NCBI GenBank assembly: GCA_902505605.1
Contig: CABWKN010000157.1
Span: 1-42,893 of the forward strand
From: Candidatus Guanabacterium sedimentis
GTDB taxonomy: Bacteria; Acidobacteriota; B3-B38; Guanabaribacteriales; B3-B38
DNA length: 42,893 nucleotides
Reading direction: 5' to 3'
Part shown: in pieces, positions 1 through 42,893 of the stretch
Numbering within the stretch: the stretch's first letter is position 1
Layout: the number at the start of each line of letters is the position of its first letter
Made by a program: the position numbers and the translations under genes
The notes under the pieces: generated by a model
What the model was told of the DNA's origin: nothing
The model's database searches: none
Seen by the model: the letters and a program-made list of their open reading frames with translations, nothing else

Positions 1-156
1 CACCCTCCCTATTATTTCAGGTGATAGATATTCTACCTCTTTAATTTGTGCCATTTCATCAAATACCAGAACCCTTGGTTTATCATCAATGCCAACTATC
101 TGCTCTGTGGAGATATAAATTTTGGGTCTAATGTCTATGTCAAGTAATATAAATAT
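1..156 (-). pseudogene. Edge remnant of a possible P-loop NTPase
   Basis: The minus strand is open for 52 codons and runs off the left edge of the window. It contains a hydrophobic strand ending in acidic residues, RVLVFDEMAQ, which resembles a Walker B motif, followed by IKEVEYLSPEIIGRV. The frame begins just after a TAA at 157-159 and has no ATG, GTG or TTG before the Walker-like motif, so it is more likely a decayed or frameshifted gene than an intact N-terminus. The family cannot be named: ATPases of several classes, including terminase-like ones, carry similar strands. The DNA from 157 to 319 is very AT-rich and holds no gene I can support. Confidence 0.25.
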
Positions 157-319
157 TTATTTCTTGTTTATTAATTCTATACTACCTCTTTTTACTATAA
201 ATAAACGACATTATTTAGAAAATTATTACAACTTTTTTTCCCACAGCTCAATAAATATATCAACAAAATCAAATGTAAAAGGATGAGAAGATCGAAAAGA
301 TTAAAAATCACATTTAAAC

Positions 320-348
320 TTGACAAATAAAGACTAATATTATATATT
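320..348 (+). promoter_or_regulatory. Sigma70-type promoter for the hsp20 gene
   Basis: TTGACA at 320-325 and TATATT at 343-348 are separated by exactly 17 bases, upstream of the Hsp20 start at 384. A Shine-Dalgarno sequence, GAGGAGG, lies at about 368-374. No CIRCE-like inverted repeat is visible, so the gene appears to use a vegetative-type promoter. Confidence 0.75.
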
Positions 349-383
349 ATATTATGACTAAAGATTAGAGGAGGTAATGTTCA

Positions 384-830
384 ATGCAACTCATCAGATG
401 GAAACCTTTCAGAGAGTTCTTCACCCTTCCCGAACGCATCGACCAGCTCTTTGACGAGAGCCTGGCTCGCATGGAGGAAAATCTCCCCTCCTGGTGGATG
501 AGAAGATGGCCCTTGACCGAAATCTACGAGACCGACCAGGAAATCATCCTCAAGGCAGAGCTGCCGGGTATTGACCCAAAGAATGTAAGCATTCATGTGG
601 AAGATGGCAGGCTGCGCATAGAGGGTGAGCGGAAGCATGAGAAGCGAGTGGATGAGGATAACTATCATCGTCGGGAGCTTGCCTACGGCAAGTTCTCCCG
701 CTCATTCACCCTTCCAACCTCAGTCGACCAGGGTAAGATTAATGCCCGTTATGAAAAGGGCATCCTCCACATAACCCTCCCCAAGAAGGAGAAGCACAAG
801 GGGAAGAAGATAGAAATAACGGTCGAATAA
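384..830 (+). CDS. Small heat shock protein, Hsp20/alpha-crystallin family
   Basis: The 148-residue product has the architecture of bacterial small heat shock proteins, ATP-independent cytoplasmic holdases that bind unfolding proteins. The N-terminal region (about residues 1-42) is short and rich in aromatic and basic residues (RWKPFREFF, WWMRRWP). It is followed by an alpha-crystallin domain (about 43-140) with the typical strand AELPGIDPKNVSIHVEDG and the family signature near the end, ARYEKGILHITLPK, containing the G-I/V-L motif. The C-terminal tail is short and lysine-rich, ending KKIEITVE. The length is normal. The gene is monocistronic, with a promoter at 320-348 and a strong terminator directly downstream. 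The family call is secure; clients are unknown. Confidence 0.95.
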   Translation: MQLIRWKPFREFFTLPERIDQLFDESLARMEENLPSWWMRRWPLTEIYETDQEIILKAELPGIDPKNVSIHVEDGRLRIEGERKHEKRVDEDNYHRRELAYGKFSRSFTLPTSVDQGKINARYEKGILHITLPKKEKHKGKKIEITVE

Positions 831-844
831 TCAGCGTAATCCCG

Positions 845-881
845 GGGCAGTGGAAGATTAAAGTGCCACTGCCCTTTTTTT
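845..881 (+). terminator. Rho-independent terminator after hsp20
   Basis: GGGCAGTGG (845-853) pairs perfectly with CCACTGCCC (866-874) around a 12-base loop and is followed at once by a run of seven T. It separates the heat-shock gene from the hdr operon. Confidence 0.9.
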
Positions 882-943
882 ATTTTCTCCACCTGGATGC
901 TTATAATCTTCTAATCAACGTAGAATAATGGGGCTATTTCCCC

Positions 944-972
944 TTGACAAACGAAGGTGCTTATGATAGAAA
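944..972 (+). promoter_or_regulatory. Candidate promoter of the hdr-lpd-gcvH-met operon
   Basis: A consensus TTGACA lies at 944-949. With a 17-base spacer the -10 would be TAGAAA (967-972), a weak match; TATGAT at 962-967 is a better hexamer but only 12 bases away. It is the only promoter-like sequence between the hsp20 terminator and the operon. The transcript would have a leader of about 160 bases. Confidence 0.45.
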
Positions 973-1081
973 TAATAGCTCTGTTGTCCATTTTTCTCTA
1001 CAAGGGAAGGGGAAGAAGAGGCACAAAAGAGATTCTTGCGAATGTGAATTTTCTTTCTGAATTAATCTTCTGCAAAGAGAA

Positions 1082-1104
1082 CCGGGAGGGATATTCTCTC
1101 CTGG
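1082..1104 (+). promoter_or_regulatory. Leader hairpin upstream of the hdr operon
   Basis: CCGGGAG (1082-1088) can pair with CTCCTGG (1098-1104), with one G-U pair and a nine-base loop, about 33 bases before the first start codon. There is no T-tract, so it is not an obvious terminator. I recognise no known riboswitch in the leader from 900 to 1136. It may simply be an mRNA structure. Confidence 0.25.
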
Positions 1105-1136
1105 ACCACTTGAAGTGAGACACAAGGGTTAAAAAA

Positions 1137-2384
1137 GTGGATAAAAGTGTCCTGGTTATCGGAGCCGGAGTAGCGGGAATTACAACATCCCTTGAGTTAG
1201 CCAACAGCGGAGTGCAGGTTGTCCTGGTGGAAAAAAGCCCAGGACTGGGTGGTGCAGTCGCTTCATATTGCTGCAAAGCCACCGACCAATGCAACAAGTG
1301 CTCTGTATGCGTAGCCAATCAAAAGATGGAAGAGCTGTGGAGCGCGCCCAACCTTTCACTTTTCACCAATTCCGTTATACAGAAGCTAGCTCGCAGTGAC
1401 GGCGGGTTCCATATCACAGTAACGCACAAGCCCTCCTATGTTGATGACGATAAATGTATTCGCTGTCAGCTGTGCACTGAGAAATGCCCCACTACGCCAA
1501 GCTCTATTTTCCTGCCTCCTCCTCACTCCTCATTGCAGAGCTATGTGATTGATACTGATAGGTGTCTGCATTTTCAAGGCAAAAAATGTAATCTTTGTCA
1601 GGAGGTATGCCCTGCGGGAGCAGTCGACCTCTCCCAAAAAGAAAGGGAGGAGAACTTCCAGGTGGGAGCCATTGTGGTAGCAACCGGCTTTTCACCCTTT
1701 GACCCCACCCGAAAGAAGAGATATGGCTACGGGGCTTATCCCGATGTAATCACCGCCCTTGAACTGGAAGAGCAGCTGCGAATAGAAGGGAAGCTCAGCC
1801 GACCCTCCGATGGCAACCAGCCCAAACAGATAGCTTTTATCCAATGCTTCGGCAGCCGGGACGCCCATGTGGGGAATAACTATTGTTCCAGAGTCTGCTG
1901 CACATACACCATGAGACTGGCCAACCTTCTCAAGTTCAAGCACCCCGATTCAAGCGTTACCATATTTTACATGGACATCCAGACTTTCGGAAAAGAATTT
2001 GAGCAGTTTTATCAGCAGTGCCGCCAGAAAATCACCTTTATCCGTGATATGCCCTCACTCATCCAGCAGGATGGGAACAACAAGCTCTTAATCACCTATC
2101 AGGACAGAAAAGAGGGGCAAGTGGTGCGGAGCAATTTCGACCTGGCTGTCCTCTCCGTGGGTCTTTGTCCGGGAGAGGATACCGCCAAGCTGGTTGAATT
2201 GCTGGGGCTGCAGACCAACGAGCACGGCTTCTTCAAATCATTGAGCCCTCTACAAACCAACGAAACAGAGGCAGAGGGAATATTCCTCGCCGGCACCTGT
2301 CAAGGACCCCGTGACATAAGCGAATCCATCGCCCATTCTATCGGAGCGGCGGAGAAAGCCCTCGCTTATCTGGGAGCTGAATAG
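1137..2384 (+). CDS. HdrA-like flavoprotein, short form with two ferredoxin clusters
   Basis: The 415-residue protein is related to HdrA, the FAD subunit of heterodisulfide-reductase-type complexes. A Rossmann FAD motif opens it (VLVIGAGVAG, residues 5-14). An unusual cysteine group follows (C45, C46, C52, C55, C58) where HdrA normally has PTxDCxxC. Then come a 4Fe-4S motif (C107, C110, C113, C117) and a second with a widened first gap (C143, C151, C154, C158). The HdrA-typical IQCFGSRD with NYCSRVCC lies at about 235-255. The GTG start is chosen because the FAD motif begins four codons later; the ribosome site is weak. The next gene starts immediately after its stop. Together the two genes match the halves of the large fusion at 6452, without the NfnB insert. 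An electron-transfer role is firm; partners are inferred. Confidence 0.85.
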   Translation: MDKSVLVIGAGVAGITTSLELANSGVQVVLVEKSPGLGGAVASYCCKATDQCNKCSVCVANQKMEELWSAPNLSLFTNSVIQKLARSDGGFHITVTHKPSYVDDDKCIRCQLCTEKCPTTPSSIFLPPPHSSLQSYVIDTDRCLHFQGKKCNLCQEVCPAGAVDLSQKEREENFQVGAIVVATGFSPFDPTRKKRYGYGAYPDVITALELEEQLRIEGKLSRPSDGNQPKQIAFIQCFGSRDAHVGNNYCSRVCCTYTMRLANLLKFKHPDSSVTIFYMDIQTFGKEFEQFYQQCRQKITFIRDMPSLIQQDGNNKLLITYQDRKEGQVVRSNFDLAVLSVGLCPGEDTAKLVELLGLQTNEHGFFKSLSPLQTNETEAEGIFLAGTCQGPRDISESIAHSIGAAEKALAYLGAE

Positions 2385-4064
2385 ATGACAGAGGGAAAAA
2401 GAATAGGGGTCTTCCTTTGCAACTGCGGGGGAAGTCTTGACGCTCATTTAGACCTCAAGAAACTGAAGCAATACTGCCAGGGACTACCTCAAGTAGTGTA
2501 TGTAGAGGAGCTCAGAACCTTTTGCCTCCCTGAGGACCCTCAGAAGATAGCCTCCGTCATCAAGAAGGAGAACCTTTCGGGCGTCGTATTAGCCGGGTGT
2601 CCCCAACGGAATTCCGAATCTATAGCTTCAGCTATAGCCCGAGAGTCTCACCTGAGCCAGCATTTAATCAGCTTTGCCAACATAAGGGAGCAGTGTGCAT
2701 GGGCCTATCCCCAGCGGGAAACAGCTACCTTGCAAGCCGAAAAAATGCTGGCATCGGCGGTAGCCCGAAACATCCGTCTTCATCCCCTGGAAGAGGAGGA
2801 GTTGTCCGCCGAGAAAAGCGTCCTTATCATAGGAGGAGGCATTGGTGGCATTCAGACCGCTCTGGAACTCTCCCGCATGGGATTTGGAGCCACCATACTG
2901 GAGAAGAAGCCCCACCTGGGAGGACTGATGAAGGGCACTGCCGCTCCCTTCGATTCGGTGATCCAACCTCTGGAGCTGATTTCCTCCCGCATAGAGACCG
3001 CCACCAAGGACCCCAGCATAGACATTCTTACCTCCAGCGAACTGGTAAAACTGGAGGGAGAGCCGGGCAGATACCAGGCTCATATAAAACAGAAAGGAAA
3101 GAAGAAAACCTTAACTGCGGGCGCTATTGTGGTGGCTACCGGCTATCTGGTCAGCTTTCCCCAGGAGCGGTATGGATTCCCTCTCTCGCAGCGGGTCATC
3201 ACCCAATCGCAGTTATCCGCCATACTGGCCGACGAGAAGAAAACCCAGGCTTTGCTGGGAGGCGCTAAAGGAAAAGAGAAAAATATCATCTTCATCCTCG
3301 GAATGGGTGGAGAAAGCACTCCTCTGACCACCGCCTTCACCCTCAAGGTATCATCGCTTATTAAAGAAAAGTATAATTGGAACGTCTTCATTATTTACAA
3401 CAATATCAAAGTTGCTGGCGAGGGGCTGGAGGCACTCTTCCGGCAGTGTCGGAGTCAGGGTATTATCCTGCTAAGATACGATGAACTCCGTCCCGGGTTC
3501 ACCATCAGCAAGGAGAAGATAGGCATCCGACTCGGCGGTCTGCTCACCTCTTTGGAAAAAGAGGAGGAGGAGGTAACCATCCCCGGTCACCTTATGGTGG
3601 TCGAGGAGCGGATAGAGCCCGAGTCCGACTTTGAGAACCTCGCCCCACTATTGGGGATAAATGTTGACCCTCAGGGTTTTCTCCAGAAGGACAATCCTCA
3701 TTTGTTTCCCATTGCCACCAATAAGGCGGGAGTTTTCGTGATGGGCTCTTGTCATCATCCCATGCTGCTCCCATTTATCATGGAAGAGGCGGCAGCAACA
3801 GCGCTCCATATTGCTGAGCAGCTCTCCGAGGGAAAAATCAGGGTCTTCAAAGAAAGGGCAATGGTAGATAAAGGTAAGTGCACCCTTTGCCTCACCTGTA
3901 TTCGTCTCTGCCCCCATAATGCCATCTCTTACGACCGGGCAGCGGTCATCTCGGAGGCTTTGTGCCAAGGCTGCGGAGTCTGTGCCAGCGAGTGTCCGGC
4001 AGAGGCAATAGAAATTAGAAATTATACCACCCATCAGCTTATGGCTGAGATAGGAGTGAGCTGA
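2385..4064 (+). CDS. hdrA: HdrA-like iron-sulfur flavoprotein with C-terminal 2x[4Fe-4S]
   Basis: The 559-residue protein has three regions. The N-terminal domain (about 1-130) carries RIGVFLCNCGG and AGCPQR, like the HdrA N-terminal iron-sulfur/HdrC-contact domain. Next is an FAD Rossmann domain starting at SVLIIGGGIGGIQ (about 145) with the LGGLM element. The C-terminal ferredoxin domain has two complete 4Fe-4S motifs (C499, C502, C505, C509 and C527, C530, C533, C537). In HdrA the FAD is the bifurcating flavin and the C-terminal clusters pass low-potential electrons to ferredoxin. The gene starts on the base after the upstream stop codon, so the two are almost surely co-translated. It corresponds to the second half of the 1475-residue fusion. 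A standard HdrA is longer, so this pair looks like an HdrA split in two. Confidence 0.88.
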   Translation: MTEGKRIGVFLCNCGGSLDAHLDLKKLKQYCQGLPQVVYVEELRTFCLPEDPQKIASVIKKENLSGVVLAGCPQRNSESIASAIARESHLSQHLISFANIREQCAWAYPQRETATLQAEKMLASAVARNIRLHPLEEEELSAEKSVLIIGGGIGGIQTALELSRMGFGATILEKKPHLGGLMKGTAAPFDSVIQPLELISSRIETATKDPSIDILTSSELVKLEGEPGRYQAHIKQKGKKKTLTAGAIVVATGYLVSFPQERYGFPLSQRVITQSQLSAILADEKKTQALLGGAKGKEKNIIFILGMGGESTPLTTAFTLKVSSLIKEKYNWNVFIIYNNIKVAGEGLEALFRQCRSQGIILLRYDELRPGFTISKEKIGIRLGGLLTSLEKEEEEVTIPGHLMVVEERIEPESDFENLAPLLGINVDPQGFLQKDNPHLFPIATNKAGVFVMGSCHHPMLLPFIMEEAAATALHIAEQLSEGKIRVFKERAMVDKGKCTLCLTCIRLCPHNAISYDRAAVISEALCQGCGVCASECPAEAIEIRNYTTHQLMAEIGVS

Positions 4065-4090
4065 AAGGCTTCTGAAAAGGGGGCTTTAAA

Positions 4091-5491
4091 TTGCCAAAAT
4101 ACGATGTCGCCATAATAGGAGGGGGACCCGGAGGTTATGTGGCTGCCATAAGAGGAGCTCAGCTGGGAGGGAGAATCTGCGTGATAGAGAAAGAGGAGCT
4201 GGGGGGAACCTGCCTCAACTGGGGCTGTATCCCCACCAAAGCGCTCATCGCCTCCACCTCAGTGCTCAGATACATCAAAGAGGCACAGCACTACGGAATA
4301 CACATCAAGGGTGATGTGGAAGCAGACTTTCCCGCCATAATGGAAAGAAAAAATAAGGTAGTAGCCACCAATGTACAGGGGGTAAAGGCCACATTTAAAA
4401 GTTACCATATTAACCTTATAAAGGGCAACGCCTCATTCCTCGCCCCCCACAGACTCAAGGTAACCCTCCCCGATGGTTCTACCGAAGAGATAGAAGCAGA
4501 AAAGGTGATCATCGCCACCGGCTCTGTCCCCGCTATTATTCCGGCTTTCCCCATTGACGGGAAGAAGATCATTTCCAGCGACGAAGCCGTCACCATGAAA
4601 GAGGTCCCCAAAAGCATCCTCATTATCGGCGCAGGGGCTATCGGCTGCGAGTTCGCCTTCATTCTCCACGAACTTGGCTGTCAGGTTACCATGGTAGAGA
4701 TGCTGGCTCATGCGGTACCTCTGGAGGACATTGACACCTCCAGGACCATGGACCGAGAGCTAAAGAAGCGCAAGATCAAGCTCTACTGTGGCATCAAGGT
4801 TCAGCATGTCAAGGAAGATGCTGATGGGATGATGTTAGCCACTCTGGAAAGTGGCGAGCAGATAAGAGCCGAAAAGGTGCTGGTCTCCATAGGGAGAGTC
4901 TTCAATGTAAAGGGACTCGACCTCGACAACGCCAAAGTAGCCCAGGGGAAGAGGGGTGAGATTCTGGTCAATGAACATATGGAGACTAATGTCCCCGGAG
5001 TCTACGCTGTAGGTGATGTAATTGGGGGAATCATGTTAGCCCATGTCGCCTCAAAAGAGGGGATAGTAGCCGTGGAAAACGCTCTTGGCAAGAATAAAAA
5101 GATGGACTACCGGGTAGTGCCGGCGACCATATTCACCAATCCCGAGATTGGCAGCGTCGGTCTGAAAGAGAGAGAAGCCAGAGAGCAGGGATACGAGATC
5201 CGCATAGGAATGTTCCCCTACCGGGCTCTGGGGAAATCACATGCCATGGGGGAGATCGTAGGGCAGGCGAAAATCATCGCCGACGCCAAAACCGACAAGA
5301 TTCTGGGAGTCCACATCGTGGGAGCGCATGCCACCGACCTCGTCCACGAGGGAGCGATAGCAATCCAGCACGGAATCACCGCTCAGCAGTTGGGCGATAC
5401 CATACACTCCCATCCTACTTTATCCGAAGTTCTTATGGAAGCCGCTCACGATGTCCACCAGATAGCTATAGATATGCCCAAAAAAACCTGA
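4091..5491 (+). CDS. lpd: Dihydrolipoamide dehydrogenase (E3 / L protein)
   Basis: The 466-residue flavoenzyme has the usual length. It oxidises protein-bound dihydrolipoamide with NAD+, as the L protein of glycine cleavage or E3 of 2-oxoacid dehydrogenases. Visible are the FAD motif DVAIIGGGPGGY (5-16), the redox-active disulfide in GGTCLNWGCIPTK (C41, C46), the NAD motif ILIIGAGAIGCEFA near 175, the FAD-binding AVGDV, and the C-terminal HSHPTLSE with catalytic His441 and Glu446. All catalytic residues are present. The start is TTG, with a purine-rich GGGGG upstream; no better start precedes the FAD motif. It lies 26 bases after an hdrA gene and 62 bases before the H-protein gene, inside the hdr operon. 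This suggests that NADH and lipoyl redox chemistry are tied to the Hdr complex (inference). Confidence 0.95.
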   Translation: MPKYDVAIIGGGPGGYVAAIRGAQLGGRICVIEKEELGGTCLNWGCIPTKALIASTSVLRYIKEAQHYGIHIKGDVEADFPAIMERKNKVVATNVQGVKATFKSYHINLIKGNASFLAPHRLKVTLPDGSTEEIEAEKVIIATGSVPAIIPAFPIDGKKIISSDEAVTMKEVPKSILIIGAGAIGCEFAFILHELGCQVTMVEMLAHAVPLEDIDTSRTMDRELKKRKIKLYCGIKVQHVKEDADGMMLATLESGEQIRAEKVLVSIGRVFNVKGLDLDNAKVAQGKRGEILVNEHMETNVPGVYAVGDVIGGIMLAHVASKEGIVAVENALGKNKKMDYRVVPATIFTNPEIGSVGLKEREAREQGYEIRIGMFPYRALGKSHAMGEIVGQAKIIADAKTDKILGVHIVGAHATDLVHEGAIAIQHGITAQQLGDTIHSHPTLSEVLMEAAHDVHQIAIDMPKKT

Positions 5492-5553
5492 AAAGGGGAA
5501 ATAATTAAATGGCTTTAGATATACTAAATTTAACATTAAAGGAGGCCCAATAA

Positions 5554-5928
5554 ATGGGAGACGAGAGCTACAAATTTCACAAAGAGCATCTATGGTTTAA
5601 GGTGGAAGGCGATACCGGGATTATTGGCATCACCGATTACGCCCAGGAACAACTGGGAGAGATTGTATATGTTGACCTGCCCGATGAAGGAGATGAGATT
5701 AAAAAAGACGAGTCCCTGGGTGAGGTCGAGTCCGCTAAAGCCCTCTCCGACCTTATCGCCCCGGTGAGCGGAGAGGTAATTGAGGTCAACAACAATGCCG
5801 TTGATGACCCTTCAATCATCAACAAAGACCCTATGGGTGAGGGATGGCTTCTCAAAGTTAAGCTGTCCGACCCATCGGAGCTGGATGACCTCCTTTCTGA
5901 AGAAGATTATAGCAAATTGGCAAAATAG
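5554..5928 (+). CDS. gcvH: Glycine cleavage system H protein (lipoyl carrier)
   Basis: The 124-residue protein is a complete H protein. The N-terminus YKFHKEHLWFKVEGDTGIIG is typical, and the lipoylation site is K62 in GEVESAKALSDL. The conserved INKDPMGEGWLLKV segment and acidic C-terminus are present. A strong ribosome site (AAAGGAGG) precedes the ATG. H protein shuttles aminomethyl and reducing equivalents between the glycine cleavage P, T and L proteins. GcvP and GcvT are not in this window; only the L partner (lpd) is, directly upstream. Lipoate-binding proteins are known next to sulfur-oxidising sHdr complexes, but those are a divergent class. This one looks like an ordinary GcvH by motif, so a folate/glycine role is more likely. 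Confidence 0.95.
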   Translation: MGDESYKFHKEHLWFKVEGDTGIIGITDYAQEQLGEIVYVDLPDEGDEIKKDESLGEVESAKALSDLIAPVSGEVIEVNNNAVDDPSIINKDPMGEGWLLKVKLSDPSELDDLLSEEDYSKLAK

Positions 5929-5982
5929 CCTGAGAGAAATCCATCTGCCTGGGGAAAGAGCAGTAGTGTGAGGTTGTAAGGC

Positions 5983-6429
5983 ATGGGAGACCAGGAGAGT
6001 CGCGGAAAGCAATCCGATGACTTTTGTCCGCGAATAGTAGCCTTCTGTTGTCAGCGTTCCGCCTACCGTGCAGCAGACTTAGCAGGTGAGATGCACCTTA
6101 GCTTCCCCGAAGGGCTTAACATCATCCAGGTTCCCTGCACAGGTCGGGTCGACATCGTCTACCTGCTTCGGTCACTTGAAGAGGGCGCCGACGGGGTGCT
6201 CATCCTTGCCTGCTTTGAGGACAATTGCAAATATATCTCAGGCAACATTCGAGCACGCAAACGGGTGGAGTACGCTCGAAAACTCCTTAAAGAACTCGGA
6301 CTGGAGGAGGAGAGAATAACCATTGGTAACCTCGCCTCCAACACACCCCATCGGTTTGTAGAGCTCACCCAGGCAATGACAGAAGAAATTAAAAAATTAG
6401 GACCAAGTCCCTTGCGGGCTAAGCCATAA
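5983..6429 (+). CDS. mvhD: MvhD/FlpD-type iron-sulfur electron-transfer subunit, copy 1
   Basis: The 148-residue protein belongs to the MvhD family (hydrogenase delta subunit), which holds a [2Fe-2S] cluster and passes electrons from a hydrogenase or dehydrogenase into HdrA. Family landmarks are AYRAADLAGEM, VPCTGRVDIVYLL and ACFEDNCKYISGN. The first motif reads FCCQRSAY: the second cysteine of the usual CxxC is serine here, while copy 2 at 10884 keeps CHYC. One cluster ligand may thus be lost or supplied by the neighbouring cysteine. It lies 22 bases upstream of the large HdrA fusion. No hydrogenase gene is nearby, so its donor is probably a flavoprotein of the operon (inference). Confidence 0.88.
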   Translation: MGDQESRGKQSDDFCPRIVAFCCQRSAYRAADLAGEMHLSFPEGLNIIQVPCTGRVDIVYLLRSLEEGADGVLILACFEDNCKYISGNIRARKRVEYARKLLKELGLEEERITIGNLASNTPHRFVELTQAMTEEIKKLGPSPLRAKP

Positions 6430-6451
6430 AGATTAAGGGCTTTTCTGAGAG

Positions 6452-9400
6452 ATGGGCAACGAACAGAAAAAAGTTGGCGCAGTGCTGGTAGTGGGAGGTG
6501 GAGTTGGAGGGATGCAAGCCGCCCTCGACCTGGCGGACTCCGGCTTCAAAGTCTACCTGGTGGAGAAAAAGAGCTACATCGGCGGGGTGATGGCTCAGCT
6601 CGACAAGACCTTTCCCACCAACGACTGCGCTATGTGCATAGTAGCCCCCAGGCTGGTGGAGACCGGAAGACACCTCAACATAGAGACCATCACCAATACT
6701 GAGATAGATAAGGTCGAAGGAAAACCGGGAGACTTTAAGGTCACCGTCCGGAAGAAAGCACGATACATTGACCTTGACATATGCACCGGCTGTGGAGAGT
6801 GCGCCGAAGTCTGTCCGGTGAAGGTGGGGAGTGAGTTCGACCTTGGAATGGTCGACCGTCGCGCCACCTATCGGGGCTACCCGCAGGCAGTCCCTAGCGC
6901 TTACCTCATTGAGAAGTCTGGCAGAGGACCATGCGCGCTCACCTGCCCCGCAGGGGTAAACGCTCACGGGTATGTAGCGCTTATAGCTGAGGGAAAATTC
7001 GCCGAAGCGCTGACCCTGGAGAGGAAACAAAACCCATTCGCGGGTATCTGCGGGCGGGTCTGTCACCACCCCTGCGAAATAGCCTGTCGCCGGGGCGAAT
7101 ACGACCAGCCCATTGCCATCTGCCATCTCAAGCGCTTCCTCGCAGATTGGGAGCTGCAGCACGGACCCCTCCCCCTCCCCAACATAGAAAAGCCCAAAAA
7201 GGAAAAAGTAGCCATTATCGGCTCCGGCCCGGCTGGTCTGTCAGCCGCCCACGACCTCGCCCTGATGGGATATAAGGTCACCATCTTTGAAGCGTTGCCA
7301 GTTGCTGGCGGAATGCTGCGCACAGGCATCCCCGCCTACAGACTGCCCCGCGATGTACTCGACTACGAAATAAAGAGGATTACCGACCTGGGGGTGGAGA
7401 TTAAGCTCAATGCCCCCATCGGCAAGGATTTAACCATTGATAATCTTAAGAAGAAAGGTTATAAAGCTATTTTCATCGCCATAGGTGCCCACAAGGGACT
7501 GAAGCTCCGCATCCCCGGGGAAGACGAGTATGAGGGCTTCATGGACTGCATCAGCTTCCTGCGTAAGGTTAACCTGGGCGAGAAGGTGAGTCCGGTAAAG
7601 AGGGTTATTATCATCGGCGGCGGGAACGCCGCCATAGACTCTGCCCGTGCATCTCTGAGAATAGGATGTGAGGAGGTCGTCATCGCCTATCGCCGCTCCC
7701 GTAAGGAGATGCCCGCCAATGAGACAGAGATTCAGGCTGCAGAGTTTGAAGGGGTGAAAATCCACTACCTGGCTGCTCCGGTGAGAATCATCGGTTCCAA
7801 TGGCAAGGTTACCGGCATGGAGTGCATCCGTATGAGACTGGGAGAGCCTGATGCCAGTGGTCGCCGAAGACCTATCCCCATAGAGGGGACCGAGTTCGTC
7901 ATAGAATCCGACCGCATCATCCCCGCCATCAGCCAGGAACCCGACATCTCCTTCCTTCCCGACGACCACAAATTTAACATTTCCCGCTGGAATTCCTTTG
8001 TGGTCAATGAGGTCAGCTACCAGACCAACATCCCAGGAATATTTTCCGCCGGGGATGCAGTGACCGGACCTAACACGGTCATTGATGCCATTGCTGCCGG
8101 TAAGGAGGTGGCTATCTCCATTGACCGGTATATTCAGGGAAAAGAGCTCCTGACTGATAGACCGGGAAAGAAGCCCTGCGAGGGAAGACCGGGCCAAAAG
8201 GCTGGACCATACACACCCCGGCAGCAGATGCCTACCCTATCTCGCCAAAAAAGAGAGGGAAACTTCAAGGAGGTAGAGCTCGGCTTTACCGAGGAGATGG
8301 CTGTTGAAGAAGCCAAGCGATGCCTCGATTGCGGCGTATGCTCCGAATGCATGGAGTGTGTAAAAGCCTGCGAGGCAAAAGCCATCGCCCACGAGATGCC
8401 TGATGAGCAGTTAGAGGAGCTGTCGGTCGGAGCTATCATACTGGCTCCCGGCTACCGGCTCTTCCCTGCTGAAGAAGCCCAGGAGTTCGGCTACGGTAGG
8501 TTCTCCAATGTGGTCAGCAGCCTGGAGTTTGAACGCATCCTCTCCGCCAGCGGTCCTTATATGGGGAAGGTGCTGCGACCCTCCGACCAGGAAAAGCCGA
8601 AAAAAATTGCTTTTATTCAATGTGTCGGCTCCCGCGATGTAGAGAGAAACTACTGTTCGTCTGTGTGCTGCATGTACGCTATTAAGGAGGCAGTGATTGC
8701 CCGGGAGCACGACTCTGACATTGATTGCCACATTTTCTATATCGACCTGCGAGCTTTCGGCAAAGGATTTGATGAGTATTACGAGAGAGCCAAAGAGAGC
8801 GGCATCCAATTCACTCGTTGCCGCCCATCCTCGGTGAAAGAGATACCCCACAGCAAAGACCTCGTTGTCCGATATCAGACCGAGGATGGAAGGTTTATCG
8901 ACGAGGAGTTCAATCTGGTGGTGCTCTCCTGCGGTCTCCAGCCGCCCGAGGGAGTCGAAAAGTTAGCCTCCACATTGGGGCTGAAACTCGACCAGCATAA
9001 GTTCTGCCAGACAGAGAAATTCACCCCCATTGAGACCTCCCAGCCCGGAATCTTCGTTTGTGGACCCTTCTCCGAACCCAAGGATATACCCGAAACCGTT
9101 ACCGAAGCCAGCGGCACCGCTGCTCTGGCTATGGGGATGTTAGCCCCCGCTCGAGGGGAACTCATCAAGGAGAAGGAATACCCCCCCGAAAAGGATGTAG
9201 CTGGACAGCCGCCGCGCATTGGGGTATTTATCTGTCACTGCGGCAAGAACATAGGCGGAGTCATTGAAGTGAGCAAGCTGGTCGAGTATGCTAGCCATCT
9301 CCCCGATGTGGTCTATGCCACCGAGATGATATACTCTTGCTCCCAAGATGCCCAGGAGATTATGAAACAGACCATTGAGGAGCACAAGCTGAATCGCGTG

Positions 9401-10879
9401 GTGGTCGCTTCCTGCACCCCCCGAACCCACGAGCCGCTTTTCCAGGAAACCATCCGTCAAGCGGGGCTGAATCCCTATTTGTTCTCCATGGCTAATATTC
9501 GCGACCAGTGCACTTGGGTTCACATGCACGAGGCTGACAGCGCCTTGGAAAAGAGCAAGGTGCTGGTCAATATGGCTATTGCCCGAGCGCGTTACATTCA
9601 GCCCCTCCACAAAGAAACCATCGGTTTAACCAAGGATGCTCTGGTCATAGGCGGTGGTGCAGCCGGAATGGTAGCCGCCCTCAATATGGCGGATGAAAGA
9701 TACAATGTCCATCTGGTAGAACGAGAAGAAGTGCTGGGGGGCAACCTGAGACACATCTATTTCACCCTTGAAGGGATGGACCCGCAAAAGTATTTGACAG
9801 AGCTTATAAATAAGGTCACCTCCAACCCGAAGATTACCGTCCACCTGGGTAGCTCTCTCACCGGGTTTTCGGGATTTATCGGCAACTTCCAGGCTACCTT
9901 AAGTGCCAATGGCGGACCGCCGAAAAATATAAACTGCGGAGTGGTGATAGTAGCCACCGGCGGCACTGTCTACCAGGGTGAGGAATATCTTTACGGCAAA
10001 GATGAGAGAGTCATTAACCAGCAGAAGCTGGAAGAAACCATCTATCACCATCCTGAGCGGATAAAGGAACTGGGGCAGGTGGTGATGATCCAATGTGTGG
10101 GCTCGCGGGAGCCCGACCACCCCTCCTGCAGCCGCATCTGCTGCGGAGAGGCGATAAAAAACGCACTGAAAATCAAAGAGATGAGCCCATCTACCAATGT
10201 ATTCATCCTCTATAGAGACATCAGAGCGTATGGCTTCCGGGAAAAATATTACCGGCAAGCAAGAGAGCAGGGGGTCTATTTTATCCGCTATGAGCCTGAG
10301 GAGAAGCCCGAGGTAACCAACGAGGGAATGCTCAAAGTCAGAGTTAAGGACTATATCTTCGGTGGGAAAATGGAGCTGAGACCCGACCTCCTGGTACTGA
10401 GCACGGGTATCCGAGCCCATCCCGACAGCGAGGAACTGGCTGCCATGCTTAAAGTATCCTTAACCCAGGAGAAATACTATCTGGAAGCTCATATGAAACT
10501 CCGACCGGTTGACTTCTCCGCTGACGGCATCTTTCTGGCGGGGCTGGCGCATTATCCGAAATATATTGACGAATCGATTGCCCAGGCTCGGGCGGCGGTA
10601 TCGCGGGCAAGCAGGGTCATCTGGCAGGATACCCTGCAGGTGGGAGGCGCTATCTCCCAGGTGGACGAGAACCTCTGTGCGGCCTGTCTCACCTGCATCA
10701 GGGTCTGCCCCTATGATGCACCCACCTTCCGTGATGGAGTAGCTTACATTGAGATAGCCAAATGTCAGGGATGTGGAATATGTGCCGATGCCTGCCCTGC
10801 CAAAGCCATACAGCTATTGCATTCCACCGACCAACAGATTATAGCTATGACCGACGCTTTGGCTGAGGCAGCTTCCTGA
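6452..10879 (+). CDS. hdrA: HdrA - NfnB/GltD - HdrA triple flavoprotein fusion
   Basis: This 1475-residue protein contains three flavin modules. Residues 1-150: HdrA FAD motif VLVVGGGVGG, FPTNDCAMC and a ferredoxin motif CTGCGECAEVCP (111-122). Residues about 160-640: an inserted glutamate-synthase small-subunit/NfnB-like NAD(P)H:flavin oxidoreductase, with N-terminal cysteines (C161, C165, C200, C204, C208, C212), FAD motif VAIIGSGPAGLSAA (253), NAD(P)-type motif VIIIGGGNAAIDSA (385), SAGDAVTGP (532) and cysteines at 624-640. About 655-900: the rest of HdrA with IQCVGSRD and NYCSSVCC. About 922-1475: a second HdrA with PRIGVFICHCG, FAD motif ALVIGGGAAG (1063) and C-terminal 2x[4Fe-4S] (about 1405-1455). 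The frame is unbroken over 4.4 kb. By family, HdrA bifurcates electrons; the insert suggests NAD(P)H as donor or acceptor (inference). Confidence 0.92.
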   Translation: MGNEQKKVGAVLVVGGGVGGMQAALDLADSGFKVYLVEKKSYIGGVMAQLDKTFPTNDCAMCIVAPRLVETGRHLNIETITNTEIDKVEGKPGDFKVTVRKKARYIDLDICTGCGECAEVCPVKVGSEFDLGMVDRRATYRGYPQAVPSAYLIEKSGRGPCALTCPAGVNAHGYVALIAEGKFAEALTLERKQNPFAGICGRVCHHPCEIACRRGEYDQPIAICHLKRFLADWELQHGPLPLPNIEKPKKEKVAIIGSGPAGLSAAHDLALMGYKVTIFEALPVAGGMLRTGIPAYRLPRDVLDYEIKRITDLGVEIKLNAPIGKDLTIDNLKKKGYKAIFIAIGAHKGLKLRIPGEDEYEGFMDCISFLRKVNLGEKVSPVKRVIIIGGGNAAIDSARASLRIGCEEVVIAYRRSRKEMPANETEIQAAEFEGVKIHYLAAPVRIIGSNGKVTGMECIRMRLGEPDASGRRRPIPIEGTEFVIESDRIIPAISQEPDISFLPDDHKFNISRWNSFVVNEVSYQTNIPGIFSAGDAVTGPNTVIDAIAAGKEVAISIDRYIQGKELLTDRPGKKPCEGRPGQKAGPYTPRQQMPTLSRQKREGNFKEVELGFTEEMAVEEAKRCLDCGVCSECMECVKACEAKAIAHEMPDEQLEELSVGAIILAPGYRLFPAEEAQEFGYGRFSNVVSSLEFERILSASGPYMGKVLRPSDQEKPKKIAFIQCVGSRDVERNYCSSVCCMYAIKEAVIAREHDSDIDCHIFYIDLRAFGKGFDEYYERAKESGIQFTRCRPSSVKEIPHSKDLVVRYQTEDGRFIDEEFNLVVLSCGLQPPEGVEKLASTLGLKLDQHKFCQTEKFTPIETSQPGIFVCGPFSEPKDIPETVTEASGTAALAMGMLAPARGELIKEKEYPPEKDVAGQPPRIGVFICHCGKNIGGVIEVSKLVEYASHLPDVVYATEMIYSCSQDAQEIMKQTIEEHKLNRVVVASCTPRTHEPLFQETIRQAGLNPYLFSMANIRDQCTWVHMHEADSALEKSKVLVNMAIARARYIQPLHKETIGLTKDALVIGGGAAGMVAALNMADERYNVHLVEREEVLGGNLRHIYFTLEGMDPQKYLTELINKVTSNPKITVHLGSSLTGFSGFIGNFQATLSANGGPPKNINCGVVIVATGGTVYQGEEYLYGKDERVINQQKLEETIYHHPERIKELGQVVMIQCVGSREPDHPSCSRICCGEAIKNALKIKEMSPSTNVFILYRDIRAYGFREKYYRQAREQGVYFIRYEPEEKPEVTNEGMLKVRVKDYIFGGKMELRPDLLVLSTGIRAHPDSEELAAMLKVSLTQEKYYLEAHMKLRPVDFSADGIFLAGLAHYPKYIDESIAQARAAVSRASRVIWQDTLQVGGAISQVDENLCAACLTCIRVCPYDAPTFRDGVAYIEIAKCQGCGICADACPAKAIQLLHSTDQQIIAMTDALAEAAS

Positions 10880-10883
10880 AGAA

Positions 10884-11327
10884 ATGGGGGAATCAAGATT
10901 GAAGGAGTTTGAACCAGAAATTCTGGCTTTTGCCTGTCACTATTGTGCCTATGCAGCGGCTGACCTGGCAGGTTCTATGAGGCTGCAATACCCCACCAAT
11001 GTCAAAATAATAAAGATTCCCTGTTCGGGAAAAATAGACATTATCTATATTTTAAAAGCATTAGAAGCGGGAGCCGATGGCATACTGGTAGCCGGGTGAC
11101 TGGAAGGAACCTGCCATTACCTGGAAGGTAATCTGAGAGCAAAGCAGAGAGTAGAGCACGCCAAAGAGCTCCTTGAAGAGATTGGCATGGAAGGGGAGCG
11201 GGTGGAGATGGTCTTCATCTCGGCATCGGAGGGGAAGAGATGGGCGGAGATAATAAGCCAGATGAGGGAGAAACTGAAAAAGCTGGGACCCAATCCCCTT
11301 AAACAGAACCGAGGGAGTGGAAAATAA
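10884..11327 (+). CDS. mvhD: MvhD-type subunit, copy 2, probable selenoprotein (in-frame TGA)
   Basis: The frame opens at ATG 10884, meets TGA at 11097-11099, and continues in frame without a break to TAA at 11325-11327, giving 147 residues against 148 for copy 1. Conserved family motifs lie on both sides: ACHYCAYAAADLAG and IPCSGKID before the TGA, TCHYLEGNLRAKQRVEHAK after it. Residue 72, encoded by TGA, aligns with the conserved cysteine of copy 1 (ACFEDNCKY versus G-U-LEGTCHY). Sec-containing MvhD/VhuD proteins are known. A hairpin suited to a bacterial SECIS begins 11 bases after the TGA. Its stop overlaps metV (TAATG). Both CxxC cysteines are kept, unlike copy 1. It probably joins the HdrA fusion to MetVF or HdrBC. 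A nonsense mutation is the less likely alternative. Confidence 0.85.
11111..11147 (+). promoter_or_regulatory. Candidate bacterial SECIS element
   Basis: Downstream of the TGA at 11097-11099, ATTACC (11116-11121) pairs perfectly with GGTAAT (11127-11132) around the five-base loop TGGAA. CTGC (11111-11114) can pair with GCAG (11144-11147) as an outer stem. The apical loop with its G residues starts 22 bases after the TGA, close to the spacing in known bacterial selenoprotein mRNAs. The structure lies within the coding sequence, as bacterial SECIS elements do. Confidence 0.65.
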
Positions 11328-11995
11328 TGATAACCGCTGTAAGGAAGCCACTCAACGAAATAATAGAAATGGTAGCCCCCTATGAGAAGATATTGGTAAC
11401 TGGCTGTGGCACCTGCGTTACCATAGATTACTCTGGCGGGGCTAAAGAGGCAGCTATCCTTGCCTCGCAGCTGCGTATTGCGCGGAGGCTGGGAGGGAAA
11501 AAGCTGGAAACCCTGGAGCAGACCGTGGAGCGGCAGTGCGAATGGGAGTTTGTAAAGGAGTTTACCGACCATGCGGCTGAATGCCAGGCGATAATAAGCA
11601 TGGCCTGTGGAGCGGGAATACAAACAGTAGCCGCTGCCTTCCCTGATAAGCCGGTCTTCCCTGGGGTCAACACCCGATTTGTCGGCATGCCCCAGAAACA
11701 GGGCGTCTGGGAGGAGAGATGCATTTGCTGTGGCAACTGCGTCCTCCATCTTACCGGTGGGCTTTGCCCCTTTGCCCGCTGCGCCAAAACACTTCTCAAC
11801 GGCCCCTGCGAGGGCTCGCAGGACGGCAAATGCGAGGTAAACCGAGAGCTTGACTGCGTCTGGCAGCAGATATACGACATCTTAAAAGAGAAAGGGAGGT
11901 TAGCTGACCTGCAGAAGATATTCCCTCTGCGCGACTGGTCCACCGGTGAAGACGGAGGCTACCGGATAACCGTCAGGGAGGATATGATGCTATGA
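11327..11995 (+). CDS. metV: MetV, zinc/iron-sulfur partner of methylene-THF reductase
   Basis: The 222-residue protein matches MetV, the accessory subunit of the acetogen-type methylenetetrahydrofolate reductase, which links MetF to an electron donor. The N-terminus has KILVTGCGTCVTIDYSGG (C27, C30). The middle has MACGAGIQTVA, and the C-terminal half is cysteine-rich (CICCGNC, LCPFARCAK, GPCEG, KCEVN), consistent with a zinc site plus an iron-sulfur cluster. The start overlaps the stop of the upstream mvhD by one base, and the end overlaps metF by four (ATGA). Such coupling implies a fixed stoichiometry. MetVF physically joined to HdrABC-MvhD is described in Moorella thermoacetica; the same gene set is present here. 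Confidence 0.88.
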   Translation: MITAVRKPLNEIIEMVAPYEKILVTGCGTCVTIDYSGGAKEAAILASQLRIARRLGGKKLETLEQTVERQCEWEFVKEFTDHAAECQAIISMACGAGIQTVAAAFPDKPVFPGVNTRFVGMPQKQGVWEERCICCGNCVLHLTGGLCPFARCAKTLLNGPCEGSQDGKCEVNRELDCVWQQIYDILKEKGRLADLQKIFPLRDWSTGEDGGYRITVREDMML

Positions 11996-12876
11996 GCGCC
12001 AACAGCGGTCTGAAAAAGCTATTAGAAAAGGGAGAGTTCGTAATAATTGCTGGCATCGGTATTCCCCGCGGGGCTGATTTTAAACCACTGGAAGAGCGTT
12101 ACAAGCTATTAGAAAAAAAGGTCAATGCCTTTTATATACCTGACAATCCGGGAGCAAATGTCTACCTGCTGGGTCTGGCAGCGGCGGTGCACTTACAGAA
12201 ACTGGGAGGAGAAACACTGCTGGAGCTGAACTGCCGGGATAGAAATCGCATCGCCATCCAGAGCTCTATTCTGGGAACGGCTGCTCTGGGCATACCCAAC
12301 CTTCTCTTCTCCACCGGCGACCATCAAACCCTGGGCAATTTCAGAGGGGCTAAAAGGGTTTACGATGTGGACCTGACTCAAGCTATCCAGATAGCCCGGG
12401 GAATGAGGGATGAGAAAAAGTTCTCCAATGGTGAAGAAGTAGAGCAACCGCCCTCTGTCTTCATCGGCGCCGAGGTAAATCCCTTTGCCGACCCTTTAGA
12501 ATTCAGACCAGCCCTTATGGCGAAAAAGGTCGAGGCAGGTGCGGACTTTGTTCAGACCCGAGCGGTCTTCGACCTGGAGCGCTTCGGGAAATGGATAAAG
12601 CTGGTGCGGCAGCAAAAACCACTTCAGAAAATTCCCATCCTGGCAGGGATAATGCCGCTGGTCTCGGTGGAGCACGCTAAAGCCCTGCAGGAAGCACCGG
12701 GGATGATAGTGCCCGACTCGCTCGTCCAGCGGCTGGAATCGAGCAGCAAACCCGAGGAGGAGGGCATCAAGGTAGCAAAGGAGATTATCAACCAGGTGAA
12801 GAAGATGGAAGGAGTGAGAGGGATTGTGCTCCACGCCGGTGGGATGGAAAGCCTGATACCGCAGCTCATCACATAA
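11992..12876 (+). CDS. metF: Methylenetetrahydrofolate reductase
   Basis: The 294-residue flavoprotein is an MTHFR of normal bacterial length and reduces 5,10-methylene-THF to 5-methyl-THF in the methyl branch of the Wood-Ljungdahl pathway or in methionine synthesis. Family marks include LELNCRDRNRIAIQSSILG, the NLLFSTGDHQ strand, GAEVNPFADP, the AGADFVQTRAVFDLE segment near 180, and PILAGIMPLVS. It lacks an NADH-binding fusion, so its electrons must come from partner proteins. The adjoining metV, mvhD and hdr genes are the obvious source. It overlaps metV by four bases and is followed 51 bases later by hdrC. Confidence 0.93.
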   Translation: MSANSGLKKLLEKGEFVIIAGIGIPRGADFKPLEERYKLLEKKVNAFYIPDNPGANVYLLGLAAAVHLQKLGGETLLELNCRDRNRIAIQSSILGTAALGIPNLLFSTGDHQTLGNFRGAKRVYDVDLTQAIQIARGMRDEKKFSNGEEVEQPPSVFIGAEVNPFADPLEFRPALMAKKVEAGADFVQTRAVFDLERFGKWIKLVRQQKPLQKIPILAGIMPLVSVEHAKALQEAPGMIVPDSLVQRLESSSKPEEEGIKVAKEIINQVKKMEGVRGIVLHAGGMESLIPQLIT

Positions 12877-12927
12877 GGGGGCTTTATAGTATGGCTTGAT
12901 GAACTTGTTTTTTTAACCGGGGGCTTT

Positions 12928-13506
12928 ATGAAAGCTGAGACAATGGAAAAGGTATTAACACAGGAAACCCTGAAATCGGATTTTACAGATAAGATTGCCC
13001 AGGAGAGCGACCAGAATGTGTACCTCTGCTATCAATGCCGCAAGTGTGCCGCCGGTTGCCCGGTCACCTATGAGACTGACTATACCCCCTTCCAGATAAT
13101 ACAGGGGGTGATATACGGTCAGCGTGAGCTGGTGCTCAACAGCAAGATGATATGGTTGTGTACCACATGTGAGACCTGCACCACCCGCTGCCCCCAGGAA
13201 ATAGATATCGCCCGGGTAATGGATGCCGCCCGAATAATCGCCCAGCGAGAGGGGATAAAGGCTAAATACCCGGAGGTGCCCGCCTTTTTCCAGACCTCTT
13301 TACAAAATATCAGTTGGTTCGGAAGGCTGTACGAGGTGGGGCTGATAATGATGCTCAAGCTGCGGACGAAGGATTTTACTAAAGATGTAGGCTTGGGTAT
13401 AAGAATGTTCTTAAATAGAAAGCTCAAGCTCACCCCCAAGCCTACCGCATTTCGAGAAGTAAGGCGAATTTTCAAAAAAATCAAGGAGATAGAGGAGGCC
13501 AGTTGA
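12928..13506 (+). CDS. hdrC: HdrC-like ferredoxin subunit
   Basis: The 192-residue protein has two classical 4Fe-4S motifs, C34-C37-C40-C44 and C78-C81-C84-C88, in the HdrC arrangement (YLCYQCRKCAAGCPV and WLCTTCETCTTRCPQ), followed by the IDIARVMDAARIIA helix. HdrC relays electrons from HdrA to HdrB. The C-terminal region from about 110 is longer than minimal HdrC and basic, without clear membrane helices. ATG at 12928 follows GGGGG; a second in-frame ATG is at 12943. It overlaps hdrB by four bases. The position at the end of the operon, after metVF, suggests HdrBC is the high-potential arm of the same complex. Confidence 0.92.
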   Translation: MKAETMEKVLTQETLKSDFTDKIAQESDQNVYLCYQCRKCAAGCPVTYETDYTPFQIIQGVIYGQRELVLNSKMIWLCTTCETCTTRCPQEIDIARVMDAARIIAQREGIKAKYPEVPAFFQTSLQNISWFGRLYEVGLIMMLKLRTKDFTKDVGLGIRMFLNRKLKLTPKPTAFREVRRIFKKIKEIEEAS

Positions 13507-14405
13507 TGAGATATGCCTACTACCCGGGATGCTCTCTCCACTCCACTGCCTTTGAATATGACCTCTCCATGAGAGCTGTGCTGGAGAAGCTGGGGATAGA
13601 GTATGAGGAGCTGCGGGGATGGATCTGCTGCGGCACATCCCCGGCTCACTGCAGCTCGAAGCTTCTGGGGGTAACCCTTCCTATCAAGAACCTGGCTATC
13701 GCCGAGGAGGACGGCTTCCGGCAAATGATAGTCCCCTGCGCTTCGTGTTTCTCACGGTTTAAGATCGCCCTGCATGAGACAGAGGAGAATCCCGAGCTGA
13801 AGGAGAAGGTGGAGCAGGTTCTCAACTACGCCTATCAGGGGAGTGTTGAAGTTCGCCATCCTCTGGATATCTTTTACAACGAAGTGGGATTGGAACGGAT
13901 AAGGGAATCGGTCAGTGAAGACCTCTCCCGGATGAAGGTAGTGTGCTACTATGGCTGCCTCTTGACCCGTCCCCCCAAAGCAGTTAACTTTGACCAATGT
14001 GAGTATCCTATGACCATGGATAATTTGCTTAGAGGCTGCGGGATAGAGGTGCTCGACTGGTCTTACAAGACCGATTGCTGCGGTGCAGGACAGGCTTTGG
14101 CACTGACCAATATCGTAGTGAAGCTAAGCCGCGATATACTGGTCAACGCCAAGCAGGTGGGAGCCGAGGCGGTGGCAGTGGCGTGCCCGCTGTGTCACAG
14201 CAACCTGGATGCCCGACAAAAGGAGATAGAGCAAACTTATAAACTGAGCCTCAATTTGCCCATATTCTATTTCAGCCAGCTCATCGCTCTGGCGATGGGA
14301 GTGGACAAGAATAAAATAGGATTGCAAGGGCATCTGGTAAGCCCCTTCCCCCTGCTTAAAAAAATAAAATCCACTTCTTCCTCTGCCAGGCCGTCTCGGG
14401 GATAA
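13503..14405 (+). CDS. hdrB: HdrB-like subunit with two CCG domains
   Basis: The 300-residue protein carries both CCG cysteine sets that bind noncubane [4Fe-4S] clusters in HdrB. The first is C9, C41-C42, C78 and C81; the second is C151, C191-C192, C227 and C230. All ligands are present, so the active site looks intact. In methanogens HdrB reduces the CoM-S-S-CoB heterodisulfide. Bacteria lack that substrate, and the natural acceptor of bacterial HdrB homologues is mostly unknown; lipoyl disulfide or another thiol is conceivable given gcvH and lpd in the operon (inference). The C-terminal tail after about 270 is serine- and lysine-rich and not conserved in obvious ways. It is the last gene of the operon. 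Confidence 0.93.
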   Translation: MMRYAYYPGCSLHSTAFEYDLSMRAVLEKLGIEYEELRGWICCGTSPAHCSSKLLGVTLPIKNLAIAEEDGFRQMIVPCASCFSRFKIALHETEENPELKEKVEQVLNYAYQGSVEVRHPLDIFYNEVGLERIRESVSEDLSRMKVVCYYGCLLTRPPKAVNFDQCEYPMTMDNLLRGCGIEVLDWSYKTDCCGAGQALALTNIVVKLSRDILVNAKQVGAEAVAVACPLCHSNLDARQKEIEQTYKLSLNLPIFYFSQLIALAMGVDKNKIGLQGHLVSPFPLLKKIKSTSSSARPSRG

Positions 14406-14410
14406 ATCTT

Positions 14411-14473
14411 TTCCTACCCATTTCTTTCTTGATTAAATGTTATATGCCCTTAATCCCCCTGCTCTATCATAAT
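14411..14473 (+). repeat. Imperfect intergenic repeat, copy 1
   Basis: About 63 bases match 18315-18377 at roughly three of four positions without gaps, including the identical core TGCCCTTAATCC (14445-14456 and 18349-18360) and a CATAAT/TATAAT box at the right end. Both copies lie in noncoding DNA on the same strand, 3904 bases apart. It may be a shared promoter or regulator site, or a remnant of a small mobile repeat. Confidence 0.5.
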
Positions 14474-14713
14474 CATCCCAAATTAGGACCGTAATTAAAA
14501 CCCTTGGACAGTTGAATCGGCTGAAAATTTACCATATAAAACAGCCTCTAAAAAGTTAAACAATTAAAAATAGCAATTTAGCGGCTTACAATCTCTGTCA
14601 CAACGGTGAAGGTATTCCTCTCAGGCAATAAGCCCATAACATAAAAACACTTTATGATTTATTTCTATGGAGATATTTGTAAAGTTAATTTTGGCTCCAG
14701 GGGCATTTTTGTG

Positions 14714-14742
14714 TTGACATTACCTTATTCTATGCTGATAAT
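14714..14742 (+). promoter_or_regulatory. Promoter of the Tricorn-like protease gene
   Basis: TTGACA (14714-14719) and GATAAT (14737-14742) are separated by 17 bases. The ribosome site AAGGAGGGG lies just before the ATG at 14782. Confidence 0.7.
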
Positions 14743-14781
14743 TAAAGCATAGTAACCGTATATTTTGTAAGGAGGGGTAAG

Positions 14782-17700
14782 ATGAAACCCAAAAAACTGT
14801 TTGGCTTTCTTCTTGTTGTGTTTTTATTGTATTGTGGGCTTTCCTATGCCATGCCAGAAGCCCGTCCACTTCGCTTCCCGGCAATTTACCACGACCAGAT
14901 AGTATTTACCTACGCCGGCGACCTCTACACGGTTCCATCAACAGGGGGGGTTGCTCGCAAACTGACCAGCCACGAAGGCTTCGAAATCTTTGCCCGCTTC
15001 TCGCCTGATGGAAAGAACATAGCGTTTACTGGGGAATATGATGGCAATCGCGAAGTGTATTTGTTACCGGCAAACGGCGGGGTACCTGAACGGCTTACCT
15101 ACACCACCTCCCTCGGCCGTGATGATATTTCAGACCGTATGGGTCCCAATAATATTGTAATGGGATGGAAGCACGACAATAAGCACATTGTTTTTCGCTC
15201 GCGGATGCGGGAATGGAATGACTTCAATGGTCAGCTCTATTTTTCTTCTGTTGATGGCGGAGTTCCGGTTCAGCTGCCGCTGCCGAGGGGTGGATTTTGC
15301 TCATTCTCTCCCGATGATAAAAAGCTTGCCTATAATCGTATATTCCGTGAGTTCAGAACCTGGAAGCGCTACCGCGGTGGAATGGCGGATGACATCTGGA
15401 TCTACGACTTTGATACAAAGAAAATACAAAACATCACCAACAATCCTGCACAGGATATTATCCCCATGTGGAGCGGCGACAAAATCTATTTCATTTCCGA
15501 CCGCGATGAGAACAAAAAGATGAATCTCTATGTCTATGACATGGCGACCAAAGAAACAAGAAAATTAACCAATTTCACAGAATTCGATATCAAGTTTCCT
15601 TCTCTTGGTTCTGAGGCTGTTGTGTTTGAAAATGGGGGCTACATCTATCGCTTTGATCTGACCGAAGAACAGGCGGTTAAAGTTCCCATTGTCATAGCTA
15701 ATGATATGGTTTCTGGACGCGATAAGATTGTTAGTGTCATGGACAAGATAACCAATTATGAAATCGCTCCCGATGGGAAAAGAGCATTATTTGGCGCCCG
15801 GGGTGAAATCTTCACGGTACCAGCAAAGCATGGAAATACACGCAACCTGACCAACACATCTGGATTTCATGAACGAAACTCAAAATGGTCACCAGACGGT
15901 AAATGGATTGCCTATATTTCCGATGCCAGCGGTGCCAATGAAATCTATATCATGCCGCAAGATGGCGCTGAAAAGCCTCAGCAAATCACAAAAGATGCTG
16001 ACACTTATAAATATCAAATATATTGGTCACCAGATAGCAAAAAACTGCTCTGGAGTGATAAGAAACTCCGCCTAAATTATGTTGATATTGAGACGAAGAA
16101 GACCGTTGAGGTAGCAAGAGCAAAAGCTTGGGAGATAGGTCAATACGCCTGGTCTCCGGATAGCATGTGGATTGCTTATGCAAAACCGGAAGCAGAGGCT
16201 ATGACAAAGGTCTATCTTTACTCCCTTTCGGCAGAAAAGACATACGAAGTGACGGATGGTTGGTACTCTTCGCATAGCCCTTCCTTTAGTTCGGACGGAA
16301 AGTTTCTGTTTTTTGTCTCCGACAGAGATTTCAATCCTATTTATAGCCGAACAGAATGGAACCATGCCTATCTGGCTATGTCCAGGGTCTATCTGGTAAC
16401 ATTGTCTGCCGATGAGAAATCACCCTTCGAGCCCATAAGCGATGAGGTTGAGCTCAAGCAGGAAGTTAGCGAGGAGACCGGAAAATCTGGCAGTAAGCTT
16501 GCACCGGACAAAAAGGAAAACTCTCAGGAAAAGGAAGTTCAGGTGAAGGTTGACCCCGCTGGTTTAAAGGGGCGAATAGTCGGTCTTCCAATCGAAATTG
16601 CCTATTATGGGCATATTACATCTGTTGGAGACAAAATCTACTACATGAAGAGGAAGGATGGGGAGAGGAAATCATCTTTGAAAATGTATGACCTGGAGGA
16701 AAAAGAGGAAAAGGATTTGGGTTATATCAACGGTTATGAAATCTCAGCCGATCAAAAGAAGATGCTGGTATCCCAGAACCGATCCTTCGCCATCATTGAC
16801 CTTCCGAGAGCTCCCATAAAAATCCAGGACAAGCTGGATTTATCCCATATGGAAATGAAGCTGGACCGAAGAGAAGAGTGGAACCAGATTTTCGATGAAT
16901 GTTGGCGCCAGATGAAGTACTTCTTTTATGACCCCAATATGCATGGAGTTGATTGGGAGGCGATAAAGCTTCGCTACCAGCCATTGGCGCAGGCAGTGAA
17001 CCACCGTGCCGACTTGACCTATGTCATTGGAGAAATGGTCGGAGAGCTGAACATAGGGCATACCTATGTCGGCGGCGGTGATGTACCAGACCTTAAGAAG
17101 ATTAAGGTAGGGAGGCTTGGCGCCCAATTTGTTCGGGACCCAAAAACACGCTTTTACAAAATCACCGAGATACTGAAAGGTCAGAATTGGGATAGGTCCC
17201 TTCGTTCGCCCTTAACCGAGATCGGTGTTAATGTGAAAGAGGGTGACTACATTATAGCCATTAATGGAAAACCGACAAACACAATGACCGACATGTATGA
17301 AGCCCTGCTAAACACTGTAGGAAAGCAAGTGACCCTTAAAGTGAACACCAAACCCGAAGAGAAGGAAAGCCGCGAAGTTGTTGTTGTTCCTATTGAAAAT
17401 GAGCAATCCCTGCATTACTATAACTGGGTCCAGAACAACATTGAAAAAGTCAATAAAGCTACTGACGGGAAAGTCGGCTATATCCATATACCGGATATGG
17501 GAGCAAGAGGTCTGAATGAATTTGTAAAGCATTTTTATCCACAACTCCGGAAAAAGGCGCTGATCATCGATGTTCGCAGCAATGGCGGCGGTAATGTTTC
17601 TCCTATGCTTATTGAACGGTTGAGGCGAGAGATAGCCATGGTGGGTATTGCCCGCAATACCATCCCAACTCCTGACCCTGAAGCGATGATATTAGGTCCC

Positions 17701-18075
17701 AAGGTCTGTTTGATTGATGAGTTTTCCGCTTCCGATGGGGACATCTTTCCATATCGTTTCAGGAAAGCTAAACTCGGCAAATTAATCGGAAAACGCACCT
17801 GGGGTGGCGTGGTCGGGATTCGTGGTTCCTTACCCCTGGTTGATGGCGGCTTTCTAATGAAGCCGGAGTTTGCTATCTATAGCGCAGACGGGAAAGAATG
17901 GATTATTGAGGGGCACGGTGTTGAGCCTGATATTTATGTGGATAATGACCCAGCCAAGGAGTATGCAGGCATCGATGAGCAGTTGAACAAGGCTATTGAA
18001 GTCATTCTCGAAGAGTTGAAAACCAAAGAAAGGGAATTGCCTCCGCCTCCACCCAATGCTAATAAGGACAAATAA
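14782..18075 (+). CDS. Secreted Tricorn-like serine protease
   Basis: The 1097-residue protein has a signal peptide (basic start, hydrophobic core, likely cleavage after SYA at residue 23), so it acts in the periplasm or outside the cell. An N-terminal WD40-like six- to seven-bladed propeller (about 30-320) and a second one (about 330-690) show repeated FSPDGKNIAF-type strands. A low-complexity charged linker lies near 545-590. The C1 and PDZ regions (about 705-870) and the C-terminal S41-family catalytic core follow. The tricorn residues are visible: His760 in NIGHTYVGGG, nucleophile Ser984 with Asp985 in EFSASDGDIF, and probable Glu1043 in IIEGHGVEPD. Such enzymes degrade oligopeptides. The gene is monocistronic, and the polyproline C-terminus is unremarkable. 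The family call is firm; substrates are unknown. Confidence 0.93.
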   Translation: MKPKKLFGFLLVVFLLYCGLSYAMPEARPLRFPAIYHDQIVFTYAGDLYTVPSTGGVARKLTSHEGFEIFARFSPDGKNIAFTGEYDGNREVYLLPANGGVPERLTYTTSLGRDDISDRMGPNNIVMGWKHDNKHIVFRSRMREWNDFNGQLYFSSVDGGVPVQLPLPRGGFCSFSPDDKKLAYNRIFREFRTWKRYRGGMADDIWIYDFDTKKIQNITNNPAQDIIPMWSGDKIYFISDRDENKKMNLYVYDMATKETRKLTNFTEFDIKFPSLGSEAVVFENGGYIYRFDLTEEQAVKVPIVIANDMVSGRDKIVSVMDKITNYEIAPDGKRALFGARGEIFTVPAKHGNTRNLTNTSGFHERNSKWSPDGKWIAYISDASGANEIYIMPQDGAEKPQQITKDADTYKYQIYWSPDSKKLLWSDKKLRLNYVDIETKKTVEVARAKAWEIGQYAWSPDSMWIAYAKPEAEAMTKVYLYSLSAEKTYEVTDGWYSSHSPSFSSDGKFLFFVSDRDFNPIYSRTEWNHAYLAMSRVYLVTLSADEKSPFEPISDEVELKQEVSEETGKSGSKLAPDKKENSQEKEVQVKVDPAGLKGRIVGLPIEIAYYGHITSVGDKIYYMKRKDGERKSSLKMYDLEEKEEKDLGYINGYEISADQKKMLVSQNRSFAIIDLPRAPIKIQDKLDLSHMEMKLDRREEWNQIFDECWRQMKYFFYDPNMHGVDWEAIKLRYQPLAQAVNHRADLTYVIGEMVGELNIGHTYVGGGDVPDLKKIKVGRLGAQFVRDPKTRFYKITEILKGQNWDRSLRSPLTEIGVNVKEGDYIIAINGKPTNTMTDMYEALLNTVGKQVTLKVNTKPEEKESREVVVVPIENEQSLHYYNWVQNNIEKVNKATDGKVGYIHIPDMGARGLNEFVKHFYPQLRKKALIIDVRSNGGGNVSPMLIERLRREIAMVGIARNTIPTPDPEAMILGPKVCLIDEFSASDGDIFPYRFRKAKLGKLIGKRTWGGVVGIRGSLPLVDGGFLMKPEFAIYSADGKEWIIEGHGVEPDIYVDNDPAKEYAGIDEQLNKAIEVILEELKTKERELPPPPPNANKDK

Positions 18076-18314
18076 ACAAATTCCCGGTTTGTTGTTTTGC
18101 TTTTGAGGTAAGAGGAAAAGGCTATATCTGTATTTAATCTCTTACCGAAGATGAAAAGAGTTAAGTGCCCTGCCGTAAAAAGTAGTGTGTGGTCGTTGCA
18201 AAAATCCCCTTCCTGTGCCGGGTACAGTTCTTGGTCTCCGCCAGAGGAAGTAGCAAATTTTCCTTCGAATTTGATTAACACAGTTCGACCCAAGCTAAAG
18301 CTGACCAGTCAGTT

Positions 18315-18377
18315 TCTCCGCCCTTTTCTATCCTGTTTAAATATTATTTGCCCTTAATCCTATTATTCTATTATAAT
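18315..18377 (+). repeat. Imperfect intergenic repeat, copy 2
   Basis: This is the partner of 14411-14473. It ends in a consensus TATAAT 28 bases before the first atp gene, which makes a promoter function plausible for this copy. Confidence 0.5.
18348..18377 (+). promoter_or_regulatory. Candidate promoter of the atpZIBE operon
   Basis: TATAAT at 18372-18377 is a perfect -10; TTGCCC at 18348-18353, spaced 18 bases, is a partial -35. It lies 28 bases from the atpZ start codon. Confidence 0.5.
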
Positions 18378-18404
18378 TAGATAAAAAGAGAGCAATCAGA
18401 ACTG

Positions 18405-18620
18405 ATGACCCAAAATAAAGCCTTCTGGGGCAAAACAGCACTTCTTTCCTCTGCCGGACTGATGTTCCCTCTCTGTACTGCTATAGGATATGGCTGGGGA
18501 TATCTAATGGATAAATGGCTGGGCACTAAGCCCATCTTTTCCATCATCTTCCTCCTCTTCGGAATTGCCGCCGGGTTTATAAACTTTTTCCGCGTTATTG
18601 CCAAAATTGAAGATAAGTAG
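18405..18620 (+). CDS. atpZ: AtpZ/AtpQ-like small ATP synthase-associated membrane protein
   Basis: The 71-residue protein has two hydrophobic segments (about 13-33 and 44-63), with GYGWGYLMDKWLGTKP between them and the AAGFINFFRVI end typical of the AtpZ/AtpQ family. In other bacteria it forms, with AtpI, a channel thought to supply Mg2+ or Ca2+ or to help c-ring assembly. Its position as first gene of an atpZ-atpI-atpB-atpE cluster fits. The ATG lies 28 bases after a TATAAT box; the ribosome site is weak. The 3' end overlaps the next gene. Confidence 0.8.
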   Translation: MTQNKAFWGKTALLSSAGLMFPLCTAIGYGWGYLMDKWLGTKPIFSIIFLLFGIAAGFINFFRVIAKIEDK

Positions 18621-19011
18621 CTGGACACTATTTAAGGATGAGGACCCACTGGTAAGAAGAGTGGGACGAAACGCCGTCATCTACCTCGTTGGGCTTGTCG
18701 GGGTAAGCCCTGTGCTTTTCGGCTGGCGGTTCGCCGGAGGATGCCTCATAGGGGGAGTAATTGCCATTTTAGCCTTTCAATGGCTGAAAAGGGGGAGCGA
18801 CATCATTTTGAGCGGGAAGAAGAGGGGCTCTATAGCGGCGAATCTATTCAAATTTCTCCTTCGTTTTCTCTTGATTGCGGCGGCGTTATATGGTAGTATT
18901 AAAATCAATTTTTTTGATGTGAACGGCATTGTTCTGGGGATTTCGGCTATGGTCGCCGGAGTAATAGGAGAAGGTTTTTATCAGATGGCTTTGATTTTCA
19001 AGAAGCGGTGA
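18598..19011 (+). CDS. atpI: AtpI-like ATP synthase subunit I
   Basis: The product of up to 137 residues has four hydrophobic stretches (about 28-45, 48-63, 84-101 and 106-130), consistent with AtpI, the small membrane protein that precedes Fo subunit a and helps c-ring assembly. The start is uncertain: TTG at 18598 or 18607 overlaps the upstream gene, and GTG at 18661 would shorten it by 21 residues. Sequence identity within this family is low, so the call leans on membrane pattern and gene order. It ends six bases before atpB. Confidence 0.7.
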   Translation: MPKLKISSWTLFKDEDPLVRRVGRNAVIYLVGLVGVSPVLFGWRFAGGCLIGGVIAILAFQWLKRGSDIILSGKKRGSIAANLFKFLLRFLLIAAALYGSIKINFFDVNGIVLGISAMVAGVIGEGFYQMALIFKKR

Positions 19012-19017
19012 TGCCAA

Positions 19018-19731
19018 ATGCCTGAAGAACATTCTCTGCTTTACAGCCTTATTAATCCACTTCTGGTAAAGCTGTTTCATCTGCCGGAAGATGCCTCTGT
19101 CATTCCTGAGCATGTGCTTATGGCCATAGTGGTGGTAGTAGGCTGCAGCATTCTGTTTCCCCTTATTCGCAGAAAGCTCCGACCGACCAATCCGAGCTAC
19201 TTCCAGCAGGTACTGGAGCTGGGAGTGGAGTGGGTGCTTCGGCTCCTCACCAGCCAAATCGGTCCCCAAGGAAAGAAATACCTCCCGCTTATTGGCACAT
19301 TGGGGATATTCATCCTTTTCGCTAACCTCCTCGGCATCGTGCCCGGCTTTCTGCCCCCTACCAGCAACATTAACACCACCGTAGGGTTAGCGTTAGTTTC
19401 CTTTTGCTATTATAATATGATGGGAGTCAGGGAGAAAGGCTTGCTAAGGTATATGAAGCAATTCGGAGGAACCGTATGGTGGATGTCCCCCTTGATCTTC
19501 CCTATCGAGGTCATAAGCCACTTTGCTCGCCCACTTTCCCTCTCCGTCAGGCTTTTCGGGAATATCTTCGGCGACCATGTACTGATTATGGTATTCTTCT
19601 CCCTTTTTCCTCTGTTCGTTCCGCTACCGATGATATGTTTGAGCCTTTTTGTAGCCGGGATACAGACCTATATATTTGTATTATTGTCAACCATTTACAT
19701 CTCTGGTGCGGTAGCTGCCGAGGAGCATTAA
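19018..19731 (+). CDS. atpB: F-type ATP synthase Fo subunit a
   Basis: The 237-residue membrane protein is subunit a, which forms the two ion half-channels against the c-ring. The essential arginine is R178 in SLSVRLFGNIFGDH, and the upstream FANLLGIVPGFLPPTSNINT and downstream GIQTYIFVLLSTIYISGA segments are typical. About five to six membrane helices are visible. The length is normal. It is followed by a 108-base gap and then atpE. Subunits b, delta, alpha, gamma, beta and epsilon are absent from the window, so the ATP synthase genes are split into at least two loci, as in several other phyla. Confidence 0.96.
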   Translation: MPEEHSLLYSLINPLLVKLFHLPEDASVIPEHVLMAIVVVVGCSILFPLIRRKLRPTNPSYFQQVLELGVEWVLRLLTSQIGPQGKKYLPLIGTLGIFILFANLLGIVPGFLPPTSNINTTVGLALVSFCYYNMMGVREKGLLRYMKQFGGTVWWMSPLIFPIEVISHFARPLSLSVRLFGNIFGDHVLIMVFFSLFPLFVPLPMICLSLFVAGIQTYIFVLLSTIYISGAVAAEEH

Positions 19732-19839
19732 ACAAAACGAGGAGCTATACGATTTGGAGTAATACATTGAATCATTATCCAGAAACTAAAAGAAATTTTA
19801 CAAACTCAACCTATTACTTTTAAAAGGAGGAGGGGTAAA

Positions 19840-20163
19840 GTGTACCGGAAACCGTTGATAATGCTGTTCTTAGCAGGAATGCTGTTGCTGTTAGTAGCTC
19901 CAGCATTCGCTCAGGAGGAGAAACCCTTGAAGGAGACCGACCCCAGAGTAGCCATCTGGGCTATGATTCTCTCCGCAGCGGTGATGGGTCTGGTCTCCTG
20001 TCTTTGCGCCTGGGCACAGAGCAGTGCTCTAGCATCAGCTTGTGAAGGAATGGCGCGAAACCCATCGGCGGCTGGAGATATAAGAGGAATTCTTATTATA
20101 GGGTTGGTGTTAATCGAGTCCCTAGCATTGTACAGCCTGGTGGTAATCTTCATTAAAATATAA
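19840..20163 (+). CDS. atpE: F-type ATP synthase subunit c with signal peptide and Na+-type ligands
   Basis: The 107-residue protein has an N-terminal signal-peptide-like region (basic, hydrophobic, PAFAQ at about 21-25) and then a two-helix c subunit. Helix 1 contains Q60, the connecting loop is ARNPSAAGDIRG, and helix 2 carries the ion carboxylate E93 followed by S94 in LIESLALYSLV. In Na+-driven c-rings (Ilyobacter type) the ligands are Gln32, Glu65 and Ser66, which align with Q60, E93 and S94. The proline four residues before the glutamine is cysteine here (C56). Na+ coupling is therefore likely but not certain. The start is GTG after a strong AAAGGAGGAGG. It is the last gene of the cluster. 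Confidence 0.94.
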   Translation: MYRKPLIMLFLAGMLLLLVAPAFAQEEKPLKETDPRVAIWAMILSAAVMGLVSCLCAWAQSSALASACEGMARNPSAAGDIRGILIIGLVLIESLALYSLVVIFIKI

Positions 20164-20178
20164 GCTTCTGGAAGATAG

Positions 20179-20197
20179 CCCATCCTCCGGAGATGGG
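20179..20197 (+). other. Stem-loop directly after atpE
   Basis: CCCATC (20179-20184) pairs with GATGGG (20192-20197), with further pairing possible inside. No T-tract follows, so it may stabilise the atp mRNA end or be a weak or factor-dependent terminator. A second hairpin, TCTCCC (20261-20266) with GGGAGA (20271-20276) around TGAA, lies before the next gene. Confidence 0.4.
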
Positions 20198-20338
20198 AAA
20201 ATAGAGAGAGTTTTCCCGGATGTATTGACTTCTCGCCTCCCAGGGAGCAAATACTATGAATCTCCCTGAAGGGAGAGGGGAGGCCTGTTATTCATGAAAC
20301 ATATATTCATTTATTATTAAATCCTCTCAGGAGGTAAG

Positions 20339-20923
20339 ATGGAACCTTTCGTAATCAAGGACGATAAAGTAAATGTGGCTGAGATTATGGAGCACATCCG
20401 CCAGCAAATTGAGAAGAAAAAGAGAGTATTGTATTCAGAGAAGGAATTGGAAGAGCTGGCAAAAACCAAACTTAGCTCTTACATTCACTTCTCTGAAGTG
20501 AAAAGCTCCTTTGCCGAAGAGCTTCAAGCCCTGAAAGCCGATTGGAACATCTCCATATCCCTGGAGTCCATCTACCAATCCCACCCCAGCCTTTACGGGA
20601 GGATGATCTACCGAGCCAGGAAGCTCTTTCGACCTATTTTAAAGTTCTTTATGAACATTGATGTCCTTTTTCCTGAGTTACATAAGCAATCCATGCTCAA
20701 TCTCAACTTCGCCCATCTGTTCCATAATCTCATCCTGGAGCTCACCAAGCTACGGTTAGAGCATGATGAATTGAAAAGCCGCCTCGACGACCTCCAGCAG
20801 CGATTGGAGCTACAAACCAAAAGGGAGAGAACCCTGGAAAAGATGTTGGTCTTCAAAAAAACCACCTCTCCTGGCAAACAAACCAAAAGCAAAGAAAGCT
20901 CTCCCGACAAGGACAAAAGGTGA
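20339..20923 (+). CDS. Coiled-coil protein heading a glycosyltransferase operon
   Basis: I do not recognise a named family for this 194-residue protein. The N-terminus KVNVAEIMEHIRQQIEKKK resembles a short motif often found at the start of proteins in surface-polysaccharide clusters. A middle part rich in aromatic residues (about 75-115, YGRMIYRARKLFRPILKFF) could be an amphipathic membrane-contact helix. A heptad-type coiled coil (about 120-165, LILELTKLRLEHDELKSRL) and a charged, lysine-rich tail follow. There is no signal peptide. The ATG has GGAGG eight bases upstream, and its TGA overlaps the GTG of the first glycosyltransferase. A scaffold or anchor for the glycosyltransferases is a reasonable guess. 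Confidence 0.75.
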   Translation: MEPFVIKDDKVNVAEIMEHIRQQIEKKKRVLYSEKELEELAKTKLSSYIHFSEVKSSFAEELQALKADWNISISLESIYQSHPSLYGRMIYRARKLFRPILKFFMNIDVLFPELHKQSMLNLNFAHLFHNLILELTKLRLEHDELKSRLDDLQQRLELQTKRERTLEKMLVFKKTTSPGKQTKSKESSPDKDKR

Positions 20924-22164
20924 AGTCAACCCCCCATTTGCCCATGCCCTATTCAGGTGAAAAAAGGAATCACTCTCCCCTAAGGATTGCCTTTGTTATC
21001 CAACGATACGGTTTGGAGGTCAACGGGGGAGCAGAACTCCATTGCCGATGGATAGCAGAGCGTCTGGCTAAGTATTACAAGGTGGAAGTCCTCACCACTC
21101 AAGCCCTCGATTACCTCACCTGGAAGAACCATTACCCCCGGGGAAGAGCTCTGGTAAACCGGATTCCGGTAACGAGGTTACCAGTTAGAAAGGTAAGAGA
21201 CTCTTATAGATTTGGTCTGATTCAGGAATATGTCTTTAACCAACCCCATCAGGAGAAGGACGAGCTTCGCTGGCTCAAAGAGGAAGGCCCCTACTCCCCT
21301 GCCCTGATCAAGGAGATAAAAAGAAAAAAGAAAGAATTTGACTACTTCATCTTCTTCAGCTATCGCTACTATCACTCTTATTATGGCATTAACACAGTCC
21401 CTGAGAAGAGCATCTTAGTTCCCACCGCCGAGCACGACCCGACTATCTACCTGAGCATCTTTCGTTCTTCATTTACCCGAGCCCAGGCTATTGTTTACAA
21501 CTCAGTTGAAGAGAAAGAGTTGATTAACAAAATCTCTCACAATGAGGATGTTCTGGGCGATATAGTAGGCGTAGGAACAGAGCTTCTACCAGAGACAGAT
21601 GCTACCTCTTTTCGCCAGAAATTCAACATCCCGGGGAAGTTCATCCTCTATATAGGTCGTATTGATGAAAATAAGGGTTGTTCACAGCTCTTCCGCTACT
21701 TCCTCCGCTTTCTGGAAAACACTAAAGACGAAAAGCTCCAACTCATCTTGATAGGCTCCAGCGTGATGGAGATTCCCCAGCACCTTCAAATCCGTCATTT
21801 AGGATTCATTTCCGACCAGGACAAGTTCAATGCCCTTGCTGGTGCTGAGCTCCTGGTGATGCCCTCCTTCTATGAGAGCCTCTCGATGGTATTGCTGGAA
21901 GCATGGGCCATGGGCAAGCCGGCATTAGCCAATGGCAAGTGCGAGGTCCTCCGCGGGCAATGCCTCCGCAGCAATGCCGGGCTTTTTTATACCTCTGATG
22001 AAGAGTTTCAGATGGCACTGGAGTTGCTACTGAAGAACCGAACTCTCTCTAAAGCTTTGGGCAAAAATGGAAGAAGATTTTACCAGCAGAATTATACCTG
22101 GGATATAATTGAGAAGAAATACATCAACCTGATAGATCAATTGGAGGGCAGACAAATAGAGTGA
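20920..22164 (+). CDS. Glycosyltransferase family 4, type A
   Basis: The 414-residue protein is a GT-B-fold transferase. The N-terminal domain opens with IAFVIQRYGLEVNGGAELHC, the acceptor-side glycine-rich loop of GT4 enzymes. The C-terminal donor domain has ILYIGRIDENKGCSQLF and the EX7E-type motif in YESLSMVLLEAWAMGKPAL. The start is GTG, overlapping the upstream stop. It is about the same length as, and clearly paralogous to, the gene at 24331: both share FVIQRYG, a TWKNH motif and the LRSN-G element after the donor site. It probably adds a sugar during surface glycan synthesis at the inner membrane. Sugar and linkage cannot be read from sequence. Confidence 0.9.
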   Translation: MKSTPHLPMPYSGEKRNHSPLRIAFVIQRYGLEVNGGAELHCRWIAERLAKYYKVEVLTTQALDYLTWKNHYPRGRALVNRIPVTRLPVRKVRDSYRFGLIQEYVFNQPHQEKDELRWLKEEGPYSPALIKEIKRKKKEFDYFIFFSYRYYHSYYGINTVPEKSILVPTAEHDPTIYLSIFRSSFTRAQAIVYNSVEEKELINKISHNEDVLGDIVGVGTELLPETDATSFRQKFNIPGKFILYIGRIDENKGCSQLFRYFLRFLENTKDEKLQLILIGSSVMEIPQHLQIRHLGFISDQDKFNALAGAELLVMPSFYESLSMVLLEAWAMGKPALANGKCEVLRGQCLRSNAGLFYTSDEEFQMALELLLKNRTLSKALGKNGRRFYQQNYTWDIIEKKYINLIDQLEGRQIE

Positions 22165-23264
22165 GCCCTAAATCGAGAGTTCGAAGGGGGAAGGGTATGC
22201 AAGTTCATCAGATGCTCATTTCCATGAGCTATGGCGATGCCATCACCGACTACACCCTGGAAATCCAGAAGATTCTCAGGCACCGAGGATTCCACTCGGA
22301 AATCTTCGTGGAAATGTGTGATACGCGAATGTGGAAGCATACCAGGAGATTCGAGAAATATCCTGAGATAAGCTCCCCCTCCAACATTCTTATCCTCCAC
22401 TTCTCCATCTTCTCCAAGGTCTCCAAATTAGCCTACTATCTCCCCGACAAAAAGATTTTGCTCTATCACAATATCACGCCCAGCCACTTCTTTGTCAATT
22501 ATCATTCCGTCCTGGCAGGTGAATGCTATCATGGTCGCAGGGAGCTTAAAGCATTTAAAGATAAGTGCGAATTAGCGCTGGGCGACTCTGAATTCAACCG
22601 GCAGGAGCTGGATAGCCTTGGCTTCCCGCAAACAGGAGTGCTCCCCATCATCATCAACTTTAAGAAGTATGACCAGCCAGCTGACCCTCTGGTTCCCCAT
22701 CTTTATCCTAAAGGAAAAACCACTTTCCTCTTCGTGGGAAGGATGATCCCCAATAAAAGAGTGGAAGACATCATTAAGCTATTTTTTTACTATCATAAAT
22801 ACATCAATCACAGATCTCAACTGATACTGGTGGGGCAATACCACGGGTTCGAACGATACTACAACTCTCTGAAGGACCTTATTGCCGAGCTCTCACTGGA
22901 AGATGTCTATTTCACCGGGCATGTGGAATTTGAGGAGCTTATTGCCTTTTATAAAATGGCCGATGTTTACATCTCTATGAGCGAGCACGAGGGGTTTTGC
23001 GTACCCATCCTTGAATCTCTGCACTTCCAAATACCGGTAGTAGCCTACAATTCATCGGCAGTCCCTTACACCATGAGGGGAGGTGGGGTACTGGTCAACC
23101 ATAAAAACTTCCCCCTGATTGCTGAGCTCATCCATCATATCTTTAGCCACCCTTCGCTTAAAGATGAGATTATCGCTTCTCAGAATAGAGTCTTGGCTGA
23201 GCTCAAGCGAGTGAGGAGCGACCGGTTATTATTGAAATATGTGGAGACGGTGGCAGCTCGATGA
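22161..23264 (+). CDS. Glycosyltransferase family 4, type B
   Basis: The 367-residue GT-B transferase belongs to a different subfamily from its upstream neighbour. The N-terminus reads VHQMLISMSYGDAITDYTLE, the middle ILLYHNITPSHFF, and the donor domain FLFVGRMIPNKRVEDI and MSEHEGFCVPILESLH, with the catalytic-type EX7E pair. YNSSAVPYTMRGGGVLV follows. Its GTG overlaps the previous stop by four bases and its end overlaps the next gene by four. An internal ATG at 22197 (the MQVHQ start) aligns better with the N-terminus of its paralogue at 23261 and may be the true start; it follows GGGGGAAGGG. Confidence 0.9.
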   Translation: MSPKSRVRRGKGMQVHQMLISMSYGDAITDYTLEIQKILRHRGFHSEIFVEMCDTRMWKHTRRFEKYPEISSPSNILILHFSIFSKVSKLAYYLPDKKILLYHNITPSHFFVNYHSVLAGECYHGRRELKAFKDKCELALGDSEFNRQELDSLGFPQTGVLPIIINFKKYDQPADPLVPHLYPKGKTTFLFVGRMIPNKRVEDIIKLFFYYHKYINHRSQLILVGQYHGFERYYNSLKDLIAELSLEDVYFTGHVEFEELIAFYKMADVYISMSEHEGFCVPILESLHFQIPVVAYNSSAVPYTMRGGGVLVNHKNFPLIAELIHHIFSHPSLKDEIIASQNRVLAELKRVRSDRLLLKYVETVAAR

Positions 23265-24334
23265 AGATAAGCCAGTTAGTCCCGGCGATGCATTATGGGG
23301 ATGCTATAGGAGATAGTGCCCGCAGGATGAAGCTACTGTTTATTCAACGGGGCTATGAGGCTGAGATTTACTCCCTCACCATAGATGAGGACCTAAAGAA
23401 CGAGATCAAACCCTTTGCGCAGTTCCGCCAGGAATATCGCTCCGATGACCTCGTCCTGCTCCACTTTGCCCTCCCCTCCCCCATGACCCACCTCTTCAGA
23501 GAGCTTTCAGGAAAGAAACTCATCATCTATCACAATATTACCCCGCCGGAATTCTTCGTCCCTTATAGCTCGGAGCTGGCTCATATAGCGGCAGTTGGAA
23601 GGGAAGAGCTTGCCTCCCTGGCTCAGGTAACAGATATAGCTCTGGCAGACTCCGAATATAACCGCCAGGAGCTGGAACAACTGAATTTCCCCCGCACCGC
23701 CGTGTTACCTCTCTTTGTGGACCTGAAGAGGTATAACCAGCCCCTCGATCCCCTGGTACTTGAAATGTTTGAGGAAGCCGACTCCTTAAACATTCTGTCA
23801 GTGGGAAGGTTAGTCCCCAATAAGAAAATTGAAGACCTGCTGAAGATAACAGCTTACATAAAACGCTACATCACCCCGGTGGTCAGGCTCATTTTGGTGG
23901 GAAAATATAACCTTCTTCCCAATTACTACCATCTTCTGAAGGAACTCAATGTTAACCTCAGGCTCACCAATGAGCATGTTATCTTCACCGGCCATGTCAG
24001 CCCTGAGGAATTAGTAACCTATTACAAAATTGCCGATATATATCTCTCTATGAGCGAGCACGAGGGATTCTGCCTCCCTTTGGTAGAAAGTATGCACCTT
24101 AATGTCCCCATCATAGCCTATAACTCCACCGCCATCCCTTATACCCTGGGGGATGCTGGCATACGGGTAAAGGTTAAGAATATACCAGAAATTGCCGAGC
24201 TGTGTTATCATCTGGCACACAACCAACAGTTACGCCAACGTATTATCTCCGCCCAGCAGAGGCGTCTTCGGGATTTTGAAACCTCCAAATTAGAGAAGCT
24301 CTTGATGCGTCACATCAGCGAGGTTTTGGGATGA
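23261..24334 (+). CDS. Glycosyltransferase family 4, type B paralogue
   Basis: The 357-residue transferase is a close paralogue of the preceding gene. It shares MHYGDAIGD, LIIYHNITPPEFF, the ADSEYNRQELE segment, LSVGRLVPNKKIEDLL and MSEHEGFCLPLVESMH, then IAYNSTAIPYTLGDAG. It overlaps both neighbours by four bases (ATGA). Tandem duplication followed by divergence of acceptor or donor use is likely. It is a cytoplasmic or membrane-associated enzyme by family. Confidence 0.9.
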   Translation: MKISQLVPAMHYGDAIGDSARRMKLLFIQRGYEAEIYSLTIDEDLKNEIKPFAQFRQEYRSDDLVLLHFALPSPMTHLFRELSGKKLIIYHNITPPEFFVPYSSELAHIAAVGREELASLAQVTDIALADSEYNRQELEQLNFPRTAVLPLFVDLKRYNQPLDPLVLEMFEEADSLNILSVGRLVPNKKIEDLLKITAYIKRYITPVVRLILVGKYNLLPNYYHLLKELNVNLRLTNEHVIFTGHVSPEELVTYYKIADIYLSMSEHEGFCLPLVESMHLNVPIIAYNSTAIPYTLGDAGIRVKVKNIPEIAELCYHLAHNQQLRQRIISAQQRRLRDFETSKLEKLLMRHISEVLG

Positions 24335-25542
24335 AATTAGCCTTTGTCATTCAGCGATATGGTGCCTCGGTAACCGGTGGGGCAGAGACTTTGTGCTATC
24401 AATTAGCAAAACGCCTCAGCCCCTGGTATAAGATCACGGTCATCACCACCTGCGCTCAGGATTACACCACCTGGAAGAACCACTTCCCCGCAGGTGAGTC
24501 GGTCCTGGAGGGAATCAGAATCTTAAGATTTCCCATGGAAAAAGAGCGTGATATGGCGGCTTTTAACCGCTATTCCGAATGGCTCTTCAAAAACCCCCAT
24601 CAGAAGGAAGACGAGCGCCACTGGTTGGAGCTTCAGGGACCCTATGCTCCCTCGCTCACCGAATATGTCAAAAGCCACAGCGATGAGTTTGACCTTTTTA
24701 TCTTTTTCACCTATCTCTATCATCCCACCTACTGGGGATTAAAGGAAGTAGGGGATAAGAGCATCCTCCTGCCCACCGCTCATCAAGAACTCCCTATATT
24801 CCTGGATATATACCGGGAAGTATTCAGCTCACCCGTAGGGATAATCTTTAATACTCCTCCAGAGGATAAATTTGTGCGCAAGAATTTCTCCCTGAAAGAT
24901 ATCCTCTTAACTACCATAGGGCTCGGAATCGAAATTCCTGGAAGACTCCCTGCTCAAAAATTCATCCACCATTACAAGCTCACCAGCCCGTATATTCTTT
25001 GTGTGGGAAGAATAGAGCCCGGAAAGGGGTGCCGGGAGCTCTGTCACTACTTCATCAATTTTAAAAAGATGGAGGACGAAGTGGAACTGGTCTTCATCGG
25101 AACCCTTCTGATGGAATTACCCCAGCATCCCAGCATCAGCTATTTAGGTTATCTTTCTGAGGAAGAGAAGCTAACCGCCATGAAAAAAGCCGAGGTGGTG
25201 GTGATACCATCCCCTCTGGAGAGTCTCTCCTTGAGCCTGCTGGAGGCTTTCTCGGTCAAAACTCCGGTGCTGGTGGATGAAAGGAGTGAGGTTTTAAGTG
25301 AGCACTGCCTGCGCAGCAATGGGGGTCTCTATTACAAGGAATACGAGGAATTTTATTATAGCTTGAAGCTTCTGTTATCAAGCAGAAAATTGAGGAGATT
25401 GATGGGAGATAACGGCTTTGCCTATGTGAAGGAAAATTATGATTGGCAAGAGATAGTTAGGCGCTATCGGGAATTTATCAGCCTGGTCTTCCAGCAGGTT
25501 CAGGAACGGAAAAAACACTCATCACATCCCCCCATATCTTAG
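24331..25542 (+). CDS. Glycosyltransferase family 4, type A paralogue
   Basis: The 403-residue transferase pairs with the gene at 20920. It has LAFVIQRYGASVTGGAETLC, TTWKNHFPAGE, ILCVGRIEPGKGCREL and the donor-site stretch PLESLSLSLLEAFSVKTPVL. It is the last gene of the operon and ends five bases from the convergent deoC stop. No terminator is visible in that gap, so transcripts from the two strands may overlap. Confidence 0.9.
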   Translation: MKLAFVIQRYGASVTGGAETLCYQLAKRLSPWYKITVITTCAQDYTTWKNHFPAGESVLEGIRILRFPMEKERDMAAFNRYSEWLFKNPHQKEDERHWLELQGPYAPSLTEYVKSHSDEFDLFIFFTYLYHPTYWGLKEVGDKSILLPTAHQELPIFLDIYREVFSSPVGIIFNTPPEDKFVRKNFSLKDILLTTIGLGIEIPGRLPAQKFIHHYKLTSPYILCVGRIEPGKGCRELCHYFINFKKMEDEVELVFIGTLLMELPQHPSISYLGYLSEEEKLTAMKKAEVVVIPSPLESLSLSLLEAFSVKTPVLVDERSEVLSEHCLRSNGGLYYKEYEEFYYSLKLLLSSRKLRRLMGDNGFAYVKENYDWQEIVRRYREFISLVFQQVQERKKHSSHPPIS

Positions 25543-25547
25543 CCCTT

Positions 25548-26246
25548 TTACCCTGAAGTCAAATTTCTCCTGTATTCTTGAATAATCTCAACCCCCGTGC
25601 TGGTGCCTATGCGTGAAGCTCCTGCTTCTACCAGTTGGGTGACCTGTTGAAGGGTTCTTATGCCACCGGAGGCTTTTATCCCGATGTCAGGATGAAGATA
25701 ATTTCGGATGACGACTACATCCCCTACCTGAGCACCGCGAGCAAGAAGACCGGTGGAGGTCTTCACAAAAGCCGGTTTAACCCTGTTGACCACCTCTATC
25801 ACCCTCTTCAACTCTTCCTCAGTGAGCAAGCCCACCTCCACAATCACCTTGTGGAGGCACTCTGGAGTTTTAGAGATTATTCCCTTGAGTTCTCTTTCCA
25901 GGTAAGTGAAGTCTCCGGATTTCAAAGCACCTATGTTGATGACGATATCGAGTTCCTTTGCACCTTGCCGAAGGGAGTCAATGGACTCGAATATCTTTGT
26001 GGTGGTTGAGTTTCCTCCCAGAGGGAAGCCAATCACCGTACCCACCGTGACGGGGGTTTTCCTGAGCTTCTTGACGGCAATGGGGAGGTAGCATGGCAGA
26101 AGGAAAACAGAGTGAAACCGGTAATTAAGTGCCTCCTTACACAGGCGAAGGATTTCCTGTCTGCTTGCTTCTGGCTTTAGCAAGGTGTGGTCGATAAGTG
26201 AGGCGAGTTCATATTCGGAGGCAAGCATATCTCTTTCTATCCCCAA
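25548..26246 (-). CDS. deoC: Deoxyribose-phosphate aldolase
   Basis: The 232-residue class I aldolase cleaves 2-deoxyribose-5-phosphate to glyceraldehyde-3-phosphate and acetaldehyde. Catalytic positions are present: D100 in ELDIVINIG, Schiff-base K162 in FVKTSTG, and K191 in IKASGGIR. The listed start is TTG at 26246, which lies inside the T-run of a terminator. ATG at 26228 gives 226 residues and still covers the family core (LIDHTLLKP), so it is an equally good start. The upstream TPR-tonB-exb operon points the same way, so deoC may be expressed by readthrough. Confidence 0.93.
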   Translation of the reverse strand: MGIERDMLASEYELASLIDHTLLKPEASRQEILRLCKEALNYRFHSVFLLPCYLPIAVKKLRKTPVTVGTVIGFPLGGNSTTTKIFESIDSLRQGAKELDIVINIGALKSGDFTYLERELKGIISKTPECLHKVIVEVGLLTEEELKRVIEVVNRVKPAFVKTSTGLLARGAQVGDVVVIRNYLHPDIGIKASGGIRTLQQVTQLVEAGASRIGTSTGVEIIQEYRRNLTSG

Positions 26247-26272
26247 TAAAAAACCCCTTCGCCGAGAAGGGG
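26245..26272 (-). terminator. Minus-strand Rho-independent terminator between the TPR gene and deoC
   Basis: On the minus strand CCCCTTC (26272-26266) pairs with GAAGGGG (26260-26254) around TCGGC, followed by TTTTTTATT. It follows the TPR gene and overlaps the TTG start candidate of deoC. Confidence 0.88.
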
Positions 26273-26370
26273 CTCTACTTATTCACTAATGTATATTAAA
26301 TTTATTTCTGCTTGAGAGGGAAAAACTCCTTCAGAATCCTCCCTTTGAATATCCTTTTTAGCTAAAGCGC

Positions 26371-27453
26371 TTATAAGAAAGGAGGTGGCGGAGGGGTCTC
26401 TTCTGCTCCTTCTAATCGCTTGTTTATACGGTCAATACTTGATTTGTATTGGGGATCAGGTTTAAGAATATACGCCTGCTCGTAGGCTTTGAGGGCATCT
26501 TCAAACCGCTTGTTCTTTTCGTAAATAAACCCCAGAGAATCGAATATCGCTGGGTCGTCAGGTAGGAAGCTGGCTGCTCGCAGGAGATAGTCAACGGCTG
26601 GTCCGAAGTCTTCCAACATCTTATAGGACTCTCCCAGCAGTTTCATCGCGTTGCCGTTGTTCGGCTCAACCTCTAATACTACTCTGAAAGACCTAATGGC
26701 GCCCTGATAATTCCTCACTCCCAGATAGGCATTCCCTAACATAAAGCGGATTTTTGTATTACGGGGAGCAATCCTCTCCCCCTGCTCTCCTACATTTACC
26801 GCATTGGCAAAATCACCTTTTTTGATGTATGCCCTTCCCAGAAATACGATAGATTCCGCATCATTGGAGCGCAGCTTTACTGCCTGACTTAAAGCTCTTA
26901 TAATTCCGTCGGTATTGTCCAGCTCCACATAACATTTACCAAGACTGCTAATAACATCGTAATCTTGAGGCAGATGGCGAGCAGCTTCTTCCAGTGCGCT
27001 GGCAGACTGCTTGAAGTTCTTCATATTTATGTAGCACATCCCCAGCAACTTGTTTAAAGCCCCTTTCTCCTTGGTCTTGGCAGCAAATCCTTTGCTCCTG
27101 TTTAAGGTGTTGATAGCCTCGTTATAGTTTTTCTGCAAATAGTAAATGTCGGCGAACTCGTAAGCTGTAGTGAATTTCTGGCTATTGTCCCGGGTAATTG
27201 CCTCAGCCTTCTTAAGCTCAGCTATAGCCTGATTAAAGTTGCCCATCTTCTTGTAACAACGCCCAATCATAAACTGAGCATACCAGAAATCGGGGGCCAT
27301 CTCTAACGAGGCTTGAAATTCCTTGATAGCGCCCTGATAGTCTCCCTGGCTATAAAGCTGATAGCCTTTTTTATGGTCGGCAAAGGATGGAAGGGAAATC
27401 AGTAAAGCCAGAATTATCCCTAAAACCACATTTCCATATCTTATGCTCCTCAT
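26371..27453 (-). CDS. Secreted TPR-repeat protein of a TonB system
   Basis: The 360-residue protein has a signal peptide (residues 1-25, ending LPSFAD) and about nine tetratricopeptide repeats filling most of the mature chain, for example GYQLYSQGDYQGAIKEF and LGNAYLGVRNYQGAIRSF. The tail ends in a run of prolines. It should be periplasmic and act as a protein-binding scaffold. The gene is 104 bases downstream of tonB in the exbB-exbD-exbD-tonB series and is followed by a strong terminator, so it belongs to that operon. TPR proteins are commonly encoded with such TonB/ExbBD sets; the binding partner is unknown. Confidence 0.85.
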   Translation of the reverse strand: MRSIRYGNVVLGIILALLISLPSFADHKKGYQLYSQGDYQGAIKEFQASLEMAPDFWYAQFMIGRCYKKMGNFNQAIAELKKAEAITRDNSQKFTTAYEFADIYYLQKNYNEAINTLNRSKGFAAKTKEKGALNKLLGMCYINMKNFKQSASALEEAARHLPQDYDVISSLGKCYVELDNTDGIIRALSQAVKLRSNDAESIVFLGRAYIKKGDFANAVNVGEQGERIAPRNTKIRFMLGNAYLGVRNYQGAIRSFRVVLEVEPNNGNAMKLLGESYKMLEDFGPAVDYLLRAASFLPDDPAIFDSLGFIYEKNKRFEDALKAYEQAYILKPDPQYKSSIDRINKRLEGAEETPPPPPFL

Positions 27454-27557
27454 CTCTGCCCTCTCTCAATTTTCTTTGTTATACCTTCTATAATTATAAC
27501 TCCTCTTTTAACAAAAGGATTACCCTTTCTATGCAAATCCGTGCTTTCAATAAGAAC

Positions 27558-28280
27558 CTACTTTTTAATTTGAAACTGCACTGTCAGGGTATAAATAACC
27601 GGAACAGGAACTCCATTTTGCAAACCGGGCTTAAACTTCCACTGCCCTACCGCTGCCAGAGCAGCGTCATCAAAGCCGAAAGCCTTACCAGGGCTTCTCA
27701 GTATCCGAGCTTGCACTACATTTCCATTTTCATCGATGATCGCCTCAAGTATTACTATACCCTCGATCCTCGCCTTTCGAGCTAACTCTGGATAGTCGGG
27801 CTCTATATGCTTAATTTTCACAGGCCTGGAGACATCTCCTCCCACCCTTAAGGGTGCAGGAGGAATCTCGGGGGGACCGAAGTCGAATTCAGTGTCAGGT
27901 GGTGGTGGTTCGTATTCATCAACTATCTCAGCCCACTCTTGATATGGCTCGGGCTCATCAGGGGTGGGGTCTGGTATTGGTATGGCCCTGGTCTTGGTCT
28001 TCACGGTAGCAGTGGTGGTCCTCTTCGGAGGCTCTTTTTTTCTGGGTGGAGGGAGCTTAAATTGCTTGATGACTACCACTTTTTCCGCTTTCTTCTCCTC
28101 GGTAACTACTCTTTTAGCTTCGGGAAATACAATCCACATTAACAAGGTGTAAAAGATAATAGAGATTACGGTAGCAATTTTAAGGGGTTTATTCTCCTCT
28201 TCTGAAGCGCCATAGTAGGTTCTTAACATGGAGCTGATTTCCCCACCTTTGGGGGTTACCTTCTTATATTCTTGATTCAT
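27558..28280 (-). CDS. tonB: Energy transducer TonB
   Basis: The 240-residue protein has a cytoplasmic N-terminus of about 35 residues, one membrane helix (IATVISIIFYTLLMWIVF, about 36-53), a proline- and charge-rich periplasmic linker (about 70-145), and a C-terminal TonB domain (about 150-240) with DYPELARKARIEGIVILEA and FDDAALAAVGQWKFKPG. With ExbB and ExbD it transmits the ion gradient to outer-membrane receptors, which shows the organism has an outer membrane. No TonB-dependent receptor is in the window. GGAG lies before the ATG. Confidence 0.93.
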   Translation of the reverse strand: MNQEYKKVTPKGGEISSMLRTYYGASEEENKPLKIATVISIIFYTLLMWIVFPEAKRVVTEEKKAEKVVVIKQFKLPPPRKKEPPKRTTTATVKTKTRAIPIPDPTPDEPEPYQEWAEIVDEYEPPPPDTEFDFGPPEIPPAPLRVGGDVSRPVKIKHIEPDYPELARKARIEGIVILEAIIDENGNVVQARILRSPGKAFGFDDAALAAVGQWKFKPGLQNGVPVPVIYTLTVQFQIKK

Positions 28281-28339
28281 TGCAACTCCTACACTTCAAA
28301 ATATGATTCCTTTTTACAGACCTCCTGCTAAAATTTCTC

Positions 28340-28825
28340 TTATTCAGAGACTTCCCCTAACAGCTCGCCCCAGGCTTCTATCTCTTTTCGGCTGGGAATG
28401 GCTATATTTATATGCTTATCGTTGGTAGGGTCATCATCACGGTTTTCGGGATACATATCAAACTCCAGCTGCTTTAGCTCATCAAAGACATCGACCATAT
28501 TAGCATAAAGGGCGTCGGGCTCGCAATGAATTATGACCGGCTTGGTGCGGTTGATCTCCACTTTATTTCTCACATATTCCTGTATCTCTCTGGTCATCAT
28601 CGGCTTCTGGTCTACCATAATGGTTCCATCCTGCAAAATGTGGATGTAGATAGCCTCTTCTGCTCTGGCTAAGGTAGCGGGTGCTTCCTTAGGGAGGTTG
28701 AATAAGATCCCTTTACTAACAGCAAATGTCGAGGTTATCATAAAAAGGACAATCAGCAAAAACGCAATGTCAGCCATGGAGCAAGTGGGTATTTCGGGCT
28801 CTTCCTTCTTTTTCTGCAATTTCAT
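28340..28825 (-). CDS. exbD: ExbD/TolR-type protein, second copy
   Basis: The 161-residue protein has the ExbD layout: a short cytoplasmic start, one membrane helix (DIAFLLIVLFMITSTFAV, with the essential aspartate at its start), then a periplasmic domain. It starts one base after the stop of the first exbD. The two ExbD proteins share the PT-SMADIAFLLIVLF signature but diverge in the periplasmic part, suggesting an ExbD heterodimer within one ExbB pentamer (inference). Confidence 0.92.
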   Translation of the reverse strand: MKLQKKKEEPEIPTCSMADIAFLLIVLFMITSTFAVSKGILFNLPKEAPATLARAEEAIYIHILQDGTIMVDQKPMMTREIQEYVRNKVEINRTKPVIIHCEPDALYANMVDVFDELKQLEFDMYPENRDDDPTNDKHINIAIPSRKEIEAWGELLGEVSE

Positions 28826-28826
28826 A

Positions 28827-29255
28827 TCATCGTCCTCCTATTGTCTCCTGATCGGTTAAAAGGATTACGTTCGGCGCTTTTGCCTGCCTTAACTGATCCA
28901 TAATGCTGTCAATTATCTCGTACCGGAGATTGGAATCTGCTTTGATGATGAAGCTGTGAAGTGGGTCGTCTCCTAAGACAACCGCTGCGAAAGAGAATAT
29001 ATCCCCGAGATTACCAATGGCATAGCTCTGCTCATCACCCGAGGTCACATTTATCAGCCCGTCGAAGGTCACAGCGATAATGGCCGCTCCTTCAGGAGTA
29101 TCGGTCCTCTCCATACTTCTGGGGAGGGTGACTGGTGTGCTGTCCACAGCAATTGTAGTGGAGATAATAAACAAAACAATCAGCAAAAAGGCTATGTCAG
29201 CCATGGAGGCGGTAGGGATATAGGCCCTGATATCTGCAGATTTCCTGAATTTCAT
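28827..29255 (-). CDS. exbD: ExbD/TolR-type protein, first copy
   Basis: The 142-residue protein has IPTASMADIAFLLIVLFIIS (about 14-33) with the channel aspartate, and a periplasmic domain with the DPLHSFIIKAD strand. It begins two bases after exbB ends. It is shorter than the second copy, with a different periplasmic sequence. Confidence 0.92.
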   Translation of the reverse strand: MKFRKSADIRAYIPTASMADIAFLLIVLFIISTTIAVDSTPVTLPRSMERTDTPEGAAIIAVTFDGLINVTSGDEQSYAIGNLGDIFSFAAVVLGDDPLHSFIIKADSNLRYEIIDSIMDQLRQAKAPNVILLTDQETIGGR

Positions 29256-29257
29256 GG

Positions 29258-29911
29258 CTATTCACTTCCGCCTGTAGGAGATGCCTCCATCTCCACAAAA
29301 GTTTCCAGCAACATATTAGAACCGGTCTCCATATCCATCACAAAACGGGAGACTCGAGATGAAAACCAGTTATAAAATAAAAGTGCTGGAACAGCAATAG
29401 CCAATCCTGTCGCCGTGGTGATCAGAGCCTGGGCAATCCCAGCAAAAACAGCTGCCGGATTCTTCAATCCTTCCCTTGCCAGAGCTTCAAAGGAGACAAT
29501 CATCCCCGTCACAGTGCCCAAGAACCCAAGAAGGGGACTTACATTAGCCACAGTAGCCAGTATCGGCAGACCCCTCTCCAGGCGGGCTAACTCGTGAGTT
29601 ACCGCAATTTCTATCGATTTCTCAATCTCTTCATCTGTTGCACCGTACTTCAGCAAACCAGCTTTCAGAATGTTAGCAATTGGTCCTTTGTATTCTTCAC
29701 AAATGGTTATAGCCTCTTTTACGCTCTTCCTCTTCAGTAGCGCCACTCTCATCTTGTTAAGAAAATCCTCAACTTTTATCCTCGATTTAGCAAAAACCCA
29801 CCAGCGCTCGATAATAAACGCTAATCCCAGAATCGCCATCAACAGCAACGGCCACATTACCGGACCGCCTCTCTGAAAATAATTTAAAAGTGTCCCCTGA
29901 ATAAAACTCAC
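29258..29911 (-). CDS. exbB: ExbB/TolQ/MotA-family proton channel protein
   Basis: The 217-residue protein has three membrane helices: about 17-36 (GPVMWPLLLMAILGLAFIIE), about 115-138, and about 155-180, with the family signature ATVANVSPLLGFLGTVTGMI and ATTATGLAIAVPAL. It forms the pentameric channel around ExbD. The start is GTG at 29911 behind AGGAGG. It is the first main gene of the operon and has a consensus promoter about 150 bases upstream. Confidence 0.94.
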   Translation of the reverse strand: MSFIQGTLLNYFQRGGPVMWPLLLMAILGLAFIIERWWVFAKSRIKVEDFLNKMRVALLKRKSVKEAITICEEYKGPIANILKAGLLKYGATDEEIEKSIEIAVTHELARLERGLPILATVANVSPLLGFLGTVTGMIVSFEALAREGLKNPAAVFAGIAQALITTATGLAIAVPALLFYNWFSSRVSRFVMDMETGSNMLLETFVEMEASPTGGSE

Positions 29912-29913
29912 CT

Positions 29914-30021
29914 CTAAACCCTCCTAAGCTTTAAGATTGATGATTGTAATAATACGGTTTCTAACTTACCCCGATGCAACGATATTCGCCCTGCTTCTTG
30001 CGGAAATAGCACCTTCTTCAT
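29914..30021 (-). CDS. Possible 35-codon leader ORF before exbB
   Basis: After the promoter, an ATG at 30021 directly behind GGGAGGTG opens a 35-codon frame (MKKVLFPQEAG...) whose TAG at 29914-29916 lies between the exbB ribosome site and its GTG. A GTG at 30012 has better spacing from the same Shine-Dalgarno. It could be a leader peptide coupling translation into exbB, or chance. No family is recognisable. Confidence 0.3.
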   Translation of the reverse strand: MKKVLFPQEAGRISLHRGKLETVLLQSSILKLRRV

Positions 30022-30057
30022 CACCTCCCTAAATCCACCGTTCCTACTAAATTTTAA

Positions 30058-30086
30058 ATTATAATGACCTTTTAATCCCTTGTCAA
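30058..30086 (-). promoter_or_regulatory. Consensus promoter of the exbB-exbD-exbD-tonB-TPR operon
   Basis: On the minus strand, TTGACA (30086-30081) and TATAAT (30063-30058) are separated by exactly 17 bases, a perfect sigma70 consensus. The transcript would start near 30051, leaving a leader of about 140 bases before exbB. Confidence 0.9.
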
Positions 30087-30328
30087 GACTTTTTATGTCT
30101 TAATATTTTTATCATGTCGGGTTCTTTTTGACTGAGGTTCCTAAGACAATGAGAACTTTTTCTCTGTTGGTTCACTGCACACTACTAATATTATAAACAC
30201 CCATATCTTTCACTAAAATATAATAATACTCAATTTTAATATGTAAGTGGAATTACACTTCGCAGGCAGACCAAAAGGCTTGATTTCAACAATGAAAGAG
30301 TCAACAAATGGGCTTTTATCCGCCCTTT
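30087..30328 (-). other. AT-rich intergenic region between the macB-type and exb operons
   Basis: No gene is supported. A weak hairpin with GGGC (30310-30313) and GCCC (30322-30325), just after the permease stop, could be a poor terminator. Nothing else recognisable is visible. Confidence 0.5.
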
Positions 30329-31546
30329 TTACTCGTACCTCAAGGCTTCGATAGGGTCCAACTTCCCCGCTCGAGCTGCCGGATAAATCCCGAAGAAGAG
30401 CCCTACCAGAGTGGAGAAGCCGAAGCCAAGCCCAACAGCCCATAGGGGGACATGCGCCGGGGGCAACTGGGGTATGAATCGAGTAACTATAACTCCTAAG
30501 GTGTAGCCAAAGACGATGCCGATGGTGCCACCTACCAGGCTCAGAATAATAGCCTCCACCAGAAACTGGAAAATAATATCTCTTCTTTTAGCCCCAACTG
30601 CTTTGCGGATGCCAATCTCTCTGGTCCGCTCGGTCACCGAGACCAGCATGATGTTCATTATCCCTATACCTCCCACCACCAGGGAGATACCCACAATACC
30701 GGCCACCACGGCGGTTACACTGCCCAGGATGGTATTAATCCTCTCCAATAGGTCCTGTTGCAGAAGTACGAGAAAGTCATCCGGCTGACCGCTCTTCAGG
30801 GAGTGTTGTTTTCTCAGAACCTCGGTTATCTGCTCCTTCGCCAGATCTATGTTTTCAGCCGATTTAGCCCGGAAGTAAAGGACTAAGCTCCGGGAAGCCT
30901 CCTCCCCAAAAAGGAGGCGAGAGGTGTTAAACGGTATAATACACACATCATCGGCGTTTTGCCCCAGAGCCTGCCCCCTCTCTTCCAGAACCCCGATAAT
31001 AGTAAAGCTAAGTTTCCGTATGCTCACCCCTTTCCCCAGAGGGTTTCCCTTTATTCCCAGGTCTTCCACCACTTTAGTTCCCAGCACGCACACCTTCTTG
31101 CGATGGTCATTATCCAATTTGGTGAGAAACCGACCCCGGTCTACATAGTGATTGTTAATCTCCTGAAAGGAAGCGCTGGTGCATAATATATAGGTAAAGG
31201 TGTGTTCGTCGGAAAATTTGACCGTTGCCCTTCTCTGCAAAAGGGGAGAGAAATCCTTAACCTCCGGGGCTTTCTCATTTACTGCCAGCCCATCTTCATA
31301 GGTGAGCTCAATTCTGCCCAGCATCTCTCCTGCCTCCCCGCGGGGACGATTGGGAACCACAATTATGAAGTCGGCTCCCGCCTCTTGTAATTGGGAAGTG
31401 ATCATGAAAGAGAGCCCTTGCACCACGGAGACCACAGCAACCACCGCCGCTACACCGATGATAATCCCCAGTGTGGTGAGGATGGCTCTCAACTTATTGG
31501 AGTTGAGAGCCTGAAGGGCGATCTTGATATTTTCTAAAACCGGCAT
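30329..31546 (-). CDS. MacB/FtsX-family ABC transporter permease
   Basis: The 405-residue protein has the type VII ABC permease layout. An N-terminal membrane helix sits in LRAILTTLGIIIGVAAVVAV (about 18-37). A periplasmic MacB_PCD domain (about 45-260) follows, and the last 130 residues form the FtsX domain with three helices and the typical GIGIMNIMLVSVTERTREIG and KAVGAKRRDI. Such systems use ATP to drive mechanotransmission or export of lipoproteins, peptides or drugs across the periplasm. Its ATG overlaps the stop of the ATPase gene by one base (TAATG), and the adaptor gene precedes both, giving an adaptor-ATPase-permease operon. No TolC is present nearby. Confidence 0.93.
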   Translation of the reverse strand: MPVLENIKIALQALNSNKLRAILTTLGIIIGVAAVVAVVSVVQGLSFMITSQLQEAGADFIIVVPNRPRGEAGEMLGRIELTYEDGLAVNEKAPEVKDFSPLLQRRATVKFSDEHTFTYILCTSASFQEINNHYVDRGRFLTKLDNDHRKKVCVLGTKVVEDLGIKGNPLGKGVSIRKLSFTIIGVLEERGQALGQNADDVCIIPFNTSRLLFGEEASRSLVLYFRAKSAENIDLAKEQITEVLRKQHSLKSGQPDDFLVLLQQDLLERINTILGSVTAVVAGIVGISLVVGGIGIMNIMLVSVTERTREIGIRKAVGAKRRDIIFQFLVEAIILSLVGGTIGIVFGYTLGVIVTRFIPQLPPAHVPLWAVGLGFGFSTLVGLFFGIYPAARAGKLDPIEALRYE

Positions 31547-32226
31547 TACTCTTGACTCTCGTCGCTGATAATTTTGCCATCTAACAGCTTGATGACCCTT
31601 TTGGTGTGCCTGGCAATATGCTCTTCATGAGTGACCACTATTATGGTATTCTTCTGCTCATAAAGCCGGTCGAAGACCTGCATTATTTCCTCTCCCATTT
31701 TGGAGTCGAGATTCCCGGTAGGCTCGTCAGCCAATAGAATAGAGGGACTGTTCACCAGTGCCCGGGCGATGGCCACCCGCTGCCGTTCCCCACCTGAGAG
31801 TTCGTTGGGTCTATGATTTACCCTATCCTTTAGCCCCACCACTTCTAGCGCGTGAAGTGCCCGTTTCCTCCTCTCTCTGGCAGAGATATTGGAATAAATG
31901 AGAGGGAGTTCGACATTCTGTAAGGCGTTGGCGCGGGGCAAAAGGTTAAAAGTCTGAAAGACAAAGCCAATCTCCTTATTCCTTATCTCCGCCAATTTGT
32001 CATCATCCAGGTGAGCTATCTCCATATCGTTTAAAATGTAAGAGCCGCTGGTGGGCGTGTCCAGGCACCCCATCAAGTTCATAAGGGTGGATTTACCTGA
32101 ACCTGAAGGTCCCATAATGGCGATATATTCGCTGGGCTCCACCTCCATACTGACCCCATCGATTGCCCTGATCTCGGTGAGACCCATCTTGTATATCTTA
32201 TTAATATTGGATAAGTTAATGAGCAT
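31546..32226 (-). CDS. MacB/LolD-type ABC transporter ATPase
   Basis: The 226-residue ATPase has Walker [16 protein letters not shown] (about 39-53), Q-loop [14 protein letters not shown], signature [15 protein letters not shown], Walker [15 protein letters not shown] and the H-loop VVTHEEH. The [14 protein letters not shown] segment is typical of the LolD/MacB branch. All motifs are intact. It lies 22 bases after the adaptor gene and is coupled to the permease. Confidence 0.95.
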
Positions 32227-32248
32227 CTTTAAAGATTACCTCCCTGCT

Positions 32249-33463
32249 TTAGGTTACTTCTATAGCTACCTCTAAGCTTTCCTCTTCTGTTTCTTCTTCT
32301 TTTACTTTCACCATGTCTCCGTCTTTGAGATTCTTCAGATTACGATATGGACCGGTGACCACCCTGTCTCCTTCCTTAATCCCTGAGATAATCTCAACAT
32401 CAGTGTCATCGCTGATGCCGGTGCTGACGGGCACCATCTTCGCCTTATTCTCTTCAATTAAGAAGACCACATCCTTCTTCTCTTTTTTCGTCCCTTCCTC
32501 AGCAACTTCAATCTCTCGCTCCACCACCGACTGCAGAGGAACGGCGAATATGTTGGAGCGGAAATCGGTCTCAATCTTCGCCCGCGAGGTCATCCCCGGC
32601 CTCAGGTTCTGGTCGGGAGTCTCCAGGGCTACCTTCACCTGAAAGACAGAAACATCCCCTTCCTTGGTGGCAGAGGTGGCAATTTCGACCACCTCACCTT
32701 GATATTCCTTCCCCTCCACGGCATCAACGGTGACCGTTGCTCTCTGTGTGTGGCGGACCTTGGTAATCTCCGTCTCATCCACATTTACCGTGGACAGTAC
32801 TTCGCTCATATCGGCTATGGTCATAATAACCGTGCCTGGATTGTTCATGGTGCCGGTAACCACCGTCTCCCCCTCTTCGGCGTTAAGCTTGGAGACTATC
32901 CCCGACATCGGTGCGGTAAAGGTTGTCTTCTTAAGCTGGTCTTCCACTCTCTCTAAAGAAGCTCGTGCCTGAGCGACTTCTTCTCTGGCAGATTTGAGTT
33001 GAACCTCTGCAGAATCATACTTCACCTGGGCTGCCTCCAGCTCCATCTGGGAGACAAACTCCTTTTGAAACAGAGACTTTACCCGCTCCAGGTTGTTGCT
33101 GGCATCCCTGAGGTTCACCTTAGCTTGCTCTACTTTTATCTCAGACATCTTGAGATAAGCTTCCAATCTCTTCACCTCGGCTTCATATTGCTGGGGGTCA
33201 ATCTGCAGGAGAAAATCTCCCTTATTGACCGTCTGCCCCTCTTTAACTGCCAGTTTCACTATCTCGCCAATGACATTGGAGCTGATATTGACCTTTACCC
33301 TCGGCTCGATAACCCCCGAGGCGGAGACGATGGACATCAGGTCTCGTTTCTCCACCGTATACTGATAGACCTCTGTCCCTTTATCCCGGTCGCTTAGCAG
33401 GCTGACAAGAAATATAACCACCACAATCACTACTACTAAGAGAATAATAATCGGTTTTTTCAA
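32249..33463 (-). CDS. MacA/HlyD-type periplasmic adaptor
   Basis: The 404-residue membrane fusion protein has an N-terminal membrane anchor (IIILLVVVIVVVIFLVSLL, about 5-23), a biotinyl-lipoyl-like domain split around a long alpha-helical hairpin (about 85-185; EVKRLEAYLKMSEIKVEQAK and ARASLERVEDQLKK), a beta-barrel domain (ADMSEVLSTVNVDETEI) and a membrane-proximal domain. It bridges the inner-membrane MacB-type transporter to an outer-membrane channel. The C-terminus is acidic. Gene order supports a MacAB-type tripartite exporter whose cargo is not deducible. Confidence 0.93.
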   Translation of the reverse strand: MKKPIIILLVVVIVVVIFLVSLLSDRDKGTEVYQYTVEKRDLMSIVSASGVIEPRVKVNISSNVIGEIVKLAVKEGQTVNKGDFLLQIDPQQYEAEVKRLEAYLKMSEIKVEQAKVNLRDASNNLERVKSLFQKEFVSQMELEAAQVKYDSAEVQLKSAREEVAQARASLERVEDQLKKTTFTAPMSGIVSKLNAEEGETVVTGTMNNPGTVIMTIADMSEVLSTVNVDETEITKVRHTQRATVTVDAVEGKEYQGEVVEIATSATKEGDVSVFQVKVALETPDQNLRPGMTSRAKIETDFRSNIFAVPLQSVVEREIEVAEEGTKKEKKDVVFLIEENKAKMVPVSTGISDDTDVEIISGIKEGDRVVTGPYRNLKNLKDGDMVKVKEEETEEESLEVAIEVT

Positions 33464-33541
33464 TGTCTATACCTCACTGTGTAATTGAGAATCTCGCTCC
33501 TCAACAAGCGTTAAAACTTTTTACTCCTTATCATCTTAAAG

Positions 33542-34273
33542 TCAAGAAAGGCTGGCTATAGCCGCCTTTCCAATTATGAAAATCAGCCATAAAGCGATGA
33601 CCGTAACAGCTGTCTTTTTCTTGCTCATATTGGTGGCAGCGGAATAGCCGAAGACCAGCAATGCCAATATCCAGATAGAGAAAAATTCCACCGAAGAAGC
33701 CAGATTATATAAGAATTTAGAGGTGGTCTCCGGGTCTAAAAAGGCAGCCACACTCGACCTTAACAGGTTCTCAGGTGATGTTATGCTCCCTCCCCGTCGG
33801 GAGAGGAGTAGAAGCGTTGTAATGATGGAACTGATAACGCTGGGCATGAAGGAGTAAGTGGTGACCGAGAAAACCTTTCTAAAGGTGCTCTCACCGGTCT
33901 GCAAAGTGAAAATTAGATGAAATACCCCCGAGATAATCAACAACATCAAGGGCATGAACAGGAAAGCGCCCAAAAAGGGAGTATATTTCCCGATTCTTAC
34001 AGATATTTCCACTGCCCGTTCAAATTCCTCCTCCGACATCTCTCCCCGCTCCAGTCTGGGCTCCAGTTGCTCCCTGACTGCAGCTCCCAAATCAACCCGG
34101 GTGGTGATCATAAAAACCGAGATAAGGCTGAATATTATTATGACCACCAGGGGAATCACCCAATCTGGTTTGGAAGCAATGTAGGAAAATGTTTTCCCCG
34201 GAGAAAAAAGCACGCCACCTATGCGGCTAAGCCATCCCATACTTTCTAATCCTTCTTTTCTTTCATCAGTCAT
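33542..34273 (-). CDS. Yip1-family multi-pass membrane protein
   Basis: The 243-residue protein carries the YIP1 domain pattern: an amphipathic start with GVLFSPGKTFSYIASKPDW, then five hydrophobic helices (about 38-57, 95-117, 130-155, 190-208 and 218-240). The charged loop between helices 1 and 2 (AAVREQLEPRLERGEMSEEE) is typical of bacterial members. Function is unknown. In bacteria, Yip1 genes often sit beside ABC exporters of the MacAB type, as here, 78 bases upstream of the adaptor. A TATAAT box lies at 34295-34300 without a clear -35. Confidence 0.82.
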   Translation of the reverse strand: MTDERKEGLESMGWLSRIGGVLFSPGKTFSYIASKPDWVIPLVVIIIFSLISVFMITTRVDLGAAVREQLEPRLERGEMSEEEFERAVEISVRIGKYTPFLGAFLFMPLMLLIISGVFHLIFTLQTGESTFRKVFSVTTYSFMPSVISSIITTLLLLSRRGGSITSPENLLRSSVAAFLDPETTSKFLYNLASSVEFFSIWILALLVFGYSAATNMSKKKTAVTVIALWLIFIIGKAAIASLS

Positions 34274-34372
34274 CTCTTTCTCCTTTTATTCATAATTATA
34301 ACGCTTTTTTCGGTAAAAGGTTCCTCCTTTTTAGATATACGCCTCTGCCTCCTCATTATTCTTATTAAATCA

Positions 34373-35350
34373 CTACTCTGCAACCCTATGACAGGAAACC
34401 AAGTGCCCTGGCTCCACCTCCTTCCAGAGTGGTGGCTCGCAGAAGCATTTCTCCTCAGCCACAGAGCACCGCGAGCTAAACCGACAGCCCGATGGGGTGC
34501 TCAGCAAGCTGGGAGGCTCCCCTCGCAGTAAAGCCCTCTCCCCCCTAACACCAGGGTCAACATCCGGAACCGACGAAAACAGAGCCCTGGTGTAAGGGTG
34601 CAGGGGGTGTGACAGGATATCGGCGTTTTCTGCCAACTCTACCAGTCTCCCCCCATACATCACCGCAATTCTGTCACTGATATGCGCCAGGACCCTCAAA
34701 TCGTGGGAGATAAGTAGATAAGTAAGCCCCCTCCTCTCCTGAAGCTCCATAAGGAGATTGAGCACCTGCGCTTGCACCGAGACATCTAACGAAGAAACCG
34801 GCTCGTCAGCTACGATCAAGCTGGGAGCAGACGCCAGCGCCCGCGAGATACCAATCCGTTGTCGCTGACCCCCGCTAAACTGATGGGAGTATTGGTCCTT
34901 CGCCTTGGGTTCCAGACCTACCAGGGACATCAGCTCGGCAACCCTCTCCTCCCTCTCCTCCCCCCGGGCTAAATTATGAACCGCCATTGGCTCGGCAATA
35001 GCATCCCCCACCTTCATCCTGGGATTCAAAGAGGCGAAGGGGTCTTGAAATATCATCTGTATTTCCTTTCTAAGCTCCGATGGATACTCTTTGTCGGCTC
35101 CAACTACGCTTTTGCCACGAAAGTAAATCTCCCCTGCGGTGGGCACCTCCAGACCCACGATGCATCTTCCGGTGGTAGTCTTGCCGCACCCCGATTCTCC
35201 CGCAAGCCCGAAGGTCTCCCCTTTGAGGATGTGGAAACTTATATCATCCACTGCCCGGACATATTGCTCTTGCGATAAACGGAGACTTCCTTTGCTAACA
35301 AAATACTTCTTCAGACTGCTCACCGACAGCAATGCTTTTCTCTCAGTCAT
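34373..35350 (-). CDS. oppF: Oligopeptide/dipeptide ABC transporter ATPase, OppF/DppF type
   Basis: The 325-residue ATPase has Walker [17 protein letters not shown], signature [15 protein letters not shown], Walker [17 protein letters not shown] and the C-terminal oligopeptide-transporter extension with the four-cysteine iron-sulfur motif region ([19 protein letters not shown]). I start it at ATG 35350, behind AGGAG and overlapping the oppD stop by eight bases. A longer frame to 35392 would overlap oppD by 50 bases and adds 14 residues of no family character. Permease and binding-protein genes are missing here, so its partners are encoded elsewhere. Confidence 0.92.
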
Positions 35351-36365
35351 AAGCTCCTGTTGACTCACCCACTGATACTGACTGGCTCCCATAGAGGAAA
35401 CAGCTCACCCACTGCTCCTCATTAACCCGGAATAGCGAGGGAACTTCCCGCTCGCACAGGGCAAACCGCTGAGGGCAGCGCGGGTGGAAGCTGCAGCCAG
35501 AGGGGAGATGCAACAAGTCGGGCACCATCCCCTCAATTCCTTTCAATCTTTTCTCGCCCATTATTCCCCTGGACGGAGAAAATCGAGGAACAGAGCTTAT
35601 CAGCCCCCGGGTATAAGGATGTCCGGGGGAATTGAAAAGCGAACTCACCGACGCCTCCTCGACCACTTTTCCCGCATACATCACCACCACCCTGTCAGCC
35701 ACCTCAGCCACTACTGCTAAGTCATGAGTAATAATAAGAAGGGCTATGCCCAATTCCCTTCTCAGCTCCGCCAGCAGGTTGAGAATCTGAGCCTGGATGG
35801 TCACATCAAGAGCAGTGGTTGGCTCGTCCGCAATGAGCAAGCGAGGGTAACAGCAGAGGGCAATGGCTATCATCACCCGTTGTCTCATCCCTCCGCTGAG
35901 CTGGTGAGGATAGAAGAAGACCACCTTCTCAGGGTCGCTTATGCCTACCAGCCGTAGCCAGCTGACGGCTTTCCCCTGAGCCTCCCTCCGACTCATCCCC
36001 TGATGGAAGGAGATAACCTCTGCTATCTGCTCGCCGACGGTATAGACAGGATTCAAGGAGGTCATCGGTTCCTGAAAGACCATTCCTATCTCCTTACCTC
36101 TCACCCTCTGCATCTCCTTCTCAGATAAGCTCACTAAATCCCTTCCCAGAAAACTGACCTCCCCGGCTATGATCTTGCCCGGAGCGGGCACCAATCTCAT
36201 GATGGAGAGAGCGGTGAGCGTTTTGCCGCAGCCCGACTCCCCCACCAATCCCAGGCTCTCCCCCTCTCTTATGGAAAAGCTCACTCCATCAACCGCTCGC
36301 ACCACACCCTGGCTAAGGTAAAAATAGGTCTTGAGGTTCTTGACCTGGAGCACCTCTGGCAACAT
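35343..36365 (-). CDS. oppD: Oligopeptide/dipeptide ABC transporter ATPase, OppD/DppD type
   Basis: The 340-residue ATPase has Walker [19 protein letters not shown]-loop [13 protein letters not shown], signature [15 protein letters not shown], Walker [17 protein letters not shown], and the C-terminal HPYTRGL and [15 protein letters not shown] segment that binds an iron-sulfur cluster in this family. It pairs with the overlapping oppF. Together they power uptake of peptides or a related solute through permeases not present in the window. Confidence 0.94.
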
Positions 36366-36419
36366 CTCCTCTATTCCCCTATAGATGATGCGCTACTAAT
36401 ATAGCTTCTTTGTAAATCA

Positions 36420-38099
36420 TCATATTATAGCCGGCTCCTGATAGATACCAAAGACTTTTCTCAAACAATCGGAGATTTCACCAACCGTGGCGTAGGCTTC
36501 AACTGCCTGGAGAATAGGCGGAATAAGGTTCTGCTCACCCCTGGCTGCCCTCTCCACCTCATTTAGAGAACTGGCTACCAGATGGCTGTCACGCTCCTTT
36601 TTCAGTTTCCTGAGGCGCTTGATCTGCTCCTTCTCCACTGTAAGGTCAATTTTGAGAAGCTGAAAAGGAGCCTTCTCCTCGGTGCTGTATTTATTGACTC
36701 CCACCACGACCCGCCTGCCCTCCTCTATCTCTTTCTGGTAGCGATAGGCGCTCTCCTGGATCTCCCTCTGGAAGAATCCCGCCTCAATGGCCTTCAAAGA
36801 ACCCCCCATCTGGTCTATCCGCTCGATGTATTCCATCGCCTTACTCTCTATCTCGGAGGTAAGCCGCTCAATGAGAAAAGAGCCCCCAAGGGGGTCGGCT
36901 GTATCGGCTACTCCCGACTCGTGGGCTATCATCTGCTGGGTGCGCAGAGCAATCTGAACTGACTCGACCGAAGGGAGCGCCAGCGCCTCCTCACGCGAAT
37001 TGGTGTGCAGCGACTGGGTGCCGCCCAGAACAGCCGCTAGAGCTTGCAGGGTGACCCTGACGATGTTGTTATCGGGCTGTTGGGCGGTGAGGGTACAGCC
37101 GGCGGTCTGGGTATGAAACCGCAGCATCATGGAACGGGGGTCTTGGGCGTGGAACCTCTGCTTCATTATCCGCGCCCATAGCCTTCTTGCCGCTCGGAAT
37201 TTGGCTACCTCTTCCAGAAAATGGTTGTGGGAATTGAAGAAAAAGGATATCCGTGGGGCAAAGCTGTCTACCTGAAAGCCCCGCTTGATGGCGGCTTCCA
37301 CATAGGCGATGCCGTTGGCTAAGGTGAAGGCAACCTCCTGCACCGCGGTGGCTCCCGCCTCCCGGATATGATAGCCACTTACACTGATAAAATTCCACCG
37401 GGGAAGCCTCTCTATACAATAGGCGAAGATATCAATGGTCAGACGGAGCGAAGGGGTGGGAGGGAAGATATAGGTTCCCCGGGAGATATACTCTTTCAAT
37501 ATATCATTCTGGATAGTCCCCGAGAGCTTCTCCATGGGCACTCCCTGCTTTCTGGCCACTGCCAGATACATGGCTAATATTATGGCGGCAGTAGAGTTTA
37601 TGGTCATGGAGGTGCTCACCCTGTCCAGAGGTATCTGCTGAAAAAGGAGCTCCATATCCTTGAGGGAGTCTATGGCTACCCCTACCTTTCCCACCTCGCC
37701 ACGAGCTAAGGGGTTGTCGGAGTCATAGCCTAACTGGGTGCAAAGGTCAAAGGCGACGCTCAGACCGGTCTGCCCCTGGGAGAGGAGGTATCGGTACCTG
37801 CGGTTAGACTCCGCGGCAGTGGCGTAACCGGCATACTGCCTCATAGTCCACAGGCGGCTGCGATACATTGTGGGATGTACACCACGAGTAAAGGGATAGG
37901 AGCCGGGAAAGCCTACATCCGCGAGATAGTTTATTCCCTTGATATCCTCCGGGGTAAACACACCTTTAAGCTCAATCTCAGAGGGGGTCTCAAATCTCTC
38001 CCTGCGCGGCGGAAACCTGGAATGCGAGTCCGCCAGCTCCTCCTTCTCCCATTGCTCCTTTGCCTTGGATATCTTATCCATCTTTTTATTATCAAACAT
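36420..38099 (-). CDS. Methylmalonyl-CoA mutase, large catalytic chain
   Basis: The 559-residue chain is the acyl-CoA-binding TIM-barrel part of a B12-dependent mutase. Family stretches are [56 protein letters not shown] and [18 protein letters not shown]. The [15 protein letters not shown] stretch matches methylmalonyl-CoA mutases rather than isobutyryl-CoA mutases by motif. The B12-binding domain is not fused, as in archaeal-type two-subunit enzymes, and its gene is not in the window. I start at ATG 38099 behind GGGGGGA; a frame to 38150 would begin upstream of the likely transcription start. It interconverts succinyl-CoA and methylmalonyl-CoA. Confidence 0.92.
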
Positions 38100-38153
38100 A
38101 ACATCCCCCCAAGGAAAAATATATGCTATTAGGGCGTATTGATAAATCACCCC

Positions 38154-38159
38154 ATTATA
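38154..38159 (-). promoter_or_regulatory. Candidate -10 box for the mutase gene
   Basis: The minus strand reads TATAAT at 38159-38154. No good -35 lies 16-18 bases upstream. A start of transcription near 38147 supports translation starting at 38099. Confidence 0.4.
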
Positions 38160-38196
38160 TCATATAGATAAGGTGAGTGTGTGAGAAGATTTGCGC

Positions 38197-38225
38197 TTGA
38201 ATGTTATCCGATTATATGCTATTAT
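38197..38225 (+). promoter_or_regulatory. Promoter of the deoxynucleoside kinase gene
   Basis: TTGAAT (38197-38202) and TATTAT (38220-38225) are separated by 17 bases, about 70 bases before the ATG at 38296. It diverges from the mutase promoter. Confidence 0.55.
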
Positions 38226-38295
38226 TTTAAGTTAAAAAGAATGGGATAAAAAGCTAAACAAGAACCAGATATTTAGAAAGACTCAGTTTAATATC

Positions 38296-38931
38296 ATGAG
38301 GTTTCGCTATATAGCCGTGGAAGGTGCCATAGGGGTGGGCAAGAGTAGCTTGGTGGATCTTATGGGAACCAAATTAGACGCCATAAAAATATTTGAAGAT
38401 ACTAATAACCCCTTTTTAAGCGACTTCTACAAGGATAGAGAAGGAGCTGCCTTCCAGACGCAGCTATTTTTCCTCCTCAACCGTTATCGACAACAGCAGC
38501 AGCTAATTCAGCAAAACCTCTTCCGCCAGCTTGCTATTTGCGATTATCTCTTCGCCAAGGACAAGATCTTCGCCTACCTCAATTTAAGCGACAGCGAGCT
38601 GATGATATACGAAAAGCTGTATTCCATTCTACAGGAGAATGTCCCTAAGCCCGACCTGGTAATCTATCTGCAGGCGACCACCGAAGTCCTCAAAAAGCGG
38701 ATTGCCAAAAGGGGGAGAAGCCTGGAGCGGGACATCTCCGAAGATTATCTGGAAGAGGTCAACCGGGCGTTTAACTATTTTTTCTTCAACTACAATGAAC
38801 GACCGCTTCTGGTAGTGAATACCTCGGCCATAAACTTTGTGGAAAAAGAGGAGGTTTTAAACGACCTCATCGAACAAATAAAAAAAATGGGGAAAGGTAC
38901 TCAATTCTATGTACCGCTTGGATCTCGGTAG
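38296..38931 (+). CDS. Deoxynucleoside kinase
   Basis: The 211-residue P-loop kinase has the deoxynucleoside kinase signature: Walker A VEGAIGVGKSSL (about 8-19), substrate region NPFLSDFYKD, the ICDYLFAKDK DR/Y-type motif near 81-90, PDLVIYLQAT, and a lid with RGRSLERDI. It phosphorylates deoxynucleosides in salvage; dG/dA or dC/T specificity is not decidable here. Its position just before panB is common in several phyla (usually folK-dnk-panB-panC-panD). A strong terminator follows, so the pan genes have their own transcript or depend on readthrough. Confidence 0.88.
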   Translation: MRFRYIAVEGAIGVGKSSLVDLMGTKLDAIKIFEDTNNPFLSDFYKDREGAAFQTQLFFLLNRYRQQQQLIQQNLFRQLAICDYLFAKDKIFAYLNLSDSELMIYEKLYSILQENVPKPDLVIYLQATTEVLKKRIAKRGRSLERDISEDYLEEVNRAFNYFFFNYNERPLLVVNTSAINFVEKEEVLNDLIEQIKKMGKGTQFYVPLGSR

Positions 38932-38986
38932 AGACCGGGACGGGAAAATATCTTTGACTACCAAAATTTGTAAGATAAACCAAGAG

Positions 38987-39013
38987 AACCTTCTCTATGG
39001 AGAAGGTTTTTTT
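38987..39013 (+). terminator. Rho-independent terminator after the deoxynucleoside kinase gene
   Basis: AACCTTCTC (38987-38995) pairs perfectly with GAGAAGGTT (39000-39008) around the loop TATG, with T-run 39007-39013. It lies 42 bases before panB. Confidence 0.9.
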
Positions 39014-39054
39014 ATTTTCCCCCAACCATCAGGTGGGGAGAAAGGAACGATAAT

Positions 39055-39936
39055 ATGAGAGGGGGATTGAGCAGCTCAGAGAAGATAACCATTCCTAAGA
39101 TAGCGGAGAAGAAAAGGAAGAGTGAGAAAATCACCATGCTCACCGCCTATGACTACCCCATGGCCAGGATAATAGACCAGGCGGGAGCAGATATCATCCT
39201 TATTGGAGATAGCCTGGCGAATGTGATGCTGGGCTATCCCAATACTCTACCGGTCACCATGGAAGAGATGCTTCACCACACCAAGGCGGTTGCCCGCGGC
39301 TGCCAGCGGGCTCTGCTGGTGGCTGATATGCCCTATCTATCCTACCATATAGATATCAAGGAGACCATCAGGAATGCCGGGCGCTTCATAAAAGAAGGCG
39401 GAGCAGAGGCGGTGAAGGTTGAGGGGGGAAAGAAGAGAGCCGAGGTCATCTCCCGCATCCTCGACCTGGAGATTCCGGTTATGGGTCATATAGGTCTCAC
39501 CCCGCAATCAATCCACCAGATGGGCGGGTACCGACTTCAGGGGAGCACCCTGGACCAATCCCTCACCCTGGTGGAGGAAGCCCGGCTATTAGAGAAAACC
39601 GGCGTTTTCTCCATAGTTCTGGAAAAGATACCCGAGGAATTAGCTCAGATAATAACCCAGGAGGTTAGTATTCCCACCATCGGCATCGGAGCGGGGAGGT
39701 TCTGCGATGGGCAGGTGCTGGTGGTTCATGATATGCTGGGCTTTTTTGAGGAGTTTCAACCGAAGTTCGTCCGCCGCTATGCCAATCTCCAGCAGGAGAT
39801 AGGTAACGCTATCAGACAGTTCTTCTCTGATATCCGGGAGGGAAAGTACCCCTCGGAGAAGGAGTCCTACCACCTTCCCCCTGAGATAGCCTCCGCCCTT
39901 AAGGATAAAGTAACAAAAGACAATGGAGATAATTGA
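39055..39936 (+). CDS. panB: 3-methyl-2-oxobutanoate hydroxymethyltransferase
   Basis: The 293-residue enzyme makes ketopantoate from 2-oxoisovalerate and 5,10-methylene-THF, the first step to pantothenate and CoA. Characteristic parts are MLTAYDYPMARIIDQAGAD, LIGDSLANVMLGYPNTLPVT, the metal- and substrate-binding VADMPYLSY, EGG near 122, and GHIGLTPQSIHQMGGYR, then PTIGIGAGRFCDGQVLV. The length is slightly above usual because of a short N-terminal extension rich in Lys. The gene overlaps panC by 14 bases. Confidence 0.96.
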   Translation: MRGGLSSSEKITIPKIAEKKRKSEKITMLTAYDYPMARIIDQAGADIILIGDSLANVMLGYPNTLPVTMEEMLHHTKAVARGCQRALLVADMPYLSYHIDIKETIRNAGRFIKEGGAEAVKVEGGKKRAEVISRILDLEIPVMGHIGLTPQSIHQMGGYRLQGSTLDQSLTLVEEARLLEKTGVFSIVLEKIPEELAQIITQEVSIPTIGIGAGRFCDGQVLVVHDMLGFFEEFQPKFVRRYANLQQEIGNAIRQFFSDIREGKYPSEKESYHLPPEIASALKDKVTKDNGDN

Positions 39937-40777
39937 GACGGTCTCCGGAATGAAAAGGGTCTGCCGGGAGGAAGCCAGGGCGGGCAAGACTATCGGTTTG
40001 GTCCCTACCATGGGATACTGGCACGAGGGTCATCTGAGCCTGATCCGGGCTGCCCGCAAGAGATGTCAGGTAGTAGTGGTGAGTGTCTTTGTTAACCCGC
40101 TGCAATTCGGTCCGCAAGAAGACTACCAGCAATACCCCCGCGACTTCTCCCGGGATATCCGCCTGGCGAAATCCGAGGGGGTGGACTACATCTTCCATCC
40201 CTCGGCGGAGGAGCTGTACCCCCAGAGCTTTAAAACCGAAGTTGAAGTGAGGGAACTAAGCAATACGCTGTGCGGCAAGAGCCGCCCGGGTCATTTCAAA
40301 GGGGTAGCCACTGTGGTGCTTAAGCTGTTTAACATTGTGAGACCTGATGCAGCCTTCTTTGGGCAAAAGGATGCCCAGCAGGCTCTCATCATAAAGCGTG
40401 TGATTGACGACTTGGACCTCGATGTGGAGCTGGTAATATTGCCCATCATTCGAGAGGAGGATGGGCTAGCTATGAGCTCTCGCAACCTCTATCTCAATCC
40501 CCAGGAGAGGAGCGCAGCTGCCATCCTTTATAAATCACTGCAAAAAGCCAGAGAGCTGGTGCGTGGAGGGGAGCGGAGAGCCCCGGTAATAATCAGCCGC
40601 ATGAAGCAGATGATAGAGCAGGAACCCTTAGCCCGAATAGACTACATCTCTCTCACCGATGCCGATAATCTTTGGGAAGTGGACAGCATTGAGGGAAAGG
40701 TGCTCATCGCCCTGGCGGTCTTCATCGGCAAGACTCGCCTCATCGACAACCTGCTGTTAGATGTATCGGGAGCCTGA
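39923..40777 (+). CDS. panC: Pantothenate synthetase
   Basis: The 284-residue enzyme condenses pantoate and beta-alanine with ATP. It has the nucleotidyltransferase motif [17 protein letters not shown] with Hx[37 protein letters not shown] and the KMSKS-like MSSRNLYL loop. The length is standard. It is translationally coupled to panB upstream and has one base between its stop and the panD ATG. Confidence 0.96.
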
Positions 40778-40778
40778 T

Positions 40779-41138
40779 ATGCAAAGAGTCTTTTTAAAGG
40801 GGAAAATCCATCAAGCCACGGTAACGGAGAGTAACCTCCACTATGAGGGGAGTCTCACCGTTGACAGAGGGCTTATGGAGGCGGCGGGGATGCTCCCCTA
40901 TGAGAAAGTAGAGGTGTACAATATCACCAACGGAAACCGATTCAGCACCTATCTGATAGAAGGAGAGCGGGGTTCGGGAATTATCGCCGTCAACGGAGCG
41001 GCTGCCCGCCTTGCCCAACCAGGAGACTTGATAATTGTCACTTCCTATGCTATGATGGATGACCATGAACTGCCGGAGCATAAGCCAAAGATTGTGCTCA
41101 TCAATAGCCACAATAAGGTCAAAAGGGTAGTCTCATAG
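40779..41138 (+). CDS. panD: Aspartate 1-decarboxylase precursor
   Basis: The 119-residue proenzyme makes beta-alanine for pantothenate. Self-cleavage occurs between Gly24 and Ser25 in HYEGSLTVD to form the pyruvoyl cofactor. The catalytic [20 protein letters not shown] and [16 protein letters not shown] segments are present. I choose ATG 40779 with GGGAG upstream; an ATG at 40761 would overlap panC and put six odd residues before the conserved [11 protein letters not shown] start. Confidence 0.96.
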
Positions 41139-41233
41139 AGGGGGATGTTCTTAAGCAATCCTTTCTGGTGAATACAATTAGCTTAAGGGACAATTCCATT
41201 AACTGCCCCTATTGAAGAGGAGGAAGGCCTATT

Positions 41234-42157
41234 ATGGAGAAGACAGACCAGGAGCTGATTGAGAAGATTGAAGAACTCCGCTATGAGCTAAAGGCCATAA
41301 TCTTAGCTCATAACTATCAGAGAGAAGAAATCCAGGATATTGCCGATATTCTGGGTGATTCCCTGGGCCTGAGCCAGGATGCAGCCAGAGCCGACGCCGG
41401 GGTGATTATCTTCTGCGGGGTACACTTTATGGCTGAAAGTGCTGCGATACTATCCCCGGAGAAGACGGTCATTCTCCCCTGTCCTGATGCCGGCTGTCCT
41501 CTGGCTGATATGGTAACCCCCGAAGCTCTGAGGCAGAAAAAAGCCGAGCACCCCGAAGCCACGGTGGTCTGCTATGTTAACTCCTCCGCCGAGACCAAGG
41601 CTGAGAGCGATATCTGCTGCACCTCAGCTAATGCGGTGCGGGTGGTCAACTCGGTACAGGAGGATACGGTGCTCTTTATACCGGATAAAAACCTGGGGCA
41701 CTTTGCTTCTCAGCACACCAATAAGAAGGTTATCCTATGGGAGGGCTACTGTCCCATCCACCACTGGGTCACCCCGGAGGAGGTCATCAAAGCTCGCCAG
41801 GCTCACCCCCGGGCTGCCGTAGTGGTGCATCCCGAGTGTCAGCCCGAGGTCATCAAATTAGCCGACCATGTCTGCAGCACCTCGGGAATGATAAGCTACG
41901 CCAAAAAGGTGAATACCGATGAGCTTATCATAGGAACAGAAATAGGAATGCTCCATCGCCTTAGGAAAGAAGTTCCTGAGAAGAGGTTTTATATAGCCAG
42001 TCCACGACTAATATGTCCTAATATGAAAAAGACTTCCCTCACCTCAGTGCTCACCGCCCTGGAGAACCTGAGCCTGGTTATCAAGGTGACCGAGCCCATC
42101 CGTCAACGAGCTAAACTCGCTCTTGACCGAATGCTCGCCATACCCCGCGACCGATAG
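41234..42157 (+). CDS. nadA: Quinolinate synthase
   Basis: The 307-residue enzyme condenses iminoaspartate and dihydroxyacetone phosphate to quinolinate for NAD synthesis. The three cluster ligands are probably C88 (AGCPLAD), C173 (GYCPIHH) and C261 (ICPNMKKTS). [21 protein letters not shown] and [12 protein letters not shown] are also typical. It is the oxygen-sensitive short form without extra regulatory cysteines at the C-terminus. The ribosome site GAGGAGGAAGG lies upstream. NadB and NadC are not in the window. Its stop lies one base from the convergent neighbour. Confidence 0.96.
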
Positions 42158-42158
42158 G

Positions 42159-42821
42159 TCAATTCCTCTCATTTATTATTAACTGGCTATCCCTGACTTC
42201 TACTCTAATAAAGCCCTCTGGCAGGAGAAATCCCTTATCCAGAAACTCGGTATCCGCCTGGCTCCCTTTGGAGAGTATCATTCTGCGTATCAAGCTCACA
42301 GGTATGGGAAGGAAACCGAGCCGCAGCCGCTCAATGTCGACCCATCCTATTCCCTCCTCTCCCCAGAACCTCCCCTTCACGGACAGGGTAACATACCCCT
42401 GGAGGACTCTGGCGGCATCCTCGGAGAGTTGTTCTCCCAGGGTTTCTCGGAACTCATTGAGGTCTAATACCAATTTGAGGAGCACCCGGTCTCCTCTCAG
42501 GCTCACCCGCCACGATTTAATCTCCGCAGGTATCTGGTCACCGAAGTTCTGCTGAATGTAAAGGTTAAGCTCTTCCTCAGTGAGAACCAGGCTCTGGTAA
42601 CCCTCTGCTGCTCCCTGATGAGCTTCGCTCAATTTTTCTTCCAGGGTAAGGGAGACATTGGCAGGGGGAGACTCTATCTGCGGATGGGAGGAGCGTGCAA
42701 TCAACCTTAGGAGAAGTCCATAACCTGCGGCGGGGGATAAATAGAATAATCCCACGAAACCTCCGATAACCACTATCAGAGCAATTAGCAGACTCAGCAG
42801 AATCTTTCTCTTCTTTCCCAT
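42159..42821 (-). CDS. Membrane-anchored extracytoplasmic protein, YpmS-like
   Basis: The 220-residue protein has a basic start and one hydrophobic helix (about 6-29, ILLSLLIALIVVIGGFVGLF), then an extracytoplasmic domain. The VLTEEELNLYIQQNF segment, followed by beta strands (SWRVSLRGDRVLLKLVLDL) and a late GFIRVEVRDSQLII, resembles the YpmS/DUF2140 type of lipid-binding-like domain. I am not certain of the family. It lies downstream of another minus-strand gene, separated by only four bases. Confidence 0.7.
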   Translation of the reverse strand: MGKKRKILLSLLIALIVVIGGFVGLFYLSPAAGYGLLLRLIARSSHPQIESPPANVSLTLEEKLSEAHQGAAEGYQSLVLTEEELNLYIQQNFGDQIPAEIKSWRVSLRGDRVLLKLVLDLNEFRETLGEQLSEDAARVLQGYVTLSVKGRFWGEEGIGWVDIERLRLGFLPIPVSLIRRMILSKGSQADTEFLDKGFLLPEGFIRVEVRDSQLIINERN

Positions 42822-42825
42822 TTAC

Positions 42826-42893
42826 TTAATCCTTCAATGAGGAACTCTCCGCGATCAATACCACCCTTTCCCCTGGGCTCTCAACCTCAGTCG
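42826..42893 (-). CDS. 3' end of an unidentified gene
   Basis: The minus strand is open from the right edge to TAA at 42826-42828, giving a C-terminus TEVESPGERVVLIAESSSLKD. It lies four bases upstream of the membrane-anchored gene, in the same direction, so the two are probably one operon. Too little is present to name it. Confidence 0.5.
   Translation of the reverse strand, partial: TEVESPGERVVLIAESSSLKD

Follow-up and report, generated by a model that had tools for sequence, protein, structure and literature searches.

A predicted Hdr-type methylene-tetrahydrofolate reductase operon with an embedded lpd-gcvH pair in Candidatus Guanabacterium sedimentis

Introduction

The closest described relatives of the operon reported here are the methylene-tetrahydrofolate (THF) reductases of Moorella thermoacetica and Sporomusa ovata, in which MetVF is combined with HdrABC-MvhD. 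A standard review enters '?' for the second electron-accepting or electron-donating partner of MetVF-HdrABC-MvhD (PMC5861303), and for Sporomusa this partner could not be found; a dithiol at HdrB was considered, with only free lipoate, dihydrolipoate and glutathione tried, and Kremp et al. suggested that the co-reductant at HdrB is a (proteinogenic) dithiol (PMC9430772). The HdrA of Moorella thermoacetica has a double TrxR plus GltD architecture (PMC9430772). Fusions of HdrA and GltD with an MvhD were given the name HdrL in 2009, and several members of the HdrL-MvhD group of Desulfobacterium autotrophicum contain selenocysteine (PMC2702500). In the sHdr system of sulfur oxidisers a lipoyl carrier is always present, and this carrier, LbpA, is defined by two conserved cysteines, one near the N-terminus and one near the C-terminus (PMC6067878). 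Here we describe a gene block in a stretch of 42,893 nucleotides (the window; contig CABWKN010000157.1) from Candidatus Guanabacterium sedimentis, an acidobacterium.

Results

Eleven genes lie in the same direction and densely spaced on the forward strand between positions 1137 and 14405, in the order HdrA-like, HdrA-like, Lpd, GcvH, MvhD, HdrL (an HdrA/GltD fusion), MvhD, MetV, MetF, HdrC and HdrB (Table 1). The intergenic distances are, from 5′ to 3′, 0, 26, 62, 54, 22, 4, −1, −4, 51 and −4 nt, as a first-pass annotation of this DNA had indicated when it spoke of short gaps or overlaps, and the block is flanked by gaps of 306 nt upstream and 376 nt downstream. The same annotation had named a search for this gene order in relatives as a check, and the order is indeed found whole in congener G002 (locus L042) and divided between two contigs in congener G001 (L041 and L040). 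As every gene of the block furthermore shows a dN/dS of 0.03–0.14, which indicates purifying selection, we conclude that the arrangement is not due to chance. A scan of the window for terminators gave a signal at the level of shuffled sequence, a promoter scan was barely above that level, and an Rfam search of the window gave no matches.

Table 1. Features of the eleven-gene block, with positions in the window.
Feature	Position	Strand	Length (aa)	Characteristics
HdrAs	1137..2384	+	415	HdrA-like first (TrxR) half; bifurcation-signature Lys replaced by Arg (R260)
HdrA2	2385..4064	+	559	HdrA-like second half
Lpd	4091..5491	+		Dihydrolipoyl dehydrogenase; TIGR01350 536.9 bits (cut-off 408.8); CxxxxC redox pair C41/C46
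GcvH	5554..5928	+		GcvH-type H-protein; lipoyl-lysine motif ESAK; zero cysteines
MvhD1	5983..6429	+		MvhD/FlpD number 1, Cys form
HdrL	6452..10879	+	1475	Two HdrA halves with GltD/NfnB-like insertion (about residues 159-564)
MvhD2	10884..11327	+	147	MvhD/FlpD number 2, predicted selenoprotein; Sec at residue 72
UGA codon in MvhD2	11097..11099	+		In frame, predicted to be decoded as selenocysteine; also in G001 and G002
MetV	11327..11995	+		DUF5981, MTHFR C-terminal family
MetF	11992..12876	+		Methylene-THF reductase
HdrC	12928..13506	+		Two CxxCxxCxxxC motifs
HdrB	13503..14405	+		Two CCG domains

MetV, MetF, HdrA, HdrB, HdrC and MvhD are thus encoded together in one directional block, and the core HdrL-MvhD-MetV-MetF-HdrC-HdrB is, as predicted from sequence for both complex and activity, a Moorella-type ('Hdr-type') methylene-THF reductase. 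This agrees with the first-pass reading of the block as a Moorella-like HdrABC-MvhD-MetVF system that includes a pyridine-nucleotide module, for which all subunits are encoded. The domains of HdrL were called with Pfam and NCBIfam and by alignment to solved HdrA, and the Glu/Lys pair at the HdrA flavin sites of M. thermolithotrophicus (E356/K409) served as reference for the bifurcation signature. HdrL retains both signature pairs (E692/K745 and E1194/K1236), and the pair is lost in HdrAs/HdrA2. HdrA2, which consists of an N-terminal Cys domain, a TrxR domain and a C-terminal 2x[4Fe-4S] domain, has Ser in place of the signature Glu (S278) and is missing the CVGSR..CC cysteines. The GltD module of HdrL carries the motif YRRSRKEMPA, with CLES/ALEK variants at other loci. 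In HdrB the cysteines for both non-cubane clusters are intact (C10, C42, C43, C79, C82 and C152, C192, C193, C228, C231). For MetV, a sequence search of the PDB gave no relatives.

MetV lies close to HdrL in 42 of the 80 named HdrL loci, spread over many phyla, and loci with HdrL-MvhD-MetV-MetF include those of the cultured Desulfocicer vacuolatum and Desulfotruncus arcticus. A relative from the same phylum, G037 (L039), has only HdrC-HdrB-HdrL-MvhD-MetV-MetF, that is, the second half of the block. An extra HdrA pair with MvhD alongside MetVF and HdrL is also found in Chloroflexota, Bacillota, Calditrichota and Spirochaetota, and in these extra pairs from MetVF clusters of other phyla the E/K signature is mostly lost too. 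Two features that had at first been taken as unusual additions are therefore shared with other systems: duplicated HdrA and MvhD sets recur with MetVF in other phyla, and the NfnB/GltD module inside HdrA is no novelty, because the HdrA of Moorella thermoacetica is identical in architecture (PMC9430772) and HdrL had been named in 2009.

The gene for MvhD2 contains an in-frame TGA at codon 72, in a column where Cys is conserved and with conservation continuing downstream, and a mechanical list of open reading frames consequently stops the gene at 11099. Read through as selenocysteine (Sec), it gives a complete 147-aa FlpD protein (174 bits), and at this column the solved homologue 9sfi_K shows X, which denotes a non-standard residue. 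The genome encodes tRNA-Sec (71.9 bits, cut-off 47) and SelB (363.5 bits, cut-off 242); the 48 nt that follow the UGA fold into a SECIS hairpin no better than shuffled sequences (z −0.28). Judged by the conserved UGA column and the Sec decoding genes, MvhD2 is a predicted selenoprotein of the MvhD/FlpD family, a detail that goes beyond the first-pass account.

The new element of the block is the lpd-gcvH pair, which the first-pass annotation rightly singled out as unusual, as it is absent from every other MetVF cluster at the 80 HdrL loci. In each of the three congeners the pair sits between hdrA2 and mvhD1, with a dN/dS (0.06–0.14) similar to that of the remaining block. GcvP, GcvT and the E2 of 2-oxoacid dehydrogenases were each found in none of the three congeneric genomes, which are 81, 79 and 93% complete, so that one missing gene is not proof; the GcvP and GcvT searches recover both proteins in the order-level relative G003 and in 10–11 of 14 control genomes. 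G003 has a gcvT-gcvH-gcvP cluster that looks complete, elsewhere in its genome. A lipoate ligase is present, and the only other GCV_H protein found is without the lipoyl lysine. With no GcvP, GcvT or E2 found, the GcvH of the operon is the sole lipoylatable protein that we could find, and Lpd is without another evident client. GcvH-like genes also adjoin HdrCB-HdrL, without MetVF, in two unrelated lineages (L056 and L088), in one of them together with lplA.

Three established settings for such a pair were considered and rejected. Of a glycine cleavage system, GcvH with its lipoyl lysine and Lpd are present here, but GcvP and GcvT were found in none of the three congeners. The GcvH is not an LbpA of the sHdr system, since it is of classical type and has no cysteine where LbpA needs two. 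A lipoyl relay to E2 in the style of Bacillus is unlikely, as E2 was not found in the three congeners.

Neither acetyl-CoA synthase (ACS) nor formyl-THF ligase was found in the three congeneric genomes, which speaks against acetogenesis by the Wood-Ljungdahl pathway; G037, the relative at phylum level, does have ACS. As ACS was not found, methyl-THF in this genus most likely feeds methionine synthesis via an 819-aa MetH-like protein.

Discussion

Gene content, order and conservation, cofactor motifs, the Sec decoding genes and the finding of no other lipoyl user, all read from sequence, lead us to suggest that the operon encodes an Hdr-type methylene-THF reductase with an accessory HdrA/MvhD1 wire and an NADH-Lpd-lipoyl-GcvH relay to HdrB, a reading to which, taken as a whole, we give an even chance. 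NAD(P)H would be oxidised at the GltD module within HdrL, and the electrons would pass to the signature-bearing HdrA-type flavins and be split there: some would go to MetVF, which would form methyl-THF from methylene-THF (about −200 mV), and the others to an acceptor of low potential that is probably ferredoxin. The Sec-containing MvhD and HdrC would serve as wires and HdrB as the thiol/disulfide site, and the signature-less HdrA pair with MvhD1 could be the electron wire of an accessory arm. Lpd and lipoyl-GcvH would form a dedicated relay between NADH and the lipoyl dithiol, in which lipoyl-GcvH would give electrons to, or take them from, both non-cubane clusters of HdrB and would thereby occupy the position held by CoM-S-S-CoB in methanogens. 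Complex formation, bifurcation, the direction of electron flow and the contact between GcvH and HdrB are what we infer.

This proposal is supported by the architecture and E/K pairs of HdrL, which match those reported for Moorella HdrA, by the HdrB cysteines for both non-cubane clusters, by the retention of the lipoyl lysine, of an Lpd above the equivalog cut-off and of lipoate ligase where GcvP, GcvT and E2 were not found, and by the GcvH-like genes beside HdrCB-HdrL at L056 and L088. Its most specific part, namely that Lpd and lipoyl-GcvH are a dedicated protein-dithiol partner and that lipoylation survives solely for electron traffic at HdrB, is put forward tentatively. Against the relay stands the observation that the Sporomusa enzyme is unaffected by free dihydrolipoate and lipoate (PMC9430772), and as the MetVF clusters seen outside the genus are all without lpd-gcvH, the relay would be dispensable for the core reaction.

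The pair's absence from those clusters could also mean that we are looking at an ordinary Moorella-type operon into which lpd-gcvH was inserted without functional connection, as a leftover of glycine cleavage or a reservoir of lipoate, and the classical type of the GcvH and the gcvT-gcvH-gcvP cluster of the order-level relative would fit this. We consider it unlikely, though worth keeping in mind, given the pair's constant position in three of three congeners under purifying selection, and given that the lipoyl lysine and lipoate ligase are kept with no E2 found to receive the lipoate. Rather improbable, in our view, is an operon of two machines: a lipoyl-linked disulfide oxidoreductase of the HdrA pair, Lpd, GcvH and MvhD1, for instance one distantly analogous to sHdr-LbpA of sulfur oxidation, next to an HdrL-MvhD-MetVF-HdrCB reductase. 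The second half does stand alone in G037, the sHdr system always has its lipoyl carrier, and GcvH accompanies HdrCB without MetVF at L056 and L088; however, neither HdrB nor HdrC is encoded in the first half, its HdrA pair and MvhD accompany MetVF and HdrL in the other phyla named above, and its GcvH is without the two cysteines that define LbpA. The first-pass model, in which the machine uses up methylene-THF and NADH from glycine cleavage, is very improbable, for although GcvH and Lpd make up half of the four-protein glycine cleavage set, neither GcvP nor GcvT was found in any congener and both were recovered in G003.

Under the relay reading that we favor, an operon that encodes a lipoyl protein together with Lpd, in a genus whose genomes yielded no further lipoyl user, offers a concrete candidate for the co-substrate. 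If true, the missing co-substrate of Hdr-type methylene-THF reductases would be identified, at least in this lineage, and a dedicated relay would be a third role for carriers of the H-protein type besides glycine cleavage and lipoyl relay. The arrangement also suggests that lipoyl carriers working with Hdr proteins are perhaps not confined to sulfur oxidation.

Among the known systems, sHdr-LbpA resembles the window in having Hdr-like proteins beside a GcvH-like lipoyl carrier (PMC6067878), whereas the window has a classical, cysteine-free GcvH, no lipoate ligase in the cluster, and MetVF. In Desulfobacterium autotrophicum HdrA is fused to a GltD-like domain for NAD(P)H and MvhD follows, as in the window; the accessible part of that paper places HdrL1 beside dsrABC and the further HdrL genes beside fdh or hdrD, whereas the window has a MetVF operon (PMC2702500). 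The HdrAA′-MvhD-MetVF-HdrC-HdrL-MvhD clusters L066, L073, L083, L113 and L117, from MAGs of Anaerolineae, Dehalococcoidia, Clostridia, Calditrichales and Spirochaetes, share the duplicated HdrA and MvhD together with MetVF but have no lpd or gcvH, and their accessory set and MetVF lie upstream of HdrL. Finally, MetVF-HdrABC-MvhD of Moorella thermoacetica and Sporomusa ovata has the same subunits, with two TrxR halves in HdrA, and Moorella HdrA has a GltD insertion and both E/K pairs like the HdrL of the window (PMC9430772 for the Moorella side). In contrast to the Moorella and Sporomusa systems, the window belongs to a host in which neither ACS nor formyl-THF ligase was detected, has another gene order, and adds an HdrA pair with MvhD1, the lpd-gcvH pair and the predicted Sec in MvhD2.

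Results

The block (first row of the table) is co-directional and tightly packed, as the first-pass annotation had it (neighbour gaps of -4 to 62 nt), and lies between genes for Hsp20 (306 nt upstream) and a tricorn-type protease (376 nt downstream). The collection contains no more than four genomes of the class. The gene order that was to be searched for in relatives is entire in the congener G002 (90–98% identity) and divided between two contigs, L041 and L040, in the congener G001, with dN/dS of 0.03–0.14 across all block genes; the named record is a Candidatus Aminicenantes MAG. Further out, G003, an order-level relative, gave no match to the 559-aa HdrA, and G037, from the same phylum, has HdrC-HdrB-HdrL-MvhD-MetV-MetF (L039) without lpd-gcvH. 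Elsewhere in the window, the methylmalonyl-CoA mutase and peptide transporter genes are consistent with a peptide- or amino-acid-fermenting life style.

Coordinates and content of the block and of neighbouring or related features (G000, the window's own genome; L, loci)
Locus	Coordinates	Strand	Content
Window	1137-14405	+	Eleven genes: HdrA-like (415 aa), HdrA-like (559 aa), Lpd, GcvH, MvhD, HdrL (HdrA/GltD fusion, 1475 aa), second MvhD, MetV, MetF, HdrC, HdrB
Window	36420-38150		Methylmalonyl-CoA mutase large domain, adjoining peptide transporter genes
L142 (G000:C33)	7882-9027		381-aa protein with Cys-rich repeats (CxWMxAGVVSYxxC...) and a GcvH domain that lacks the lipoyl lysine; preceded upstream by a response regulator and a hydrogenase-like sensor (two [4Fe-4S])
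L173 and L048 (G000:C154, contig also with tRNA-Sec)	10021-11487 and 186-1772		MttB-family methyltransferase, homocysteine methyltransferase and corrinoid protein genes, adjoining carbamate kinase and ornithine carbamoyltransferase-like genes
L043	6740-7132		MvhD of a further Hdr cluster, same genus; two in-frame UGA
L046	4159-4542		MvhD of a further Hdr cluster, same genus; two in-frame UGA
L056 (Syntrophaceae MAG)	8095-20637		GcvH, HdrC, HdrB, HdrL, MvhD, then FrhB-like and Fe-S proteins, GlcD-type FAD oxidase/CCG protein
L088 (bacterium CSMAG_2763)	5096-14395		One block: CCG protein, lipoate ligase, GcvH, second GcvH-domain ORF, HdrB, HdrL

Scanning genomes for HdrL yielded 80 loci of near full length, and lpd and gcvH occur together in just one of them, the congener's; the pair, rightly singled out as unusual in its mid-cluster position, is the new element of the cluster. 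By its TIGR00527 score (146.7 bits; cut-off 115.85) this is a classical GcvH, and it has the lipoyl lysine. It is not an LbpA, because it has no cysteine. GcvP, GcvT, acetyl-CoA synthase CdhC and formyl-THF ligase were not found in the three genomes of the genus (81, 79 and 93% complete); of these four, the same searches recovered CdhC from G037 and the other three from G003. The idea that glycine cleavage feeds the complex is thereby contradicted. The 2-oxoacid dehydrogenase E2 was likewise found neither in these three genomes nor in G003 (0 of 4), the same search detecting it in 10 of 14 control genomes. Every congener also encodes a lipoate ligase. Since GcvP, GcvT and E2 were not found and, in the sole other GCV_H protein (381 aa), Phe replaces the lipoyl lysine, no lipoylatable H-protein was found apart from the GcvH of the block, and Lpd is left with no other evident client. 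Relatives of the 381-aa protein at L142 lie close to HdrL in the Desulfobacterota loci L075, L081, L086 and L115.

The extra HdrA pair and its MvhD recur alongside MetVF, HdrC and HdrL at L059, L064, L066, L073, L113 and L117; L083 also has the set, its first HdrA gene lying beyond contig coverage, and L124 has it with no MetVF match. The signature Lys of the first extra HdrA is Arg in six of the seven readable loci (L059, L064, L066, L113, L117 and L124) and kept at L073; the second protein has lost its signature Glu in 6 of 7. The window's pair shows the same Lys-to-Arg change and Glu loss, and is, by the published E/K criterion for bifurcation, a predicted non-bifurcating accessory arm. HdrA pairs in other clusters of the genus (L043, L046) keep E/K, with one alignment gap in L043. 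In all, several additional Hdr clusters occur in the genus (L043–L047, L049), of which L047 adjoins 2-oxoacid:ferredoxin oxidoreductase and L043 adjoins malic enzyme.

Codon 72 of the second MvhD is an in-frame TGA that interrupts the gene, a detail overlooked by the first-pass annotation. Read as Sec, it gives a complete FlpD protein (174 bits); the TGA stands at a conserved Cys column, is retained in both congeners, where the frame beyond it is open with substitutions mostly at third positions, and coincides with an X (non-standard residue) in the solved homologue 9sfi_K. The genome encodes tRNA-Sec (71.9 bits; cut-off 47) and SelB (363.5 bits; cut-off 242), and a search after the UGA for a SECIS hairpin gave no folding signal above shuffles. 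This MvhD is a member of a known selenoprotein family; Strittmatter et al. (2009; PMC2702500) reported Sec-MvhD from Desulfobacterium autotrophicum. Both UGA of the L043 and L046 MvhD genes fall at conserved Cys columns, where 9sfi_K has X. The HdrL genes of L068, L075, L081, L086, L094, L099, L105 and L115, mostly Desulfobacterota-type, have an in-frame stop aligned with Cys62 of the window's HdrL, which, judged by column rather than by type of stop codon, is probably Sec.

Discussion

The simplest reading of the lipoyl pair is that it has a dedicated role in this operon, and this orphan pair, supported by gene content and conservation, is the most interesting part of the block. HdrB keeps every cysteine for both non-cubane clusters, where CoM-S-S-CoB is reduced in the methanogen enzyme. 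NADH could pass electrons through Lpd and lipoyl-GcvH to HdrB/HdrC, giving the complex a second, dithiol-based entry (or exit) beside NAD(P)H entry at GltD, and the HdrL flavins would divide them between methylene-THF at MetVF and ferredoxin. Electrons could run either way at the lipoyl group, because lipoyl and NADH have similar potentials. Methyl-THF is probably used for methionine synthesis, since acetyl-CoA synthase was not found; a MetH-like protein (819 aa) is present. The reverse role, oxidation of methyl groups, is a possible alternative for which an MttB-type methyltransferase and a corrinoid protein provide a basis.

A proteinogenic dithiol at HdrB was considered by Kremp et al. (2022; PMC9430772), who found that neither free dihydrolipoate nor glutathione had an effect, and Buckel and Thauer (PMC5861303) give the second acceptor as '?'. 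GcvH-like proteins with the lipoyl lysine also adjoin HdrCB-HdrL at L056 and, together with lipoate ligase, at L088, neither locus having MetV; L088 is a predicted lipoyl-carrier/Hdr cluster outside sulfur oxidation.

The core of the block is the known Moorella-type layout. The 80 HdrL loci, so called after the name that Strittmatter et al. gave to HdrA/GltD fusions, come from Thermodesulfobacteriota, Chloroflexota, Bacillota, Acidobacteriota, Latescibacterota, Planctomycetota, Spirochaetota and Calditrichota, and 42 of them (one a congener's) have MetV within 4 kb. The closest HdrL to the window's is from a Dehalococcoidia MAG (L052, HdrC-HdrB-HdrL-MvhD-MetV-MetF) rather than from G037, and we infer that HdrL may have been transferred horizontally. 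The overall interpretation in the first-pass annotation holds for the Moorella-type core and for lpd-gcvH as unusual, and fails for glycine cleavage and for two supposed novelties, the duplicated HdrA and MvhD sets, which recur with MetVF at the six loci named, and the NfnB/GltD module inside HdrA. The HdrA of M. thermoacetica consists of two TrxR-like halves, with a GltD domain inside the N-terminal half and E/K signature pairs in both (PMC9430772). The window's HdrL has this same layout, with GltD in the N-terminal TrxR half and two E/K pairs (E692/K745 and E1194/K1236) that match E356/K409 of M. thermolithotrophicus HdrA.

Follow-up and report, generated by a model that had tools for sequence, protein, structure and literature searches.

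An lpd-gcvH pair inside an Hdr operon of Candidatus Guanabacterium sedimentis as a possible dedicated lipoyl redox couple

In Candidatus Guanabacterium sedimentis, genes for a dihydrolipoamide dehydrogenase (lpd) and a lipoyl carrier protein (gcvH) lie inside an operon that encodes an Hdr complex, which raises the question of what a lipoyl carrier does there. We addressed this question in contig CABWKN010000157.1 of assembly GCA_902505605.1 (42,893 nucleotides; hereafter the window) and in three genomes of the genus, all of them draft MAGs: the window's own genome (G000; 80.8% complete) and two genus mates (G001 and G002; 79% and 93% complete). Our surveys of G002 cover 2.19 Mb, about 95% of that genome. 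In the window, lpd (4091..5491, + strand; 466 amino acids) and gcvH (5554..5928, +; 124 amino acids) are flanked by hdrA2, which ends at 4064, and mvhD1, which starts at 5983, all on the + strand, and the gaps between hdrA2 and lpd, lpd and gcvH, and gcvH and mvhD1 are 26, 62, and 54 bases, respectively. The pair is part of a single co-directional run from 1137 to 14405 (+) with the order hdrA1-hdrA2-lpd-gcvH-mvhD1-hdrA3-mvhD2-metV-metF-hdrC-hdrB.

This run opens with two HdrA-like flavoproteins, the short hdrA1 (1137..2384, +; NF040770, 402 bits; aligned with 5odc_A) and hdrA2 (2385..4064, +; NF040770, 296 bits; aligned with 8rvu_a). Downstream of the pair are mvhD1 (5983..6429, +), an MvhD/FlpD [2Fe-2S] subunit (PF02662, 146 bits; VhuD model, 133 bits); hdrA3 (6452..10879, +), an HdrA of 1475 amino acids (NF040770, 998 bits, and PRK12771, 568 bits); a second MvhD gene, mvhD2 (10884..11327, +); the Fe-S protein gene metV (11327..11995, +; PF12225, 119 bits); a metF-like gene with the methylene-tetrahydrofolate (THF) reductase (MTHFR) fold (11992..12876, +; PF02219, 81 bits); hdrC (12928..13506, +; TIGR03290, 71 bits); and hdrB (13503..14405, +; TIGR03288, 188 bits, with PF02754 in two stretches). 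The gene set of type IV methylene-THF reductases (HdrA, HdrB, HdrC, MvhD, MetV, and MetF) is complete in this one cluster. An Rfam scan of the operon region found no glycine riboswitch or other family at gathering level, only one sub-threshold antisense match, and promoter and terminator scans gave counts similar to those of a shuffled control. The initial annotation had described the pair as embedded in the Hdr operon, and this arrangement is the same in all three species of the genus: the order lpd-gcvH-mvhD-hdrA3-mvhD2-metV-metF is common to both available genus mates, and the complete operon from hdrA1 to hdrB is visible in G002. Across the operon, dN/dS ranges from 0.03 to 0.19, indicating purifying selection on its genes. 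The values for lpd and gcvH between G000 and G002 are 0.13 and 0.14, so neither gene is a chance open reading frame.

Both proteins of the pair have the residues expected for their chemistry. Lpd, which has a TTG start codon, carries the redox motif CLNWGC (C41/C46), the active site H441-P-T-L-S-E446 with its catalytic H441 and E446, and an NAD-type second Rossmann motif (acidic residue in VTMVE); its TIGR01350 score of 537 bits is above the cut-off of 409. GcvH has the H-protein fold, with a lipoyl lysine at K62 (ESAK62A, within ESAKALSD), no cysteines, and scores of 147 bits with TIGR00527 (cut-off, 116 bits) and 150 bits with PF01597. These motifs and scores bear out the initial annotation of both proteins as intact. 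The same annotation called the H protein conventional, which holds for Lys62 and the family score and fails at one functional position: Leu13 stands where H proteins have Glu-14, and the residue is leucine in all three species of the genus. In the E. coli H protein, Glu-12 and Glu-14 hold the aminomethyl nitrogen (PMC7733448). Among 127 GcvH proteins that we gathered with a lipoyl lysine, Glu-14 is kept in every one of the 89 whose analyzed stretch includes gcvP or gcvT and is lost in 11 of the 38 whose stretch includes neither (Fisher p 5e-7, a value that is only indicative given shared ancestry, with 3 of the 11 coming from this genus, and unequal locus lengths). Besides those three, the 11 include gcvH-lpd pairs of Nitrospirota and two orphan gcvH genes of actinobacteria. 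In a GcvH tree of 132 rows the genus forms a single clade, around whose place the tree is poorly resolved; the GcvH on genus-mate contig JAOUOQ010000075.1 is 94% identical to that of the window.

We find no other components of a glycine cleavage system. Neither gcvP nor gcvT is in the window, and a search for gcvP gave no match in G000, G001, or G002. The same search finds gcvP in its positive control, a genome of the sister family (G003) with an ordinary gcvT-gcvH-gcvPA-gcvPB run and no MetV. From completeness values of 81, 79, and 93%, the chance of missing a gcvP that is present in all three genomes is about 0.003. For gcvT, there is no match in G000 (PF01571) or in the 2.19 Mb of G002 (two GcvT queries), and the earlier observation that GcvP and GcvT are absent extends to these genomes. 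That observation had been qualified by the prospect of a second lpd-gcvH set with gcvPT elsewhere, the pair here being an incidental insertion absent from relatives. We find no such set, and the pair is present in all three genomes. There is one lpd in G000 and one in G002, and one gcvH with a lipoyl lysine in each of the three genomes. The only candidate for a second gcvH in G000 was rejected, as this GcvH-domain protein has phenylalanine at the lipoyl-lysine position. It is a protein of 381 amino acids with a Cys-rich N-terminus fused to the GcvH domain (locus L002, 877-2022, on contig C33 of G000) and also occurs in G001 and G002.

By its gene content, the genus mate G002 appears equipped to lipoylate this carrier. 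It encodes the lipoyl synthase LipA (TIGR00510, 381 bits; cut-off, 310 bits) and a transferase of the LplA/LipM kind (PF21948, 125 bits), which we read as LipM from its motifs rather than from a curated model. In the portion of G002 read, we found no E2 subunit with the AceF query, which recovers E2s from other genomes, and a motif survey of G002 found no lipoyl acceptor other than GcvH, the remaining similar matches carrying the biotin motif EAMK. Because LipA and the transferase are present and G002 shows no other acceptor, the gene content suggests that the cell keeps lipoate synthesis for this one GcvH.

In HdrB, both CCG motifs are intact and all ten cluster-binding cysteines are kept in an alignment with solved HdrB chains. 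HdrA3 contains an inserted GltD NAD(P)H/FAD domain and two thioredoxin reductase (TrxR)-like domains. An E/K pair around the flavin has been used as a bifurcation signature (PMC9430772), and reading the HdrA3 sequence against the positions of 5odc_A, we find this signature in both TrxR-like domains; the flavins of HdrA3 are therefore predicted to be of the bifurcation type. The signature is partial in the two smaller proteins: HdrA1 has the E and an R in place of the K, and HdrA2 has an S in place of the E and retains the K. In mvhD2, an in-frame TGA at 11097 replaces a cysteine of its homologues. The TGA is conserved in G001, G002, and a genome of a further family (G241), and dN/dS across it is 0.10. 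It is probably a selenocysteine codon, which would make MvhD2 a selenoprotein. G002 encodes SelA; the portion of that genome read yielded neither SelB nor tRNA-Sec. MvhD1 has a serine (FCCQRSAY) where MvhD2 (HYCAY) and the G241 protein (EHCAY) have a cysteine, and one cluster ligand may be missing from it. G002 also carries further HdrA/HdrB/HdrC clusters on contigs C77, C95, C39, and C67 (loci L201, L222, L163, and L253), one of them with a GltD-type HdrA series, and the genus therefore relies heavily on Hdr-type complexes.

Based on these data, we propose, with somewhat better than even confidence, that GcvH together with Lpd constitutes a lipoyl dithiol/disulfide redox couple dedicated to the surrounding Hdr complex and is not a remnant of glycine cleavage. 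The complex itself would derive from a Moorella-type MTHFR, having apparently abandoned folate chemistry while retaining a lipoyl carrier of its own. In the proposed mechanism, the LipM/LplA-like transferase and LipA would place lipoate on Lys62 of GcvH, as their genes suggest, and Lpd would pass electrons between NAD(H) and lipoyl-GcvH, an exchange that is established chemistry for the Lpd family. The lipoyl arm would then exchange a two-electron dithiol/disulfide unit with the Hdr complex, in either direction, with the two non-cubane clusters of HdrB as the most plausible docking site. In methanogens, these clusters split the CoM-S-S-CoB heterodisulfide. HdrA3, with its two bifurcation-type flavins and NAD(P)H domain, may together with the MvhD subunits couple the exchange to ferredoxin, NAD(P)H, or another partner. 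As the initial annotation suggested, the locus is best read as encoding a carrier that exchanges dithiol/disulfide electrons with Lpd and possibly with HdrB. A more specific version, which we put forward only tentatively and consider on balance doubtful, is that lipoyl-GcvH is the physiological disulfide substrate of the bacterial HdrB, and that the MTHFR complex has been converted to a lipoyl-protein:NAD(P)H/ferredoxin bifurcating oxidoreductase whose MetF module no longer handles folate.

The distribution of the pair bears on whether it works with the Hdr complex at all. Lpd and GcvH have all the chemistry needed for an NADH-dependent thiol system, and lipoyl/Lpd-dependent antioxidant systems exist in other bacteria. 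The two proteins could thus form a stand-alone thiol system that is co-transcribed with Hdr and serves another target, for example in peroxide or disulfide reduction. Consistent with this possibility, most Hdr-type MTHFR operons of the phylum do without the pair. In a search of 396 genomes of the phylum, Hdr-MvhD-MetVF clusters, often with several MetV copies, were found in about ten genomes of one other genus, and none of these has a gcvH on the MetV contig. The pair is therefore not a general subunit of such complexes; its presence in the Hdr operon is conserved in this genus and was not seen elsewhere among the 396 genomes sampled. In G241, hdrA3-mvhD2(TGA)-metV-metF-hdrC occur in the same order, on a contig that ends before the lpd-gcvH position. 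A stand-alone role would also fit two Nitrospirota gcvH-lpd pairs, one between glyS and eno (L113, 9950-11766) and one at L103 (2112-3433), that have no Hdr genes and no gcvP or gcvT in the stretch; both of these GcvH proteins have threonine at the Glu-14 position. Against it, the place of the pair between hdrA2 and mvhD1 is kept across the genus, G002 already has a general thiol system in the form of thioredoxin reductase, and no peroxidase gene adjoins lpd-gcvH in the window. We consider a stand-alone thiol system unlikely, though a serious alternative.

When we screened 80 contig loci for a gcvH next to Hdr genes, only this genus and one actinobacterial neighbor of HdrA-MvhGA-HdrCB were recovered. 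The actinobacterial case is probably incidental: its gcvH stands ahead of gatB, an order shared by a related genome that has no Hdr. Locus L076 (390-8828; Actinomycetota) encodes an HdrA-MvhD fusion, an MvhG/MvhA-type hydrogenase, HdrB, and a hydrogenase maturation protease, followed by an orphan gcvH, which is without Glu-14.

If the pair does serve the complex, the complex might still be a working Hdr-type (type IV) methylene-THF reductase, with lpd and gcvH in whatever role they have in the Wood-Ljungdahl clusters of acetogens. The window operon shares its core genes with the type IV enzymes of Moorella and Sporomusa (HdrABC-MvhD-MetVF), and HdrA3 matches Moorella HdrA, as described in PMC9430772, in its GltD-interrupted layout with two TrxR domains and in its E/K signatures. 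Genes for lpd and gcvH adjoin metVF in Thermoanaerobacter kivui, Acetobacterium woodii, and Clostridium ljungdahlii, as the pair does here, and FolD and SHMT are encoded in G002. The window departs from the type IV enzymes in its additional genes (hdrA1-hdrA2, lpd, gcvH, and a second mvhD) and in the residues of the MetVF module itself. In the MetF-like protein, the equivalent of E. coli Glu28 is glycine, the SECGPP or AELGPP of the comparators reading AGIGIP in the window and G002, and G001 has the same Glu-to-Gly change. The folate-binding Gln183 is arginine, QTQ reading QTR or QIR in the window and G002. Both residues are kept in 14 of 14 MetF comparators (ten from Hdr-type clusters, two others of the phylum, the genus's own MetF fusion, and E. 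coli). In E. coli MetF, activity falls to about 0.01% or less with Glu28Gln, and the Km rises more than 250-fold with Gln183Ala (PMC11094777). MetV has an aspartate in place of one cysteine that is conserved in the other MetV proteins compared. Within the operon, dN/dS is lowest for MetV (0.03) and highest for MetF (0.19), from which we conclude that metVF is maintained as a module and that MetF is the least constrained.

Methionine synthesis in G002 is covered by another MetF, a fusion with a homocysteine methyltransferase domain, in which the Glu and Gln are intact. Formyl-THF synthetase (FTHFS; Fhs) and acetyl-CoA synthase (ACS; CdhC), both found in G241, are absent from G000, G001, and G002. 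Because these two enzymes are absent, the cluster does not amount to a functioning methylene-THF reductase cluster of the acetogen kind, and because gcvP is likewise absent from the three genomes, neither glycine cleavage nor the Wood-Ljungdahl pathway explains lpd-gcvH. From its substituted residues, the MetF-like protein is probably not a methylene-THF reductase, and MetVF probably either survives as a relic with a structural or electron-transfer role or has a different substrate. The acetogen orphans also differ from the pair studied here, which sits inside an Hdr operon in a genus with no Wood-Ljungdahl key genes and no gcvP found, and whose GcvH is the sole lipoyl acceptor found. Taking both sides together, a working methylene-THF reductase is improbable.

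A sulfur-oxidizing system of the sHdr-LbpA type, in which a lipoyl carrier works with Hdr-like proteins and lpd is linked in archaeal clusters (PMC6067878), resembles the window in combining Hdr proteins, a lipoyl carrier, and Lpd, but is very improbable: LbpA proteins, some archaeal ones excepted, have two strictly conserved cysteines that are absent from GcvH proteins (PMC6067878), and the GcvH here has none, in agreement with the earlier view that it is not of the LbpA type; the gene set of MvhD, MetVF, and GltD-type HdrA is a different one; and no genes for the sLpl or LipS1/S2 lipoylation of that system lie beside the operon, LipA being present instead (G002). The genus shares with glycine cleavage systems the H- and L-protein families, the lipoyl lysine, and the Lpd active site, yet a true glycine cleavage system with gcvP and gcvT merely missing from the assemblies can be largely set aside: in its favor, G000 is only 81% complete and SHMT is present, but gcvP is missing from three genomes, one of them 93% complete, gcvT from the two checked, Glu-14 from GcvH, and a glycine riboswitch from the operon region at gathering level.

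The idea that links lipoyl proteins to Hdr or MetVF is not new, having been raised for other organisms (PMC8760232, PMC9430772, PMC9723716). In T. kivui and A. woodii, orphan lpd and gcvH have been reported next to metVF, and in Moorella thermoacetica a gcvH in the cluster; their role was called unclear (PMC4320612, PMC5039349). A proposal that GcvH donates electrons to MetVF was considered unlikely (PMC8760232). In membranes of Sporomusa ovata, neither dihydrolipoate nor lipoate affected the activity of the Hdr-type MTHFR, a protein-bound dithiol being left open (PMC9430772), and no coupling was seen between Lpd with lipoamide and the MetVF of C. ljungdahlii, which has no Hdr (PMC8515935). 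Both of these negative assays used free lipoate or lipoamide, not H protein. Another parallel is the Ehe cluster of Culexarchaeia (HdrB, HdrA2B2C2, hydrogenase, and GcvH), in which GcvH adjoins Hdr as it does in the window and for which a lipoyl disulfide was proposed as the partner of HdrB (PMC9723716). That cluster differs in being archaeal and in having a group 4 hydrogenase, CdhA, and SdhA, with no Lpd or MetVF named. Given that orphan lpd/gcvH and the GcvH-Hdr pairing were already published as unexplained or hypothesized, what is new here is a Moorella-type Hdr complex that apparently has a private lipoyl carrier and has given up folate chemistry.

These findings touch on two questions, the substrate of HdrB in bacteria without CoM and CoB and the role of lpd and gcvH in acetogen clusters. 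Loss of Glu-14 offers an inexpensive way to flag, from sequence, H proteins that have dropped out of glycine cleavage. In this genus the problem seems reduced to its essentials: glycine cleavage and the Wood-Ljungdahl key genes are missing, and the single Lpd and the one lipoyl acceptor found are both encoded in an Hdr operon. Earlier papers tried small molecules only, and lipoyl-H protein against HdrABC is now a testable substrate question.
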